In this document: positions 1 to 64,000 of the stretch, in pieces
Position numbering within the stretch: the stretch's first letter is position 1
How the letters are laid out: each line of letters begins with the position of its first letter
Source of the DNA: Robiginitomaculum sp.
GTDB taxonomy: Bacteria > Pseudomonadota > Alphaproteobacteria > Caulobacterales > Maricaulaceae
NCBI GenBank assembly: GCA_002733805.1
Contig: NVXG01000002.1
Span: 62,001 to 126,000 of the forward strand
DNA length: 64,000 nt
Direction of reading: 5' to 3'
Position numbers and translations under genes: made by a program
Notes under the pieces: generated by a model
The model's input: only the letters and a program-made list of their open reading frames with translations
What the model was told of the DNA's origin: nothing
Databases searched by the model: none

Positions 1-179
1 GAGCGGGGAATAACTGGTCACATCCACGCAAGCGCATGCGTCAATGAGCGTCAACAAGTGTGATTTTATTGTGGTTTTATTGCGGATGTGTGTACCGGGT
101 TTCTCAAACAATTGCAGTTTATCTGTGTGGGTCGTGCCACGAGTAACAATGCAAAATGACAATCAGGTGAAGGGTTGGG

Positions 180-249
180 CCCTCCGCTCTAACCGGAGGG
201 AAGCAGACGTAACCACCTCATTCTGTCGCCCTCCGGCTTGACCGGAGGG
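180..249. repeat. pair of CCCTCCG/CGGAGGG inverted repeats
   Basis: Two small palindromes lie about 30 bases apart: CCCTCCG at 180-186 with CGGAGGG at 194-200, and CCCTCCGG at 229-236 with CCGGAGGG at 242-249. This is REP-like intergenic material. Confidence 0.6.
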
Positions 250-294
250 TCCATGTTTTCGGGCAAGTCCTCGTGGCCGATCCTTTGAAGCTCC

Positions 295-364
295 CTTTGG
301 TCGCACCTCAGGATGAGGGAAATGTTATTTCACCAAGCCTCCTCATCCTGAGGTGCGACCAAAG
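295..364. repeat. perfect 24-bp inverted repeat (REP/BIME-like)
   Basis: The arms at 295-318 and 341-364 are perfect reverse complements over 24 bases, separated by 22 bases. The core reads GCACCTCAGGATGAGG. A related, less perfect element is at 16139-16257. Both are flanked by a CCTCGAAGGATCGGCA-type extension. The arrangement suggests a dispersed non-coding repeat family. Confidence 0.8.
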
Positions 365-480
365 CAGCCTCGAAGGATCGGCAAGCGACGCAACCTTACT
401 GGCTACGTGAGAAACCAACCAATGTCTGGCCATGCTCCCCAAATTCTGGCACCACTCCTTTTTGGGAAAAGGGTACGACC

Positions 481-1719
481 ATGCAGGACCGGTTTGCGGC
501 ATTTCGCCATGGGTCATTTTCCCGCTATTTCTGGGCTAGATTCAGTACATCATTTGCCACGCAAATTGTCTCGGTAGCAGTGGGTTGGCAAATCTATGAC
601 CAAACCCAAAATCCGGCTCTACTTGGTTGGATCGGGCTGGTCCAGTTTCTACCTGCTTTACTGCTGGTGATCGTCACCGGGATCACCGCCGATCGGTTCG
701 GGCGGCGACTGGTCATGGGCCTATCCATTTTGGCAGAAACTGTTTGCGCTTTCGCCATTTTAGCCTTGGCGCTCAGTGGAAATTTTCGGGCGGTTCCCGT
801 CCTAGTGATCTTGACGGTATTCGGCGTGGCCCGCGCTTTTCACGGCCCGGCCTCCTCGTCGCTGGTGGTCAATATTGTACCGAAAAAGGATTTCGCCAAT
901 GCCATTGGCTGGAGCACTTCATCTTGGCAATTGGCCTCGATTTTTGGACCAGTAGCCGGTGGATTGCTCTATGGAATTTCCGGGCCGATTGCCTACGCAA
1001 TTGCTGCCATTATTTTAGGGTTTGCCGCTTTCTTGGTGTTTTTGATCCCTAATCCGGCTCAGAAAAAAATGACTGAAAACCCCTCTTTCAAAGTCCTGCT
1101 CGGCGGGTTTAGCTATGTCTGGAAACAAAAAATCATACTGGGCGCGATCTCGCTTGATCTGTTTGCTGTGCTGCTGGGTGGCGCAGTCGCCCTGCTACCG
1201 ATTTACGCCCGCGATATTCTGGAGCTGGGACCAACTGGTTTGGGGTTATTGCGCGCCGCGCCCGGCATTGGTGCCATCATAACCATTAGCTATTTGACCG
1301 TGTTTCCGATCCGGGATCATGCCGGGATCATTTTATTTGTCAGTGTCGGATTATTTGGCTTAGCAACCGCAGTGTTTGGCAGTTCTACCTTGGCGTGGTT
1401 ATCAATCCTAGCCCTGTTGCTGGTCGGGGCGTTTGACATGGTTTCGGTCTATATCCGCGAAGTGTTGTTGCAATTGTGGACCCCGGATCATGTGCGCGGC
1501 CGGGTCAATGCGGTTAATTCGATCTTTTTGGGCGCGTCCAACGAATTGGGTGAGTTTCGGGCCGGTTTCATGGCCGCCGCATTCGGGGCGGTGTTTACCG
1601 TAGTGGCCGGTGGTTGTGCCGCCATTGGTGTAGCGGCGCTGTGGTCCCAGTGGTTCCCAGCGCTTCGAACCGCTAGGTATTTGCAAAGCCCGGATGATCT
1701 GGAAAAATCAGACGAGTAA
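481..1719 (+). CDS. MFS transporter (exporter type)
   Basis: A 412-residue, strongly hydrophobic protein compatible with 12 membrane segments. The loop-2 signature ADRFGRRLVMG lies at residues 70-80, where the major facilitator motif A is expected. The overall pattern resembles the DHA3/EntS-like exporters that move siderophores or drugs out of the cell, but the substrate cannot be told from sequence. The ATG at 481 has an AAGGG about 8 bases upstream. It is followed by a convergent phosphoribosyltransferase gene 9 bases away, so it is probably a single-gene unit. Confidence 0.85.
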   Translation: MQDRFAAFRHGSFSRYFWARFSTSFATQIVSVAVGWQIYDQTQNPALLGWIGLVQFLPALLLVIVTGITADRFGRRLVMGLSILAETVCAFAILALALSGNFRAVPVLVILTVFGVARAFHGPASSSLVVNIVPKKDFANAIGWSTSSWQLASIFGPVAGGLLYGISGPIAYAIAAIILGFAAFLVFLIPNPAQKKMTENPSFKVLLGGFSYVWKQKIILGAISLDLFAVLLGGAVALLPIYARDILELGPTGLGLLRAAPGIGAIITISYLTVFPIRDHAGIILFVSVGLFGLATAVFGSSTLAWLSILALLLVGAFDMVSVYIREVLLQLWTPDHVRGRVNAVNSIFLGASNELGEFRAGFMAAAFGAVFTVVAGGCAAIGVAALWSQWFPALRTARYLQSPDDLEKSDE

Positions 1720-1728
1720 CGACCGACC

Positions 1729-2307
1729 CTATTTTTGTGCGTCCAAGTGCGCCCGGCGAATTTGGATCAGCCCCTCGGGCAGGTTTTTATTGGCTCGCAC
1801 TTCGGCCTCGTTCAAGCCATCCAGTTCGTGCGGAAAGACCAACCATTTGTCGGTTTCTTCCATAAAATAATCCGGTACGCGATCTGTCATGTTTTTGGTT
1901 GGTTTGTAATAGACCGTCCCGACCCGCAAATCTTTCGGCATGTTAAGCCGGGTCAAGGTTTTCATCTCGCGGATGATCGCATCAATTGAACGGCCCGAAT
2001 CAAACACATCATCGACGATCAGCAAGCGATCATCAGCGTTCACGTTTTCAATCAGATAATGCAGGCCATGCACCCGCACCACATCGTCTTGTTCCCCGAT
2101 CCCGTGATAGGAAGAGGTGCGAATGGCAATGTGATCCGATGGTGAGCCGCAAAATTCCAACGCTTCTTGCACCGCGATACCGATCGGCGCGCCGCCGCGC
2201 CACACGCCCACGATATAATCCGGGCGAAAGCCACTACGCAGGATTTGCTCGGCCAGTTCAAATGATCCGGTCAGAAGTTCTTGCGCGCTGATATATGTCT
2301 TTTCCAT
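1729..2307 (-). CDS. phosphoribosyltransferase (HPRT-like)
   Basis: A cytosolic protein of 192 residues. The PRPP-binding loop LLIVDDVFDSGRS is at residues 95-107, and a PPi-binding segment VGVWRGGAP is at 33-41. These are the hallmarks of type I purine phosphoribosyltransferases, so a role in purine-base salvage is likely. The preferred base is not evident. The ATG at 2307 was chosen; an in-frame TTG at 2328 would add 7 residues but has no better ribosome binding site. The gene converges with the MFS gene. Confidence 0.8.
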   Translation of the reverse strand: MEKTYISAQELLTGSFELAEQILRSGFRPDYIVGVWRGGAPIGIAVQEALEFCGSPSDHIAIRTSSYHGIGEQDDVVRVHGLHYLIENVNADDRLLIVDDVFDSGRSIDAIIREMKTLTRLNMPKDLRVGTVYYKPTKNMTDRVPDYFMEETDKWLVFPHELDGLNEAEVRANKNLPEGLIQIRRAHLDAQK

Positions 2308-2411
2308 GATCTTGGCCCCATCTGGCAAAGCGAAAGGAGATTCGAAAGCCCAATATAGAAAAAGTCAGCGGGATCGCCTAGCCTGTTTACCAAGAGATTC
2401 GGTTTAAGAAA

Positions 2412-2540
2412 CGGTTTCCTTCCCCGCTTGCGAGGGAGGTGCCCCAAAGGGGTGGTGGGGGGCCTTTTTAGTCAAACAGGGCTGTTCCCCCCCTCCGAAC
2501 TAATCCGCGTCCACCTCCCCCGCAAGCGGGGGAAGACAAG
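2412..2540. repeat. long imperfect inverted repeat in intergenic region
   Basis: The arm at 2419-2441 (CTTCCCCGCTTGCGAGGGAG...) pairs with 2512-2535 (CACCTCCCCCGCAAGCGGGG...), with a further GGGGTGG/CCCC-rich stretch between. It is a non-coding dispersed-repeat type seen in many alphaproteobacterial genomes. It fills most of the 300-base gap between the two divergent genes. Confidence 0.7.
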
Positions 2541-2606
2541 ACGTTTTGGCTAGTCGCCTCCGAGCCGGGGTCGGAAGATGGTGATACAAGAAGAAATGGA
2601 AATCCA

Positions 2607-3422
2607 ATGATCGGTGCAAATCAACAATTCATTCTGGACCGAGCCATGCAGGTTTTTGACGGCACGGCTCACTTTGGCAATTTTAATTTGAACCTTCCAG
2701 GTCATTCAGAACGATTGGTCGAGGTGCCATGGGCCGCGCAACATTTGCGAGATGCCAAACACATTCTGGATATCGGTTTTTCTATGTCCTCGCTGGATTG
2801 GTTGGGCCTGTTACTGGCAACCAATACGAAGGGTGCGATCTTACAAGCGGCCGATATTGTGCGCCCCGAACGGGTACAAAGCCGCTATCCGCAAGCCTGG
2901 CGCGATGCGGCCTTGGCCGTGCCGGTCAGCATTGGCGACATTCGCAGCATCGAGCTACCTGCAAACCAGTTTGATCTGGTCACCTGCATTTCCACTATTG
3001 AGCATATCGGGTTTGATATTGCCTCCAATGATGATCCGAACAGTGCGTTTGAACGGGGCAAAACCCCGGCGGAAATTGCCGATACCCGTGACCCGGATGT
3101 GAACCAAGACGTGTTGCGGGCCTTTCACCGGGTATTGCAGCCGGGCGGACGGGTGATGATCTCGGTCCCCATGGGGCGCGGCGGGCCGACTTTGCTCAAA
3201 GACAGCCTCGGCCTTTACACACGGCAATGGGAATATGAGACCCAAAGTTGGCGAGAACTAACCACGCAACCGGGATTTGAGGTGCTAGAGCAATGCTTCT
3301 ATGCGCTGGGACCGGACGATTGCTGGCACCAAGTACAAAGCCCGACCGACTTGAGCGACAAGTCCAGCGAGCTACAACCCCACGCCAGCGGGTGCGCGTT
3401 ATTGTTGTTGCAAAAGACTTAG
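2607..3422 (+). CDS. class I SAM-dependent methyltransferase
   Basis: A 271-residue protein. A degenerate SAM-binding motif I (HILDIGFSMS) is at residues 52-61, and a motif IV-like segment DLVTCISTIEHIGFD at 123-137. A segment RVMISVPMGRGG further on fits the Methyltransf_11/23 fold. The substrate is unknown. The ATG at 2607 has only a weak GGAAA upstream, but no other in-frame start is better. Its last 4 bases overlap the convergent dehydratase gene. Confidence 0.7.
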   Translation: MIGANQQFILDRAMQVFDGTAHFGNFNLNLPGHSERLVEVPWAAQHLRDAKHILDIGFSMSSLDWLGLLLATNTKGAILQAADIVRPERVQSRYPQAWRDAALAVPVSIGDIRSIELPANQFDLVTCISTIEHIGFDIASNDDPNSAFERGKTPAEIADTRDPDVNQDVLRAFHRVLQPGGRVMISVPMGRGGPTLLKDSLGLYTRQWEYETQSWRELTTQPGFEVLEQCFYALGPDDCWHQVQSPTDLSDKSSELQPHASGCALLLLQKT

Positions 3423-4360
3423 GTTTTTAGCCAGCCTTGCTGCCGATACCAATCGACAGTTTGGGCAAAGCCATCTTGCAGATTGATTTTTGGTGTCCAG
3501 ATCTCAGCCGGAATTTCACGGCCCGGATCAATGGCCCAATCACCATGCAAAATTTCACGCACCTTGCCCGAATTGAATATCGGTGGTTCCGAGGAAAACC
3601 GCCCGATTTGCCCGGAGACAAAACCAGCCATTTGCATGATCGCTGCCGGGATCGGTACGGGGCGGTATTGCCCGCCAACTGCCGCAACCGCCGCTTGGGT
3701 GATTTGGGTCCAACTATACCCCTTCGTGCATCGGTCGCTGATTTCGAACAAACCGGTTGGCGCACGAGTATTCACCATCGCAGCAATCGCATTGGCTGCA
3801 TCTTCGCCGTGGATCATGGCAATGCGCGCCTCTGGCCGGCTCAATACCGGTTGCACCCAGGCTTCGGCGATTTCAAAAACTTGCAAGGTCTCGCGATCAC
3901 CCGGACCATAAATCGCGTTAGGACGCATGATGACCAATGACCCGCCATGAGCTTTGGCCGATACCTCACTGGCCGCCTTACTGTTGGCATAGGCAGATAA
4001 TTCAGGCTCGCGAGCCGTTACCGAAGACACATGGAGCAGCCGAATATCTGGGATAACATCCGCACAAGCTGCAACCAGATTTTTCGTCCCGCCGCCATTG
4101 ATCGCCAGTAATTCTGCAGCAGTTTTCGCCTTGATCGCCCCGGCAATATGCACCACGCAATCACAATTCGTGACCAGATCGCGCAAGGCTTTGCCGTCAT
4201 TTAGATCACCAATGACCAGTTCCGCGCCTTGCTCACGCAATTGAGCAGCACGAGATGTGTCACGAACCAGAGCTCGTAAGTTGTGCCCCTGCTGGGTCAA
4301 TGCATTTGCGACATGAGCCCCCAAAAACCCGGTGCCACCGGTCAGGGCAATTTGGGTCAA
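3419..4360 (-). CDS. NAD-dependent epimerase/dehydratase (extended SDR), CerR-like candidate
   Basis: An extended short-chain dehydrogenase of 313 residues. The Rossmann motif TGGTGFLG is at residues 7-14 and the catalytic YxxxK is Y124/K128. The start is a TTG at 4360 that overlaps the stop of the upstream fatty-acyl-AMP ligase (TTGA), so the two genes are translationally coupled. In Caulobacter a similar reductase/acyl-ligase pair (CerR and an acyl-activating enzyme) belongs to bacterial ceramide synthesis. That role is inferred from pairing only; the serine palmitoyltransferase and ACP partners are not in this window. Confidence 0.75.
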   Translation of the reverse strand: MTQIALTGGTGFLGAHVANALTQQGHNLRALVRDTSRAAQLREQGAELVIGDLNDGKALRDLVTNCDCVVHIAGAIKAKTAAELLAINGGGTKNLVAACADVIPDIRLLHVSSVTAREPELSAYANSKAASEVSAKAHGGSLVIMRPNAIYGPGDRETLQVFEIAEAWVQPVLSRPEARIAMIHGEDAANAIAAMVNTRAPTGLFEISDRCTKGYSWTQITQAAVAAVGGQYRPVPIPAAIMQMAGFVSGQIGRFSSEPPIFNSGKVREILHGDWAIDPGREIPAEIWTPKINLQDGFAQTVDWYRQQGWLKT

Positions 4361-6105
4361 TTGACCGCCGAGATTCGGTCCCGGCGCAGGGCTTCGAACG
4401 TACCATCCATATACATTTTGCGGGCCTTGGAACGGCTCAATTTGCCAGAGGAGGTTTGCGGTAATGAATGCGGCGGCACGCCCACAACCTGAGTCACCAG
4501 CCCATATTCAGAATTGACCAATCCCTCAATGGCACTCAGCAACGCAGTGCGCCGCTCCGGATCGGAAATCCGGGTTTGCACCAGTAAAACCACTTCTTCC
4601 GTGCCGCCATCATCAATCGAAAAGGCAGCAACGTCGCCGGAGCGCAAACCTTCAACACTGGACTCGGCCGACCATTCGAGGTCTTGCGGCCAAACATTGC
4701 GCCCGTTGATCAGGATTAAATCTTTGGCCCGGCCGGTAATTACGATCTGGTCGCCCCTGAAATACCCAAGGTCGCCAGTATCGAGCCAGCCGTCTTTAGA
4801 GAGCACACAAGCGGTTTCGCCCGCATTGCCAAAATATTCAGTCATCAAGCTGGGACCCGCTACAAAAATGCGGCCCACTTCGGCTTCACCCAACACCGTG
4901 CCGGCTTCGTTGCGAACTTCCATTTGGTGGCCGGGCAATACCGGGCCGCACAACACAAACTCGCGGGTCGGGACATCATCGTCCGCATCGACCAATACGG
5001 CTTTTCGTTCACTATCCAGTTTGTTCAGATCAACTCGGTCATAGACCACGCCCTGCCCAATCGGGGCAAAGCTGATGGCCAATGTGGTCTCGGCCATGCC
5101 GTAACTTGGCATCGGTGTGCCGCGCTTAAACCCAACTTTGGCGAAGCGTTCCACAAAGCGTTCCAGCACTTCCACCCGGATCATATCACCACCAATGCCG
5201 GCTGCCCGCCAGCAACTTAAATCCAGATGATCCAGACTGGCTTTAGCAGCACGCCGGGCGCACAAATCATAGCCAAAACTCGGCGAAAACGCCAAAGTCG
5301 CTTTATTGTCAGAAATCATGGAGAGCCACATCAGTGGCCGCCGGGCAAAGTCGCGGGTCGGCAACACATCATTGCTCATTTGCGTAACCACTGGGGTCAG
5401 CAAAAATCCGACCAGCCCCATATCATGATAAAACGGCAACCACGAACACGTGCGATCCCCTTCTTTAACGTCCAGACCATGGACCGCTATCGCCATGGCA
5501 TTGGCCATAAAAGCTTTGTGGGTGATCTCCACACCCAACGGAAAGCGGGTGGTTCCTGACGAAAATTGCAGATAGCTCAACCCATTCGGATCAATTTGCG
5601 GCAGCTCAGTGCTAGACGTATTGGCTTGCAAGAACTGGCTGAGCGATCCGGCCCAAGCCAGATCAAAAGTTTGCGCCGATTGTTCAATCCAGTCCGACAA
5701 ATTATCCGGGCAAAAAATAGCTTTGGCCCCACAAACCAACGCAATGCGGCGGATGTGCTCAATATAGCCTTCTTTGCCGCCAAATGCCACGGGCAACGGC
5801 AAGGGCGCAGGAAGAAGACCGGCATATTGGCAAGCAAAGAAAACGGTTACGAAATCAACGTCGGTTTCGGCAACCAGAGCCACCCGATCCCCAGGTTGCA
5901 GCCCACCGGCCAGCAAACGCCCGGCCAGGTCAACCGCCAGCTCGCGCAATTCAGCGTAAGGCAAGGCCCGTTCCAGCCCTTTGCGCGCCGAGTAAAAATT
6001 AAGGCCGGTTTTTCCAGTGGCCGCATAATCCAGCGCCGCACCCAAAGTGTCAAAGTCAGCCAGACGCAAGGGTATGCCACTCGTCGAAGAGGTTGGTTGA
6101 TTCAT
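4357..6105 (-). CDS. fatty-acyl-AMP ligase / acyl-CoA synthetase family
   Basis: A 582-residue AMP-binding enzyme of the FAAL type, which activates a fatty acid as acyl-adenylate and usually hands it to an acyl carrier protein. The P-loop-like core motif is [14 protein letters not shown], a variant of the usual YTSGSTGxPKG; the C-terminal part carries the hinge DTGDLGYF and a [10 protein letters not shown] segment typical of FAALs. The ATG at 6105 was chosen over an upstream GTG at 6126. It leads an operon with the SDR gene downstream and is divergent from pckA. Confidence 0.8.
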
Positions 6106-6220
6106 TTTCACTTGTCCCGCCCGCACGTATTTTATGTGACGTTTCGAGTACCACGTCTTTCATTGAGCGCAGATCAAATTTGCTTACCAAATGTGTACGC
6201 CCCCTCCAGACATGCGGAAT

Positions 6221-6247
6221 AAAAACCTTGGGCACCCAAAGGTTTTT
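6221..6247 (+). terminator. hairpin with T-run in the pckA leader
   Basis: AAAAACCTTGGG (6221-6232) pairs with CCCAAAGGTTTTT (6235-6247) with one bulged base and a 2-base loop, ending in five T. It lies about 100 bases upstream of the pckA start, so it is either an attenuator in the pckA leader or a terminator-like barrier between divergent genes. Confidence 0.5.
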
Positions 6248-6347
6248 CCAGATGCAAAATCGGAATTTGCAAGGGTGGACATCGCCGCCGCAAGCAGGTA
6301 ATCAGCCGCCAAACTGTCCGTCACTCTGCCAGCATGGGAGCAGATCC

Positions 6348-7949
6348 GTGAGCCAAGACACTTCTTGCCCGAACCCGACATCATTTGCCGCATTGGGCCT
6401 GAGCGCCAAACAGGTCAACCACAATTGGACCAATGCTGCACTGTACCAAAACAGTATTCGAAATGGTGAAGGCGAAGTTGCCGAAGGCGGCCCGTTAGTG
6501 GTCAAAACTGGCCAGCATACCGGGCGCTCGGCGCTGGACAAATACATGGTGCGCGACGGCGAAACCGAAGACACCGTCTGGTGGGACGCCAACACCTCGA
6601 TCACCCCTGCCAAATTTGATGCGCTTTGGGAAGATTTTAAAACCTTCGCCAATGACAGGCAAATTTTTGTACAACAATTGTTTGGCGGGGCTGATCTGGA
6701 TCATCGTTTGCCGGTGCAGATCATCACACAATATGCGTGGCACTCTTTGTTCATCCGCCATTTGCTGCGAATTCCTGCGACCAGCGATCTGGCTGATTTT
6801 GTAGCTAGTTTTACCATTATTGATTTTCCGGATTTCAAGGCTGATCCCACCCGCCACGGCACACGCGACGGGTCCGAAACGGTCATTGCGGTCAATATCT
6901 CCAAACGTTTGGTGCTGATTGGCGGCACGTCCTATGCCGGTGAAATCAAAAAATCAGTATTCTCGATTTTGAACTATTTGCTGCCCAAGGCTGGTGTAAT
7001 GCCGATGCATTGCTCGGTAAATGTGGGTGATGACGAAGACGCGGCCGTATTCTTTGGCCTGTCGGGTACTGGCAAGACCACCTTGTCAGCGGATCCCAAT
7101 CGTACCCTGATTGGTGATGACGAACATGGCTGGTCGGAAAATGGCTTGTTCAATTTTGAAGGCGGTTGTTACGCCAAAATGATTCGGCTTTCCGCATCGG
7201 CTGAACCAGAAATTTTTGCCACCACAAAAATGTGGGGCACGGTGCTGGAAAACGTGGTGATGGACCCCCGCACCCGCCAGCTTGATCTGGATGATGCCTC
7301 ATTGGCCGAGAACAGCCGAGGCGCGTACCCGCTAACCTCCATCCCCAATGCCAGCGCCACCGGGCGCTGTGGCCAACCCAAAAATATAATCATGCTGACC
7401 GCTGATGCGTTTGGCATTTTACCGCCGATTGCCAAGCTAACCCCATCACAAGCCATGTATCACTTCTTGTCCGGGTATACCGCCAAAGTAGCCGGTACGG
7501 AAAAAGGCGTGACCGAACCAACGGCCACGTTTTCGACCTGTTTTGGTGCGCCATTCATGCCGCGCCACCCATCGGAATACGGCAATCTGCTGCGCGAACT
7601 CATTGCCAAAAACCAAGTCAGTTGTTGGCTGGTCAATACCGGCTGGACCTCGGGTCCCTATGGCACTGGCCATCGCATGCCGATCAAGGAAACCCGCGCT
7701 TTGCTTTCCGCAGCTTTAGATGGGTCGCTGAACAGTGTGGAATTCCGCACCGACGAAAACTTTGGTTTTCTGGTGCCTGTTGCGGTACCCGGTGTCGACA
7801 CCAGCATTTTGAACCCGCGCGGTACGTGGGATGACGCCGAAGCCTATGACAAAAAGGCCGCGCAATTGGCCAAGATGTTTGTCGAGAACTTCAAAATCTA
7901 CACAGATTATGTAGACGCCGACGTGCGGGCCGCTGCACCGAGCATCTGA
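6348..7949 (+). CDS. pckA: phosphoenolpyruvate carboxykinase (ATP)
   Basis: Converts oxaloacetate and ATP to PEP, CO2 and ADP, the first committed step of gluconeogenesis; cytosolic. The kinase Walker [10 protein letters not shown] is at residues 237-245, preceded by the MPMHCSVN segment, and followed by the [10 protein letters not shown] metal/ATP region. The GTG at 6348 with GGGAG at 6336-6340 gives 533 residues, matching the usual length of about 530. The longer open frame upstream (from 6093) overlaps the divergent gene and lacks conservation. Fits with the glyoxylate shunt genes further on for growth on C2 or fatty acids. Confidence 0.95.
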
Positions 7950-7999
7950 TCGGATTCATTCTTTTTCTATTGCGTTCCCCTTACCCCAGCAAAAATATA

Positions 8000-9811
8000 C
8001 TAAAGAAGCGGCTCGGCTGCGGCTTGTCTTTGCCACATGCGGGCATACAAGCCGTTTTCAGCCAATAGCTGATCATGGGTGCCCTGCTCGACCAATTTCC
8101 CGGCGGAAATCACCAGAATCAAATCTGAATCGCGAATGGTCGATAAGCGGTGGGCGATGGCCAGCGAAGTACGCCCTTTGGCCGCCGCGCTTAATGCCAG
8201 TTGCACTTCGCGTTCGGTCTCGGAATCAAGACTGGATGTCGCTTCGTCCAGCACCAAAATCGTTGGATTTTTCAAGATGGCCCGCGCAATACCCACCCGC
8301 TGTTTTTCGCCGCCAGACAGTTTCAAGCCACGCTCGCCAACTCTGGTTTCCAGACCTTCCGGCAAGCTGGCGATAAAGTCTGTCAAACGAGCCTCTTTTA
8401 AGGCTTTGGCAATTTGTGCCTCGGTCGCATCAGGCCGGGCATAGGTGATGTTAAATCGCAAGCTGTCATTAAACAGCGCCACATCTTGCGGGACTAACCC
8501 TAAGCCTTGGCGCAAGCTGGTTTGTTGTACGTCCCGGATATCCTTGCCATCAATCAAAATGCGCCCTTTGGCCGGATCATAAAATCGAAACAGCAATTTT
8601 AAAATGGTTGATTTTCCCGCGCCGCTGGGACCAACCACACCGATTTTGCTGCCAGCCGGTACACAAAAACTAATGTCGGACAGCCCGTCGGATCGCCCTT
8701 CATGAACGAAGCTGATCCCTTCAAACCGGATTTCTCCGCCGGAAACCACCAATGGTTCAGCATCCGGTGCATCCGCAATTTCTGGGTTGCGGTGCATCAA
8801 CTGATCCAAGTTTTCCAGATCGACCGCGCCTTGTTTGATCTCACGCCACGCAAAACCCAAAATGCCCAACGGGCGATAAATGTTCATCAGGATCAACACG
8901 GCGGCGGTCATATCGCCAACCTGCAATTGCCCGCCTCGCACCTGAAACGCCGCGACCAGCGCCACGGTAAAGACCCCTGCGCCCATGATAAACTCTTGCC
9001 CGGCGTTTAGCAGGGACAAAGAGCGCACTACTTTGACATAGAGCCGGCTAAAAATGCTGAGGGCTTCGCCATACCGATCTGCCTCGCGCTGTTCTGAGGC
9101 AAAGGCTTTTACGGTTTCAAAATTGGTCAGGCTGTCAATGGCGCGCCCGCGTACCTCGGTATCTGCTTCGTTCATCTCGCGGCGTTGGCGCACCCGCCAT
9201 TCGGTGATCCATAGGGTAAAGCCTACATAAAGCGCCACCGTGGCCACGGCTATCAGCGAAAACGACACCCCGTATTTCACGGCCAGAACCAACGCGGCCA
9301 GAACCAGTTCGACCAAGGTCGGAACAATGTTAAAGGCCAGAAACCGCAGCAAATAGTCAATCGAAGTGGAGCCGCGTTCAATGATCCGGTTCAGTGATCC
9401 AGCCCGGCGGGTCAGATGAAACTGCAAGGACAAGGCATTGCTATGGGCGAAGGCTTCCACTGCCGTTAGCCGAGTGGCGGCTTGTGAAACCACGGCAAAG
9501 AACGCATCGCGTATTTGCGGGAAACCAATCGCCAAAAAACGGGCCACCGACCACGCGACCAACATCAAAACCATTGATTTTGTAGCCAATTGCACTTTGT
9601 CGTCGCTCAACGCATTGATCGCATCTCCGAAGAATATCGGAGAAACCACCGAGAATAATTTGGCGATCAGCGTCAGCACAATCGCCATACCCATCAGGGG
9701 ACGATACTGGCGCAGCTCGTCCCGAACCAACAGACGAAAGACCCGGCGCAAAGCGGGTCCCAAACTACCATCGGTTTCAAATTTGGATTGTTCGTCTTGT
9801 TCCGCCCGCAT
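8000..9811 (-). CDS. Atm1-type ABC exporter (ATP-binding/permease)
   Basis: A half-transporter of about 603 residues with an N-terminal six-helix domain and a C-terminal ATPase: Walker A GPSGAGKST, signature LSGGEKQR, Walker B ILVLDEATSS and H-loop IAHRLST. The membrane domain has the Atm1/HMT1 family markers IERGSTSIDYLL and DSLTNFETVKAFASEQRE, so it is likely an inner-membrane exporter of glutathione-linked sulfur or metal species. The ATG at 9811 is chosen; an upstream start at 9889 would overlap the preceding LysM gene. Probably cotranscribed with it (gap about 40 bases). Confidence 0.85.
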   Translation of the reverse strand: MRAEQDEQSKFETDGSLGPALRRVFRLLVRDELRQYRPLMGMAIVLTLIAKLFSVVSPIFFGDAINALSDDKVQLATKSMVLMLVAWSVARFLAIGFPQIRDAFFAVVSQAATRLTAVEAFAHSNALSLQFHLTRRAGSLNRIIERGSTSIDYLLRFLAFNIVPTLVELVLAALVLAVKYGVSFSLIAVATVALYVGFTLWITEWRVRQRREMNEADTEVRGRAIDSLTNFETVKAFASEQREADRYGEALSIFSRLYVKVVRSLSLLNAGQEFIMGAGVFTVALVAAFQVRGGQLQVGDMTAAVLILMNIYRPLGILGFAWREIKQGAVDLENLDQLMHRNPEIADAPDAEPLVVSGGEIRFEGISFVHEGRSDGLSDISFCVPAGSKIGVVGPSGAGKSTILKLLFRFYDPAKGRILIDGKDIRDVQQTSLRQGLGLVPQDVALFNDSLRFNITYARPDATEAQIAKALKEARLTDFIASLPEGLETRVGERGLKLSGGEKQRVGIARAILKNPTILVLDEATSSLDSETEREVQLALSAAAKGRTSLAIAHRLSTIRDSDLILVISAGKLVEQGTHDQLLAENGLYARMWQRQAAAEPLL

Positions 9812-9851
9812 GGTCACAACATGGCCCGGCTTACATAAATAACAAGAGGCT

Positions 9852-10814
9852 TTAGCCCTGATCGGTTGATTCTTTTGCCGGAACCGCAAAAACCTGTCCC
9901 GGATAGATCAGATCAGGATTGCGAATTTGATCCTGATTGGCCGAATAGATCACCGTATATTGCCAGCCCTGCCCGTATAACCGGCGCGCAATCCGCCACA
10001 AGGAATTGCCCGGTTGCACAATAACCGAACCTGCTGCTGCGCCTGCCACGTGTACCGGATCAGCCCGTTCAAACGGCAAAGCCAGCACCGCGCTGATCCG
10101 ACCCGAGGCTTCAATCTGATCCACTTGCAATTGGTGAACGCCGACCGATAATGGCTCGCGGCTGACAATCACCCACCGGCCATTTTCATCGGCCCGGGTT
10201 TCGCCAACCAATTGCCCATCGGATAGCACACGGACTTTCAAACCAGCTTCGGCCTGCCCGGCGAAGATAACCCCGCCGGTGCGATCATAATCAATGGTCT
10301 CCAAAACCAGCGGCCCATCGCTTGGTTTGTGATCCGGGTCTTGTAACACGCGACTTGCCCCACCGGGGGAACCCAACACCACTAATGGCAAACGCGCCCG
10401 CGATGGCAGAATAGAAATCAGCACCACATGCTTGGATTTTATGCTTTGGCCCTCTGTTGTGGTGGCCAACAAGTGCAGCTCGAGATCACCCACTGGCAAT
10501 GGTGTGGAAATAATCATACTCCAGGTGCCGTCGGCACCGGCAGGCACCATGCCCAACACCTTGTCCCCCATCATCAGGGCGACATCGGAACCCGGTTCAG
10601 CCCGCCCCGCAATGATCGCTGTGCCGTCAGGATCAACCCGCACAATGTCAAATGCCGGAGCTGAGCGGACAATTTGCTCCTGCGCCGGTGAGGCCGGATC
10701 GGCCACATCAATGCGCGGCGTTGACGGTGTCTCTCGTGGGACCATCATCAAAATTCCAACGGCTGCCAGACCGGTTACAATGGCTGCAATGATGAACCCG
10801 CGTAATGTGGACAT
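9852..10814 (-). CDS. LysM-domain membrane-anchored protein
   Basis: A 320-residue protein with one N-terminal membrane segment (FIIAAIVTGLAAVGILMM, about residues 7-24). Two similar immunoglobulin-like modules follow, each with a GxAxxGxxVxV...DGxW pattern (about 65-125 and 170-235). A C-terminal LysM domain (VQPGNSLWRIARRLYG...YPGQVFAVP) binds peptidoglycan. Probably periplasmic and wall-facing. The exact role is unknown; LysM-plus-BON-like proteins often sit beside envelope genes. It precedes the Atm1-type exporter. Confidence 0.8.
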   Translation of the reverse strand: MSTLRGFIIAAIVTGLAAVGILMMVPRETPSTPRIDVADPASPAQEQIVRSAPAFDIVRVDPDGTAIIAGRAEPGSDVALMMGDKVLGMVPAGADGTWSMIISTPLPVGDLELHLLATTTEGQSIKSKHVVLISILPSRARLPLVVLGSPGGASRVLQDPDHKPSDGPLVLETIDYDRTGGVIFAGQAEAGLKVRVLSDGQLVGETRADENGRWVIVSREPLSVGVHQLQVDQIEASGRISAVLALPFERADPVHVAGAAAGSVIVQPGNSLWRIARRLYGQGWQYTVIYSANQDQIRNPDLIYPGQVFAVPAKESTDQG

Positions 10815-10901
10815 TGGTCTTTTCCTTATTTCTTCGAATCGAGATAGCTTGTCGCCAAATACTCAATAAAAATCATCATACCCATTTTTGAGGATATTGT
10901 C

Positions 10902-11444
10902 ATGGCACCCAAGAAGTCCGTTTGTGTCTTTTGTGGCTCGCGAACCGGGAATGATCCAAGCCATATGAAATTGGCCACCCGTTTCGGCACCCTTTTGGCC
11001 GAGCAAAACATCCGTCTGGTCTATGGCGGTGGCGGTATTGGCCTGATGGGTGCGGCGGCCCGCGCTTGCATTGATGCCGGTGGGCAGGCATTGGGCATTA
11101 TCCCTGAATTTCTGTGTACCAGAGAAATTGCATATGATGGGTGCGAGTTGGAAATCGTCGACACCTTGCATGCGCGCAAAGCAAGAATGGCCGAACAATC
11201 AGACGGATTCGTGGTGCTGCCCGGCGGGCTTGGCACCTTGGAAGAAGTGGTTGAAGTTTTAAGCTGGGTCAACTTAAAGGAATTACAGCAAAAAGTAGTG
11301 CTGCTCGATGAGGACGGATATTGGGACCCGTTTTATGATTTGATCAACCACACCATCGAGCGGGGCTTTACCGCACCCGTTGTGGCCGAACAAGCAATCC
11401 GCGCCCACTCACCCGAACAAGCATTGCAAAAACTGGCATTGTAA
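10902..11444 (+). CDS. LOG family protein (TIGR00730 Rossmann fold)
   Basis: A 180-residue cytosolic protein with the two signature motifs of the cytokinin-activating LOG family: YGGGGIGLMG (about residues 44-53) and PGGLGTLEE (about 107-115). Family members hydrolyse nucleoside 5'-monophosphates to base and ribose 5-phosphate. The ATG at 10902 has GAGGA at about 10889. The gene converges with the ScfR-like regulator gene. Confidence 0.88.
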   Translation: MAPKKSVCVFCGSRTGNDPSHMKLATRFGTLLAEQNIRLVYGGGGIGLMGAAARACIDAGGQALGIIPEFLCTREIAYDGCELEIVDTLHARKARMAEQSDGFVVLPGGLGTLEEVVEVLSWVNLKELQQKVVLLDEDGYWDPFYDLINHTIERGFTAPVVAEQAIRAHSPEQALQKLAL

Positions 11445-11453
11445 GCCGTTCGC

Positions 11454-12899
11454 TCAACCCTCGCCGCTCCATTGCGATCCCGGCGAAACTACACCAGTCG
11501 GCATTGGACTTTTTGCACCGCCCAGCACCAGAGGTGGCATGGAGCGTTGGCCGCACCCGGCCCGTTCGCACAAACGACAACCGGGGCCGATCAGGGTTGG
11601 GTGCAATTCCCTGCCCTCGCCCAATCGCTGTCCATAAACCGTTTCCATGGCTCGATCCGCCGCTAGGCCCAGCACCAATATTTGGGTATAGGTCAAATCC
11701 AGCGATGACGGGTCCAACCGATCAATCGCAAAGGCCATGGTCAGAAATCGCTCGCCGTCGGCCATTTCAATAAAGTCATTGACCACTCCATTTGCCCCGG
11801 ATGCCACATTCCAGATATTCCATTTGGGACAATTACCGCCAAACCGCGACAAGCCGTAGGATTTGCTGCCACCCCGTTCGACCACATTACCAGCCCGGTC
11901 AAAACGCAGAAAAAACATCGGCAGACCTTGGGCGCCGGGCTTACGTAATGTGACCAGCCTGCGCGCCATCAATTCAATATTTGTATGGAACCGAACCGCC
12001 ATACGCTGCACATCCCACGCCAATTCAACCCCGACCTGCATCACCGATTCATAGGGAAGCAAAACTGCCAAGGCAAAATTACGCGCCATGGCTTCGCGCA
12101 ATCGCTCGCGCGCCTCAGGCCCAGCCCGCACCACACGCTCGTCGAGACATTTTTCATCCCACAGATCGCGCAATTCCAAATGGGCAATTTGGATGGCCAG
12201 ATGGAAACATCGTTGGTCATTACTCAGCAGCTCGCACAGCAATAACCGACGCGAATGTCGATCAAAGCGCCGCTGGAACAGGTGCATGACATCTTCCGGC
12301 ATGACCTTCGTACGGATGCTGTGCAATTGTTGCAAGCGGGCCGTGAGCTGGCGAAACAGATCACTGCGGTCCAGCCTAATTTCGGCACAAAATAATTCTG
12401 CGGCCTCTTCAATTTCTGGAAAATATCCCTCTTGTTCTTGCAGGATTTCGCGCACCACTTCCTCGGGACGCTCTCCAATTGCACCGGGCATCGGCTCGTC
12501 AGACAGGCGCTCGGTCAGACCGGCAAAGCTATGCGATAAATTGCGATAGGCCCGGTGCAGCCGGACCAAAGCCTGCGCGCCCAAGGGGTGCGTTTCATTT
12601 AATTCTTTTAGGTCCGTATCGTCCAACCCCAGCGAGACCAGCACCGGATCAGAAACCGCTTCGCGCAAGGCCAAAAAGGTCCGCTGGTCCGGCTCTGCCG
12701 CAAACATGCCCAGATCAAGATCGTACGTTTCGACCAGTCGGATCAACACCTGCGCGGTGACCGGGCGTTGATTGCGTTCCATCAAGTTTAGATAGCTGGC
12801 CGAAACCCCAAGTTCCTCGGCCATCCGCACCTGGGTCAGCTTCAAATCTTTCCGCAGCCGTTTCAGCCGCGCACCCACAAATAATTTCCGCTCTGCCAT
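11454..12899 (-). CDS. XRE-family regulator, ScfR/MccR-like (short-chain acyl-CoA metabolism)
   Basis: A 481-residue transcription factor. An N-terminal Xre helix-turn-helix (LKRLRKDLKLTQVRMAEEL through about residue 60) is followed by an IrrE/DUF2083-like region and a C-terminal cysteine cluster GCRLCERAGCGQR. This layout matches the regulators that control glyoxylate-shunt and propionyl/acetyl-CoA genes (ScfR, MccR, RamB group). It is divergent from aceA, and the intergenic region carries repeated TTACAA boxes, so control of aceA and of itself is likely. Confidence 0.85.
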   Translation of the reverse strand: MAERKLFVGARLKRLRKDLKLTQVRMAEELGVSASYLNLMERNQRPVTAQVLIRLVETYDLDLGMFAAEPDQRTFLALREAVSDPVLVSLGLDDTDLKELNETHPLGAQALVRLHRAYRNLSHSFAGLTERLSDEPMPGAIGERPEEVVREILQEQEGYFPEIEEAAELFCAEIRLDRSDLFRQLTARLQQLHSIRTKVMPEDVMHLFQRRFDRHSRRLLLCELLSNDQRCFHLAIQIAHLELRDLWDEKCLDERVVRAGPEARERLREAMARNFALAVLLPYESVMQVGVELAWDVQRMAVRFHTNIELMARRLVTLRKPGAQGLPMFFLRFDRAGNVVERGGSKSYGLSRFGGNCPKWNIWNVASGANGVVNDFIEMADGERFLTMAFAIDRLDPSSLDLTYTQILVLGLAADRAMETVYGQRLGEGRELHPTLIGPGCRLCERAGCGQRSMPPLVLGGAKSPMPTGVVSPGSQWSGEG

Positions 12900-12910
12900 G
12901 TAAATATTAT

Positions 12911-12956
12911 TTACAACTATTACAATATTACAAGTTCTTTTTTACAATCCTAACAA
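12911..12956. promoter_or_regulatory. cluster of TTACAA boxes between scfR-like gene and aceA
   Basis: TTACAA occurs at 12911, 12920, 12928 and 12942, with a near copy TAACAA at 12951. Spacing of 8-14 bases on one face, right at the start of the regulator gene, makes this a good candidate operator for autoregulation and aceA control. The binding protein is inferred from position only. Confidence 0.55.
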
Positions 12957-13051
12957 CTGCACCCGAATTTTCTGGACGGGTCGAGGGTTTTGCGTGACAC
13001 CAGCCACAAGCTAGAGACAGGCGAGAGTTCGCCAGCCAAAGGAGACATCAA

Positions 13052-14335
13052 ATGAGCAAAGATTTTGACAAACTGGTACCGGGCGCAGCAGCGGATCGGT
13101 TCAATGGTATTGAACGCAATTACAGCCCGGCCGAAGTTGAAAAACTGCGCGGCTCCGTACAGATCAGCCACACCTTGGCCGACCGGGGTGCCAAAAAATT
13201 ATGGGACTTGCTGAAAAGCGAGCCGTACATCAATGCACTGGGTGCCATCTCCGGCAATCAGGCCATGCAAATGGCACGAGCCGGCCTCAAAGCCATTTAC
13301 CTGTCGGGTTGGCAAGTTGCAGCCGACAACAATACGGCCGGTGCGACCTATCCCGATCAATCGCTGTACCCAGCCAATTCCGGGCCGGAACTGGCTCGCA
13401 AGATCAATCGCACCTTGCAACGGGCCGATCAGGTTGAACATTCCGAAGGCGGCGTGAAACGCGACTGGTTCCTGCCCATCGTGGCCGATGCCGAAGCCGG
13501 TTTTGGTGGTCCGCTCAACTGTTTTGAGATCATGAAAGCCTATATCGAGGCCGGAGCGGCTGGCGTACATTTTGAAGATCAATTGGCCTCTGAAAAGAAG
13601 TGCGGACATTTGGGCGGTAAAGTTCTGATCCCGACCAAAGCACACATTCGGAATTTAAACGCAGCCCGTCTGGCCGCCGATGTCAGCGGCGTATCCACAG
13701 TAATTGTGGCACGTACTGATGCGGAAAGTGCCAAACTGCTGACCTCTGACGTGGACGAACGCGATCATGAGTTCATTGATTTTGACCAAGGCCGCACCCC
13801 CGAAGGTTTCCATCGCTTAAAAGACGGCACTGGCGTCGATCATTGCATCAAGCGTGGTCTTTCATATGCGCCCTATTGCGATCTGATCTGGTGGGAAACC
13901 TCCAAACCAAATCTGGAAGATGCCAAACGTTTCGCCGAAGCGATCCAAAAAGAGCACCCCGGCAAAATGATGGCGTACAATTGTAGCCCAAGCTTTAACT
14001 GGGAAGCCAATCTCGACAAAGAAACCATTGCTATATACCAGCGCGAATTGGGTGCGATGGGTTACAAATTCCAGTTTGTTACCTTGGCCGGTTTCCATTC
14101 GCTGAACTTTGGCATGTTCGAACTGGCTCGTGGCTATCGCGATCGCGGCATGGCAGCTTATTCAGAACTGCAACAGGCCGAATTTGCCTCGGAACAATAT
14201 GGCTACACCGCAACCCGCCACCAGCGCGAAGTGGGTACAGGTTATTTCGACGAGGTGGCCAATGCCATTTCCGGCGGCGAATCCTCTACCACCGCCCTGT
14301 CAGATTCAACCGAAGCCGATCAGTTCAAACACTAA
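13052..14335 (+). CDS. aceA: isocitrate lyase
   Basis: Splits isocitrate into glyoxylate and succinate, first step of the glyoxylate shunt. The catalytic signature KKCGHLGGK is at residues 182-190 with the active Cys at 184; the metal-binding ADAEAGFGG and the NCSPSFNW motif are also present. Length 427 is normal for the bacterial enzyme. A clear AAGGAG lies before the ATG at 13052. It is transcribed with aceB 65 bases downstream and probably controlled by the divergent XRE regulator. Confidence 0.95.
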
Positions 14336-14342
14336 AGCCATT

Positions 14343-14373
14343 GCAAGGTCGGGCAAAACCTGCTCGACCTTGC
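14343..14373 (+). terminator. stem-loop between aceA and aceB
   Basis: GCAAGGTCG (14343-14351) pairs perfectly with CGACCTTGC (14365-14373) around a 13-base loop. No long T-run follows, so it may act as a partial terminator or as an RNA-stabilizing element that sets the aceA:aceB ratio. Confidence 0.5.
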
Positions 14374-14400
14374 GCTTAAAACAACCCTCTGGAGTTGGCA

Positions 14401-16002
14401 ATGAGCCCGCAGTCAAAAACCCCCGATGGGGTAAGCATCACCGGCAAAATGGCGACAGGATTTGAAGAAATTCTGAGCCATGACGCATTGGCATTTATTG
14501 CTGATTTGCATCGGCGTTTTAATGGTGCGCGACTGGATCTGCTAGAAAACCGCGAGGAAATGCAAGAAGCGCTCGATGCCGGATTGGACCCGGACTTTGA
14601 CTTTGACACGGCTGACATTCGAACTGGCGACTGGAAAGTACAACCCGCACCGGCTGATCTAACTGATCGCCGGGTCGAGATCACCGGACCGGTAGATCGC
14701 AAAATGATCATCAACGCGCTCAACTGCGGGGCCAAGGTGTTCATGGCCGATTTTGAAGATGCATCCAGTCCAACTTGGAGCAATATGGTCGATGGGCAGA
14801 TCAATTTGCGCGATGCGAACCGGCGCACCATTACCTTTACCCACCCAACCAAAGACAAAACCTATCAGCTAAATGAACAAACTGCCGTGTTGGTGGTTCG
14901 GCCCCGTGGTTGGCATTTGGAAGAAGCCCATGTGCTGATCGACGGCGAACCCATTTCCGGCAGTTTGTTCGATTTTGGTCTTTATCTGTTTCACAATCAC
15001 GCGGCGTTGGCAGCCCTTGGGTCGGGTCCATATTATTACCTGCCCAAGTTGGAAAACGCTCAGGAAGCCCGGCTGTGGAACTTGGTCATGCTGCATGCCC
15101 AATCTGCATTGGGTCTGGTAGCTGGCACGGTGCGCGTTACCGTATTAATCGAGACCATATTGGCCTCGTTACAAGTTGATGAAATTCTCTATGAATTGCG
15201 CGATCACATTTGTGGCCTGAATTGCGGACGCTGGGATTATATTTTCAGCTATATCAAACGGTTCAAAAACCGACCTGATAAATTGCTGCCAGATCGGGCC
15301 GAGGTGCTGATGTCCTCGCCATTCATGCATGCCTATTCACGCAACGTAATTGAGATTTGTCATCGCCGGGGGGCGCACGCCATTGGTGGCATGGCCGCAC
15401 AAATCCCGGTCAAAAACGACGAAGAGGCCAATGCCGCCGCCTACGCCAAAGTCCGGGCCGACAAGGAACGCGAAGTGCGTGACGGCCATGATGGTACTTG
15501 GGTCGCACATCCCGGCATGGTCGCACTGGCTATCGAGGTGTTTGACGCCCACATGTCAAACGCCAATCAGATCGAGCGGCAAAACGGCTTTTCAACTGAT
15601 GCCAAAACCCTGACCACGCCCAGCGCCGGTTCCATCACGATGGCCGGTGTCCGGACCAATGTGGAAGTCGGTATATTGTATGTGGCGGCTTGGTTGAACG
15701 GCCAAGGTGCCGTGCCGATCCACAATTTGATGGAAGATGCTGCCACCGCCGAAATATCACGCGCCCAGCTCTGGCAATGGCGGGTACACAGCGCCAAGCT
15801 GGAATCCGGTGCGGTGGTCGACACAGCCCTGCTGGAGCAGGTATTTGCCGAGGTGGATGAGCAATTCCAAACTGAATATGGCGAGAAATATGATGCCCAC
15901 AAACTGGAAGCGGCAACGCGCATCATGAAACAAATGGTATTTGATGATGAGTTCGCCGAGTTCCTGACCCTGCCCGCCTATCAGCAACTGATTTCTGCTT
16001 AA
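14401..16002 (+). CDS. aceB: malate synthase A
   Basis: Condenses glyoxylate with acetyl-CoA to malate, the second step of the glyoxylate shunt. The family signature RDHICGLNCGRWDYIFSY is present near the middle, and length 533 fits malate synthase A rather than the longer G form. The ATG at 14401 with GGAG at 14391-14394 is chosen; a TTG two codons upstream is less likely. It lies in an operon with aceA. Confidence 0.93.
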   Translation: MSPQSKTPDGVSITGKMATGFEEILSHDALAFIADLHRRFNGARLDLLENREEMQEALDAGLDPDFDFDTADIRTGDWKVQPAPADLTDRRVEITGPVDRKMIINALNCGAKVFMADFEDASSPTWSNMVDGQINLRDANRRTITFTHPTKDKTYQLNEQTAVLVVRPRGWHLEEAHVLIDGEPISGSLFDFGLYLFHNHAALAALGSGPYYYLPKLENAQEARLWNLVMLHAQSALGLVAGTVRVTVLIETILASLQVDEILYELRDHICGLNCGRWDYIFSYIKRFKNRPDKLLPDRAEVLMSSPFMHAYSRNVIEICHRRGAHAIGGMAAQIPVKNDEEANAAAYAKVRADKEREVRDGHDGTWVAHPGMVALAIEVFDAHMSNANQIERQNGFSTDAKTLTTPSAGSITMAGVRTNVEVGILYVAAWLNGQGAVPIHNLMEDAATAEISRAQLWQWRVHSAKLESGAVVDTALLEQVFAEVDEQFQTEYGEKYDAHKLEAATRIMKQMVFDDEFAEFLTLPAYQQLISA

Positions 16003-16138
16003 ATTGAAGAGAACTGGACCCCGGCTCGGGGACCGGGGACCGGGTTGGACGGACCGTACCCATTACGGATGATTTGCGGTTTCTGGATATTTCGGTCGCC
16101 TCACAGTGTGGGGGTTAATTTCGCGGTGTGATCCGATG

Positions 16139-16257
16139 CTTCGAGGCGCCCGCCGGGCGCACCTCAGCATGAGGTTGGTGGTAATGAGCGCGAAGAGAAA
16201 ATGGTCGTGGAAACAACAAGCCCCCTCATCCTGAGGTGCTGCGTAGCAGCCTCGAAG
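16139..16257. repeat. second copy of the GCACCTCAG...ATGAGG inverted repeat
   Basis: Outer arms CTTCGAGGC (16139-16147) and GCCTCGAAG (16249-16257) enclose inner arms at 16159-16174 and 16224-16239 that match at 15 of 16 bases. The inner core is the same as the perfect repeat at 295-364. Confidence 0.75.
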
Positions 16258-16289
16258 GATCGGCAACAACCATTCCACCCCAATATAAA

Positions 16290-16318
16290 AAAGGCCGGTC
16301 CGCGAGGAACCGGCCTTT
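16290..16318 (-). terminator. rho-independent terminator of the TonB-receptor gene
   Basis: AAAGGCCGGT (16290-16299) pairs with ACCGGCCTTT (16309-16318) around a 9-base loop. Read on the minus strand it is followed by a T-rich run, just after the stop of the receptor gene. Confidence 0.85.
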
Positions 16319-16339
16319 ATCATTTGCGTGAATTGGCTG

Positions 16340-18802
16340 CTAGAATTTGCCGCGCAGAGTTGCACCCCAAATCCGTGGCGCACCTGGGAACATGCTAAAT
16401 GCGTTAGCACCCGCCAGCGGCGTATCAAATGCCACTTGAACATAGGCTTTATCAAATACGTTTTTACCCCACACTTCAAACGACCAATTTTCATCGACCT
16501 GTGCGATCGCAAAGCGCGTATTGAAAGTAGCAAATCCATCCTGACGCTTGGCAGCATCCAGATCGGAACCGGTATTATAACCAGATACGGCACGACCATC
16601 GATGTGTACCCGCCACAGCAAATTGGCGCTCAATGGATGTTCATAAGTGATCGATGCATTGCCGTACCATTTCGGAGACAGCGACATTTGCTGACCGCTC
16701 AAATTGGCTGGCGTACCGGCTTGTGTGCCATAGCGCGTATCGGAATAGGTAATGCCGCCTTGCAGGGTCAAACCATCAATGCTCGGCAGGAACAATAATT
16801 CCAACTCAACGCCTTCTGATTTTACTTCTGGAACTGAATTCACCACGAAAGATGTGCCGGTGAAGGTATTCAGTTGGAAGTCATGGAAGGTTGACGAAAA
16901 CACCGTAAAGTTGGCCAGAAGCGTATTGTCAAAGCTCTCGGTTTTCAAACCAGCTTCAAACGTGTCCACAGTTTCTGGTACAAAACTAGTTTCCCACGCT
17001 GCTAACGAGCCGGGTGTTGCCCCGCCATCAAATTTACGATCCAAGTTCAAACCGCCGGCCTTGAAGCCACGCGAGTAAGACGCATAAATCATGGCATCAT
17101 CGTTCAACCGATACGCAGCTTTACCCGTTCCGGAAAGTTCGCTTGAATCAATATTTTGCGAATGAACACCGTTATCCAGACCGGAGCGCGCCCAAGGCAA
17201 ACAAACCAGACCAACGACAGGTGCCAGCGCACCCGCGCCACCGGCAACGGCACCCGTAACTGGATCCGCTCCGAAAATACCTTCGTAGAAGGCACAACCC
17301 GGTGCATTGGTTGAGAACGTCGCATCAACTGATTTATCCTCATTGGTCCAACGCAATCCGCCGGTTAGCGAAAACTGGTCGGTGACGTGCCAAGTATTGT
17401 GCGTGAACAAAGCAAAGGTCTTGGCCGAATGATTATAGACATCCTGCAAAATACCCCCATCGAGCGGCAAATTGGAACCAAAAGGAATAATTTGCACACC
17501 GGGAACACCGGCAACCACACCGGTAAAGTCAGCAACGGCCGTCGGGTTGGCCCCACCAGAGAGCAACAGGCCCAGATAGGTTTCATAAGCAGCACCAAGT
17601 CGGAAGGTATCACGACGTTCCAATTGTTCGTCCATGAAGAAGCCACCGATCAACCAATCCACATTAGCTGTTGATCCAGCCAGACGAAGCTCTTGGGTGA
17701 AGGTTTTGAACTCATTGCCAAAGCTACCATCACCCGGACGAAAGGCGATATCCGCATTGGTAAAGTCAGTGTCTTGACCTTGAACGTTCTGCCATTTGCG
17801 CCATGCAGTGATCGAAGTCAGATCGCCAAGCGATGTGCTCCAATTCATTTCGGCAGAAATACCTTTTTCTTCGATTTCCTGCTCAATGCCACGATTGTAA
17901 TATGCAGAAAACGAATCCCGTGGCAGGGCACGTGGTGTGGTGCCATCAAAATTGACCGGATACCCGGCACCACCAATTGCATTGACCAACAATGAAGATG
18001 AGGTCACAGAGATCGGCACACCTGAACAGCAATTTTCATTACGTTCGCTAAAATCACCAATGATGTTCAGTTTGAAATTATCATTCGGGGTAAATTCCAA
18101 TTGCCCGCGAAACGTCAACACATCCTGATCGTATGAATCGCCGCCCAGACTGGCCAGATTTTCGACATAGCCGTCGCGCTGCCGTTTGGCCGCATAAATC
18201 CGAAAAGCTGCGGTGTCATTGTCATTCAGCGGGCCCGTGGCAAAAATGGAGCCGCCATAACCACCGTAATTACTGACCGTAGCCTCGCCGCCATAGGACG
18301 CTTCGTATTCCGGTCCCTTGGTAATGATGCTCAACGCACCAGCCGAGGTGTTTTTACCAAACAGTGTGCCTTGTGGGCCGCGCAGTAATTCGATGCGCTC
18401 AATCTCGCCCAGATCACCAAACCCGACCGAGTTGCGAGAACGATACACGCCATCAATGAAAATACCGGCTGAACTTTCCAGACCGGTATTGTCACCTACT
18501 GTGCCCACACCACGAATCCGAACCGTTGTTGAGGCTTCAGAGGAGGTCGAGGTGACCATCAGGCCTGGCGCAATTGCGATCAGATCCTTGATGTCCTGCA
18601 CACCGGCATTTTTCATGGCTGCTTCGCCAAATGTAGCAACTGCTACCGGGATATCCTGTTGGTTTTGCTCGCGCTTTTGCGCGGTAACCACGATTGTGTC
18701 GACACCGCGACGCTCTTGGGCTTGGGCCATTACAGGCACCACCAGCATGGCCAGTGAACTGGCTCCCAGCAAAACATGCCGATAATTTGGTTGGATTTTC
18801 AT
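16340..18802 (-). CDS. TonB-dependent outer-membrane receptor
   Basis: An 820-residue receptor. A signal peptide (hydrophobic stretch LLGASSLAMLVVPVMAQA) leads to the plug domain with TonB-box-like IVVTAQKREQ, the RIRGVGT and LLRGPQGTLFGKNTSAGAL segments, then a long beta-barrel that ends in the terminal aromatic residue (RGKF) recognized by the Bam machinery. Energy-coupled uptake of a siderophore, vitamin B12-like compound or glycan is expected, but the ligand is unknown. The ATG at 18802 follows an AGAGAG ribosome site. Its promoter region holds a 26-bp tandem repeat. Confidence 0.9.
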   Translation of the reverse strand: MKIQPNYRHVLLGASSLAMLVVPVMAQAQERRGVDTIVVTAQKREQNQQDIPVAVATFGEAAMKNAGVQDIKDLIAIAPGLMVTSTSSEASTTVRIRGVGTVGDNTGLESSAGIFIDGVYRSRNSVGFGDLGEIERIELLRGPQGTLFGKNTSAGALSIITKGPEYEASYGGEATVSNYGGYGGSIFATGPLNDNDTAAFRIYAAKRQRDGYVENLASLGGDSYDQDVLTFRGQLEFTPNDNFKLNIIGDFSERNENCCSGVPISVTSSSLLVNAIGGAGYPVNFDGTTPRALPRDSFSAYYNRGIEQEIEEKGISAEMNWSTSLGDLTSITAWRKWQNVQGQDTDFTNADIAFRPGDGSFGNEFKTFTQELRLAGSTANVDWLIGGFFMDEQLERRDTFRLGAAYETYLGLLLSGGANPTAVADFTGVVAGVPGVQIIPFGSNLPLDGGILQDVYNHSAKTFALFTHNTWHVTDQFSLTGGLRWTNEDKSVDATFSTNAPGCAFYEGIFGADPVTGAVAGGAGALAPVVGLVCLPWARSGLDNGVHSQNIDSSELSGTGKAAYRLNDDAMIYASYSRGFKAGGLNLDRKFDGGATPGSLAAWETSFVPETVDTFEAGLKTESFDNTLLANFTVFSSTFHDFQLNTFTGTSFVVNSVPEVKSEGVELELLFLPSIDGLTLQGGITYSDTRYGTQAGTPANLSGQQMSLSPKWYGNASITYEHPLSANLLWRVHIDGRAVSGYNTGSDLDAAKRQDGFATFNTRFAIAQVDENWSFEVWGKNVFDKAYVQVAFDTPLAGANAFSMFPGAPRIWGATLRGKF

Positions 18803-19149
18803 GATTTTCTCTCTTTTTGCCCGCGTGGGGCGTCCCCTGATAAACCGGTATTTGCAACCCATTTGCAGATGAATCAACGACTACCGGATATAACTTCTTC
18901 CATGGACTACCGGATATAACTTCTTCCATGTTATCAGCATTTTGAAGCGCATCACCAGCCCACAATCATGTAACCATGTGATTCATTGTTGTTTATTGAC
19001 TAATTGGTGTATTTGTGCACCTAGAAACAAGCCGGTAAGCGTTGAAATTACCCGCCCCTTACACTCTCCTTCGCACCGACTTGCACCTCGCCAAATCTGA
19101 TTCAGCGGTGGTATAACGGGTTAAATACCTGCCTGGGAGCCAAAGCCGG
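18803..19149. other. 347-bp divergent promoter region
   Basis: No gene is seen between the TonB-receptor and PPK2 genes. It contains the tandem repeat at 18879-18930 and AT-rich stretches around 18970-19010 that would suit promoters for either gene. Confidence 0.5.
18879..18930. repeat. perfect 26-bp tandem direct repeat
   Basis: Two back-to-back identical 26-base units occupy 18879-18904 and 18905-18930; each contains GACTACCGGATATAACTTC. They lie 77-128 bases upstream of the TonB-receptor start and may be a duplicated operator or a recent slippage event. Confidence 0.85.
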
Positions 19150-19908
19150 ATGAAACGAAAAACCTATGAAAACGAGCTTCGATCTCTGCAAATCGAGTTG
19201 TGTAAATTGCAGCGTCATGTCGTCGAGACCGATGCACGCCTGTGCGTGATCTTTGAAGGCAGAGATACCGCTGGCAAAGGCGGCTCCATCAAGCGAGTTA
19301 CCGCCAATCTACCGCCTCGTGAAGTGCGGGCAATTGCCCTGCCCAAGCCCAATGAACGCGAGCGCGATAGCTGGTATTTCCAGCGCTACATCCCCCACCT
19401 TCCGGCCAAGGGGGAAATCGTCCTGTTGGACCGATCTTGGTATAACCGAGCCGGGGTTGAGCCGGTGATGGGGTTCTGCAGCGAGGAACAGCACCAGACC
19501 TTTTTGGCTGCCGTACCGCACATGGAAGAAATCCTGGCCAAGGACGGTATCAAACTGATCAAATTCTGGCTCGATATTGACCGAACTGAACAGGCCGAGC
19601 GATTGGAAGCCCGCCAGGTTGATCCGTTAAAAACTTGGAAGCTCAGTCCGATGGATGCCGAGGCCCAAAAACGCTGGGATGCTTATTCAGCGGCACGCAA
19701 TTCCATGCTCGAACAAACCGACCACCCCCATGGGCGCTGGACGGTAATCGAAGCCACTGACAAGCGCAAAGCACGATTGGCCATCATCCGGCAAATCTTG
19801 CAGAGTTTTGCCTATGAAGCATGTGATGCGGACCTGATCAAACCGCGCGGCAAAACCGCCCGTAGCTTTACGCCGGACATGTTACAAGACGGCGGCTTGC
19901 ACCCATAA
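19150..19908 (+). CDS. ppk2: polyphosphate kinase 2 family protein
   Basis: A PPK2-type enzyme of 252 residues that moves phosphate between polyphosphate and nucleotides. Walker A-like FEGRDTAGKGGSIKR is at residues 35-49, and Walker B DRSWYNRAGVEPVMGF begins at 94. The short one-domain layout fits class I, which makes ATP or GTP from polyP. GGGAG lies 10 bases before the ATG. It converges with an M28 peptidase gene, with a terminator between. Confidence 0.9.
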   Translation: MKRKTYENELRSLQIELCKLQRHVVETDARLCVIFEGRDTAGKGGSIKRVTANLPPREVRAIALPKPNERERDSWYFQRYIPHLPAKGEIVLLDRSWYNRAGVEPVMGFCSEEQHQTFLAAVPHMEEILAKDGIKLIKFWLDIDRTEQAERLEARQVDPLKTWKLSPMDAEAQKRWDAYSAARNSMLEQTDHPHGRWTVIEATDKRKARLAIIRQILQSFAYEACDADLIKPRGKTARSFTPDMLQDGGLHP

Positions 19909-19912
19909 AAAA

Positions 19913-19941
19913 CCCGGCCGCATGGGTCACACACGGCCGGG
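19913..19941 (-). terminator. terminator between ppk2 and M28 peptidase gene
   Basis: CCCGGCCG (19913-19920) pairs with CGGCCGGG (19934-19941). On the minus strand the stem is followed by six T, so it mainly ends the peptidase transcript. Confidence 0.8.
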
Positions 19942-19965
19942 CAATTATTGTTCAATCTAATCGGG

Positions 19966-21717
19966 TTATTTCATCATTTCATCGCGCAAGGCTTTGAATT
20001 CATTACCTTCATACCAGTTTGGCCAATTGCCCTGATGGGACATTTCTTCGCCAACCAGATACATGATGTCAAAATCCTGGGTCATGCCGGAAATATCCCA
20101 ATCGTCTGAGTATTCGTCAGATACCTTGTGATAATTGTCAGCCTCATAGATTTTCGCTAGCTTTTCACCAGCTTCCTTACCGCCAACAATCAAGTCCGAA
20201 CCGCCGCCGCCATACAACATCGGCACGCCCTTTTTAGCCATCGAGATATGGTCCGAGCGATAGAAATGCCCGGCTTCCGGGGTTTGATCCGGAATCAGAT
20301 GCTTGCCATGAGCCGCAGCTTTTTCCTTCAGGATGTCTTCCATCTCTGATGAACCAAAGCCAATCACTTCCATGTCATTGGAACGCGGTGCGGGCAACAT
20401 TGCATCAATATTGATGCCCCCAACAATTTGGTTCAGCGGTACAAATGGGTCTTCGGCAAAATAGGCCGAGCCTAACAAACCAGATTCTTCCGCCGTAACC
20501 GCGAGGAACAAAATGGACCGATCCGGAGGCGTTTCCTGATGCATGAACGCATCGGCAATGGTCAAAATTCCGGCCACGCCGGTCGCATTATCAACCGCAC
20601 CGTTATAAATACCATCTTCGCCATCAGCGACGTCCTTTTTACCCAGATGATCCCAATGCGCTGTGTAGAGAACGTATTCGTCCGGGTGGGTTGCACCGGG
20701 CAAAACGCCAGCCACATTGCGCGAGACCAGATGTTTGATCTCGGTTTGCAAACGACCACTTAAAGTTACGCCTTCCATCAGCGACGGTTTGAAACCAAGC
20801 TTACCAGCCTCGTCGCGCATCGCTTCATAATCATGTCCGGAATCAGCGAATAGCTTTTTAGCACCGTCCAGCGAAATCCAACCCTCGAGCTTGGTCCGGT
20901 TTGCTCCCCCATCGGGGCGTTCCAGATCGTATTGTGCACCAGACCAACTGCCCGACACCACGCCCCATGGATAACTGGCTGGAGCCGTTTCATGGACGAT
21001 AATGGCAGCGGCCGCACCTTTGCGCCCGGCTTCTTCGAACTTGTAAGTCCAACGGCCATAATAGGTCATGGCCTTGCCATTAAACAGATCCCCGTCTGGG
21101 TTCACAAAACCGGGATCATTGATCAGCATAACTACCGTTTTACCGGTTACATCAATGCCAGCATAATCGTCCCAACCATATTCAGGTGCGACCACGCCAT
21201 AGCCAACAAACACCACATCTGTTGGGTCAAAGCTGATATCTTCGTTTATTTTTTTAGTCCAGAAAATCTTGTCGCTGCCCATGGTCAGATCAACTGCTTG
21301 CCCGGCAATGGCAAAATCCATCCGGGAAGTCTCTAGGTTCAAAGTGGATTCTACCAATGGCGTAGCCTGAAACCATGAACCATCCACTGCTGGCTGCAAT
21401 CCAATGCGGGCCATTTCATCGGCAACCCATTGCCCGGCGGCAATGCCGCCCGGTGTGGTTGGCGCACGCCCTTCATATTTATCGTCAGAAATTTCCTTGA
21501 TGCGCGCCCGCAAACCACTTTCAGAAATGGTTACGGCCAACTGGGTCGCAGGTGCCTCTGCAATGATATTGCTGGGGGTTTCACCACCCGGCAAGGGTGT
21601 GGCTTTGTCAGCTTCATTATGTGTGACCACATCGGGTGTTGCGTTCTCAGCCGTGCAGGCACTTAGGCCGACCAGACACAAACTGGCAACGCCGCCCAAT
21701 AAAAACAGGTTTTTCAT
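19966..21717 (-). CDS. M28 family metallopeptidase, lipoprotein
   Basis: A 583-residue exported zinc peptidase. The N-terminus is a lipoprotein signal (LCLVGLSAC, Cys about residue 21). A PA-like insert around residues 150-330 precedes the catalytic domain: YTAHWDHLG (zinc His), NGAVDNATG (bridging Asp), TAEESGLLGS (catalytic Glu and ligand), and RSDHISM (last His). Probably an envelope-anchored aminopeptidase for peptide scavenging. Single gene; a second M28 peptidase is encoded 1 kb away. Confidence 0.88.
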   Translation of the reverse strand: MKNLFLLGGVASLCLVGLSACTAENATPDVVTHNEADKATPLPGGETPSNIIAEAPATQLAVTISESGLRARIKEISDDKYEGRAPTTPGGIAAGQWVADEMARIGLQPAVDGSWFQATPLVESTLNLETSRMDFAIAGQAVDLTMGSDKIFWTKKINEDISFDPTDVVFVGYGVVAPEYGWDDYAGIDVTGKTVVMLINDPGFVNPDGDLFNGKAMTYYGRWTYKFEEAGRKGAAAAIIVHETAPASYPWGVVSGSWSGAQYDLERPDGGANRTKLEGWISLDGAKKLFADSGHDYEAMRDEAGKLGFKPSLMEGVTLSGRLQTEIKHLVSRNVAGVLPGATHPDEYVLYTAHWDHLGKKDVADGEDGIYNGAVDNATGVAGILTIADAFMHQETPPDRSILFLAVTAEESGLLGSAYFAEDPFVPLNQIVGGINIDAMLPAPRSNDMEVIGFGSSEMEDILKEKAAAHGKHLIPDQTPEAGHFYRSDHISMAKKGVPMLYGGGGSDLIVGGKEAGEKLAKIYEADNYHKVSDEYSDDWDISGMTQDFDIMYLVGEEMSHQGNWPNWYEGNEFKALRDEMMK

Positions 21718-21826
21718 CTAATTACTCCTTGATGACCAAAGGACTTTTCTATTCCTGCACAAGAAGCTACAGCTAGTTGCCCGACCCGGCAATCCGCTTG
21801 TCAAAACTAGTAGGAGAAACCCTTCC

Positions 21827-22582
21827 ATGTCCCAACCTGCCGACACCCCGCCAAAAAGAAACAAGGTCATAGACCTAGTGATCATTGTTGTGCTGATGGG
21901 CATTGGCGGCGCGGCGTTGGTCTCAAAAGTTGGCAGGAATGAACCCGTACGCTTTTCCGATCAACAAATTCAAGCCAGCGACCGGGTTCTTTTGAAAACT
22001 GCCGAGCAAAATCTGGCCTTGGCAACACCGATCAGCCTGCTGCAAGCCAGAGACGGATTTGCCGAAATCCTTGGCCGATACCCGGAATTTCCACCGGCCA
22101 TCGGTCAAATGGCCTTGAGCCGCGCCTTGATACTTCACTTAAGGCTAGCCCCATCCCCCAATGGATGGGCTTTGGTTGCGCGTGAATCCCGTTCCGTTTT
22201 GCAAACTTTTCCCAACCAGAAAGACGCATTGCTGGCGGCCGCATGGGCTGCTTTTTATGATGAAAATAAACCGGATCAAGCCAATCAAATGGCGCAGAGC
22301 GCCCAAAAACAACAGCGTTATAACCCGCTGGCCCTCGTATTACAGGCCAATATAGCCGATGCAAAAGGCAAGCCAAAACTAGCCATTCGGTTTAGCGAAA
22401 CCTTGGCGTTGCAAGAACCAAATGCCATGTGGTTGCGCCTGACCGGATGCCGCTTGCACGTTAAATACAGCCAATGGGAACGAGCCGCGAGCAGTTGCAA
22501 ATGGGCAGCAAAGCCAGAACCATCTCATCCAGAGGCAACCGAATTATTGGCAATCGCTAAGGCAAATTTACCAAAGCGATAA
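21827..22582 (+). CDS. membrane-anchored TPR-like protein
   Basis: A 251-residue protein with a short cytosolic tail, one membrane segment (VIDLVIIVVLMGIGGAALV, about residues 14-32), and a helical C-terminal part with repeated A-L-A patterns typical of tetratricopeptide repeats (NPLALVLQANIADAKG, EPSHPEATELLAIAKA). Function unknown; such proteins often act as scaffolds. AGGAG precedes the ATG. It lies between two M28 peptidase genes. Confidence 0.65.
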   Translation: MSQPADTPPKRNKVIDLVIIVVLMGIGGAALVSKVGRNEPVRFSDQQIQASDRVLLKTAEQNLALATPISLLQARDGFAEILGRYPEFPPAIGQMALSRALILHLRLAPSPNGWALVARESRSVLQTFPNQKDALLAAAWAAFYDENKPDQANQMAQSAQKQQRYNPLALVLQANIADAKGKPKLAIRFSETLALQEPNAMWLRLTGCRLHVKYSQWERAASSCKWAAKPEPSHPEATELLAIAKANLPKR

Positions 22583-22673
22583 CGTTTATTTTATCTTCCC
22601 AATACTGGTACAGGCCGAAAGCCTGTGTCAGGGTGAGAAGACTCATTCTTAAGCAAAATTCCGGAACAATCCA

Positions 22674-24053
22674 ATGATCAAACAAACTAGCACGGCCCTG
22701 TTCTTTCTTACCCTGTTTTCAATTTCCACAGCGATGGCTGGCGAATTGGAACAACAAGCAGAAACACTGATTGATACGGCATTGGCCAGTTCCCTGTCCT
22801 ATGAAATTGTTGAAAGCCTGACCACCGAAGTCGGCCCCAGACTGGCCGGCACCGAAGCTGAAGCCAGAGCCAGATACTGGGCGGTAAAATCTCTGACGGA
22901 TCTTGGCTTTTCAAACGTGCATGTGGAACCGTTTGATATGGTTGGCTGGGAACGCGGGCAAATTTCGGTTGATGTCGGCGCGCCCTACTCTCAGCCTTTA
23001 ACCGCTGCGGCTTTGGGCAAATCCATCGGCACACCGATTGGCGGATTTAAGGCGCAGATTGTCCGGTTCAAGGATTTTGCCGAACTGATGGCCGCACCCG
23101 AAGGCTCGATCACCGGTAAAATCGCATTCATTGATGGCTCGATGGTCCGCACCCAAGATGGCTCGGGCTATGGCTTGGCCGGTCCCCGGCGCTGGGTCGG
23201 GGCAAGCGAGGCAGCGCGACGCGGGGCCATTGCCTTGCTGATCCGCTCCGTAGGCACTGATTATCACCGCAACCCCCATACCGGTGGTACGGTATATGAC
23301 GAAGATGTGCCGCGCATCCCGGCGGCCGCCTTGTCCAACCCAGATGCCGATCAATTGGCCCGCCTGTTGGCGCTTAAAAGCGATCTGACCATACACTACA
23401 CCCAGACCTCCCGGATCTTGGGCACCGTAAAATCCGGCAATGTTATCGGTGAAATCACCGGATCAGAATTTCCGGATGAAGTGGTGTTGCTGGGCGCGCA
23501 TCTGGATAGCTGGGACAATGGAACCGGGGCTATTGACGATGGTGCCGGTGTGGCAATCGTAACGGCCGCTGCCAAGTTAATTGCTGACTTTGGCACACCA
23601 AAACGGACCATCCGCGTGGTATTGTTTGGCGCAGAAGAGCCGGGTTTGTATGGTGCAAAAGCCTATGTAGAGGCGCACAAGGACGACTTTGATCAGATCA
23701 TGATAGTCACCGAATCCGATTTTGGTGCGGGGCGGGTCTGGCGTATGGATACCGGAATTGCCAAAGCCGACGAAGCCAAGGCCGACCAAATTCAGGCGGT
23801 GTTGGCCCGGTTGGGTGTAACCAAAGGCCTTCGCACGGCCAACGGTGGATCAGACGTCAGCGCGCTTTCCGGTGCCGGTGCGCCAGCAATTTCCTTACGG
23901 CAAAATGGTTGGGATTACTTTGATCTGCACCATACACCAGACGACACGTTGGACAAAATTGATCCGGCTGATCTGGCTCAAAACACTGCGGTTTACGCAG
24001 CCTATGGCTGGATGGTAGCCAATACTGAGGGCGGGTTTCACGCCCCGGAATAA
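22674..24053 (+). CDS. M28 family metallopeptidase, carboxypeptidase Q-like
   Basis: A 459-residue secreted peptidase. The Sec signal (LFFLTLFSISTAMA) ends at AMA with cleavage likely before Gly. Zinc site: LGAHLDSWD (His), GAIDDGAG (Asp), FGAEEPGLYGA (Glu pair), TESDFGAG (Asp) and DLHHTPDD (His). The order and spacing match the M28 subgroup of plasma glutamate carboxypeptidase. It acts in the periplasm on dipeptides, by family knowledge. About 90 bases separate it from the TPR gene, so cotranscription is possible. Confidence 0.88.
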   Translation: MIKQTSTALFFLTLFSISTAMAGELEQQAETLIDTALASSLSYEIVESLTTEVGPRLAGTEAEARARYWAVKSLTDLGFSNVHVEPFDMVGWERGQISVDVGAPYSQPLTAAALGKSIGTPIGGFKAQIVRFKDFAELMAAPEGSITGKIAFIDGSMVRTQDGSGYGLAGPRRWVGASEAARRGAIALLIRSVGTDYHRNPHTGGTVYDEDVPRIPAAALSNPDADQLARLLALKSDLTIHYTQTSRILGTVKSGNVIGEITGSEFPDEVVLLGAHLDSWDNGTGAIDDGAGVAIVTAAAKLIADFGTPKRTIRVVLFGAEEPGLYGAKAYVEAHKDDFDQIMIVTESDFGAGRVWRMDTGIAKADEAKADQIQAVLARLGVTKGLRTANGGSDVSALSGAGAPAISLRQNGWDYFDLHHTPDDTLDKIDPADLAQNTAVYAAYGWMVANTEGGFHAPE

Positions 24054-24084
24054 GCGGGTAACCAGCAGGTAAGATAGCTTTGGC

Positions 24085-26205
24085 TCAGGCAGTTTGCTTG
24101 CAAGTTGTGCCGTACTGATTTTGGGCGGTTGCATCGGCCATGGCCTGATATAGATCGGCCGGGCTGATCGGTTTTCCAATGTGTTCATCGGCGCCGATTT
24201 CACGAATTTTAGCAACTTGATCAGCCATCACATCGGCCGTCACCGCAATAATCGGAACGCCAGAAACTGCCCCCTTCAAGTTGCGAATTTCCCGAATGGC
24301 CGCCAACCCATCCATAACCGGCATTTGCATATCCATCAGAACCAAATCAAACGCATGGGCCTGCACGGCCTCAACCGCCAACTGTCCATTCTCGACCAAT
24401 GTGACCTGGTGCCCAGCCACTTCCAATAATTTTCGAACCAGAAACTGGTTGGCCGGATGGTCTTCTGCAACCAGAATATCAAGCGGTCGTTGCGCCGTGT
24501 CGTCTTGTTCAACTTCAACATCCAAAGGCGCTACATTGGCTGCGCGCAACGGGATCACAAACCGAAAAATACTGCCCTGACCAACCACGCTTTCAACCTC
24601 AACACTTCCGTCCATGGCCTCGGCCAGTTGTTTCACAATCGATAGGCCCAATCCGGTACCACCAAAATTGCGGGTAATGGAATTATCAGCTTGGGTGAAC
24701 CGGTCGAAGATCTGTTGGCGCGCCTCTTCATTCATCCCGATCCCAGTGTCGGAAACCTCGACCCGCAACAAGGGTTCTGCCGCACTTCGGGCAATGGCCA
24801 TCGACAGTGTCACTTTGCCCTCATGGGTAAACTTGATCGCATTGGAAAGAAGGTTGTTCAAAACCTGACCAAAGCGGGTGACGTCCCCCTTGATTTGCCT
24901 TGGCAGATCGTCGGTGAAACTGACATTGAATTGCAGCCCTTTATCTAACGCCATTTGTTGTAGCGGTCGGATCATGGAGCGAGATTCCGCCACCAGATCA
25001 AACGGCTCATCCTGCAAGCTGAACCCTTCTGTTTCATATTTGCTGAAATCCAGAATATCATTAATGATGGTCATAAGGGAGTTTGCAGAACTGGCGGCAA
25101 TATCAACCAATTCATGCTGATCTTCGTCCAAACGAGTATCTGCTAATAACCCCAACATGCCCATCACACCATTCATCGGCGTACGAATTTCATGGCTCAT
25201 ACTGGCTAAGAAATTGGATTTTGCATCAACCGCCAACTCGGCTTCCCGTTGAAATTGTTCAGCAATTTTTTGGGAAGTTTTAGCTTCGATCAATGCCTCT
25301 TGCAGGGATGCCTGTTGTTGTCGATTTTCAATAATCAACCCCAGCGTATGGCAAAAACTCTCCAGAAAAGATTCGTGCTGCGCGTCGCGCGGGGAGCCTT
25401 CTTCTAAATACAAAGCCAAAACACCAACCAATCCGCCACTACCACGGATTGGCAAATTCAAATGGCCATGCGGTTGCATCCCATCTGGTTGAATTTCATG
25501 GTTATGGTCAACACAAGCGGCATAAACGACTTTATCTTTCGCCGCGACCTGACCGCATAAACACTGACCAAAAGCAACTTTGCGGCAACTTGTCTCAAGT
25601 GAATGCGCGTTGGTATGCACGGCTAGGCGCAGCAGATCCGCATCCTTGTCTTTGAGCAAAATCGCACCCTTTGACATGGTCTTTAACCAAGACACATCGA
25701 GCAATAAATCCAGGGATTTTTGTAACACCTGAGCCAGGTCATACTTGGGAAGATTCAGTTCACCTAACTGCAACTGAATCTCAGCATTTTCTCGAAATTG
25801 CCTTTGTTGATTGCGGTCAAATACCACTTTGGTAATGTCCGTTCGGATACTAACATAACCTTGTATCTTCCCATCCGGACCCATATCGGGGTGAATGGTG
25901 GTATCCAGCCAATAGATTTGGCCGTTTTTATCGCGGTTGCAGATCTGTCCACGCCAGGTCTTACCAGCAGAAATGCGCCCCCACATGGCTTTAAAAAATG
26001 CCTTTGAGTGCATGCCTGAGTTTACAATTCGATGGTTACTGCCAATCAACTCTTCACGGGAATATCCGGAGAGGTGAATAAAATTCTGATTTATATCCAG
26101 AATGGTTCCGTCCGCATCCGTAACCGCAATGACCGAGTGGCTGCTGGCCGCCGCATGAATATCGATTCCATTAGCGTTATTTTTCTGCATCAGATAACCG
26201 TCCAT
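24085..26205 (-). CDS. PAS-GAF hybrid sensor histidine kinase with receiver
   Basis: A soluble kinase of about 706 residues. Domain order: PAS (about 10-125, with [16 protein letters not shown]), GAF (about 150-300), HisKA with [15 protein letters not shown] (phospho-His), HATPase_c with [10 protein letters not shown] and [11 protein letters not shown], and a C-terminal receiver [12 protein letters not shown]...[13 protein letters not shown] with the phospho-Asp. No membrane helix is seen, so it senses a cytosolic cue. The GAF part has two closely spaced Cys (FGQCLCGQV) that could bind metal or react with thiols. The start is uncertain; an ATG at 26190 has the better ribosome site. Confidence 0.85.
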
Positions 26206-26534
26206 AGTGAGCCGAACCTCGGATACCCGGATCGTACGCTGACCTTGGTTTCTAAACGGTAAAAATGGTTGTAAGTAAAAATAATACAACTTTTAGTTGC
26301 TTTTTATTTTATCTAACACCCTAAGATGCTACCACACTATCTCAATGTTTCTTATCACGATGGATACGATACACTTCGCATCAACCCTCTTTACCGTCTT
26401 TTGACAGCACCATTTTCTAATCAAATGTCTCGGCCTTCATATCCAAAATGGTAGTGCAGACATAGCTTTTGTCGATATAGGGGTTATCGGGAATCAGGGC
26501 CGGATTGTATAATTACGATTCAGACCGTTTGGCG

Positions 26535-27473
26535 CTATTGATCGTAATAGAGAGTGACCACGTGCTTGGCTTCGGCGAAAAACAGCCAACGCTCCACAAC
26601 CAGACCCAACCCACAAAGCAATGTGGCGACAGACAGAAAATACTGCGCCATTTCTGGCACGAGCCAACCGCCAACCACCAGTGCAAACGGTAAAATAAAG
26701 GCGCAGATCACCGCAATGCGGCGCAGCTTTTTGCTGTGTTTGCGGGCAATGGAATACCCCATTTCCTTCAGCAAGTAATTGGGTTGATCGTGCGGGCTTT
26801 CGATCATCCGGACTTTGCCAAACTCGCCCAACCCGGTTGCTGTCTCTGCCGTATTGGCCAGGGGTCGGTCAATATTGCTCCAATAGGACAGCTTGATGAC
26901 CAAGCCAAACGCCAGAAAAAACAGGGTGGGCAACATCAACCAATCCGCCGCCTGCCAATACCCGCCCAACACCACCAGCCCGCAAGCCAGCACCGCGCCG
27001 CTCATCAGGGACAGCACCAGATAGCCCGGTGAGGTCCAACCAATTGACCAAGCTGGAATGGCTTTCAAGGAACCATAAATCATCGAAGTAGTGTAAACGG
27101 TGGCCAAGCTCATCACCGCGCCCAACAGGCCGAGCCAAATGATCGGGCCGGATACCGACCCCAGAAAAATCCAAGCCAAGGCGAATAGACCGGTGGGAAT
27201 AAACGTCAAAACAGCCAGTAATCCCTCGCGAGACAACCAAGAGGAGCGCCATTGCGACAAAGCGCGCCAAGCCCGCTCTGGATGGCCCAAATGCAAGGTC
27301 GAAGACAGCAGACCAGCCACGACCAGCGTAAATGCAATGCCAAAGGCGATCAGCCCGAACATGAAATCTGGACCAACCAACCCGCGATAGGACAACACGG
27401 CCAACCAAAACAGCAGGCCATAGCCCGCGCCGGTGGTGGTCGTGAAAAATATGACTGATTTTGCCGGATGCAT
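26535..27473 (-). CDS. soeC: DmsC/NrfD-like membrane anchor, likely sulfite dehydrogenase subunit C
   Basis: An integral membrane protein of 312 residues with about eight hydrophobic helices, in the DmsC anchor family. It binds the quinone-facing end of a molybdoenzyme. It is the last gene of a three-gene operon (9 bases after soeB). Together with the catalytic and iron-sulfur subunits it matches SoeABC, the cytoplasm-facing sulfite-oxidizing complex. DMSO reductase is the main alternative, but the sulfur-oxidation context favours Soe. Confidence 0.8.
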   Translation of the reverse strand: MHPAKSVIFFTTTTGAGYGLLFWLAVLSYRGLVGPDFMFGLIAFGIAFTLVVAGLLSSTLHLGHPERAWRALSQWRSSWLSREGLLAVLTFIPTGLFALAWIFLGSVSGPIIWLGLLGAVMSLATVYTTSMIYGSLKAIPAWSIGWTSPGYLVLSLMSGAVLACGLVVLGGYWQAADWLMLPTLFFLAFGLVIKLSYWSNIDRPLANTAETATGLGEFGKVRMIESPHDQPNYLLKEMGYSIARKHSKKLRRIAVICAFILPFALVVGGWLVPEMAQYFLSVATLLCGLGLVVERWLFFAEAKHVVTLYYDQ

Positions 27474-27482
27474 ATCTGTTTC

Positions 27483-28238
27483 CTACCTAGACAATACTTT
27501 ATCGACCCAGCTGGCCAACAAGCCAGCCCCGTCATCACTGTCATCCTGATGCGCCAGCATACGAGGTGCGCTCGCCTCGCCGCCGCCCACTTGCTTGGGC
27601 CGAGGTGGCAAATACCGATTGACCGGACGGGTACCTTGTTCGGGCATCAAGGCATACCCTTCGCGCGCCGCAACCAATTTGGATACTTCCGAATTGGGGT
27701 CGCCCAGATCGCCGAATGAACGCGCCCCGGTCGGACAGGTCGAAACACAGGCTGGCACCCGGCTCTCTTCGGGCAGGTTTTCATTATAAATTTTATCGAC
27801 GCACAACGTACATTTTTTCATGACGCCTTCGTCTTCATCATATTCACGAGCGCCATAGGGGCAGGCCCAGGAACACAATTTGCAACCAATACAAATATCA
27901 GTATTGACCAACACAATGCCGTCTTCCTCGCGCTTGTAACTCGCCCCCGTCGGACAGACCGTGACGCAAGGCGCATCATCACAATGCAAGCAGGATTTGG
28001 GGAAATGCACGGTCCGGCTGATCCCGGCATCCGATATCGCCTCAAAGGTATGGATCCGGTTGAACCAGACACCGTCCGGCTTGGCCCCATACGGTTCCAA
28101 ATCGGTCAATGGGGCCATTTTACCCGATGTATTCCATTCCTTGCAATTCACCGCACAGGCATGACAGCCCACGCAAATGTCCAGATCAATGACCAGACCT
28201 AGCTTCTTGCCCGAAGGATTTTTTGGCAAAGAAGTCAT
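27483..28238 (-). CDS. soeB: 4Fe-4S ferredoxin subunit, likely sulfite dehydrogenase subunit B
   Basis: A 251-residue DmsB-type protein with four cysteine groups for four [4Fe-4S] clusters: CVGCHACAVNC (residues 22-32), CLHCDDAPCVTVC, CIGCKLCSWAC, and CTLC paired with the later CVSTC. It relays electrons between the molybdopterin subunit and the membrane anchor. Its ATG overlaps the stop of soeA by 4 bases, showing tight coupling. Confidence 0.85.
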   Translation of the reverse strand: MTSLPKNPSGKKLGLVIDLDICVGCHACAVNCKEWNTSGKMAPLTDLEPYGAKPDGVWFNRIHTFEAISDAGISRTVHFPKSCLHCDDAPCVTVCPTGASYKREEDGIVLVNTDICIGCKLCSWACPYGAREYDEDEGVMKKCTLCVDKIYNENLPEESRVPACVSTCPTGARSFGDLGDPNSEVSKLVAAREGYALMPEQGTRPVNRYLPPRPKQVGGGEASAPRMLAHQDDSDDGAGLLASWVDKVLSR

Positions 28239-31231
28239 GACTTGCGCCCCTTGATCCGATTGCCTTTACCGTCTTTTACGCCTTTGATATTAGCGGCATT
28301 TTCATGACGATTGCCAATCCATGTACGTTCAGCAACGCCCTCTCCGGATGGTTCGCCTTTCAGCTCGGCACCATAGCGTAACACTTGCGTATCCGCCGCC
28401 GGAATATGTTCAAATGCCTCAAACATCGGCTCGGTAAAGCCAAATTCTTCTGGCGCACACTTTTGTAAGCGAACCCGCAAATCAAACCACGCGGCCTGAC
28501 CCGTCACCGGATCGGAATTGGAGAACGTATCGCCTGATTTATTCGGGGCCAACACCTCGGAAATGATGTGGTTTAACAAGAACCCTTGATTGGATTCAGG
28601 TGCATTTTTGTCCAAACCCCAAGACCCTTTGCGCTTACCGATGGCGTTCCAGGTCCACACTGTTTGCGGGTTTACCCCAGTGATCAGTTTGACTTGGCCT
28701 TTGACCCGGCCATGGCGGCTTTCAATCCATACCCAGTCCTCGTCGGCAATGCCCAGCTCGCCAGCCGTATCCGTATGAATATGTAATTTGTTGGCGGAGG
28801 TAATTTGCCGCAACCACGCATTTTGTGATCCCCACGAATGATACATGTGCATTGGGCGCTGCGATAAGGCGTGCAACGGGTATTGCTCCCGATCAATTTC
28901 AGCCTCTTCAAATGGCATGTACCAGATCGGCAAGGGATCAAAATAAGTCTTGATCCGCTCCCGATTGCGTTTGGGCGGTTGTCGATCCCCATGACCCATC
29001 GCTGCCAAGCGGAATTTTTGCAAGTCCTCATTATAGAGCTGGAAGATGATCGGATCGGCATGGCCAATCCAGCCTTGTTCCGTAGCAAAATCCAGATAGC
29101 TGCGGTTAACCGGTTTGAAATAAAGCTGCTCGTCGCTCAGGCTCTGAGTCCAGAAACAGCCATTTTCGATATATTTTTCGATCTGGTTCGGGTTGGGCTC
29201 ACCTCTACCATGTTGATCGCCATCCTTGCCGCGCCAGCCAGCCAATGGCCCAATGCCAGAGCCGCTCCCACGTTCATGATTGGCCATGTAATCCACATAA
29301 CCACCGGGGTATTGAGCCTCGCCATTTTGCTTGGTCATGCCAGGCAAACCCATTCGCACGCCCAGATCAAGCAATACATCCTGAAAGGGTCGAACGTCGC
29401 CTTCGGGTTTGAGGATTGGTTGGCGGATGCTGTCCCCGGCTCCGTGGGCGCTGGAAATTGGCCGATCCAGCATCGAAATACAATCCCAACGCTCCATAAA
29501 GGTCGTATCCGGCAGGATCAAATCGCAATACGGAACCGTCTCGGACCAAAACGCATCCGAGTAAATTATTTTGGGTATTTTATAGGTCCCGTCCTCATTC
29601 TTGGCGGTGAAATAATTCAAGGTGCCCGCCACGTTCATCGACGAATTCCACGCCATATTGGCCATGTACATAAAGAGCACATCGACCGAATACGGGTCGG
29701 CATTTGCCGCATTGTGCAACACCATATGCATCATACCATGCAGGGATAACGGGTGCTCCCATGAATAAGCCTTGTCGATCCGTTGCGGCTCGCCTTTTGC
29801 ATCGACCAACAAATCGTCCGGCCCGGCAATAAAGCCAAGCGGCGGGCCAGCCAAAGGCAAACCCGGTTTAGTCGGTCCCGCCGGGCGCACGCCGGGCGGA
29901 ATTGGTTTGGGAAATGGCGCTTTATAACGCCAGCCGCCCGGCACATCGACCGAACCCAGCAAGGCTTGTAAGATATGCAAGGCCCGGCAGGTATGAAACC
30001 CATTGGAATGGGCCGAAATCCCGCGCATGGCATGAAACGAAACCGGGCGCCCGATCATTTGATCGTGCTTGCGGCCCCAAGCATCGGTCCAACTTTGCTC
30101 GATAACAATTTCTTCTTCGAACGCCACATGAGCAATTTCAGCGGCGATCCGCCGAATGTCTTTCGCTGGAACACCGGTCGTTTCAGCCACAGCATCGGGG
30201 CTAAACTCGTCGCTCAAATAACGTTTGGCCAGATGTTGGAACGAAGGCACTACGTTGCGTTTTTTGACCTTGCGCGCCCCGGCAAAGGCTGGCGTGATCT
30301 CGGCAGCCATCGCGTTTACTGCTTTTTTCTTGACCAGATCATAAACCAGCGGATTACCTTTGGCATCGCGCAAAAACAACCCATGATCCGGCGCACCCGG
30401 CTCATCAATCACCAGCCATGGCGCGTTTGAATATCTAGCCAGCGAGGCAAAATCAATCTTTTCGGCCCGCAGCAATTCATGGATCAGCGAAAAGATAAAC
30501 AGGCCATCTGTGCCGGGGCGAATACCTACCCATTCATCGGCAATAGCGTTATAGCCATTTCGCGATGGATTGACCGCCACGAATTTGGCATCTTCTCTGG
30601 TTTTCAGCTTGCCCAAACCAATCTTAATCGGATTGCTGTCATGATCTTCAGCCACCCCGAACATCATGAAATATTTGGTTAAATCCCAATCCGGCTCGCC
30701 AAACTCCCAAAAGGCACCGCCCAAGGTGTACAGGCCACCTGCCGCCATATTGACCGAGCAAAAACCGCCATGCGCCGCAAAATTATGCGCCCCGTATTGG
30801 GTGGCCCACCAGCCAGTAAACGACTGGCTTTGATCGCGCCCTGTAAAGAATGCCAATTTGCCCGGATCGCGTTTCCGAACTTCGCCCAGCCATTCGGTAG
30901 CCAGCTCCAGCGCCTCGTCCCATTCAATTTCTTTGAATTTGCCCTCACCGCGCTCTCCGACCCGCAATAATGGCTTTTTCAATTTGGCGGGCGAATATTG
31001 CTGCATAATACCAGCCGAACCCTTGCCACACAAAACGCCGCCATTAACCGGATGATCTGGATTGCCCTCAATATAGCGCACTTTGCCGTCTTTTAAGTGC
31101 ACCCGGATACCGCACCGACAGGCACACATATAGCAGGTCGTATTTTTAACTTCGTCGGCCACTTCTGGCGACAAGTCGACCGTTTCTTGTACCGTCTCAA
31201 ATGGATTGACGCTCAACGTCCCACTCCCCAA
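28235..31231 (-). CDS. soeA: molybdopterin oxidoreductase, likely sulfite dehydrogenase catalytic subunit
   Basis: A 998-residue DMSO-reductase-family enzyme. The N-terminal [4Fe-4S] site is C33, C36, C40 and C68 (CYMCACRCG...LCGKG), as in SoeA. There is no Tat signal, so it stays in the cytoplasm, which fits sulfite made by sHdr. Oxidizes sulfite to sulfate with electrons to the quinone pool via SoeB and SoeC. The start is a TTG: 31231 is the longest, but a TTG at 31216 has a better spaced GGGGAG. No ATG or GTG start is available before the in-frame stop upstream. Confidence 0.85.
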   Translation of the reverse strand: MGSGTLSVNPFETVQETVDLSPEVADEVKNTTCYMCACRCGIRVHLKDGKVRYIEGNPDHPVNGGVLCGKGSAGIMQQYSPAKLKKPLLRVGERGEGKFKEIEWDEALELATEWLGEVRKRDPGKLAFFTGRDQSQSFTGWWATQYGAHNFAAHGGFCSVNMAAGGLYTLGGAFWEFGEPDWDLTKYFMMFGVAEDHDSNPIKIGLGKLKTREDAKFVAVNPSRNGYNAIADEWVGIRPGTDGLFIFSLIHELLRAEKIDFASLARYSNAPWLVIDEPGAPDHGLFLRDAKGNPLVYDLVKKKAVNAMAAEITPAFAGARKVKKRNVVPSFQHLAKRYLSDEFSPDAVAETTGVPAKDIRRIAAEIAHVAFEEEIVIEQSWTDAWGRKHDQMIGRPVSFHAMRGISAHSNGFHTCRALHILQALLGSVDVPGGWRYKAPFPKPIPPGVRPAGPTKPGLPLAGPPLGFIAGPDDLLVDAKGEPQRIDKAYSWEHPLSLHGMMHMVLHNAANADPYSVDVLFMYMANMAWNSSMNVAGTLNYFTAKNEDGTYKIPKIIYSDAFWSETVPYCDLILPDTTFMERWDCISMLDRPISSAHGAGDSIRQPILKPEGDVRPFQDVLLDLGVRMGLPGMTKQNGEAQYPGGYVDYMANHERGSGSGIGPLAGWRGKDGDQHGRGEPNPNQIEKYIENGCFWTQSLSDEQLYFKPVNRSYLDFATEQGWIGHADPIIFQLYNEDLQKFRLAAMGHGDRQPPKRNRERIKTYFDPLPIWYMPFEEAEIDREQYPLHALSQRPMHMYHSWGSQNAWLRQITSANKLHIHTDTAGELGIADEDWVWIESRHGRVKGQVKLITGVNPQTVWTWNAIGKRKGSWGLDKNAPESNQGFLLNHIISEVLAPNKSGDTFSNSDPVTGQAAWFDLRVRLQKCAPEEFGFTEPMFEAFEHIPAADTQVLRYGAELKGEPSGEGVAERTWIGNRHENAANIKGVKDGKGNRIKGRKS

Positions 31232-31248
31232 GAAATTGGTTCACCCCT

Positions 31249-31272
31249 TGTATGAGGCGTTTCTAATATAAC
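31249..31272 (-). promoter_or_regulatory. candidate sulfur-regulon motif upstream of soeA
   Basis: On the minus strand this reads TTATATTAG, then AAA, and ends in ATACA. It matches the site before lipS2 (40767) at 17 of 24 aligned bases, and shares the core with the sites at 34051, 37727, 48765 and 57251. It lies 18 bases from the soeA start codon. Confidence 0.45.
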
Positions 31273-31339
31273 AATGCCAGTGTTTGCCCGGGATTACAAA
31301 CGCGAATATGCACGATCTGCATTCCAAATAGAGACGGTG

Positions 31340-32272
31340 CTAACGGACAATCATCACCGAATTTTCGGCCCGTTCCAGCACTTGATGAGCCACTGAGGTC
31401 TGGAAGAACCGGCGGAACCCCTTAACGGAAGTATCCGCCATAACGATCAGCGAGTATTTACGGCCTTCTTCAAGGATTTTCTCGACTGGATCACCCACGC
31501 CAACCGTGTCGCCGGCAACCTGCAATCCGACCTCCTCAATAGCTGATTTGGCTTTGGCGACCACTTCACGGGCCTTGGGTAATTCATCTTCGGATTCAGC
31601 AACTGAAAACAGATAGACCGGGCAGTGACAGCGCGAAGCAATTTGTGCGTCAATCACGGCAGCTTCAATGGCTTTCTCGGTAAAGTCGACACACATGAAA
31701 TGACCGTGGTCTTGCTCCAAATCTCGCGCAACCAATACCGGCGTTGGGGATTGATCAACCACCGCCATCGTGGTGGGTGGATGTATTTTCCCTGGTCCCA
31801 TTTCATCTTCGGAGCACATGCCAATAATAGTGATGTCGTACTCACCGTATTCTATTTCATCTAAAATTCCGCGCTCTACTGAATGAGAGACCATCATTTC
31901 CAGTGTAATCTTGGCACCCTCTTCGTTGGTATAGACAATGGAATTATCCCCTAATTTATCGCCGCGAACATCGGTATGAACCACCTGTTCCTTCCAACTA
32001 TCTTCCATAAAGCCCATATCAACCAGCATATCGCGCCCCCGCTTCAAAGCGCGCATTCCGGGTAGTTCCTGCCCCCATTTTAGCATGTTTTCACGAGCCA
32101 CTTCCATTTGAAGACCGCCGGTACTTAATCCACTATCCAATGGGCGAACAAACAGCAGAGTCAAATCTGCAGTATGATCACCGCCCATACGCACGGCATA
32201 GCGCAGCCCGGAATAGGAGGCTTCCGAGCCATCAATACACACTAGAATCTGGAATTGTTTTTCGTCGTTCAT
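31340..32272 (-). CDS. tandem universal stress protein
   Basis: A 310-residue protein with two Usp-like halves. The first begins FQILVCIDGSEASYSGLRYA; the second carries FMCVDFTEKAIEAA and VGDPVEKILEEGRKYSLIVM, close to the usual nucleotide-binding loop. It ends with SVMIVR, the normal UspA finish. The ATG at 32272 is preferred over the longer frame, because a small ORF ends just upstream. It follows a DASS transporter gene, so it may tune that transporter or respond to sulfur stress; this is inference. Confidence 0.8.
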   Translation of the reverse strand: MNDEKQFQILVCIDGSEASYSGLRYAVRMGGDHTADLTLLFVRPLDSGLSTGGLQMEVARENMLKWGQELPGMRALKRGRDMLVDMGFMEDSWKEQVVHTDVRGDKLGDNSIVYTNEEGAKITLEMMVSHSVERGILDEIEYGEYDITIIGMCSEDEMGPGKIHPPTTMAVVDQSPTPVLVARDLEQDHGHFMCVDFTEKAIEAAVIDAQIASRCHCPVYLFSVAESEDELPKAREVVAKAKSAIEEVGLQVAGDTVGVGDPVEKILEEGRKYSLIVMADTSVKGFRRFFQTSVAHQVLERAENSVMIVR

Positions 32273-32289
32273 CAAAACACCAATTTTGT

Positions 32290-32436
32290 CTATGGGCCGA
32301 TCATTGACCAACACAATGCGGCAAAAATCAACAGAATAATTGTCGACATAATCACCATTTTACACCCGACCATCGAGAAAACTAAAGCCGAGGCCAACAA
32401 GTAGGCGAGAATGGCAATGCCAAGAAGAGCCTGCAT
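32290..32436 (-). CDS. small two-helix membrane protein (48 aa)
   Basis: A short frame not listed as a long ORF: ATG at 32436, stop TAG at 32290. It encodes 48 residues with two hydrophobic stretches (LLGIAILAYLLASALVFSMV and MSTIILLIFAALCWSMIG). It begins four codons after the TGA of the DASS transporter, in the same frame, and ends 17 bases before the Usp gene. Such position suggests translation by reinitiation as a transporter accessory. The ribosome site is weak, so it may not be expressed. Confidence 0.45.
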   Translation of the reverse strand: MQALLGIAILAYLLASALVFSMVGCKMVIMSTIILLIFAALCWSMIGP

Positions 32437-32448
32437 ATATTTGGTTGA

Positions 32449-33921
32449 TCACGCGCCCAGCAACGGCCAGTAAAATTTGGCGGCCAGCAACAAAACCGCA
32501 ATCGACATGAGGGCCATTCGCCAGCCAACCTTAAAAAAGTCTGCAGCTTTCAAATAACCAGACGCATAAACAATGGTAAATGCAGGGTGAGCTGCCGCCG
32601 TAAAATAGGCAAATGACGAGGCGATTGCGGTTGCAAAGCCAAGAGCAAGTGGGCTTTCACCCGTAAGCTCAGCAGTCCGTAGCGCAATTGGACCTAACAC
32701 AGCCACAGCCGCCCCGGCGGACATGGTATTGGTAACCAACGTGGTTAGCGCGGTATATGCCGCCAAAAGCGGCAGGCCATGGTCCATATTCATTGGTTTT
32801 AACAGAGCCAGAAAACTGGTGGCGATCCACTCAGCCGCGCCGGTATCTTTCATTTGCACCCCAAGGGAAATCGTAGCGGCATACAGCCAAACCACTCCCC
32901 AGTTCACCCCGGAATTCATATCATTCCAAGGAACCAGACCTAAGACCAAAAAGAAGATGGCACCAAACAACGCGATCGTGCCCAAGCCTATGCTTTCCGA
33001 CATCGTGACCCAAGCAACCAAAGTTGCGAAAAAGATACCTACGGCCAACCAGTCTTTTGACTTCATTGGGCCTTGCTGTTCGATTTGGGAACGCAATTTT
33101 ACCACGGCCCGGGTTAGGTGTTTGTACTCAGGTTTGAACGCCGCAAACAGGATGACCGTTACCAGCGGCAATTGCGCCAGAAAAATGGGGTAGGCAAACT
33201 TCATCCAACTCACATAATCAATCAAAAATACGCGCGTCGCCGGGTCCGTTGGATCAAAGAAAAAGTCTTTCCAATACCCAATCATAATTGCGTTTCTTGC
33301 GCCACCAGACGGTGTCCCGATCCCGCCAATGGCACAGCCATATGAGATGGAGAATAACAATACTGCAGCTAGGCCTTTTACTTTTTTTGGATTATCCGAG
33401 GTAAGCGTCACCAAGGTAACAGCCACCGGCAGCATCATGGCAGCAACTGTATGCTCACCGATGATCGAGGCCAAAACCCCGCAAACAAAGCTGATCCCGA
33501 CACAAATCCCGAAAATGCCCGTTCCGGTTACCCGAACAATCAGATAGGCGATGCGCTTGTCCAATTGTTGCTTCACCACCGCAACCGCCAACATCAAGGA
33601 ACCCATGATAAAAAGAACACTGTCGCTCATTAACGAGCGCGCCACCGAACTTGAATCCAGCCCCATAAGGACGATCTGTCCAACGATGATCATCAGCGCA
33701 ACCGCAGGCAGTGGAACCGGTTCCGTCACAAACAGAATTACCGCAACCATTGATATGACCAGAACAATATGGCCTTCTCTGGACAACCCTTCGGGCGTCG
33801 GTGCAAAATAAATAAGCAGACCAATGATCAGCGCAATGAACAGCCAGCGTTTGGCTCTCATAAACTGTCCAATATCCCGCAGGACTGGCGAACGGTTCAA
33901 CCGAACACTTCCACGCATCAT
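32449..33921 (-). CDS. SLC13/DASS-family anion transporter
   Basis: A 490-residue membrane protein with about 12 hydrophobic segments. Family traits: MVAVILFVTEPVPLPAVALM near the N-terminus, GCAIGGIGTPSGGARN and TLVTNTMSAGAAVAVLGPIA, the paired substrate/sodium loops of the divalent anion:sodium symporters. Sulfate, sulfite, thiosulfate or dicarboxylates are possible substrates. Placement beside soeABC favours a sulfur anion; this is inference. The start at 33921 is one option; an ATG at 33861 would remove 20 residues. Confidence 0.8.
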   Translation of the reverse strand: MMRGSVRLNRSPVLRDIGQFMRAKRWLFIALIIGLLIYFAPTPEGLSREGHIVLVISMVAVILFVTEPVPLPAVALMIIVGQIVLMGLDSSSVARSLMSDSVLFIMGSLMLAVAVVKQQLDKRIAYLIVRVTGTGIFGICVGISFVCGVLASIIGEHTVAAMMLPVAVTLVTLTSDNPKKVKGLAAVLLFSISYGCAIGGIGTPSGGARNAIMIGYWKDFFFDPTDPATRVFLIDYVSWMKFAYPIFLAQLPLVTVILFAAFKPEYKHLTRAVVKLRSQIEQQGPMKSKDWLAVGIFFATLVAWVTMSESIGLGTIALFGAIFFLVLGLVPWNDMNSGVNWGVVWLYAATISLGVQMKDTGAAEWIATSFLALLKPMNMDHGLPLLAAYTALTTLVTNTMSAGAAVAVLGPIALRTAELTGESPLALGFATAIASSFAYFTAAAHPAFTIVYASGYLKAADFFKVGWRMALMSIAVLLLAAKFYWPLLGA

Positions 33922-34050
33922 TCAGGTCCGATCAAAACGGATAACGATTCGTTATTCTCTCACCCATCTGTCGCCAAATGGTAAAGAACAACGGCTCAAG
34001 CCGACCAAATAAAATAAGGCCCGCAACCTGCTCGGCCCGGGCGTATTTTC

Positions 34051-34070
34051 GTTTATGCTAATATACACAA
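34051..34070 (-). promoter_or_regulatory. candidate sulfur-regulon motif upstream of DASS transporter
   Basis: Minus-strand TGTGTATATTAGCATAAA sits about 130 bases before the transporter start and shares the TATATTAG core with the soeA and lipS2 sites. It is weaker than the others. Confidence 0.35.
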
Positions 34071-34108
34071 AAACACAATGGTAGTTTCACATTTTGCCAG
34101 GTTTTTGA

Positions 34109-34516
34109 TCACGTTTTCTGACGAAATCCGTCGATTGGTTCACGAGCCAACACCCCAGCTAGGTCCGGCTGAAAGAAGTCTGGGCCTTTTAGGACCTTGC
34201 CGTCGGCGCGCATCACCGGCTTGCCATCCGCACCCATTTTAGAAAGGTTGGAGGCATGTACCTCTTCGAACGCCGCTTGTTTGAGTCCATGCAGGCCAAA
34301 CTCCAAAAATGCACCATCTAGCAAATACTGAATATCGCAAAGCGCATCGAGTGTTTCCACCAGATCATTATCCTCCACCGCTTCGCGCAATTCCCGGACT
34401 TCTTCTTCGAGAATATCCAGCCGAAGCTGTACCCGGTCCTCTGGCAATTGCGGCGTATCGACAACGGGCACCCCGAATTTTTGATGCCATGCCCTGACCA
34501 ATTGCAGCGTATTCAT
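34109..34516 (-). CDS. MazG-like nucleotide pyrophosphohydrolase
   Basis: A 135-residue all-alpha protein with the metal-binding signature ILEEEVRELREAV...ETLDALCD (EExxE with a later ExxxD), as in MazG and phosphoribosyl-ATP pyrophosphohydrolases. It hydrolyses an NTP to NMP and PPi, probably a housecleaning role. Its ATG overlaps the stop of the HxlR regulator gene by 4 bases, so they form one operon. Confidence 0.8.
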   Translation of the reverse strand: MNTLQLVRAWHQKFGVPVVDTPQLPEDRVQLRLDILEEEVRELREAVEDNDLVETLDALCDIQYLLDGAFLEFGLHGLKQAAFEEVHASNLSKMGADGKPVMRADGKVLKGPDFFQPDLAGVLAREPIDGFRQKT

Positions 34517-34914
34517 TTGGAAAACTCCATATCCAATTTTGCCGTGACCTTTTTGAGTATTTCGGGAGTCGCACGAGTTTCCGGATCATACTTGGCACCC
34601 CAATTCATCAGGGACAAAACAATCGGCACCAATTCGCACCCTTTTTGGGTAAGGGTATACCGATATTTGCGCCGGTTGGTTTCATCCCGGTGTTTCTCGA
34701 CAATACCGGCATCGGTCAATCCTTTTAGCCGATTGGCCAGAATATTGGTGGCAATCCCCTCCCCGCCGCACATGAAATCCCCATAGGTACTGGCACCACC
34801 CACCAGCATGTCGCGGACGATCAGTAGACTCCAGCGGTCGCCCAACACATCCAGCGAAAATGCGACCGGGCATCCGGTTTTTCGGGGGCTTGCAGCACTC
34901 ATATCTTTTTTCAT
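34513..34914 (-). CDS. HxlR-family transcriptional regulator
   Basis: A winged-helix regulator of about 133 residues. Markers: a Cys near the N-terminus (KTGCPVAFSLDVLGDRWSLLIVRD) and the wing region RYTLTQKG(C)ELVPIV. HxlR proteins often sense aldehydes, quinones or redox state through that Cys. The ATG at 34914 is a choice; 34902 is possible. It is divergent from a MAPEG gene, and the intergenic region has nested palindromes likely to be its operator. Confidence 0.85.
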   Translation of the reverse strand: MKKDMSAASPRKTGCPVAFSLDVLGDRWSLLIVRDMLVGGASTYGDFMCGGEGIATNILANRLKGLTDAGIVEKHRDETNRRKYRYTLTQKGCELVPIVLSLMNWGAKYDPETRATPEILKKVTAKLDMEFSK

Positions 34915-34920
34915 CCAATC

Positions 34921-34970
34921 ACTTGCAATTTGCAATTCGTTATGTCACACATAACTTGCTGTTTGCAAGT
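34921..34970. promoter_or_regulatory. nested palindromic operator candidate
   Basis: Perfect palindrome GTTATGT-CAC-ACATAAC at 34939-34955 is flanked by ACTTGC-N5-GCAA (34921-34935) and the perfect ACTTGC-N5-GCAAGT (34954-34970). It lies between the HxlR gene and the divergent MAPEG gene, the usual place for HxlR self-regulation. Confidence 0.65.
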
Positions 34971-35042
34971 AATTAGGGGTGCGCCACAAGAAACAGCCTT
35001 GTGTGGCATATAAAAACCCCTCAAAGCAAGAATGAGAACTCA

Positions 35043-35420
35043 ATGACAATTGCATACTGGTCCGTATTGGCATTTGCACTAATGGCTTTTCCGCTGGCAT
35101 TGCTCGGGCAAATACCCGGCATAACCCTTCCCGATTTTCGCGAGCCAAGACCCCGCGCTGAAAAACTGGCCGGCTGGAAAGCCCGTAGTAACTGGGCGCA
35201 TATGAATACGCTGGAGACTTTCCCGTTTTTTGCTGCTGGCGTGATTATATCCCTGTCGGCGGGGGCAGCCCCCGAAACCATCGATACATTGGCGCTGGCC
35301 TTCATTGCCAGCCGGGTTTTGTACAGCATCCTTTACATTGCCGGATTTGGCATTTTACGCTCGCTTGTCTGGGCGGCTGGCATTGGCCTGATCATCGCAA
35401 TGTTTGTCCAAGCCGCATAA
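35043..35420 (+). CDS. MAPEG family membrane protein
   Basis: A 125-residue protein with four hydrophobic helices and the MAPEG pattern (RAEKLAGWKARSNWAHMNTLETFPFFAAGVI). MAPEG proteins act on lipid peroxides or glutathione conjugates in membranes; the role here is unknown. The ATG at 35043 is chosen; the open frame upstream lacks conservation. It may be controlled by the divergent HxlR regulator. A second MAPEG gene is at 40229. Confidence 0.82.
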   Translation: MTIAYWSVLAFALMAFPLALLGQIPGITLPDFREPRPRAEKLAGWKARSNWAHMNTLETFPFFAAGVIISLSAGAAPETIDTLALAFIASRVLYSILYIAGFGILRSLVWAAGIGLIIAMFVQAA

Positions 35421-35422
35421 AA

Positions 35423-35450
35423 AAAGGCCGCCCAGATTGGGGCGGCCTTT
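35423..35450. terminator. bidirectional terminator
   Basis: AAAGGCCGCCC (35423-35433) pairs with GGGCGGCCTTT (35440-35450) around a 6-base loop, with A and T runs on both sides. It serves the convergent MAPEG and FadL-type genes. Confidence 0.9.
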
Positions 35451-35474
35451 TGTAATTACTTCATCAACCGAGGA

Positions 35475-36773
35475 TCAGTTGCCAAACTTCCAAGTCCAGC
35501 CAACGGTAATTTCAAGCTGGTTCATTTCCAACTCGATAATGTGTCCCGGAGGGCCACCTGGAACTGCTTCCGGTCCAGTGACATTGGTATTTGGCGCATA
35601 CATCAGTGCAAAGTCAAAACTGTTGCTCTTGTTTACGGCATAAGAGAAACCACCAGTAATATGGTTTTCAACCACGCCCGGAGCCAACAGGTTCAACGTA
35701 ACATCATCTGATTTGATCGGGTTGTTGTTATGGGCAAACCCGGCACGCCAAGTCATTTTTTCCTGACGCCATTCAATGCCAAATTTATAGGCTGTGACAT
35801 CATCCCAACCAAAGCCGGGGCCGCCAAAGTTACCAAACAAATTTGGTGTATTGGTTGCATTAGCAATCGCCGGAACATCTGTGTATTTTACTTGGCGAAC
35901 ATCAAACATCGCTGTGACATTTTCTGCCAAATCAACGGCCAGACCAATGGTCCATGTCGACGGGATATCAAAATCACCACCATCAGCAAACAGGCCGCGA
36001 TATTCAGTAAAGCGCGACATATTGATCGAAGGTTGGTAGGTCGCGCCAAACCGCACGCCATTGCCACTATCAATCTCGACGCCAAGTTTTACGCCCAAGC
36101 CGGTTGACCAAGCAAAGCCGTTATTGCTCAAATTGGCACCATCAACTGACAGTCCGCCAAAAATAGCCAAGCCCCGCGCCTTAAAGCGCTGAACGGCCAA
36201 TACGGGAGCAACACCGATTGAAATGTTTTCAACAGGTTTGTAGGCCATGGTGGCTTGAATAAACACTTGGTTCAAATCCACGCCAGTACCATTGGAGCAG
36301 AACACGCCGGTGGTCGAAGGAAACGGACCAAACCCACAAATTGGGTTAGGCAGTGTTTCTTCATAGCTGGTGTTCATGCCGCCATTGGCCGCAACAACAA
36401 TACCATAAGCGAATTTGTCGTTGTACTGATGGGAATAGGCCAGCCCCGGAACCGGGAACCAGCTATTACCGGACTTCACTTCGCCGTCCGGCGTAAAGCC
36501 GAAACCGCCAGATCCGGTAAATTTCCGATTTGGGTTAAATGCAGAAAGCGCGATTTGCGCCTGGTTTCCTGCACCGAACAATCCAGCCGGATTGATCGCC
36601 ATGCCAGCCGCATCACGCGTGTCAGCAACACCAGCGCCAGCCAATGCTTTGGAACGAGCACTGGTGCCGTTCTGGAAATACCCCTCGGTAGCAAATGCCG
36701 GTGCACCAAATGCGGCCACCGCCACCAGACTTACCAATGATGTCTGAATGGTTTTCTTAAAAGATAGAGCCAT
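35475..36773 (-). CDS. OmpP1/FadL/TodX family outer-membrane transporter
   Basis: A 432-residue beta-barrel protein. The signal peptide ends at ...AAFGAPAFA, and the mature N-terminus TEGYFQNGTSARSKALAGAG has the NPA-like hatch pattern of FadL proteins; it ends in a beta strand (VGWTWKFGN). These transporters bring hydrophobic compounds across the outer membrane. In sulfur oxidizers a related porin could admit elemental sulfur or organic sulfur; that is inference from the neighbouring tusA/dsrE2. A strong GGGAGGGG site precedes the ATG. Confidence 0.85.
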   Translation of the reverse strand: MALSFKKTIQTSLVSLVAVAAFGAPAFATEGYFQNGTSARSKALAGAGVADTRDAAGMAINPAGLFGAGNQAQIALSAFNPNRKFTGSGGFGFTPDGEVKSGNSWFPVPGLAYSHQYNDKFAYGIVVAANGGMNTSYEETLPNPICGFGPFPSTTGVFCSNGTGVDLNQVFIQATMAYKPVENISIGVAPVLAVQRFKARGLAIFGGLSVDGANLSNNGFAWSTGLGVKLGVEIDSGNGVRFGATYQPSINMSRFTEYRGLFADGGDFDIPSTWTIGLAVDLAENVTAMFDVRQVKYTDVPAIANATNTPNLFGNFGGPGFGWDDVTAYKFGIEWRQEKMTWRAGFAHNNNPIKSDDVTLNLLAPGVVENHITGGFSYAVNKSNSFDFALMYAPNTNVTGPEAVPGGPPGHIIELEMNQLEITVGWTWKFGN

Positions 36774-36896
36774 AGTCCCCTCCCGGTCGTTAGCTCGGTG
36801 AATATATGGGACTTTACGCCCCGCGTGTGCTCCCGTTCAAGGAGTCGTTTTTATTTCTCTTGCAAGTGTTGCAAAAGGGTTGGTTTGCCTGATTGC

Positions 36897-37124
36897 TCAG
36901 ACAACCCGCTTGATCAGGAACGTATACACACCGTCATTGGTGGCATGTTCCATCAATTCATTTCCGGTTGTCCGGCAAAACGCTTGGAAATCAGCAATTG
37001 AGCCGGGATCAGTCGAAATGACTTCCAGCACCTTGCCGTCATCCATGCCTTTTAGGGCTTTTTTTGCTTTCAAGATAGGCAGCGGGCAGTTCAAACCTTT
37101 TGCATCGAGTGTTTCGTCAGCCAT
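36897..37124 (-). CDS. tusA: TusA-family sulfur carrier
   Basis: A 75-residue cytosolic protein with the LNCPLPILKAKKAL signature; Cys13 in the CPxP motif carries a persulfide. In sHdr organisms TusA passes sulfane sulfur to DsrE-type proteins and on to the sHdr/LbpA system. AGGAG lies 5 bases upstream of the ATG. It is the second gene after dsrE2, 44 bases apart, and so is likely cotranscribed. Confidence 0.92.
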   Translation of the reverse strand: MADETLDAKGLNCPLPILKAKKALKGMDDGKVLEVISTDPGSIADFQAFCRTTGNELMEHATNDGVYTFLIKRVV

Positions 37125-37168
37125 GTGATCTCCTAATTAAATTTGACATCGGGGGCAGGCCCCGAAAA

Positions 37169-37678
37169 TTACATATATAGATTGATGTCAGATTCCAGCG
37201 CGCTTTCCATCCAAGTGGCTGCGCCGCCGATTTCGATTTCATCAATCATGTCTTTTTTATCAAGCTCAAACAGATCCAGTGTCATCTGGCAGGCAATCAT
37301 CCGCACATCGGACAACACAGCTGCTTCGCGCAAATCCTCGATCGAGGCGACGCCTTTTTTCTTGATCAGATTTTTCATCATGACAGTTGCACCGGCAGAA
37401 ACACCAGGGACCATGCCGACAATGTTTGGCATGGACATGTGCATGCCCGCCATAGGCATGGCCATGGCTGGATTACCCAGTGGGGTCACTTGTAGTTTCA
37501 GTTTTTCTTTGAGAAGCTCAAGACCGTAAAACGTGAAAAACATGGTCACGTCCACATCCATTGCTGCTGCTGTGGTGGCTAGAATGAATGGAGGATACGC
37601 CCAATCCAGAGAACCCTTTGTGCAAATAATGGTCATTTTCTTGGCGTTGCCAATGGTTTCTTCAACCGATTTCGCCAT
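37169..37678 (-). CDS. dsrE2: DsrE2-like sulfurtransferase (DsrE/DsrF/DrsH family)
   Basis: A 169-residue protein with the DsrE fold. Cys19 (TIICTKGSLD) and Cys130 (RMIACQMTLDLF) are at the conserved positions of the DsrE2 group, and a methionine-rich loop (AMAMPMAGMHMSMP) lies around residues 71-84. Likely receives or hands on sulfane sulfur together with TusA. The ATG at 37678 is chosen because AGGGAG sits at proper distance; the ATG at 37687 is too close to it. Confidence 0.88.
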   Translation of the reverse strand: MAKSVEETIGNAKKMTIICTKGSLDWAYPPFILATTAAAMDVDVTMFFTFYGLELLKEKLKLQVTPLGNPAMAMPMAGMHMSMPNIVGMVPGVSAGATVMMKNLIKKKGVASIEDLREAAVLSDVRMIACQMTLDLFELDKKDMIDEIEIGGAATWMESALESDINLYM

Positions 37679-37726
37679 AATATGCATCTCCCTTTATGTG
37701 CCGAACAAGGAATTCATTCGGCTTCT

Positions 37727-37763
37727 CCCTTATATAAGGGATTGCTTTATTAGCATTTGTGCA
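37727..37763. promoter_or_regulatory. palindrome plus sulfur-regulon motif between dsrE2 and HDAC-like gene
   Basis: CCCTTATATAAGGG (37727-37740) is a perfect 14-base palindrome, followed by ATTGCTTTATTAGCA. The same run CCTTATATAAG then ATTGC and TAAT recurs before the DUF302 gene at 57251. It can serve both divergent transcripts. Confidence 0.55.
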
Positions 37764-37822
37764 TGAATTACCACATCATCGTCAAGTGATTTCACTAAAC
37801 TGTGTATTGAAACGATTACTCC

Positions 37823-38908
37823 ATGCCTCTAATTCCGCCGGAAAAGAAGAAAAATCCATCGCTGTTTATCCACAGCGATATGTTCAAACGACCGGCATGG
37901 GGCAGCAATCACCCGCTGGCCATTCCTCGGCAAAGCGCCATGCTGGATTTGCTGGAAATGCTGAACTGGATCGGACCAGACAACACTAAGGTTTGCCATG
38001 CCGCGAACCGCAAAACCTTGGTACAATTTCATACCCCTGATTATGTGGATGCCTTTTTTCAAGCAGACACCAGTGGCAAAGTGAGCCAAGCAAACCGCCA
38101 GAAATACCAATTGGGCACCATGGAAAATCCAATTTTTCCTGGATTGTTCGAGCGGGCCGCCACAACGGTCGGCGGTTCAATCATGGCGGCAAAGCTGGCT
38201 GGTGAAGGCCGAATTGTGTTTCACCCGTCTGGTGGTACCCATCATGGACGCCCCGATCGGGCCAGCGGATTTTGTTACTTTAACGACCCGGTATTTGCCA
38301 TTCTTACCCTACTGAATCAGGGATGCACGCGCATTGCCTATGTGGATGTGGATGCACATCATGGCGACGGAGTGCAGGATGCATTTACTGACGAGCCACG
38401 AGTCCGGTGCATTTCCGTGCATGAGGAAAACCGCTGGCCGCATACGGGAACAGGCGACGATCACGGCAACGGACATGCGTATAACTTCCCCACGCCTCGG
38501 GGTGTGGGTGACCTGGCCTATGCTGATGTGATCAACGCCCGGATTTTGCCATTGGTTCGAGAATTCGCGCCAGAAGCCGTAGTCATTACCTTTGGTGCCG
38601 ACGCGTTGGATGCCGATCCGCTTTCGGCCATGGGTTTGAGCAATACGTGTTTGCTGCAAACCTGCGTCCAAATCTGCGATCTGGCCCCAGCAGCGGTCGT
38701 ATTGGGCGGCGGCGGATACAATCCATGGACCACAGCCCGGCTCTGGACAGCATTTTGGGGCTTAATCAGCGACCAACAGGTTCAAATCAAGCTGCCAAAG
38801 CCGGCTCGCGAAATGCTGGAAGGTCTGGAGTGCGATTTGATTGACCCTGAAGACATGCGGCCCGAATGGACCACCACCCTGCTCGACCCCGCACTCGGAG
38901 CAAGCTGA
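37823..38908 (+). CDS. histone-deacetylase-family amidohydrolase
   Basis: A 361-residue zinc hydrolase of the HDAC/acetylpolyamine amidohydrolase fold. Catalytic His pair H140/H141 (GTHHGRPDRASGF), zinc ligands D177 and H179 (DVDAHHGDG) and D260 (GADALDADP), and the late GGGGYNPW with the active Tyr. The substrate may be an acetylated polyamine, protein lysine or a thiol conjugate. It is divergent from dsrE2-tusA and shares their promoter region, so a link to sulfur metabolism is possible. Confidence 0.85.
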   Translation: MPLIPPEKKKNPSLFIHSDMFKRPAWGSNHPLAIPRQSAMLDLLEMLNWIGPDNTKVCHAANRKTLVQFHTPDYVDAFFQADTSGKVSQANRQKYQLGTMENPIFPGLFERAATTVGGSIMAAKLAGEGRIVFHPSGGTHHGRPDRASGFCYFNDPVFAILTLLNQGCTRIAYVDVDAHHGDGVQDAFTDEPRVRCISVHEENRWPHTGTGDDHGNGHAYNFPTPRGVGDLAYADVINARILPLVREFAPEAVVITFGADALDADPLSAMGLSNTCLLQTCVQICDLAPAAVVLGGGGYNPWTTARLWTAFWGLISDQQVQIKLPKPAREMLEGLECDLIDPEDMRPEWTTTLLDPALGAS

Positions 38909-38911
38909 CCC

Positions 38912-40138
38912 CTACAAGCCGCGCTTCATCAATGCGCGCTCATTCTCATAGATAAAGTCGCGGGTGATTGGCACATCGTCGCGCTCATGGCTCAGCAGAA
39001 GATGAAAGTTCATGTTGGCATCGTGCTTAAACCCGATGGCAACAGCAGTCAGATAAAACTCCCACATCCGGCAAAACCGCTCGTCATACAACTCTAATGC
39101 AGCATCGCGATTGGCCATAAACCGGTTTTTCCAATGGGTGATCGTATAATAATAATGTAAGCGCCATACCTCGCAATCTGCGATCCACAGGCCGGAGCGT
39201 TCAACCGATGCAATTGCTTCGGATATGGAGGGCGAATAGCCACCCGGAAAGATATATTTCTGGATAAAGGCATTGGTTGATCCCGGTGGCCCCTTACGAC
39301 CAATCGAGTGGATCAGCGAGCGCCCGCCGGGTTTCAGTAAAGCGCCCACTTGGTTGAAATACTCATCAAAATAACGAGCACCAACGTGTTCAATCATCCC
39401 GACCGAAACAATCCGGTCATATTTTTGAGTAACCTCGCGGTAATCCTGATACTCAAATTTCACCCGGTCGGACAGACCCATTTGTTCGGCCCGCTCATTG
39501 GCTACGCGCAATTGCTCTTTGGCCAAGGCAATTCCAGTCACTTTGACATCGGCCACTTGAGCCAGATACAGCGCCATGCCACCCCAGCCACAACCAATGT
39601 CCAATACGGTCATGCCGTCTTTTAAGTCCAGTTTGGCAGCGATCCGGCGTTTTTTGTTGATCTGCGCCTGTTCCAAGGTGTCGTCCGGGGAACGGAAATA
39701 GCCACAGGAATACTGCATGTCTTCATCAAGGAACAGACGATACAAATCTTCTGACAAATCATAATGATGCGCCGCATTCTTTCGGGAGTTTTTAATTGGG
39801 TTAAACTGCTGGAACGGCTTGGTGATGGCCCGCAACGCTTTACCATATTTTTGGGAGCCATGATTGGACAGGCCGTCCTTGTTGGCCACCATCAGGTCCA
39901 GAAAAGCCGCCAAGTCAGTGCCGTCCTCGAAAGTAAGCGTGCCATCCATATAGGCTTCGGCAGCGGTCAGGTCCGGCTGCAATAGCAACTTGTGATACAA
40001 AGAGGCCTTGTGCAGCCGCATGGTCACCACCGGCTCGGCCGGTGATCCTACGAACTCGTGACGCTCCCCTTTGGCATCGAAAACCACAAGGGTTCCGCTA
40101 CTGATAAAGTGTTTGAGCAGCCCGGAAAGTAAACGCAT
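38912..40138 (-). CDS. cfa: cyclopropane-fatty-acyl-phospholipid synthase
   Basis: A 408-residue SAM-dependent enzyme that adds a methylene bridge to unsaturated membrane lipids. The SAM motif VLDIGCGWGGMALYLA and the downstream VGMIEHVGARYFDEYF segment are typical of Cfa. It sits with only 3 bases between its stop and that of the convergent HDAC-like gene. A MAPEG gene follows upstream in the same direction. Confidence 0.9.
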   Translation of the reverse strand: MRLLSGLLKHFISSGTLVVFDAKGERHEFVGSPAEPVVTMRLHKASLYHKLLLQPDLTAAEAYMDGTLTFEDGTDLAAFLDLMVANKDGLSNHGSQKYGKALRAITKPFQQFNPIKNSRKNAAHHYDLSEDLYRLFLDEDMQYSCGYFRSPDDTLEQAQINKKRRIAAKLDLKDGMTVLDIGCGWGGMALYLAQVADVKVTGIALAKEQLRVANERAEQMGLSDRVKFEYQDYREVTQKYDRIVSVGMIEHVGARYFDEYFNQVGALLKPGGRSLIHSIGRKGPPGSTNAFIQKYIFPGGYSPSISEAIASVERSGLWIADCEVWRLHYYYTITHWKNRFMANRDAALELYDERFCRMWEFYLTAVAIGFKHDANMNFHLLLSHERDDVPITRDFIYENERALMKRGL

Positions 40139-40228
40139 CTGTGCCTCCTGATTTCAGATCAAATCAGACATACAGCAAATATGCGCGATGGATACCGACC
40201 CCCAAGAAAAAGTGATCGGTTTTTTGGT

Positions 40229-40645
40229 TCAGCCCATCAGAGGTTGTGCAAACAGATACAGCCAGTAAATAGCAATCACGAACTGCACCAAAAAGAAGAA
40301 AAACCGGACTTGCACCATCATGACGCTGGTCGAGGCAATATGGGTCAGCGATTGCAAAACCCGTGCGCCCAGCACGATCATCGCCAAACCATTGGTAATC
40401 CCGCTTTGACCAGTGGCCAAACCATACAGCATCAACCCACCAATAATTGGGAAGAACTCATAGGTATTGGCATGTGCCCGGCACAATCTACCTGAGAAGG
40501 GCGATACATCGTCTCCGGCTGGTGAAAAACTGTTGGCGGCGCGTTTGCCGCCCAAGGTCAAGCCGGTTCGTAAGCTAGCCAACATAGCCAGCATGATAAT
40601 CATCAGGCCGATATATCCCAGTAGTGCGATTGCAGTATCATTCAT
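40229..40645 (-). CDS. MAPEG family membrane protein
   Basis: A 138-residue protein with four hydrophobic helices and a conserved SGRLCRAHANTYEFFPIIGG region of MAPEG members. The ATG at 40645 has a strong GGGGAGG upstream. It is divergent from the lipoate operon at 40815 and shares a 169-base promoter region with it. Confidence 0.82.
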   Translation of the reverse strand: MNDTAIALLGYIGLMIIMLAMLASLRTGLTLGGKRAANSFSPAGDDVSPFSGRLCRAHANTYEFFPIIGGLMLYGLATGQSGITNGLAMIVLGARVLQSLTHIASTSVMMVQVRFFFFLVQFVIAIYWLYLFAQPLMG

Positions 40646-40766
40646 TTTGATTTCCTCCCCAAAAATGAAACCGAATACTAGCCGCACAACAAAAATGCAC
40701 AAATGTTATTGTTACAGGTCCGCCGTTCAAAAATGCATGGTGGATTGCCAAACGGATTGCTATGCT

Positions 40767-40792
40767 CTTATATTAGTAATACTGAATACACA
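40767..40792 (+). promoter_or_regulatory. candidate sulfur-regulon motif upstream of lipS2
   Basis: Starts CTTATATTAGTAAT and continues with AATACACA. It aligns with the site before the DUF302 gene (57251) at 19 of 26 positions and with the soeA site at 17 of 24. It lies 23 bases before the ATG of lipS2, so it overlaps the promoter. Confidence 0.5.
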
Positions 40793-40814
40793 AAATTCTT
40801 AGGGGAATTCGCGC

Positions 40815-41852
40815 ATGAATTGGCTGGATCAGGTTACCGCGATTGAAGAATTTGAGGATGCTGAGTTCGACCCGGCATTAATCGCGCAGATGCAGAACCA
40901 TTCGGCGCAATCCCTGAACCGGCAAATCCGGTTTTCCACCCCGACCTTTAAGGAATTTGAATCCACCGAGCTTTCAGGCTGTGGCAAAAACTCATTTCCG
41001 GCCTTTTCCATTACCGCTGGCGGCTGTGCGTTGAACTGTGATCATTGCCAAAAGAAAATTCTGGAGCCGATGATCCCGGCCACCAAGCCGGAAATGCTTG
41101 AACAAAAAGTCCGCGACATGATCCTGATGCAGGATTTGCAAGGGTTTTTGCTGTCCGGTGGCTCCAATAAGCGAAATGAAATCCGCTATGAGCGCTACCT
41201 GCCGGTCGTGGAAAGATTGAAACACGATTTTCCGCATTTGCAGATTGCCATCCACACCGCCTTGCTCGACGAAACAGCCGCCAAACGGATGGAATCGGCT
41301 GGGGTTGATAGCGCCATGATGGATGTGATCGGCGCGCAAGAAACCATCAACCAAGTCTATAAGCTGGATCGCCCGGTGGCTGATTTTGAAGCCACTTTGG
41401 CTGCTCTGACCTCAACCAAACTGAAAGTCACACCGCATATCGTTATTGGTCTACATTATGGCAAATTACTTGGCGAGGAAAATGCACTGGATATTGTCTC
41501 GCGCTATGATTGTCATGCGTTGGTGCTGGTGGTGATTATGCCGTTTTACGCCAAACCGGGTACATTCGAAACGCCCTCCACCTCCGATGTCGGCCATATC
41601 TTCCTGCAAGCCCGCCAGCGACTGCCCAATAAGCAAGTCCTGCTCGGTTGCGCCCGCCCGCCCGGCATGCACAAGCGCGTGACCGATGCCTATGCCGTGA
41701 TGGCGGGCTTAGATGGCATTGCTTTTCCAGCCGATGGCGCAGTGGCGGCATGTGAGGCGATCGGTCGCTCGTTTTATCAAGAACATGCCTGTTGCGCCAT
41801 TAAGATCGGTGGTAGCCAGTCGGCACAGGCCAGCGCGACCTGCGCTGCATGA
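40815..41852 (+). CDS. lipS2: radical SAM sulfur insertase LipS2-like
   Basis: A 345-residue radical SAM protein. The cluster motif CALNCDHC gives C71, C75 and C78 (CX3CX2C). Together with LipS1 it inserts sulfur atoms into octanoyl groups in the alternative lipoate pathway used by sHdr organisms. Additional Cys near the C-terminus (HACCAIK and ATCAA) could bind a second cluster. AGGGG lies about 10 bases before the ATG. It leads a tightly packed operon; its stop overlaps lipT by 4 bases. Confidence 0.85.
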   Translation: MNWLDQVTAIEEFEDAEFDPALIAQMQNHSAQSLNRQIRFSTPTFKEFESTELSGCGKNSFPAFSITAGGCALNCDHCQKKILEPMIPATKPEMLEQKVRDMILMQDLQGFLLSGGSNKRNEIRYERYLPVVERLKHDFPHLQIAIHTALLDETAAKRMESAGVDSAMMDVIGAQETINQVYKLDRPVADFEATLAALTSTKLKVTPHIVIGLHYGKLLGEENALDIVSRYDCHALVLVVIMPFYAKPGTFETPSTSDVGHIFLQARQRLPNKQVLLGCARPPGMHKRVTDAYAVMAGLDGIAFPADGAVAACEAIGRSFYQEHACCAIKIGGSQSAQASATCAA

Positions 41853-42955
41853 CACAAAATCCCGACATTCTGGTTTTAGGGCTTGGCCCGGCTGGTGCCA
41901 GTGCCGCACGGGCTGCCGCTTTGGCCGGCTATTCCGTATTAGCCGTAGAACGAAAAACCGAGCCAGGCACCCCGGTCCAGTGCGCCGAATTTGTCCCCGC
42001 TATGATCGGGGCCGAAGTGTCAGCACTGGTCGATACAACGATCCAGTCGATAAGCTCGATGGTGACCCAAGTTGAGCAAGAACCAGCCGATATCACCCCA
42101 AACTTTCCGGGCCGGATGATTGATCGCGCCCGGTTTGACCATCAATTGGCTAATGATGCCGCCGCAGCCGGGGCGCAGACCCGGTACGGGATCAATGCGC
42201 GGGACATCTCGACCGGTGGGGATATCGACTTATCAGATGGCAGCCATATCTCGGCAAAAGTGCTGATCGGAGCTGATGGTCCACATTCACTAGTTGGTAT
42301 GGCCATTGGCTCGACCAATGATGAAATTCTGGAAACCCGGCAAATCAATGTGCCTTTGTTACAGCCGTTTGACAGCACCGATATTTTTCTAAAACAGGAT
42401 ATTCCCGGCGGTTATGCTTGGGCATTTCCCAAAGGGGGCACGGTCAATCTGGGACTGGGCGTTGAGGCATCGGCCAAAGATCAGCTAAAACCTCTGCTCG
42501 AGGATCTGCACCGGCAATTGGTGGCCGAGGGCCGGGTTGGAGCACAAATCAACAGTTATACCGGCGGGGCCATCCCGGCGGGTGGCTTGCTGAAACCCTA
42601 TCGCGTGCTGGGTGGCACGATGTGCCTGTTGGCGGGCGATGCAGCCGGATTGACCAACCCGATTACCGGAGCCGGAATCAATTCAGCGGTGATCTCTGGC
42701 AAACTGGCCGGAGAGGCCGCCGCTCAGTATCTGGCTGGTGACATGCAAGCCGCCGAAAACTATCAGGAAGACCTGACCGATTTGTTTGGGCCTTCGCTGA
42801 CCCGCGCTCTTGCCCATCGCACCCGCATGGCGCACATTTTACAAAATCATAAAACCCCAGACCCGGAGCAACTTCGTTCCGGCTGGATCGCATATTCGAC
42901 ATATTGGGAGCCGATTATCTCGGCTCAAACGGAGGAAATCCCATGTCCTGCTTGA
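41849..42955 (+). CDS. lipT: FAD-dependent oxidoreductase LipT-like
   Basis: A 368-residue flavoprotein of the geranylgeranyl-reductase-like family. The FAD-binding GLGPAGASAARAAALAG is near residue 10, and LAGDAAGLTNPITGAGINSA near residue 260 is the second FAD segment. In sHdr clusters it is proposed to provide electrons to the radical SAM proteins. The ATG overlaps the lipS2 stop (ATGA), and its end overlaps lipS1 by 13 bases. Confidence 0.82.
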   Translation: MTQNPDILVLGLGPAGASAARAAALAGYSVLAVERKTEPGTPVQCAEFVPAMIGAEVSALVDTTIQSISSMVTQVEQEPADITPNFPGRMIDRARFDHQLANDAAAAGAQTRYGINARDISTGGDIDLSDGSHISAKVLIGADGPHSLVGMAIGSTNDEILETRQINVPLLQPFDSTDIFLKQDIPGGYAWAFPKGGTVNLGLGVEASAKDQLKPLLEDLHRQLVAEGRVGAQINSYTGGAIPAGGLLKPYRVLGGTMCLLAGDAAGLTNPITGAGINSAVISGKLAGEAAAQYLAGDMQAAENYQEDLTDLFGPSLTRALAHRTRMAHILQNHKTPDPEQLRSGWIAYSTYWEPIISAQTEEIPCPA

Positions 42956-44238
42956 AACCTGAGGGCACCCAGCCCGGCGATACTTCGTCAGATGGCCGCG
43001 ACTTTAACGCCTTTGACGTAATGGAGCCGCGCAAACCGACGAAAACCCCGACTGAACTGCGAAATGGCGGCCGGGTCAAAACCGGCGATGTACCGCCCAC
43101 CGGGTTATATTTGCCCAACAACAACATTCAAACGCCGAATATGACCTCGCCGGAATATGTGCAACTCTCGACCGCTGCGGCGCTGACTTTGGGCATCATG
43201 CCCGGCAAAATGCATCGGTGTGAATGTACCAGATGCCTGAACATCCTGCTGACCTATCCTGAAGGTTGCCGGGCCAATTGCGCCTATTGCGGGCTGGCTC
43301 GCCACCGTGAAGCGGACCGCGATTATGCAGATCGCAATTTCATCCGGGTCGACTGGCCATCCGTGCCGATGGATCAGATCATTGATATTGTCGCTAAAGA
43401 TGCTGAAAACTCACCGTTTCACCGAATGTGCATTTCGATGATTACCCATCCGCGCGCTGATGATGACACGGTAACGGTTCTGAAAAACTGGACTTCCAAG
43501 ATCGACCCTTCGGCCATCCCGATTTCAATTTTATCCAACCCGACCACCATGAACCGCGCCAATGTGCAGGAATTGCACGATTTGGGTTCTGATATTTTTA
43601 CGGTGGCGCTGGATGCGGCCACTCCGGAATTGTTTGACCGGACCAGAGGTAAAGGCGTGCAAAGCCCGCACACATGGAAGAAGTATTGGGAAATTCTGCT
43701 CGATGCCAAAGACATTTTTGGCAAAGAGAAATTCGGGGCACATATTATTGTCGGCATGGGCGAGACAGAATATGAAATTCTGACTCTGGTCGAGCAATTG
43801 GTTGAGATGGGTGGTCACAGCCACATGTTCTGTTTCTACCCTGAAAAAGGCTCGTTGATGGACCATCTACCGGCCACGCCGCGCGACCAATGGCGCCGGG
43901 TGCAATTGGGCCGCTATCTGCTCGATTATTGCGGTGCCAAGGTCAAACACATGAACTTTGATGGCGAAGGCCGGGTAGTTGATTTCGGCTTGCCCAAGGC
44001 CGAACTGGACATGATTATCGACACTGGAATTGCCTTTCGCACGTCGGGTTGCCCCGGCAAATTCGCCGAAGATATTTCGGCTTGTGACCGGCCCTATGGC
44101 GACAGCCCGCCTTCGGATATCGCGTCTTATCCCTTCCAGCCCCAAGACGTGGATTTGCGTCTGATCCGCAACCAACTGGATATGGAAAAACCGGGCGAAC
44201 CTTATGAAGAAGGCGAAGAACTGGAAGACTGGAAATAG
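42943..44238 (+). CDS. lipS1: radical SAM lipoyl synthase LipS1-like
   Basis: A 431-residue protein with two cysteine groups: auxiliary C93, C95 and C98 (CECTRC), and radical SAM C109, C113 and C116 (CRANCAYC). This pair fits the LipS1 partner that sulfurates octanoyl-protein together with LipS2. The ATG at 42943 has GGAGGA at 42931; the longer frame start at 42904 lacks a site. Its stop TAG overlaps the GTG start of sLpl(AB) by one base. Confidence 0.85.
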   Translation: MSCLKPEGTQPGDTSSDGRDFNAFDVMEPRKPTKTPTELRNGGRVKTGDVPPTGLYLPNNNIQTPNMTSPEYVQLSTAAALTLGIMPGKMHRCECTRCLNILLTYPEGCRANCAYCGLARHREADRDYADRNFIRVDWPSVPMDQIIDIVAKDAENSPFHRMCISMITHPRADDDTVTVLKNWTSKIDPSAIPISILSNPTTMNRANVQELHDLGSDIFTVALDAATPELFDRTRGKGVQSPHTWKKYWEILLDAKDIFGKEKFGAHIIVGMGETEYEILTLVEQLVEMGGHSHMFCFYPEKGSLMDHLPATPRDQWRRVQLGRYLLDYCGAKVKHMNFDGEGRVVDFGLPKAELDMIIDTGIAFRTSGCPGKFAEDISACDRPYGDSPPSDIASYPFQPQDVDLRLIRNQLDMEKPGEPYEEGEELEDWK

Positions 44239-45344
44239 TGGCAAAACCCCAATTTCGGGTGATCGATACCGGCCTGCGGACCGGGCGGCAAAACATCGCA
44301 TTTGATGCCGCCATGATCGAGGCGCACCAGAGTGGAGCCATTGGTGACAGTATCCGCTTCATCCATTTTGAACCCTGCGCCTTGATCGGCCGGCACCAAG
44401 ACCTGAGCCGCGAACTGAAACTGGAGTATTGCGCTCGCCACAATATCCAGACGGTGCGCCGGATCACCGGCGGCGGGGCGATCTATATGGATCAGGGGCA
44501 GATCGGCTGGGCCTTGGTGTTTTCACGCAAAACCCTTGGCGTTACTGATCTGGGCACCTTAGCCAAATTGATTTGCGAAGCAGCAGCCGCTGGATTGAGC
44601 AAGCTTGGCATAGAAGCGCGATTTCGCCCGCGCAATGACATTGAAGTGGATGGCCAGAAAATCGCTGGAACCGGCGGTTTTTTTGATGGCGACACCTTGT
44701 TTTACCAAGGCACCGTGTTGATCGATACCAATCCGCAAATCATGGCCAGCGCCTTGAATGTCGCCAAAGCCAAACTGGAAAAGCGTTCACTGGACAGCGC
44801 GGCGGCGCGGGTCACCACCTTGGCCCAACTGCTAGGCACTGCGCCAACCATCGACACCATCAAGCAGGCATTGCTGGATGGGTTCGCAGAAAATTTGGGC
44901 ATTGAAATATCGCCGGACACACCCAGCGCCACCGAAGAAGCATTGGCCCGTGAATTTTACGACGAGGAAATTGGCCAAGATGCTTTTGTTGCCGAAATTG
45001 ACCGTGCCGGAGTCGGTGCGAATGTGGGGCATGGTTCCCATTCCGGCCCCGGCGGCATGGTCAGTGCTTTTGTCCGGCTTGAGGGTCACAACAATGACCG
45101 ATTGCGAGAGGTGTTGATTACTGGAGATTTCTTTGTAACACCGCCGCGTATTGTACTGGATCTGGAGAGCCATTTACGCCGGGTGCCGGTGGAGGAAATC
45201 AGCGCAAGTGTTGATAGCTTTTTTGCCAATGCTGAAGTGGATCTACTTTCCATCTCGCCGTCTGATTTTGTCACAGCCATTACAAATGCCGTGCAGAACA
45301 CTGGATCACCCGCTCCACCGATCAAGTCGGAGGATGGCGTGTGA
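44238..45344 (+). CDS. slpl(AB): lipoate-protein ligase sLpl(AB)-like
   Basis: A 368-residue ligase with an N-terminal LplA catalytic part and a C-terminal LplB-like accessory part. Family motif RRITGGGAIYMDQG is at residues 74-87; IAGTGGFFDG carries the substrate-binding lysine just before it. It likely attaches octanoate or lipoate to LbpA. It starts with GTG overlapping the lipS1 stop. The fused A/B layout is the form linked to sHdr gene clusters. Confidence 0.85.
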   Translation: MAKPQFRVIDTGLRTGRQNIAFDAAMIEAHQSGAIGDSIRFIHFEPCALIGRHQDLSRELKLEYCARHNIQTVRRITGGGAIYMDQGQIGWALVFSRKTLGVTDLGTLAKLICEAAAAGLSKLGIEARFRPRNDIEVDGQKIAGTGGFFDGDTLFYQGTVLIDTNPQIMASALNVAKAKLEKRSLDSAAARVTTLAQLLGTAPTIDTIKQALLDGFAENLGIEISPDTPSATEEALAREFYDEEIGQDAFVAEIDRAGVGANVGHGSHSGPGGMVSAFVRLEGHNNDRLREVLITGDFFVTPPRIVLDLESHLRRVPVEEISASVDSFFANAEVDLLSISPSDFVTAITNAVQNTGSPAPPIKSEDGV

Positions 45345-45433
45345 TGACGCGTATATGTAGAAGCCTTTCCAACCATCTGTCATTGCCCGATTTATTCGGG
45401 TAATCCAGTCTAACAAAAAAACCGGAACCATTC

Positions 45434-46132
45434 ATGAAATACTTGTCTGTCATTCAACACACTTCAGCCGAATATCTTGGCCTGATGGAGGATCATTTGG
45501 AGGGGCGTGGCATCCGGTTTAATTATGCCCGCCCCTTTACCGAAGAAGGCAAACCACCAGACCCGACAACCGTTGGCGACGGTCTGGTTTTGTTGGGCGG
45601 GGGACCGTGGGGCAGCGCCGGCACAAGGGATGTTCCGACACTGAAAACTGAAATTGCCCTGGCCCGAGCCTGCCTGATGATGAGCAAGCCCATTTTGGCT
45701 ATTGGTCTGGGCGCGCAAATTCTATCCTTGGCCGCCGATGGCACGGTTGAAACCTCGCCGTTGGATTTTTCTGCTGAAATGGCCAGCCGGACTTGTGATG
45801 ATGCCCTGAACGGATTTTTACCGGAAAAATTCCCCCATATCACCTATGGCCGGGATCGAGCTGTGCCGCCGCCCTACGCCAAAATTCTGGCCGAAGATGC
45901 GCAAGGTCGCCCGGCGATTTTTCAGATCGGTGACAACGCATTTGGCTTTACCGGCCACCCCGGTTTTAAACTGGCAATGGCCGAAGACCTGATTATGGAA
46001 TTCGAGGAAGCCCCTACGAATAACGCGACAGCTTTCACCAATTTACGCGCCATGAAAACCCAAGTCGAAGACGCACTGGTCCCAATCATGACCGGCCTGA
46101 TCCAACTAACTGGCTGGATGCGGGACGACTAA
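45434..46132 (+). CDS. class I glutamine amidotransferase-like protein lacking catalytic residues
   Basis: A 232-residue protein with the class I GATase fold. The nucleophile elbow, normally GxCxG, reads AIGLGAQ (Gly91 where Cys is expected), and the HPE motif is changed to HPG (H175, G177). A glutaminase activity is thus unlikely. It follows the lipoate genes after an 89-base gap; similar genes accompany lipoate-sHdr clusters elsewhere. Its role may be binding rather than catalysis. The 3' end is repeated at 47827-47919. Confidence 0.78.
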   Translation: MKYLSVIQHTSAEYLGLMEDHLEGRGIRFNYARPFTEEGKPPDPTTVGDGLVLLGGGPWGSAGTRDVPTLKTEIALARACLMMSKPILAIGLGAQILSLAADGTVETSPLDFSAEMASRTCDDALNGFLPEKFPHITYGRDRAVPPPYAKILAEDAQGRPAIFQIGDNAFGFTGHPGFKLAMAEDLIMEFEEAPTNNATAFTNLRAMKTQVEDALVPIMTGLIQLTGWMRDD

Positions 46133-46198
46133 GCCCTCTTCGAAATCATTTGCACCGTGTTACAATAAACTCTTTGCACGTCAGGAACCACGCGCTTT

Positions 46199-47680
46199 TC
46201 ACCCAAGTGCTGAAGAGGATTCCCGAACTTTTTGCGTTGCTGCATTTACTTGTTCAGCAGCACTAATGATGCCACTAATACCGTGTGTGATATTATCAAC
46301 ATTGCTCGCTGCGGTCTGCATGTTTGCAGACATGTCACTCGTTACAGCAGTTTGCTCCTCCATCGCCGCAGATATGGCCGCAGAGTATTCGTTAATTTGA
46401 CCAATGGTCTTGGAAATCCCCTCAATGGCAGCAACAGCCTCCTCCGAGGCTTTTTGAACTTCACCGATTTGAGTGCTGATTTCCTGAGTGGCTTTGGCTG
46501 TTTGGCTGGCCAAGGACTTTACTTCGGAAGCAACAACAGCAAATCCTTTACCTGCCTCACCAGCGCGAGCAGATTCGATTGTTGCATTTAAGGCCAGCAA
46601 ATTGGTTTGTTCTGCAATATCTGAAATCAAACCGACAATCTTGCCAATTCTTTGCGCCGAATCAGCCAAGCCAGATACCACGGTATTTGTTTCACTGGCC
46701 TGCCCCACGGCTTCAGTAGAAACGTCCAACGCCGAAGAAACTTGCCGATTGATCTCGCCCACTGAGGCAACTAATTCCTCAATGCCTGCAGCCAATGCTT
46801 GCACATTTGATGAGGTTTCATCTGCAGAACTAGAAACAGTGGATGCTTGTTCATTGGTGTTTGTTACCGCATCCGCGATTTCTCCAAGATCTTGGTCAAT
46901 ACTATTTTGCAATTCAGCGCGCCGCATTCTCTCCTCAACCTGACCAGTGATGTCGGTTGCAAATTTCACGACTTTGATCGTCTTGCCAACATCATTAAGA
47001 ATTGGATTATAAGAAGCCTGAATCCATACAATTTTGCCGCCTTTACCGATACGTTTGTATTCACCTGCCTGATATTCACCGCGATGCAAAGAATCCCAAA
47101 ACACTTCATATTCCGTGGAATTACTGACCCCCTCCTCGACAAACATGCTGTGATGCTTCCCCTCTATCTCATCAAGTTGATACCCCAATGTAGATAGGAA
47201 ATTCTGGTTGGCTGTAAGGATGGTTCCATCTGTCTCAAACTCGATGACGGCCTGCGATTTATTGATCGCCTCGATTTTACCTTGAAAATCAATATCCTGA
47301 TTTTTTTGCTTGGTTATATCCGTAGCAAATTTGATGACTTTTACCGGTTTGCCCGAAGAATTGATGATCGGGTTGTAGGAAGCCTGAATCCATACAACTT
47401 TGCCGCCTTTACCGATACGTTTGTATTCATCTGCCTGATATTCACCGCGACGCAAAGAATCCCAAAACGTTTTATATTCCGCGGAATTACGGACCGCTTC
47501 CTCGACGAACATGCGGTGGTGCTTCCCTTCTATCTCATCAAGTTGATACCCCAATGTAGACAGGAAATTCTGATTGGCTGTAAGGATGGTTCCATCCATA
47601 TTAAATTCAATGACGGCCTGCGATTTATTGATGGCATCTATTTGAGCCTTAAGTTCATTTGATGATCCAAAATTTATCAT
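46199..47680 (-). CDS. soluble methyl-accepting chemotaxis protein with duplicated PAS
   Basis: A 493-residue protein without a membrane helix. Two near-identical PAS domains lie about residues 15-125 and 137-247, offset by 122 residues; shared stretches include [20 protein letters not shown]. The rest is the MCP signalling domain ([36 protein letters not shown] split across the hairpin tip). It senses a cytosolic signal and controls CheA. It sits against the grain of the sulfur operons and is bordered by a duplicated GATase 3' end, so it was probably inserted. Confidence 0.88.
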
Positions 47681-47826
47681 AGTCTTGCTACCTATCATTG
47701 TAATTTGATTTATTGCGTGACTTTGATCTAATCAGCATTAAGAAACAACTAACAGATGCGCACGGTAATGAGCCACCGCATGGATTGTAGAGATTGACCA
47801 CAAGGATTCGTACGGCATCTCTCCCA

Positions 47827-47919
47827 AATTTACGCGCCATGAAAACCCAAGTTGAAGATGCACTGGCCCCGATCATGACCGGCCTGATTCAACTAACGGG
47901 TTGGATGCGGGACAACTAA
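47827..47919 (+). pseudogene. remnant: duplicated 3' end of the GATase-like gene
   Basis: These 93 bases align without gaps to 46040-46132, the end of the GATase-like gene. 85 of 93 bases match; six of the eight changes are synonymous. The last 30 codons (LRAMKTQVEDALAPIM... to the stop) remain open, but nothing upstream continues the gene. It is a leftover of a second, diverged allele. Confidence 0.85.
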
Positions 47920-47923
47920 GTCC

Positions 47924-48667
47924 CTACTCGATCAAATTGGCCAAGGTGTCGTGGTGGGCTGAGATCAACTCGCGCAGGTAAAACCCAATGCTATTATCGT
48001 CCTCGAACCCGGCCTTTTTGGCTGCGGCCAAGGACTGACCTTCTTCGAGGTCAGGTCGTGCGGCAAAGGCAGCCAGATTTTCGTATGCTCCGATGGTAAA
48101 GGCATCGACATTGGTGCCGCGATCGCCCGTGAAAATCAGATTGCCCCGGCGTTTGGTGGCTTCCAGATAGACATTTTCCATTTCACGCTGCTCCAACAAT
48201 TTATCCTTCAAGGCAGGTAAAGCATCAAACATTTCGATGTGGAAGAATTTGGCATCGCCCACATGCGTATTGGTGAACTCGGCGCTTGGCCCAAAGGCGA
48301 ATAACTCGGCGCGATAGGCAATGCGGGCATTGCGGGTTTTTAGCTGGTCGGCAAATTCGATCCGCGCTGCCTCGGCCAGCACCAACCTGTCAGCCCCGAA
48401 AAACGCGCCATAACTGCCAATCGGCTCTAGCAACATCAGGTCCCATTGGTCGCCCTGACTATGGCGCATGATCAGCGGTTGGTGACGCCCGGATGCCGCA
48501 TAATACCCGGCTTCTTTCAAGGCCCGATGATCGGCAATCAACGCCTTTAACTGGCCCGGCGCAGCGCGCAATGTGATGGTTAGATATAAGGTGTCCCGCG
48601 CTGGTTCTGCCGCCCATGTTGGACTGGCATTGGCAACAACCAAAAGTATCATCAAAAAACGAAACAT
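47924..48667 (-). CDS. exported protein of unknown function (NIPSNAP-like pattern)
   Basis: A 247-residue protein with a Sec signal (LMILLVVANASPTWA, cleavage likely after WAA). The mature part has two similar halves with YLTITLRAAPGQ/HIEMFDALPALKDKLLEQREMEN patterns that recall ferredoxin-like NIPSNAP or EthD folds. No catalytic motif is evident. It is divergent from dsrE3C-shdr and shares their promoter region, so it may be part of the sulfur response. Confidence 0.6.
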   Translation of the reverse strand: MFRFLMILLVVANASPTWAAEPARDTLYLTITLRAAPGQLKALIADHRALKEAGYYAASGRHQPLIMRHSQGDQWDLMLLEPIGSYGAFFGADRLVLAEAARIEFADQLKTRNARIAYRAELFAFGPSAEFTNTHVGDAKFFHIEMFDALPALKDKLLEQREMENVYLEATKRRGNLIFTGDRGTNVDAFTIGAYENLAAFAARPDLEEGQSLAAAKKAGFEDDNSIGFYLRELISAHHDTLANLIE

Positions 48668-48764
48668 GACAAATCTCCCCTATGTGGAGACACTACAGTA
48701 GAAACTGCGGCTTGATCAGGCAAGCCTGCCAAAACGCCACTAAATGTTTGGCTGGAATTCCCCC

Positions 48765-48793
48765 CTTGTATTTATTAGTGATTGCTAATACTC
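48765..48793 (+). promoter_or_regulatory. candidate sulfur-regulon motif upstream of dsrE3C-shdr
   Basis: Contains TTATTAG and the perfect inverted repeat ATTAG-TGATTG-CTAAT. The ATTGCTAATA part matches the ATTGCCTAATA part of the site at 57251. It lies about 90 bases before the dsrE3C start. Confidence 0.5.
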
Positions 48794-48882
48794 TCACCTA
48801 AACGGTAAGCAATGATTTGCTTGATGGACCGAATAACAATACAATCGCGAACAAGCGAAATGACATTCAAAGGGAGGCAATC

Positions 48883-49260
48883 ATGGCTGATAAGCTGATG
48901 ATTATCATGGCCAATACTGATCCGCGTAATGGCGAGGAATTAGGCGCACCTATCTTTCAGGCTACCGTGGCTGCCGCCATGGAGTATGAAGTGGAAGTTA
49001 TCTGCACAGCCACCTCTGGCCGCTTGATGAAAAAGGGTGAAGCGGAAAAAATGTTCGTGAAAGAAGGCTCTGACAAGTCAGTGCTTGAGTTTATCAAAGA
49101 TGCTCACGGTGCTGGCGTAAAGTTCTTCTGCTGCTCGCCCAACCTTGATCTGTTTGACATGACGGTTGATGACCTTATTCCCGAATGCGAAGGCATTGTG
49201 GGCGGTGCCTACCTGATTGAGCAAATCATGGAAGAAGACGTCAAAGTCCTCACTTACTAA
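48883..49260 (+). CDS. dsrE3C: DsrE3C-like sulfurtransferase
   Basis: A 125-residue DsrE-fold protein. A vicinal pair C83-C84 (KFFCCSPNLDL) is at the position of the active cysteines in DsrE3C proteins, which accept sulfane sulfur from TusA in sHdr organisms. GGGAGG precedes the ATG at 48883. It is first in the shdr operon, with 24 bases to shdrC1. Confidence 0.9.
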   Translation: MADKLMIIMANTDPRNGEELGAPIFQATVAAAMEYEVEVICTATSGRLMKKGEAEKMFVKEGSDKSVLEFIKDAHGAGVKFFCCSPNLDLFDMTVDDLIPECEGIVGGAYLIEQIMEEDVKVLTY

Positions 49261-49284
49261 TCCTGTAATTTACAAGGAAATCGT

Positions 49285-50034
49285 ATGAGTCACGCGTCCA
49301 CAACAACCCGTAAGCAAACGGTCATCGGGGATCCAATCTCTGATAACCCCGAAGTCAGCCAAGACAAGCTGGAGCAGATATTTGCCGATATTCAGGCGGA
49401 TTTACGCTATGATTATGAACTAAATGGTTGTTTGAACTGCGGGATTTGCACCGCCACCTGCCCGGCGGCACACTATTACGATTTTTCCCCGCGCGAGATT
49501 GTCCAATTGTTATGGACTGAAAACCTTGAAGGCATTTACGATGCCATGCAGGAGAAGATTTGGGCCTGCGCCCAATGCTATACCTGTGCGGCACGTTGCC
49601 CATTTGGCAACTCACCCGGCGGGCTAATTATGTTGATGCGCGAAACCGCCATCAAACACGGCTTCGAAAGCGCCAAAAACGTGTTGCGACCGTTCAGCCG
49701 GGTAATGTTGAAACTGATTTCCACCGGCAATCAGTTGTCGCCCGACATGATCAATCCAGAGCACTTTGCCGATTGGGGTCCGAATATTTCCAAAGTGGAT
49801 GCGCCGTTGAAAATCTTGCGTAAAGCCATCCCGATGCCGACCCTGAACACCACGGAAACCGCGTGGGAAACCAATTTGAAAACCTCGATTGAGCTGTACA
49901 CCATCTGGGAAGAAACCGGCGTGCTGGATCAACTGGAAACCATTGATGAAAACCTGTTCGACGTGATCCTCGATATCATGGATGAAAAACGCGAAGACTG
50001 GGAAGATTGGCAGGACGAACAGGACGACGACTGA
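49285..50034 (+). CDS. shdrC1: sHdrC1, iron-sulfur subunit
   Basis: A 249-residue HdrC-like protein with two [4Fe-4S] sites: C49, C52, C55, C59 and C95, C98, C101, C105. It carries electrons within the sHdr complex, which oxidizes LbpA-bound sulfane sulfur to sulfite in the cytoplasm. AAGGAA lies upstream of the ATG. The C-terminus is rich in acidic and Trp residues (DEKREDWEDWQDEQDDD). Confidence 0.93.
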   Translation: MSHASTTTRKQTVIGDPISDNPEVSQDKLEQIFADIQADLRYDYELNGCLNCGICTATCPAAHYYDFSPREIVQLLWTENLEGIYDAMQEKIWACAQCYTCAARCPFGNSPGGLIMLMRETAIKHGFESAKNVLRPFSRVMLKLISTGNQLSPDMINPEHFADWGPNISKVDAPLKILRKAIPMPTLNTTETAWETNLKTSIELYTIWEETGVLDQLETIDENLFDVILDIMDEKREDWEDWQDEQDDD

Positions 50035-50066
50035 TCACCCACGACTCAAGACAAGGAGACCACAAC

Positions 50067-51422
50067 ATGGCCACCAAAGAAACCGACGGAACACGCTTCA
50101 CCGGACACGGGTCCGAATGGCGCGATAGCAATTTGAGCCAAGAAGAGGCACTGGTTGCCACCGCTTGGATCGAACAGAAAATCGACAAACGCTCCATGCT
50201 GACCAACAAGTCGCGGGTCCACGACATTCGCGACACCATGTGGGAGCTGGAAAAAGAAGGCGAGATTGTTGTTCACCGGATCAATGATCAACACGACCCA
50301 GTGATGGCAAAAACCCTGTATGGCTGGGACAAGAAAATCCCGACCAACCAGCTTTGGCACCATAAATCTTGCGGGCAATGCGGCAATATTCCGGGCTACC
50401 CCACTTCTTTGTTGTGGCTGATGAACATGCTCGACGTGCGTTACTTAGATGAAACAGATCAGACTTCTTGCACCGCGTGGAACTATCACGGATCAGGTAT
50501 TGGCAACATCGTGTCCTTGGCCGCTGTGTTCTTGCGTAACTTCCATCAAGCCTACGTTTCGGCCAAAGCCGAAGGCAAACCAGAGGGATATTATTATCCG
50601 CTGGTCCATTGCGGCACCAGCTTTGGCAATTACAAGGAAGTGCGGGAATACCTGCTATTGTCGGCTGAATTGCGTGAAAAAGTCCGCAAAATCCTCGGCA
50701 AGCTGGATCGTCTGGTCGATGGCAAATTGCTGATCCCTGAGGAAATTGTCCACTACTCCGAGTGGACCCATGTGATGCGTAAACGCATTGCCGAACATCA
50801 GGTTATTGATGCCAGCGGCATTCGCGCCACCATTCACCCGGCCTGCCATGTCTACAAAATGGTTCCACAAGACGTGATCTATGATGATGACGTACTGGAT
50901 GGCGAACGGGTGGCGGTTTCCACCGGCATTATCGAGTCGCTGGGTGCCCAAGTGATTGATTATTCAACTTGGTATGATTGCTGCGGCTTTGGCTTTCGCC
51001 ACATCATTTCAGAGCGCGAGTTTACCCGCTCCTTTGCCATTGATCGCAAGATCAAAGTGGCGGTCGAGGAAGCCAATTCCGATGTGATGATCGGCCATGA
51101 TACCGGTTGCATCACCACACTGGATAAAAACCAGTGGATTGGTCAGGCCGATGGCAAAAATTATGATCTGCCGGTGATCGCCGATGTGCAATTTGCGGCA
51201 CTGGTTTGTGGAGCCGACCCGTACAAGATTATCCAGTCCCATTGGCATGCTTCAAGCACCGAAAAGCTATTTGATAAACTGGGCATCGACTGGCGTGCCA
51301 AAAAAGTTGAGTTCGAGGCCTACTTAAAACAGGTAGAAGCTGGACATCAGGAAAATCTCTATGACCCACGTCGGATGATTACCGGTGGGCCAGGCTATCA
51401 GAAACAAGAGCAAATTTCATGA
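50067..51422 (+). CDS. shdrB1: sHdrB1, CCG-domain subunit
   Basis: A 451-residue HdrB-like protein. Cysteine-rich parts include C102/C105 (HKSCGQCGN), HPACHVYK, WYDCCGFGF and HDTGCITT, the CCG-type ligands of non-cubane iron-sulfur clusters. It probably forms the sulfur-binding active site together with HdrC1 and HdrA. The ATG at 50067 has AAGGAGA upstream. The stop overlaps shdrA by 4 bases. Confidence 0.9.
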   Translation: MATKETDGTRFTGHGSEWRDSNLSQEEALVATAWIEQKIDKRSMLTNKSRVHDIRDTMWELEKEGEIVVHRINDQHDPVMAKTLYGWDKKIPTNQLWHHKSCGQCGNIPGYPTSLLWLMNMLDVRYLDETDQTSCTAWNYHGSGIGNIVSLAAVFLRNFHQAYVSAKAEGKPEGYYYPLVHCGTSFGNYKEVREYLLLSAELREKVRKILGKLDRLVDGKLLIPEEIVHYSEWTHVMRKRIAEHQVIDASGIRATIHPACHVYKMVPQDVIYDDDVLDGERVAVSTGIIESLGAQVIDYSTWYDCCGFGFRHIISEREFTRSFAIDRKIKVAVEEANSDVMIGHDTGCITTLDKNQWIGQADGKNYDLPVIADVQFAALVCGADPYKIIQSHWHASSTEKLFDKLGIDWRAKKVEFEAYLKQVEAGHQENLYDPRRMITGGPGYQKQEQIS

Positions 51423-52468
51423 GCAATAAACCGATCCTAGTTGTGGGGGGCGGACCGGCTGGTCTGGCTGCTGCACATTCGCTGGCCGCTGTTGGCCAAA
51501 AAACAGTGTTGGTGGAAAAAGAAGATCGTCTGGGCGGCGCGCCGATTTTGTCGGGCTATGCCAAGCTGGTCCCCAGTGGCGAATGGGCCAAAGATGCCAT
51601 TGGCTCGATGGTCACCCGCGTTGAGAAACACAAATTGATCACCGTGAAAACCGGCGTATCGGTCTCAGAGTGCAAGGGCAAAGCCGGGGATTTCAAAGTG
51701 AAATTCTCCGAAGGCAAAGGCGCCAGCTTTTCTTCCGTAGTGATGTGTACCGGCTTTACCCATTTCGACAGCATCAACAAACCTGAATGGGGCTTTGGCA
51801 CCTATGAAGACGTGGTGACCACTACGCAGGTCGAGCAGATGATTTCATCGGGTCAGGGCGTTCGTCGCCCATCCAATGGTGACAAGCCAAAACGGGTAGC
51901 CATTTTGCTGTGCGTTGGCTCGCGGGATCGTCAAATTGGCCGGGAATGGTGTTCCAAAATTTGTTGTACGGTTTCGGCCAATCTGGCCATGGAAATCCGC
52001 GAAGAATTGCCGGATTGCCACGTCTATATCTATTATATGGACATCCGCACCTTTGGCTTGCTGGAAACCAAATATTATTGGAAAAGCCAAGAAGAATACA
52101 AAGTAAAATACATCAAGGCCCGGATTGCCGAAGTGACCTCCGATGGCGATAAAATCATCGTCAAAGGCGAAGACACTTTGGTCAAACGCCCGATTACCAT
52201 CCCGTTTGACCTAGTAGTGCATGCAATCGGTATGGACCCCAACATTGACAATATGTTGCTATCCTCGATCTTTGATGTGGACCTTGAAACCCATGGCTTT
52301 ATTGATCGCAAAGATGCCTATGGCGAGTTGGGGGCCACCTCGCGACCCGGCATTTATGTAGCGGGTTCTGCCACTGGCCCAGAAACCATTGATGACAGCA
52401 TTGCCCAAGGCACGGCTGCTGCAATGAGTGCGCTGGTCAGTAGCAATTCCAAAATCGCCGCTGAATAG
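51419..52468 (+). CDS. shdrA: sHdrA, FAD-binding subunit
   Basis: A 349-residue flavoprotein with an N-terminal FAD loop GGGPAG (residues 10-15) and an iron-sulfur site formed by C165, C178, C182 and C183 (CVGSRDRQIGREWCSKICC). It is short, like other sulfur-oxidizing HdrA proteins, and lacks the extra ferredoxin domains of methanogen HdrA. It is the electron-bifurcation-type core of the complex; NAD may be the acceptor, which is not shown by the sequence. Confidence 0.93.
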   Translation: MSNKPILVVGGGPAGLAAAHSLAAVGQKTVLVEKEDRLGGAPILSGYAKLVPSGEWAKDAIGSMVTRVEKHKLITVKTGVSVSECKGKAGDFKVKFSEGKGASFSSVVMCTGFTHFDSINKPEWGFGTYEDVVTTTQVEQMISSGQGVRRPSNGDKPKRVAILLCVGSRDRQIGREWCSKICCTVSANLAMEIREELPDCHVYIYYMDIRTFGLLETKYYWKSQEEYKVKYIKARIAEVTSDGDKIIVKGEDTLVKRPITIPFDLVVHAIGMDPNIDNMLLSSIFDVDLETHGFIDRKDAYGELGATSRPGIYVAGSATGPETIDDSIAQGTAAAMSALVSSNSKIAAE

Positions 52469-52481
52469 GATCGTAGTCCCG

Positions 52482-53348
52482 ATGCTCTCGTCTTTCTTTC
52501 CATCCCGCCAGAAACCAGCACCAGCTTCGGCAAATCTGCCAGAGCTGGAATTGTCGGGTCCGGTTCTGGCCGAAAGCTTCAAGGCGATGGTTCATGGCTG
52601 TGAAGCTCTGGGGGGGATTGAACGATATATCGAGGCATTGAAACTGAAGCACACCCTGTTTCACCAAGCGGTCAGCGATAATGCGCTAGACACCATGACC
52701 GAAGAAACCTTTGCCGGTTTGTGTACCTTCATGGGAACCGTCCGGCGGCGGATATCGTCGCATTTGTACGGCGAGAACTTCATTGCGATGAAGCAGGCTT
52801 TGGGGCCATTGCTGACCAACATGAAAAACACGGCCGATGTGGATCAACGCATTGCCGCGTTTTGCGCTTGTTTCCCTGAAGATAAAAAACACCGCTGGGT
52901 GCGCGATCTTGCCGCAGAAATGCTGCACAATGTTGACCCGGCGCGTTATCCGCTGATGACCCGCTGGATGTGGGACCGCAAATCCAATACCGGTGTGATC
53001 CGCGAGATATGGCATGGCGATGATGTGGACAGCAACACATTGAACGTACCCGATGGCCACCCCACTTTTGTTGCGCTTCGAGCTGATCTGGGCGGCTGGT
53101 TATCTGAAAACGGGGTGTTTGCCGACACCATCTATTACGTGGATTTGTTGTGTGCCCAAATATACGCAAATTACATCTGCGCCCAAGGCGGCACCTATTT
53201 GCGAGCCGACTTCACCTCCCCGCAAGACCCCATGCAGTATTCGCGCAGATTGCTCGGTCTGGACGGGATCAAACAAAGCTCCAGCCGCACTCGGCTAAAA
53301 GCCGAAGACGGCGCTTCCTTTGCCTTTGACTCTAAATTACTCGACTGA
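52482..53348 (+). CDS. conserved sHdr-operon protein of unknown function
   Basis: A 288-residue helical, cytosolic protein with no motif that I recognize. It sits between shdrA and shdrC2, the fixed place of the Hyp gene in shdr operons, so it probably belongs to or assembles the complex. Several Cys are present (VHGCEAL, FCACFPED, YVDLLCAQIY, NYICAQGG). The ATG at 52482 has AGGA just before the end of shdrA. Confidence 0.8.
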   Translation: MLSSFFPSRQKPAPASANLPELELSGPVLAESFKAMVHGCEALGGIERYIEALKLKHTLFHQAVSDNALDTMTEETFAGLCTFMGTVRRRISSHLYGENFIAMKQALGPLLTNMKNTADVDQRIAAFCACFPEDKKHRWVRDLAAEMLHNVDPARYPLMTRWMWDRKSNTGVIREIWHGDDVDSNTLNVPDGHPTFVALRADLGGWLSENGVFADTIYYVDLLCAQIYANYICAQGGTYLRADFTSPQDPMQYSRRLLGLDGIKQSSSRTRLKAEDGASFAFDSKLLD

Positions 53349-53360
53349 TCGGAAACTCAT

Positions 53361-54101
53361 ATGGCCATTCATGAAAAACACCTGATCCGCCCGGAAAACA
53401 TCAGGACCCATGACAATTTGGTCATCGACGGGGTGGATGTATCTGGCCATTGGTCGACCTTTATCGAAACCCGGGTGGTCACTGATTATAACGAAGCGTT
53501 GGAAGAAGAAATCGCCGCCCTGCCCGGTGGTGAGTATATCCACCGCTGTTGGCAATGTGGCTCGTGCACCAATGCGTGTACGGTCAATGCGGTCAATCCG
53601 GATTTTAATCCGCGCTATTGGATTTATCTGATCCGTATGGGCATGGAATCCGAATTGCTGCGTGACAAGGATATCATCTGGCAATGCGTAAGTTGCAACA
53701 AATGCACCTATGCTTGTCCGCGCGATGTGGTCCCTGAGGGGGTCATGAAAGCCACCGCGCACTGGCTGGAGATGAAGGGTCACACGGAACCCTCAAATTC
53801 GACCATTTTTGACGAGGAGTTCACCCGGCAAGTGGTCAAAACCGGCAAGATTGAAGACGGCCGCATTTTGATGAATTTCCTGAAGAACTCCAAGCAACCT
53901 TTGGTCCAGGATTGGCTCGTTCAAATGGTCATGCAGATGGTCAAACACCTGCCATTCAAATATCTATTCGGCTTGGGCTGGGCCACTTTGTTTGCGCCCA
54001 AAACTAAACGCTGGGCCAAAACCCGCGATGCTATCGAAGAACATATTGCCGAAGAGAAGGCCGCCGAACGCGCCGCTCTTGGCCTTGATCCAAAGACATA
54101 A
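53361..54101 (+). CDS. shdrC2: sHdrC2, iron-sulfur subunit
   Basis: A 246-residue paralogue of sHdrC1 with clusters at C63, C66, C69, C73 and C109, C112, C115, C119. It provides the second HdrC arm of the complex. A weak GGAAA lies upstream; the tail is charged (AEEKAAERAALGLDPKT). It is 11 bases from shdrB2. Confidence 0.93.
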   Translation: MAIHEKHLIRPENIRTHDNLVIDGVDVSGHWSTFIETRVVTDYNEALEEEIAALPGGEYIHRCWQCGSCTNACTVNAVNPDFNPRYWIYLIRMGMESELLRDKDIIWQCVSCNKCTYACPRDVVPEGVMKATAHWLEMKGHTEPSNSTIFDEEFTRQVVKTGKIEDGRILMNFLKNSKQPLVQDWLVQMVMQMVKHLPFKYLFGLGWATLFAPKTKRWAKTRDAIEEHIAEEKAAERAALGLDPKT

Positions 54102-54112
54102 GAGGAACGCAA

Positions 54113-55048
54113 ATGCCTGACCGTAAAGATAAATACAAGGAAGTTGCCTACTACCACGGCTGTGCCTTGGAAGGTACGGCCCAGCCGTACAACACCTCGA
54201 CCCGTGCGATCGCCAAAGAGCTTGAACTCAAACTAGTTGATATCAAGAACTGGAATTGTTGCGGCGCGATGGAGGTCAAAAACGTCGACCCGGAGATCCA
54301 GACCTATTTGTCGTCTCGCGTCATGTCACTGGCCCATAATGAGATGAAGCAAGACGTGGTCATGGCCCCGTGTAATGGCTGTTATCACAACCTCAAAAAA
54401 GCCGAATACGACATCGCCAACAAGGAAGAGTCGCGCGCGGTCGTTGAGAAAATTTCGGCCAAAGCCGACCACCCAAAATACGAAGCCGGACAAGTAGAGA
54501 CCATCCATGCACTGGACTGGATCAAGTTTGGCTATGGCGAAGAAGAGCTCAAAGCAAAAATCAAAGGCGGCCTTAAAGGGCTGAAAGTAGCCAATTATTA
54601 CGGCTGCATGTACACGCGCCCCCGTCATATTTTCCCGGAAAAAGACCAAGGCGGCGAGAGTGAGAGCACATCAAAACCGCATTATATGGATGATTTGCTG
54701 GAAATTGCCGGCGCAGTAAACGTCGAGTTTCCAATGAAGACCGCTTGTTGCGGCGGGGCACATACCCTGTCGGATTCGGATATGTCGACCAAGCTGGTGC
54801 TGAATATCCTGCAAGCTGCCGAGGCAGCCGGTGCCGAAGTGATCGCCACCGAATGTCCGACCTGCCATTCCGGTTTGGAAATGCACCAGATCCGCGCCTT
54901 AAAACGATTGTCCAAACAAACCAACGTAAAAGTCATTTACTTTACCCAATTGCTGGGCATGGCCATGGGCCTCAGCCCGCGCAAAGTTGGCTTGCACGAA
55001 AACGTCTCGGACTCGATGAAGTTCATGAAGCAAAAAGGCATCACGTGA
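54113..55048 (+). CDS. shdrB2: sHdrB2, CCG-domain subunit
   Basis: A 311-residue HdrB-type protein with two CCG domains: C17, C49, C50, C87, C90 in the first, and NYYGCMYTRP, ACCGGAHT and TECPTCHSG in the second. These bind the unusual iron-sulfur clusters where sulfur chemistry occurs. AGAGGAA precedes the ATG. The end overlaps the next small gene by GTGA. Confidence 0.93.
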   Translation: MPDRKDKYKEVAYYHGCALEGTAQPYNTSTRAIAKELELKLVDIKNWNCCGAMEVKNVDPEIQTYLSSRVMSLAHNEMKQDVVMAPCNGCYHNLKKAEYDIANKEESRAVVEKISAKADHPKYEAGQVETIHALDWIKFGYGEEELKAKIKGGLKGLKVANYYGCMYTRPRHIFPEKDQGGESESTSKPHYMDDLLEIAGAVNVEFPMKTACCGGAHTLSDSDMSTKLVLNILQAAEAAGAEVIATECPTCHSGLEMHQIRALKRLSKQTNVKVIYFTQLLGMAMGLSPRKVGLHENVSDSMKFMKQKGIT

Positions 55049-55461
55049 GAACCTTTGAAAAATTAGAGGCCGCATTGGAGCATCCGGTTCACCGGGGAGC
55101 GCCAAAAGATGCCGCTACTTTTCTGCTGCACGTTGGTGAAGAAGCACTGGAAAACTGGATTGAGGCCAAAGAGCTAGAACCTACGGATCAGGTTCGCGAA
55201 GGATTTCGCATTTTGGCCCTGCATCGCCAAGGTGCCAAAGGTGATCCCAGCTTTAATGCGTGCCGCGAAACGGCGCGCGAACTGGTCTATCATTACAATC
55301 TGATCTGTCTTGACCCGGATCACCCCCAAACCAATCATCGCCTTGAAATGATGCAATTGGTCGCCAAGCATCTGGTATTTTTCATTGGCGGAAAACTACA
55401 AGTGGCCGGACTTGGCGAGTTTTGTTGCGCTGCCAAACCAATCCGGTTAGAATCCATTTGA
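55045..55461 (+). CDS. small unknown protein coupled to shdrB2
   Basis: A 138-residue protein starting at a GTG that overlaps the shdrB2 stop (GTGA). It is hidden inside a longer frame that runs through shdrB2. It is mostly helical (LHVGEEALENWIEAKELE) and ends with a vicinal Cys pair EFCCAAKPIR. I do not recognize the family. Tight coupling suggests a partner or maturation factor for sHdr; lbpA follows 39 bases later. Confidence 0.75.
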   Translation: MRTFEKLEAALEHPVHRGAPKDAATFLLHVGEEALENWIEAKELEPTDQVREGFRILALHRQGAKGDPSFNACRETARELVYHYNLICLDPDHPQTNHRLEMMQLVAKHLVFFIGGKLQVAGLGEFCCAAKPIRLESI

Positions 55462-55500
55462 ATCAAAGCAATACCCCAACGCGATAACAAGGATAAAATC

Positions 55501-55938
55501 ATGGCTGATGTTCGTGGCTGTCACCTACCCGATGAATTGCTGTACGATGTGGGCAACCATATCTGGGTACAGGAACAGGAAAACGGAAATATCCGGCTGG
55601 GCATGACTTCGGTCGCGACCGCGTTGGCTGGTGCCTTGGTTGCCTTTACACCCAAAAAAGTCGGCCGCAAGGTCAAAGCTGGACGTTCCTGTGCCACTGT
55701 GGAGAGCGGCAAATGGGTTGGCCCGGCCAAATCCGCCGCTGGCGGCGAAGTCATCGCAGTCAATGAAGACCTAAAAGCCGCGCCCGGCATGGCAAACGAC
55801 GACCCCTACGCGGCATGGATGGTCGAAATTTCACCCGAAGAATGGGACACGGTCAAAGGCACCTACGTGCTGGGTTCAGATGTGGCCGCGCCTTACGAAG
55901 CCAAAATGGACGAAGACGGTTTTGAGGGTTGTGAGTAA
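55501..55938 (+). CDS. lbpA: lipoate-binding protein LbpA
   Basis: A 145-residue GcvH-like protein. The lipoyl Lys is K71 in VESGKWVGP, at the hairpin position used by lipoylated carriers. The sequence DVGNHIWVQEQ...IRLGMTSVA matches the LbpA group rather than glycine cleavage H protein, as no gcvT or gcvP is nearby. It carries the sulfur intermediate during sHdr oxidation. AAGGA precedes the ATG. Its 3' end and terminator are copied at 56649-56757. Confidence 0.93.
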   Translation: MADVRGCHLPDELLYDVGNHIWVQEQENGNIRLGMTSVATALAGALVAFTPKKVGRKVKAGRSCATVESGKWVGPAKSAAGGEVIAVNEDLKAAPGMANDDPYAAWMVEISPEEWDTVKGTYVLGSDVAAPYEAKMDEDGFEGCE

Positions 55939-55960
55939 GGCCGTGGCTGCCGAGATTTGA

Positions 55961-55996
55961 AAAAAGCGCGGGCGGGCAACCGGGTGCGCTCTTTTT
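55961..55996 (+). terminator. terminator after lbpA
   Basis: AAAAAGCGC and GTGCGCTCTTTTT bracket a GC-rich loop, followed by T. A related hairpin occurs after the duplicated lbpA end at 56724-56757. Confidence 0.7.
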
Positions 55997-56025
55997 GTTT
56001 GGGAGAACAATCCAAGCGAAAAATA

Positions 56026-56054
56026 GGAAAGCCTCGCGATTTGCGAGGCTTTCC
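56026..56054. repeat. perfect 12-bp hairpin
   Basis: GGAAAGCCTCGC (56026-56037) pairs perfectly with GCGAGGCTTTCC (56043-56054) around a 5-base loop. No T-run follows; it may protect the operon mRNA or be a dispersed palindrome. Confidence 0.7.
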
Positions 56055-56156
56055 TGTGGCGCAAAGGCCATAGTGCTTCCCTAAGGAAGTAAGTGGGTCA
56101 AAGCCCTTAATGGGTGCAATATGCACAATTTTCCCTCAAATGTCAATATAAATCCA

Positions 56157-56540
56157 TTATTTTTCCGAGTACTCAAAAGGCAACCGTATGCAACATCTTT
56201 GTCCAATTTGGTCAAAGTCATGTTGATCAACTTTGAGAGGAGAAGCTCTTTTTTGTATTCTAGTATGTGCCACAGCGTATATATGTGAACAAATCACCCA
56301 AGTATCAACCATATCTACTCGCAATCGTTTGATCAATTTCCAAACATAAGGGTCGGTCGTATCTTGCGCCTTTGAAGTTGCAGGCAATACCAAGTATGGA
56401 ATTCTATTGTTGTTTTTAATCGAAATAACAACAGCAGGATGAATACCGATAAATTCCGGCTTTTGTGCATTTTCCGGAAAATCAACCCAAACAAAATCGC
56501 GGACACCATAAGTAATATTTACAACTTTTACACGTCGCAT
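56157..56540 (-). CDS. PemK/MazF-like toxin-family protein, orphan
   Basis: A protein of about 127 residues with the PemK/MazF pattern: DFVWVDFPEN at the start, GIHPAVVIS in the first strand pair, VLPATSKAQ, and DTWVICSHIYAVAHTRI later. MazF-type proteins cut RNA. The ATG at 56540 with GGGGAAAG is preferred over the longer frame to 56615. No antitoxin gene is adjacent. The DNA is AT-richer than its surroundings and is bordered by a copy of the lbpA 3' end, so it was probably acquired. Confidence 0.65.
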   Translation of the reverse strand: MRRVKVVNITYGVRDFVWVDFPENAQKPEFIGIHPAVVISIKNNNRIPYLVLPATSKAQDTTDPYVWKLIKRLRVDMVDTWVICSHIYAVAHTRIQKRASPLKVDQHDFDQIGQRCCIRLPFEYSEK

Positions 56541-56648
56541 GTAATCTTTCCCCGCCACACTAAATAAACCTTGTTGGCATATGCCGACCATAGGTGCCAA
56601 TTGATCACAATTCAACAGGAGGTGCGGCGTTGAGCCAAGAGTGTGTGG

Positions 56649-56757
56649 GCCGCACCATACGAGGCCAAAATGGACGAAGACGGCTTCGAGGGGTGTGAAT
56701 AAAACCCATTCCTTAAAAATCGGAAAAGCGCATACGGGCAGTCGGATGTGCTTTTTG
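56649..56757 (+). pseudogene. remnant: duplicated lbpA 3' end plus terminator
   Basis: 56649-56702 encodes AAPYEAKMDEDGFEGCE and a stop, the same as the end of LbpA (55885-55938). Seven of 54 bases differ and all are synonymous. A terminator hairpin (AAAAGCGCAT / ATGTGCTTTT, 56724-56755) follows, like the one after lbpA. No start or lipoyl site remains. Confidence 0.85.
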
Positions 56758-56894
56758 TTTGGACTTCTTGTCGCTGATACATCGACGAAATTTTACCCCG
56801 CCTCAACACGAAATGCGTGGTGGTTGGGTACTTTTGTCGCCAACCTTATGCTAAGGTCCGGCATAACCGCCTCAAAGCATCAGTCAAATATCCA

Positions 56895-57221
56895 TCACAA
56901 ACAATGCACCAACACCTTCATGCGCTCCCGGTTGAAAATAATCCAGCTATCAATCACCGCTTGCTCATCAGATCCGCCTTGTTGCAGGGCGAAAACGGCG
57001 GCCATGAATGGGGCTAGAAACTCGCGGATTTCGCCGGTGCGTAGGTCGCCTTTGGTCCAGCCGATATAGAGGCCGTCCTTCATCAATTGGTCCAGATCGC
57101 TGGCCGCGTCAGCTTTTGTCATCAGAGTTTCGACTCGCGCAATATCTTCTTTGAGCAAGGCTTTGCGAAAATAGCTGTCTTCGGTTTCAGCGCGTGTTTG
57201 TAACATTTCAAGAAGTTTCAT
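56895..57221 (-). CDS. small protein of unknown function
   Basis: A 108-residue helical protein (KLLEMLQTRAETEDSYFRKA, ...FLAPFMAAVFALQQGGSDEQAVIDSW). No motif is recognized. It is divergent from the DUF302 gene and shares its promoter region with the sulfur-type motif, so joint control is possible. Confidence 0.6.
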   Translation of the reverse strand: MKLLEMLQTRAETEDSYFRKALLKEDIARVETLMTKADAASDLDQLMKDGLYIGWTKGDLRTGEIREFLAPFMAAVFALQQGGSDEQAVIDSWIIFNRERMKVLVHCL

Positions 57222-57250
57222 GGGAGCCTCTGGTCTTTGACAGTTGCCAC

Positions 57251-57276
57251 CTTATATAAGTATTGCCTAATATGCA
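57251..57276 (+). promoter_or_regulatory. candidate sulfur-regulon motif upstream of DUF302 gene
   Basis: Begins CTTATATAAGTATTGCC and continues with TAATATGCA. It is nearly the same as the site between dsrE2 and the HDAC-like gene (37727) and matches 19 of 26 positions of the lipS2 site. It is 30 bases from the start codon. Confidence 0.5.
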
Positions 57277-57305
57277 AAACACACATCACACAACAGGAGG
57301 CTTTG

Positions 57306-57689
57306 ATGTCCTATTGTTTTACCAAAACCGTTTCATACTCGTGGACTGAGGCGCTGGATCGAACCAATGCGGCATTGGCCAATCATGGCTTTGGCGTTCT
57401 GACCACCATTGATGTGCAAGCTACGTTGAAGAAAAAGCTCGACGTCGATATGGATAAATACACCATATTGGGCGCCTGCAATCCAAAGTTGGCCCACCAA
57501 GCCATAACCGGTGAGCCCAGAATTGGCGTGATGTTACCGTGTAATGTTATTTTACGGGGCGTGATGGGCGGCGTTGAGATTAGCGCGGTCAATGCACAAA
57601 CCTCGATGCAGGGCGTGGATAATCCGGGCCTTGGCGAGATCGCCGGTAAAGTAACTGGATTGTTGCAAGACGTATTGGCCGAGATTTAA
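57306..57689 (+). CDS. DUF302 domain protein
   Basis: A 127-residue protein with the DUF302 pattern: ALANHGFGVLTTIDVQATL, ILGACNPKLAHQAI and EPRIGVMLPCNVILR. DUF302 proteins are common near sulfur-oxidation and redox genes, but their function is unknown. AGGAGG lies 7 bases upstream of the ATG. It has a sulfur-type promoter motif and converges with modC. Confidence 0.85.
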   Translation: MSYCFTKTVSYSWTEALDRTNAALANHGFGVLTTIDVQATLKKKLDVDMDKYTILGACNPKLAHQAITGEPRIGVMLPCNVILRGVMGGVEISAVNAQTSMQGVDNPGLGEIAGKVTGLLQDVLAEI

Positions 57690-58747
57690 CCGGCGCGACT
57701 GGCGCTGGCTTTGACTTGGGCAAACACCGATTGCCCTACGCTCAAGCTCAGTTCGGAAACAGATTTTTGGGTCAATCTGGCCAGCAGTGAAAACTCGCCG
57801 GCATCCAGAACCAACAAGACCTGCCCGATCATCTGGGCCGGTTGGCGAATTTCGGCAATTTTGACCGGGATGGAGTTGATGATGCTGGAGCCAGTATCTT
57901 GACCCAAAGCAATCGAGACATCCGCCGCCCGAAACCGCAATCGCACCGCGTCACCCATCTGCCCAGATATTGCTGGTACCATCACCCGGTGCGGCCCGAT
58001 CTTGATTTGCACCAACCCAAATTCATGATCAAATTGATCGATCCGGCCAGTTAGCACCGCACAAGCATCTTCACGCGCCGCAAAGGGAAATTGTGCATCC
58101 AATAGCGTGTCGGCCAATGCGCCCTGCCCGGCCAATTCACCGCGATCCAGATAGAGCACCTGATCGGCCAATCGGGTCAAACTGGCAAATTCGTGTACCA
58201 CCATCAAAACAGGTATACCCAAGGCGACAATCATTTGATGCAGACAATCGGCCAGCTCAGTACGAGCCTCTTCGTCCAATGCGGCAAAGGGTTCATCCAG
58301 CAACAACACACGCGGATTGGCTAGCAGGCTGCGGGCCAAACAAACCCGCTGCGCTTCGCCGCCGGACAGGCTGTCGGCCCGGCGTTGTAACAAATGTCCG
58401 ATCCCGAACCCTTCGATAATCTGGGTCAGTTCCGGGCCATTAACCCGGGCGCGCATCAAGGCAAAGTCGAGATTTTGCCGCACGTCTAAATGCGGGAACA
58501 GGACGCTTTTTTGGTCCATATAGCCAATTTGGCGATGTTCCGGTTTGACGAAAATCTTCTCGTCTTGCCAGATATGCTTGCCAAATTTGATTGTGCCCTG
58601 CCCCCGGTTAAATCCGGCCAGACAGCGCAGCAACGTGGTTTTCCCGGCCCCGGAAGGCCCGGCAATGATGGTAAATCCTTGATCCGGCAAATCGCAATCA
58701 AGTTTAAGCGCAAACCCCGATGCCGCATATTCCAGTGCAATTCTCAT
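57686..58747 (-). CDS. modC: molybdate ABC transporter ATP-binding protein
   Basis: A 353-residue ATPase: Walker A GPSGAGKTTLLR (about residues 31-42), signature LSGGEAQR, Walker B VLLLDEPFAALDEEAR. The last third holds a Mop-type molybdate-binding region (LGLVQIKIGPHRVMV, LRFRAADVSIAL). It powers molybdate uptake that supplies the Soe cofactor. Its start overlaps the modB stop. Confidence 0.92.
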   Translation of the reverse strand: MRIALEYAASGFALKLDCDLPDQGFTIIAGPSGAGKTTLLRCLAGFNRGQGTIKFGKHIWQDEKIFVKPEHRQIGYMDQKSVLFPHLDVRQNLDFALMRARVNGPELTQIIEGFGIGHLLQRRADSLSGGEAQRVCLARSLLANPRVLLLDEPFAALDEEARTELADCLHQMIVALGIPVLMVVHEFASLTRLADQVLYLDRGELAGQGALADTLLDAQFPFAAREDACAVLTGRIDQFDHEFGLVQIKIGPHRVMVPAISGQMGDAVRLRFRAADVSIALGQDTGSSIINSIPVKIAEIRQPAQMIGQVLLVLDAGEFSLLARLTQKSVSELSLSVGQSVFAQVKASASRAG

Positions 58748-59397
58748 CGCGGGTCCGCCTTGCGGTTCAAGACTGCAACCAACACCATCGCAATGAAGGA
58801 AAACAACACCAATCCAAACGACAACAAGTGAGCTTGACCATATTCGGTTCGCTCCACCGCATCAAAAATCGCGATGGACAATACCCGGGTTCGATCCGGC
58901 AAATTGCCGCCAACCATCAACACCATGCCGAACTCGCCCAAGGTGTGGGCAAAGCCGAGAATGGCCCCGCTGAATATCCCGTTTTTGGCCAGCGGCAGGG
59001 CCAGATGGGAAAACCGCTGCCAAGGCCCGGCACCCAAGCTGGCCGCCGTTTCAAAGATATTTCCGGCAATCGCCTCAAACGCCGATTGCACCGGTCGCAC
59101 CATAAAGGGTAGCGAAAACAACACCGAGCCAATCACCAGACCCGGAAACGAAAACACCAAGCCGAGCGGAGCAAACGGACCGTTTGGGCCTAACAATAAC
59201 AGCAGATAAAACCCCAGCACAGTAGGCGGTAAAACCAGCGGAACCGCGACCAGGCTTTCCAGCATGGCGCGCGGTATCCCCCGCAAATGGACGATCCACC
59301 AGGCCAATGGCACCCCGATCAGCAACAATACCAACGTGGTGATGCTGGCCAATTGCAGGCTGATCCAGATCGGTGACCAAAGGGCTTGGCTCATCAT
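58744..59397 (-). CDS. modB: molybdate ABC transporter permease
   Basis: A 217-residue inner-membrane protein with five or six helices and the EAA-type loop AASLGAGPWQRFSHLALPLAKNG. The ATG at 59397 overlaps the modA stop (ATGA); 59394 is also possible. The longer frame to 59466 has no support. Confidence 0.92.
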   Translation of the reverse strand: MMSQALWSPIWISLQLASITTLVLLLIGVPLAWWIVHLRGIPRAMLESLVAVPLVLPPTVLGFYLLLLLGPNGPFAPLGLVFSFPGLVIGSVLFSLPFMVRPVQSAFEAIAGNIFETAASLGAGPWQRFSHLALPLAKNGIFSGAILGFAHTLGEFGMVLMVGGNLPDRTRVLSIAIFDAVERTEYGQAHLLSFGLVLFSFIAMVLVAVLNRKADPR

Positions 59398-60083
59398 GGC
59401 GCGCCATATCCCTTCGCAACCAGAAACTGGGTGCTCAAACGTGCATAAAGCGCACCGGCTACACAAGATGCTTCTTGGCCCGGTTTTACCCGAACCAGTT
59501 GCAATAAAATTGGCGGGGCTCGCTGCGGATCAATCACCTCATATTGATCCTCAGTAATCCCGGCAGCCAACAGTAACGAAAGCGGCACATACCCGGCACT
59601 GGCCGCCCCCAAATGGACAAAGGCAAACGCTTGCGCCGCATTGGCACCGCGCACCAAATTACCCGGATCAGAACCGATCACTGCCATGGCTGCCCGGCCA
59701 AATGGCGCCGTATCCGGGTTGGCGATGGCCACAGGTGCCGCCGGATCATTCGCCGCCGGATGCCAATAGGCCATAAGAGCGCGGGCAAAGGGCGGATCGA
59801 ACGCAATTATTGGATGGTCTTGCAATTGTTGACGGCTCAATTCGGGATCGGCGCTGATCAAAAGATCAAATGGTGCCCCTTGGCTAATTTGCGAAATCAA
59901 GGTTCCGGTAGAACCAGAACTAACGCTAACTGCCACGTCGCAAGCCGTTTCCAGATCAGCCACCAAGGCCGTAATTACTGGCCGAAAATTGCTGGCTGTG
60001 GCTATATAAACCGTTTTTATCGCAGCGGGTGCGCAGCTAGAACCCAACAGGCTCAAGCAAACAACCAGCGCAAGACGGCTCAT
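59394..60083 (-). CDS. modA: molybdate-binding lipoprotein
   Basis: A 229-residue periplasmic binding protein with a lipobox LGSSC (Cys17). Motifs of ModA: YIATASNFRPVI, VSSGSTGTLISQI and GAPFDLLISADPE. The preference for molybdate over tungstate is not visible. It overlaps the upstream gene by 4 bases. Confidence 0.92.
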   Translation of the reverse strand: MSRLALVVCLSLLGSSCAPAAIKTVYIATASNFRPVITALVADLETACDVAVSVSSGSTGTLISQISQGAPFDLLISADPELSRQQLQDHPIIAFDPPFARALMAYWHPAANDPAAPVAIANPDTAPFGRAAMAVIGSDPGNLVRGANAAQAFAFVHLGAASAGYVPLSLLLAAGITEDQYEVIDPQRAPPILLQLVRVKPGQEASCVAGALYARLSTQFLVAKGYGAP

Positions 60084-60418
60084 TTCTTGGGTACCTTATC
60101 TCGAGCTTTCTCCCGGATGTCATGCATATCAATGGCTAGCGAGAAAACACCTTGGTCGAAATATCCGCCAATGCCGCCGCGCGTGGGGCTAGCCAATTCG
60201 GCACTGGCCGCTTCACGCGGATAGACAAACCCAATAGTCGAATTGCCCGGATCAAATGCCATATTGGTCATTTCCTCATCGACCAGCGACACAATGACGG
60301 TAAATATACCGCCGGACAGATCAATCTGGTTGCTGAGATTTCCCGTATCCACCAATTGCTGCATTTCGGATAAATCGACCCGCAACGCAACGTGGCCCGG
60401 CGCAAATTTCAGTTTCAT
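60080..60418 (-). CDS. unknown protein in the mod/mob operon
   Basis: A 112-residue soluble protein (MKLKFAPGHVALRVDLSEM at the start). It is clean of known motifs. It is translationally coupled to mobA before it and to modA after it (4-base overlaps), so a role in molybdate or cofactor handling is likely. The longer frame to 60529 lies inside mobA and is not supported. Confidence 0.7.
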   Translation of the reverse strand: MKLKFAPGHVALRVDLSEMQQLVDTGNLSNQIDLSGGIFTVIVSLVDEEMTNMAFDPGNSTIGFVYPREAASAELASPTRGGIGGYFDQGVFSLAIDMHDIREKARDKVPKK

Positions 60419-60960
60419 GATGACAACTCCAAATTGGCCAATTGTTCCGGGGTATTGCAGTTCCAGAACGCTGGCGAATGTCTGCCCGGTCCGGCAATTG
60501 CCGTAAATCCCAAACTGCGGAACAAACAAAACAACGAGCGATCCCCGTCCGGCGCTTCCAGCGTTTGTTGCAAATACGCCCGCAAGTCAGATGTGACCCT
60601 CACACAAACTGGCATCGGATGATCGGCAAAATATAGCCCTGCCTCATCGGTGCGCGCTTGGATCAATTTTTTCAGCAAAGCCGGTTTCAAATTGGGCATA
60701 TCAACCGGAATGACCAACACCCACTGCCCATCGGACAAAGTGTGTAGCGCCGCGTCCAATCCGGCCAACGGGCCAGCATTGGCAAACCGATCAACCAGTC
60801 CACCGGCTCCGCTGACCAATATCGGATTACATCCGGCCTCCGCCAATAATGCTTTGGCCCGATCCAACAAGGACATGCCGCCGATCATCAGCGCCGCCTT
60901 GTCGCGGCCCATGCGCCTGGATTGTCCCCCGGCCAACACCAAGCCAATTGGTTCAATCAT
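60415..60960 (-). CDS. mobA: molybdenum cofactor guanylyltransferase
   Basis: A 181-residue enzyme that adds GMP to molybdopterin, making the bis-MGD cofactor used by DMSO-reductase-family enzymes such as SoeA. Motif VLAGGQSRRMGRDKAAL is at residues 8-24. The ATG at 60960 overlaps moaE by 8 bases. Confidence 0.9.
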   Translation of the reverse strand: MIEPIGLVLAGGQSRRMGRDKAALMIGGMSLLDRAKALLAEAGCNPILVSGAGGLVDRFANAGPLAGLDAALHTLSDGQWVLVIPVDMPNLKPALLKKLIQARTDEAGLYFADHPMPVCVRVTSDLRAYLQQTLEAPDGDRSLFCLFRSLGFTAIAGPGRHSPAFWNCNTPEQLANLELSS

Positions 60961-61402
60961 GACCGCACAGGGCATGGCCCTTTACCCATTCGCTATCGCC
61001 ATCGACATAATGTTCCTGCTTCCAGACCGGCGAGCGTGATTTAATCTCTTCGATAACATAACGACAGGCCGAAAACGCTTCGCCCCGGTGCGGAGAACCA
61101 GCCGCGATCACGATGCTTAAGCCACCAATTCCCAAGCGCCCTTTGCCATGCACCACAAACAGTCGCAGGTTCTCGCCCCATTTGGTTTGGGCCTCGGCGC
61201 AGATTTCTGCAAAACTCTGCTCAGCCAACGGAGCAAACACATCATAGGAAACACCTTTGACAGATCGCCCCTGATTGAAATCGCGCACCGCGCCCACGAA
61301 CAGCGCACCCGCCCCATTACCGGGTGCATCAACAAATGCCAAAGCTTCGGATGGGTCGAGCACTTGTTTTTCCGTATCGCGAACTTCCACATGAATACTC
61401 AT
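60953..61402 (-). CDS. moaE: molybdopterin synthase catalytic subunit
   Basis: A 149-residue MoaE. It holds GALFVGAVRDFNQGRSVKG, and VVHGKGRLGIGGLSI, VAAGSPHRGEAFSACRYVIEEIK and PVWKQEHYVDGDSEWV, the usual conserved blocks with the catalytic lysines. It acts with MoaD, encoded next to it, to convert precursor Z to molybdopterin. Confidence 0.93.
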   Translation of the reverse strand: MSIHVEVRDTEKQVLDPSEALAFVDAPGNGAGALFVGAVRDFNQGRSVKGVSYDVFAPLAEQSFAEICAEAQTKWGENLRLFVVHGKGRLGIGGLSIVIAAGSPHRGEAFSACRYVIEEIKSRSPVWKQEHYVDGDSEWVKGHALCGHD

Positions 61403-61404
61403 GA

Positions 61405-61650
61405 CTACCCTCCTGAAACTGGTGGTAAAATGGCTAGCACCTCGGTTGCATCAAGACTTGCGGTATCGGCCAGAACCACCCGCACATTGGCAAATTTACT
61501 TAAAGCCAGCAACTCATCCAATTCCATCCCACTGACCTTTGGTTGCAGGGCAACTCGAAGATCGGACACAATTGCAGCTTCCGGTAAATCTAGTTCTACC
61601 TCTTGCCCTAGCACCCGGAAGGCGCCGAACATTTGTATTTTTATTTTCAT
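61405..61650 (-). CDS. moaD: molybdopterin synthase sulfur carrier subunit
   Basis: An 81-residue ubiquitin-like protein ending in the Gly-Gly tail (ILPPVSGG) that is thiocarboxylated. It is two bases from moaE and overlaps moeA by 4. Confidence 0.92.
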   Translation of the reverse strand: MKIKIQMFGAFRVLGQEVELDLPEAAIVSDLRVALQPKVSGMELDELLALSKFANVRVVLADTASLDATEVLAILPPVSGG

Positions 61651-62879
61651 ACCAAGCCCTCGGTAAAAGGATGAAAGCGCACCAAACTACCGGCGGCCAA
61701 ATCACTGGCATCTTGCGGCAATTCGGCCCAGCAATTGGCTTGCAATAACGGTTTGATCCGAAAGGATTCTTGACCGCTCAAAACCTCAATTTGCATTTTG
61801 GCATCCCGGCTGGTCACCCTGGCCTTGGCAAACATGGTCAAACCGGCTCGTTTTGAAAAATCTTTGCTCAACTGCGCGTGGCGGATCGGGCGCTCGCTCT
61901 GCATCAAGATCTTGCGTAAAACCGGCATGACAAAAAAGTGTAAGCCAACTGCCGCAGATACAGGATTACCCGGCAAGCCAAAAAACAACGTGCCATCTGG
62001 CAGTTTGGCAAACAGCACGGGCTTGCCGGGGCGAATGCGGCATTTATGAAATATGGTTGTCGCCCCCAATGCGCTCAACGCAGCCGGCACAAAATCGCGA
62101 ACCCCCATCGACACGGCGCCGGTGGAAATGATGATCTGGGCCTGCCCATCTCTGGCCTGATCCATCAGTGCCAGAAAACTTTTTGCATCATCTGGGTGAC
62201 CGGATAATGGATTGATCTCCACCGGCCAATTGTTCAGGAGTGCGGCCAAATAGGGTTGGTTTGAATTGCGGATTTGCCCCGGCTGCAATGATTTGGCCGG
62301 GTCATCGACTAATTCCGCACCGGTGCTAATCAGAGTGATTTTTGGTCTGGCCAATACCTGCACTTCATCCAAGCCCAATGCGGCCAGCATCATGATGTCC
62401 TCTGGCGTAAATATACGCCCGGCTGCGATCAATTCTTCGCCGATCTGTACGTCTTCCCCAGCCCGGCGAATGTGCCGGTCGGTCGGCACTGGACCTGTAA
62501 GTTCGATTGAAACCACCTGCCCATCCGCGTTTTGCTTGGCTTCGACATTCTCGATCGGCACAACGGTTTCACACCATTTTGGCACCGGCGCGCCAGTCAT
62601 GATCTGCACCGCACCATGACTGGGTTGATCGCCCACCGATTGTCCGGCCAAAATCTGCTGCAATACCGGCAATTGCACCGGGCCAGCGGCAGCAATGGCC
62701 TTTAAGGTAAATCCATCCATGGCCGAGTTATCAAACGCTGGCAAATTGGCCGATGCCGTTATTGGTGCTGCCGAAATTCGCCCCGGCAAATCCACCAGTT
62801 TGCAGGTCTCCAATACGGGCTTTGTCACCAAAGTTGCCGCGTTTAGCAAAAGCTCTCTTGCCTGTGGGTAGGTAATCAT
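61647..62879 (-). CDS. moeA: molybdopterin molybdotransferase
   Basis: A 410-residue enzyme that inserts molybdate into adenylated molybdopterin. Conserved parts: LPAFDNSAMDGFTLK near residue 43, IMTGAPVPKW, IISTGAVSMGVRDFV and FFGLPGNPVSAAVGLHFFV. It overlaps both neighbours by 4 bases. Confidence 0.93.
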   Translation of the reverse strand: MITYPQARELLLNAATLVTKPVLETCKLVDLPGRISAAPITASANLPAFDNSAMDGFTLKAIAAAGPVQLPVLQQILAGQSVGDQPSHGAVQIMTGAPVPKWCETVVPIENVEAKQNADGQVVSIELTGPVPTDRHIRRAGEDVQIGEELIAAGRIFTPEDIMMLAALGLDEVQVLARPKITLISTGAELVDDPAKSLQPGQIRNSNQPYLAALLNNWPVEINPLSGHPDDAKSFLALMDQARDGQAQIIISTGAVSMGVRDFVPAALSALGATTIFHKCRIRPGKPVLFAKLPDGTLFFGLPGNPVSAAVGLHFFVMPVLRKILMQSERPIRHAQLSKDFSKRAGLTMFAKARVTSRDAKMQIEVLSGQESFRIKPLLQANCWAELPQDASDLAAGSLVRFHPFTEGLV

Positions 62880-63898
62880 TTTCCCGTCCCGCCGCCGCTA
62901 GCAGATTTTCCACTGGCGAGGCGCACCGCATGGCCCAGAATCGGGCGCAGGGTTTCCATGCACTCGCCAATGGCTTTGGGAGAGCCGGGCAAGGACACAA
63001 TAAATGTCCGCCCGCGCACCCCGGCAATTGAGCGAGAAAGCCATGAGGTTGAAATATGCCGCGCACTGGCAGCACGCAGGGTTTCGCCAATGCCCGGCGC
63101 GGGTTTTTCCAGCACGGCGGCAATGGCTTCCGGAGTAATATCGCGCGGGGTTAATCCGGTACCGCCGGTGGTCATGATCAGATCAACTTCGCCATCATCG
63201 CAAAGCTGGCGCAAGCGGATTTCCAGTTTTTCACGGTCATCGGAAAGGATTTCCTGTAACCGAACCTCACCGCCCAATCCGATCAGTGCCTCGGCCAAAG
63301 CTGGCCCGGAACGATCTTCATAGGTGCCGTCCGAAGCCCGGTCTGACAAGGTAAGCACAGCGCATCTGGCCCCCTGCAATGGACGTGCTGCTGGTTGTTG
63401 ATCAAAGCCAGACACCGCATCCGGTATGCCTTCGGGGCGAACCCAGCGGCCTTTTTTGCCACCCTCTTTCAAGATCAGAGACACATCACAAATCCGCAAA
63501 GCGGGTTCAACAGGTTTAGTTAAATCATACAGGGTCAACAGGGCCGCATTGACTGCGCTTAACGCCTCCATCTCGACCCCGGTTTTGGCAAAGCACGAAA
63601 CCAGCGCATAGACGGCTACGGCGGCTTCGTCTGGCTCCAGCATCAAGACAATGGCAATGTGGTCCAACGGCAAGGGGTGGCACAACGGGATCAGGTCAGC
63701 AGTCTTCTTGGCACCGGTTATGCCAGCCATCTCGGCAATTTTCAGTACGTCGCCTTTGGGCAGGGTATCGTTTTGGATATGGGTAAATGCCGTGGCACCC
63801 ACTACGATCCGGCCCATAGCCAACGCCCGGCGATGGCTGGGTGTTTTGCCACCTACGTCGGCCATGTGAAATGCAGCTTGTTCAAACACCTGATCCAT
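62876..63898 (-). CDS. moaCB: fused MoaC-MogA/MoaB protein
   Basis: A two-domain enzyme of about 340 residues. The N-terminal MoaC half (MADVGGKTPSHRRALAMGRI, LCHPLPL, GVEMEALSAV, YDLTK) makes cyclic pyranopterin phosphate; the C-terminal half (CAVLTLSDRASDGTYEDRSG, MTTGGTGLTPRDITPEA) is a MogA/MoaB adenylyltransferase. Both halves look complete. The ATG at 63898 has GGGGG upstream; an ATG at 63949 would add 17 residues. It leads the cofactor operon. No moaA is in the window. Confidence 0.88.
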   Translation of the reverse strand: MDQVFEQAAFHMADVGGKTPSHRRALAMGRIVVGATAFTHIQNDTLPKGDVLKIAEMAGITGAKKTADLIPLCHPLPLDHIAIVLMLEPDEAAVAVYALVSCFAKTGVEMEALSAVNAALLTLYDLTKPVEPALRICDVSLILKEGGKKGRWVRPEGIPDAVSGFDQQPAARPLQGARCAVLTLSDRASDGTYEDRSGPALAEALIGLGGEVRLQEILSDDREKLEIRLRQLCDDGEVDLIMTTGGTGLTPRDITPEAIAAVLEKPAPGIGETLRAASARHISTSWLSRSIAGVRGRTFIVSLPGSPKAIGECMETLRPILGHAVRLASGKSASGGGTGK

Positions 63899-64000
63899 AT
63901 CAGCCCCCAATATCTGCCAACTTGGCCATGCCGCCTGAATTTCCGTCATGCAGAAAATGTGACACTCGTTTTGTGGTTAAGCTGCCTTGGATGAATTCCT
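63899..64000. other. region upstream of the cofactor operon
   Basis: No gene is seen in the last 100 bases. It should hold the promoter of the moaCB-led operon. An alternative longer start of that gene would use part of it. Confidence 0.4.

Follow-up and report, generated by a model that had tools for sequence, protein, structure and literature searches.

The window analysed here, a whole stretch of 64,000 nucleotides from a draft genome of Robiginitomaculum sp. (completeness 94.7%, contamination 4.6%), contains a plus-strand run of nine genes at positions 48,883 to 55,938, in the order dsrE3C, shdrC1, shdrB1, shdrA, shdrH, shdrC2, shdrB2, shdrI and lbpA (Table 1). The first-pass annotation had placed dsrE3C, shdrC1-B1-A-hyp-C2-B2 and lbpA in this order with short spacing, and the open reading frames bear this out: the spacing within the operon ranges from a four-base overlap to a 39-base gap, eight of the genes start with ATG and shdrI with GTG, and all nine end with a stop codon. 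Four-base overlaps are found at shdrB1/shdrA and at shdrB2/shdrI, where the GTG start of shdrI runs into the shdrB2 stop (GTGA).

The eight genes listed in the first-pass annotation have codon-use scores of 34 to 109, compared with at most 22 for other open reading frames that overlap them. The mechanically defined frame containing shdrI begins within shdrB2, 300 bases ahead of the gene, and for this reason scores only 18.8; the evidence for shdrI is thus its conservation. Analyses of sHdrH were run on positions 52,488-53,345.

Table 1. Genes of the sHdr operon and of its surroundings in the window.
Gene and product	Position	Strand	Basis
SoeABC-like molybdoenzyme, three genes	26535..31231	-	PF00384, PF13247, PF04976
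tusA, sulfur carrier	36897..37124	-	PF01206, E 1.7e-24
dsrE2	37169..37687	-	NF047629, 222 bits (cut-off 210)
lipS1, radical SAM lipoyl synthase	40815..41852	+	NF053742, 188.9 bits, below cut-off 230; place beside lipT-lipS2-slpl
lipT, FAD oxidoreductase	41849..42955	+	FAD_binding_3; TIGR02032 over cut-off; named by position
lipS2, radical SAM lipoyl synthase	42943..44238	+	NF053743, 182.8 bits, below cut-off 270
slpl(AB), lipoate-protein ligase	44238..45344	+	PF21948, E 8e-47; LplB model 49.6 bits, below cut-off 65
lipX, glutamine amidotransferase-like	45434..46132	+	NF005458, 65.5 bits, below cut-off; PF00117 just below cut-off
dsrE3C, sulfurtransferase	48883..49260	+	PF13686, E 2.6e-10; nearest solved structure 3mc3, E 3.4e-10; C84 65/65
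shdrC1, Fe-S subunit	49285..50034	+	Fer4_8; HdrC models below cut-off; eight Cys, each 73/73
shdrB1, CCG-domain subunit	50067..51422 (frame from 50007)	+	PF02754; HdrB model 107 bits, below cut-off 450; nine Cys, each 66/66
shdrA, FAD/Fe-S subunit	51419..52468	+	6tjr, E 5e-174; four Cys, each 71/71
shdrH ("hyp" of the first-pass annotation)	52482..53348	+	AF2 model, pLDDT 86; co-occurrence with sHdrI
shdrC2, Fe-S subunit	53361..54101	+	Fer4_8; eight Cys, each 74 or 75 of 75
shdrB2, two CCG domains	54113..55048	+	PF02754, E 5e-23; ten Cys, each 79/79
shdrI, 138 aa	55045..55461	+	78/80 loci; 23 invariant residues (56 rows); AF2 model, pLDDT 90
lbpA (LbpA2-like), lipoate acceptor	55501..55938	+	PF01597, E 3.6e-28; below GcvH cut-offs; K71, C7, C144

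Neighbouring genes and conserved residues

The linked genes lipS1, lipS2 and slpl(AB), by which type I sHdr systems are recognised, lie at 40,815-45,344. The LipS1 and LipS2 models score below their curated cut-offs, and the naming of these genes is carried by synteny; lip genes are found upstream of dsrE3C in most of the 80 nearest relatives (see below) whose contig extends that far. The three-gene molybdoenzyme at 26,535-31,231 resembles SoeABC. Stretches in which a relative of its large subunit lies near the sHdr cluster number at least four besides the window (L075, L118, L119 and L120).

Conservation of cysteines and of the lipoyl lysine was evaluated across relatives with a usable open reading frame, with the window itself counted as one row (Table 1). 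In sHdrA the invariant cysteines are C165, C178, C182 and C183, and DsrE3C combines two fully conserved residues (C84 and C102, 65/65) with C41 (64/65) and C83 (61/65). The lysine of LbpA, K71 within the stretch ESGKWVG, is kept in at least 97% of 76 rows, and C7 and C144 in all 76. It had been claimed that every key cysteine set and the lipoyl lysine are intact, which the relatives confirm.

According to PMC6067878, two conserved cysteines distinguish LbpA from the glycine cleavage H protein GcvH, and the window protein has these two cysteines in addition to the lysine, as is typical of type I systems. Its scores against two curated GcvH models are 94.3 (cut-off 117) and 66.5 (cut-off 115.85), so that an identity as a glycine cleavage H protein was rejected. 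Two further GCV_H proteins are encoded in the same genome.

Comparison with known sHdr systems

Type I sHdr systems are characterised by shdrC1B1AHC2B2 in synteny, as stated in PMC11582611, and exactly this arrangement is present in the window. In published work on Hyphomicrobium denitrificans, the type I sHdr-LbpA2 locus extends from Hden_0683 to Hden_0696 (PMC10332631, PMC10451225, PMC11582611), with lipX as Hden_0687, dsrE3C as Hden_0688 and lbpA2 as Hden_0696, and the lip genes are arranged as lipS1-lipT-lipS2-slpl-lipX (PMC10332631). Seven genes therefore lie between dsrE3C and lbpA2, six of which are C1, B1, A, H, C2 and B2, so that the seventh should be shdrI, a name already in print for this species (PMC11582611). 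The gene at 55,045-55,461 was matched to this name by its place, as the one gene between B2 and lbpA2; in the literature searched, the name sHdrI occurs in one paper on the subject, and the locus tag "Hden_0695" in none.

As far as the order is printed, the comparison with H. denitrificans suggested by the first-pass annotation yields agreement along the lip genes, dsrE3C, the shdrC1-B1-A-H-C2-B2 core, shdrI (its place being deduced) and a single lbpA. The two loci differ in that two minus-strand genes (46,199-48,667) separate lipX from dsrE3C in the window and in that tusA lies on the other side, together with dsrE2. Furthermore, H. denitrificans is described as excreting sulfite, whereas a SoeABC-like enzyme is encoded nearby in the window. 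A search of the window's genome for SoxZ gave no match, but the control search was silent as well, so that this result carries no weight. The type II system shares A, B1, C1 and H with the window but has a fused shdrB3 and etfAB (PMC11582611); the window has C2 and B2 as two distinct genes, and among the named open reading frames of 48,883-55,938 none was etf-like.

sHdrH and sHdrI across genomes

A scan of a collection of species genomes with sHdrB2 gave 408 candidate stretches, 388 of which encode an sHdrB2 relative, which argues against a chance finding; the nearest 80 were kept, and the whole block recurs in them. Ten of the 11 nearest relatives by sHdrB2 are titled Robiginitomaculum (86-91% identity); sHdr genes do move between lineages. 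The gene at 55,045-55,461 had been described as an extra coupled gene added by this operon. This part of the first-pass annotation did not hold, because the gene is the already named shdrI and follows shdrB2 in 78 of the 80 relatives, while the contig ends at this point in the other two (L029 and L050); the possibility of a gene peculiar to this genome was thus rejected. In 69 of the 77 loci having a full shdrI gene, its start and the stop of shdrB2 share four bases.

Of 385 genomes drawn from the window's class, 10 have sHdrI, and full-length sHdrH is present in exactly these genomes; among 398 genomes drawn from the phylum, the numbers were six for sHdrI and seven for full-length sHdrH. Three genomes in the class draw and two in the phylum draw also gave short sHdrH matches (about 50 residues, E 2e-4 to 7e-4), which were rejected; in the one inspected (L092) the frame looks like a phenylalanine-4-hydroxylase. 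Domain and profile searches gave no family match for sHdrH. Its profile search against the PDB returned phenylalanine-4-hydroxylase (E 1.1) and CheA (E 0.013), both taken as chance, and the weak resemblance between HhH-GPD DNA glycosylases and its model (best Z 5.6, rmsd 4.5, 163 aligned; best Foldseek E 0.42) was not used. PADLOC gave no match for sHdrH or sHdrI. A plasmid search with sHdrI found none, and one with sHdrB2 found two distant HdrB proteins (about 31%). sHdrH and sHdrI are standard, uncharacterised components of the type I system.

Two forms of the type I system

A different arrangement was found in one genome (G385), which has tusA-dsrE2-dsrE3-C1-B1-A-H-C2-B2-lbpA-dsrE3-lbpA, followed by lipS1-slpl-lipT-lipS2, and has no sHdrI. 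Of 341 genomes drawn from a different class (probably Gammaproteobacteria), 20 have sHdrH. The arrangement is B2-lbpA-dsrE3-lbpA in 18 of these and B2-sHdrI-lbpA in one; in the last, an sHdrH-like gene stands alone, close to a dsrE2-like gene and with no sHdr core. Three further draws yielded nothing: 48 genomes from the class to which G389 belongs, ten identifiers, and a class containing one genome only. The two-LbpA form (G385 and the 18 clusters), which was sampled from this one draw of 341 genomes and G385, shares with the window the shdrC1-B1-A-H-C2-B2 core and the second of its lbpA genes; it differs in that an lbpA and a dsrE3-like gene fill the slot that holds shdrI in the window, and in that the lip genes, in the two clusters where their order was read (G385 and L126), lie downstream. 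The names LbpA1, DsrE3A and DsrE3B are assigned by place in these clusters.

The two arrangements exclude each other in the material sampled. None of the 19 two-LbpA clusters has sHdrI in the slot, all 14 clusters of the window's class from the draws (the window counted in) have B2-sHdrI-lbpA, and so do 77 of the 80 nearest loci, which were picked by closeness to the window's sHdrB2 and hence are all of one form; the other three end at contig edges. Only one of the 77 loci having lbpA contains a second lbpA-like stretch, with 30% identity and 7.4 kb off. At least five records are present under two identifiers. A tree was built from 91 distinct sHdrB1 proteins, 75 of them from clusters having sHdrI and 16 from two-LbpA clusters; one branch, supported at 100/100, divides the forms, and the sHdrI side mixes metagenome-assembled genomes titled alpha-, beta- and gammaproteobacteria. 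Because the split falls on one branch, it amounts to one change rather than to independent repeats; the tree is unrooted and gives no direction of change between the forms. Judged from these sequences, the two forms seem to be old, cleanly separated branches. Part of this may already have been described by Tanabe et al. 2024 (10.1002/pro.5014).

A distant member of the sHdrI family (36-53 bits) is encoded in five of the 19 two-LbpA genomes (G863, G1008, G904, G766 and G826), on the downstream side of the second lbpA and at a distance of about 5 to 10.5 kb; this count is to be read with the short downstream stretches of L144, L146 and L151 in mind, where a homologue could be missed. The distant homologues keep the core KGxPxxNxxRDNxREL and have none of the three invariant cysteines of sHdrI. 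The column of residue 77 has Cys in three of the five and in the sHdrI consensus, and Ala in the window. From the alignments, the invariant thiols of the sHdrI family read as belonging to the single-LbpA form.

Sequence and predicted structure of sHdrI

C73, C127 and C128 of sHdrI are each present in 78 of 78 sequences. Among 56 rows, 23 columns are invariant, including W38, P46, E52, F54, S69 to E75, R78, E79, N85, H109, F113, G116, G124, F126, C127 and C128. sHdrI has no NCBIfam match, no Pfam match of note and no sequence relative in the PDB. The AF2 model, with a mean pLDDT of 90, contains five helices, and its confidence falls after residue 120. One of the invariant cysteines lies on a helix, and two form a Phe-Cys-Cys pair where the loose tail begins.

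The best Foldseek E value for this model was 0.22, and 996 Foldseek chains were re-aligned by VIA-align 2. The best rows are HEPN domains, among them 3o10_C (Z 12.8, rmsd 3.0, 116 aligned) and 1o3u (Z 12.6, rmsd 2.7, 108 aligned), both near the value of about 13 that helical bundles can reach without kinship. Six of the 13 best rows (Z 12.8 to 8.1) are titled HEPN or HepT, and several of the others we take to be HEPN proteins as well; below Z 8, FAT domains and other bundles follow. A HEPN-like nature of the predicted bundle is suggestive only. The HEPN ribonuclease motif, which we take to be Rx4-6H, would correspond to R78-x4-H83 in the window protein; R78 is present in 78 of 78 sequences and H83 in 69, being absent in nine.

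Discussion

The operon is real, correctly named and ordinary for its kind. Gene content, gene order, intact motifs, family placement and conservation, as observed here, lead us to a type I sHdr-LbpA system that brings along genes for assembling its cofactor and would oxidise sulfane sulfur to sulfite, a reading to which we assign a probability of roughly 0.93. It agrees with the first-pass annotation, which had proposed a lipoate-dependent sHdr operon of the kind known from Hyphomicrobium: the match of sHdrA to 6tjr, the scores of LbpA below the GcvH cut-offs and the gene order of H. denitrificans all point the same way. The scores of the LipS1, LipS2 and LplB models below curated cut-offs and the draft state of the genome count against it.

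With catalytic steps, order of carriers and direction of flow taken from the family, TusA/DsrE2 and DsrE3C would hand sulfane sulfur to the sHdr complex of C1, B1, A, C2 and B2. LbpA, lipoylated on K71 by LipS1, LipS2, LipT and sLpl(AB), would offer sulfur to the B subunits, electrons would exit via C1, C2 and the flavoprotein A, and sulfite would be set free. The SoeABC-like enzyme, whose genes lie some 18 kb upstream, would probably carry the oxidation of sulfite further.

The subunits A, B and C do match models of HdrA, HdrB and HdrC, and the operon might therefore encode a heterodisulfide reductase, of the methanogen type or another, that works in electron transfer or bifurcation instead of oxidising sulfur. 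However, all of these scores lie below the curated cut-offs. In addition, sHdrA has only 349 residues and fits 6tjr, which we take to be a protein of H. denitrificans, while HdrA chains of 643-671 residues are far behind (E 6e-58 to 1e-50); FlpD was not found in the genome by a search that was positive in two methanogens used as control; and lbpA, dsrE3C and lip genes are adjacent. A heterodisulfide reductase is thus very improbable, and a type I sHdr-LbpA system remains the reading that we prefer.

Within this system, the two old type I forms may pass sulfur on differently. One would use LbpA1 and DsrE3B beside LbpA2, while in the other, including the window, sHdrI would take the place of LbpA1 and DsrE3B and relay sulfur by its thiols from sHdrB2 to the one LbpA or back; its relative would be the HEPN-like homologue, lacking the three invariant cysteines, downstream in some two-LbpA genomes. 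This proposal fits the mutual exclusion and the invariant thiols, rests on one evolutionary change, and appears unlikely to us. A structural or assembly role is likelier than such a takeover: sHdrI might be a HEPN-like helical protein serving, for example, the sHdr complex or the docking of LbpA, with cysteines that bind a metal or form a bridge. The confident helical model, the HEPN and HepT titles and the distant homologues without the invariant cysteines on the other branch are in its favour. The complete conservation of the three cysteines, the position of C127-C128 where the tail of falling model confidence begins, which would fit a mobile thiol pair, and structural scores at a level that helical bundles may reach by chance speak against it, and we give it slightly less than an even chance. 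The HEPN-like fold and the R78-x4-H83 stretch would also fit a ribonuclease that regulates the messenger of the operon; yet H83 is not kept throughout and is missing in the distant homologues, and PADLOC found no match, which leaves this reading with hardly any chance of being correct.

The results extend the well-studied sHdr pathway to one more alphaproteobacterium, in which sulfur carriers, the assembly of lipoate and an enzyme that probably oxidises sulfite are all encoded within 30 kb. They also bring out a sharp link between the uncharacterised sHdrI and how many lipoate-binding proteins are present. If it were true that sHdrI stands in for LbpA1 and DsrE3B, this would show which step of the sHdr cycle these proteins serve.

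Genes flanking the sHdr and lip genes

Features in and around the sHdr and lip genes (L-numbers denote fetched genome stretches)
Feature	Stretch	Position	Strand	Match
FadL/OMPP1-type outer-membrane protein	window	35475-36773	-	PF03349
Zinc histone-deacetylase-family gene	window	37823-38908	+	PF00850, E 1.1e-67
PAS/MCP chemotaxis-type protein and 247-aa protein, parting lipX and dsrE3C	window	46199-48667	-	
PemK/MazF-like protein, immediately 3' of lbpA	window	56157-56615	-	PF02452, E 6.6e-10
Zinc histone-deacetylase-family gene (one of several stretches with such a gene)	L018	3502-4524		
Lone sHdrH-like gene, dsrE2-like gene nearby	L136	9443-11317		103 bits (sHdrH-like gene)

Neither protein encoded between lipX and dsrE3C had a relative above 80 bits in the 80 loci nearest to that of the window; the 247-aa protein appears to be secreted and has no family match. 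A relative of the FadL/OMPP1-type protein lies close to lbpA in 21 of these loci, and its gene perhaps corresponds to lipY, termed a 'putative fatty acid transporter' in an excerpt of PMC10332631. In two relatives (L023, 4904-10373; L036, 11966-16854), sHdrI is separated from lbpA by about 5.6 kb of apparent hydrogenase genes, a naming judged by eye. The 19.9 kb of L136 examined around the sHdrH-like gene contain no sHdr core.

The deacetylase-family gene is found immediately 5' of lipS1 in 27 of 35 single-LbpA stretches (26/34 without a known duplicate), counting only those that reach at least 350 bases upstream. It occupies this place in 0 of 36 two-LbpA stretches. The window's copy is parted from lipS1 by two genes on the minus strand. 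The five two-LbpA genomes with the distant sHdrI homologue (L139, L140, L141, L153 and L154) all carry a deacetylase-family gene as well, 3.3 to 3.9 kb past that homologue. None of the matches listed in a keyword search of the literature mentioned histone deacetylase. The nearest solved structure to the window protein is HDLP (1c3r, E 1.4e-64), of which the DxH, Asp and Tyr stretches are retained. The protein could be a deacylase acting on lipoyl- or octanoyl-LbpA.
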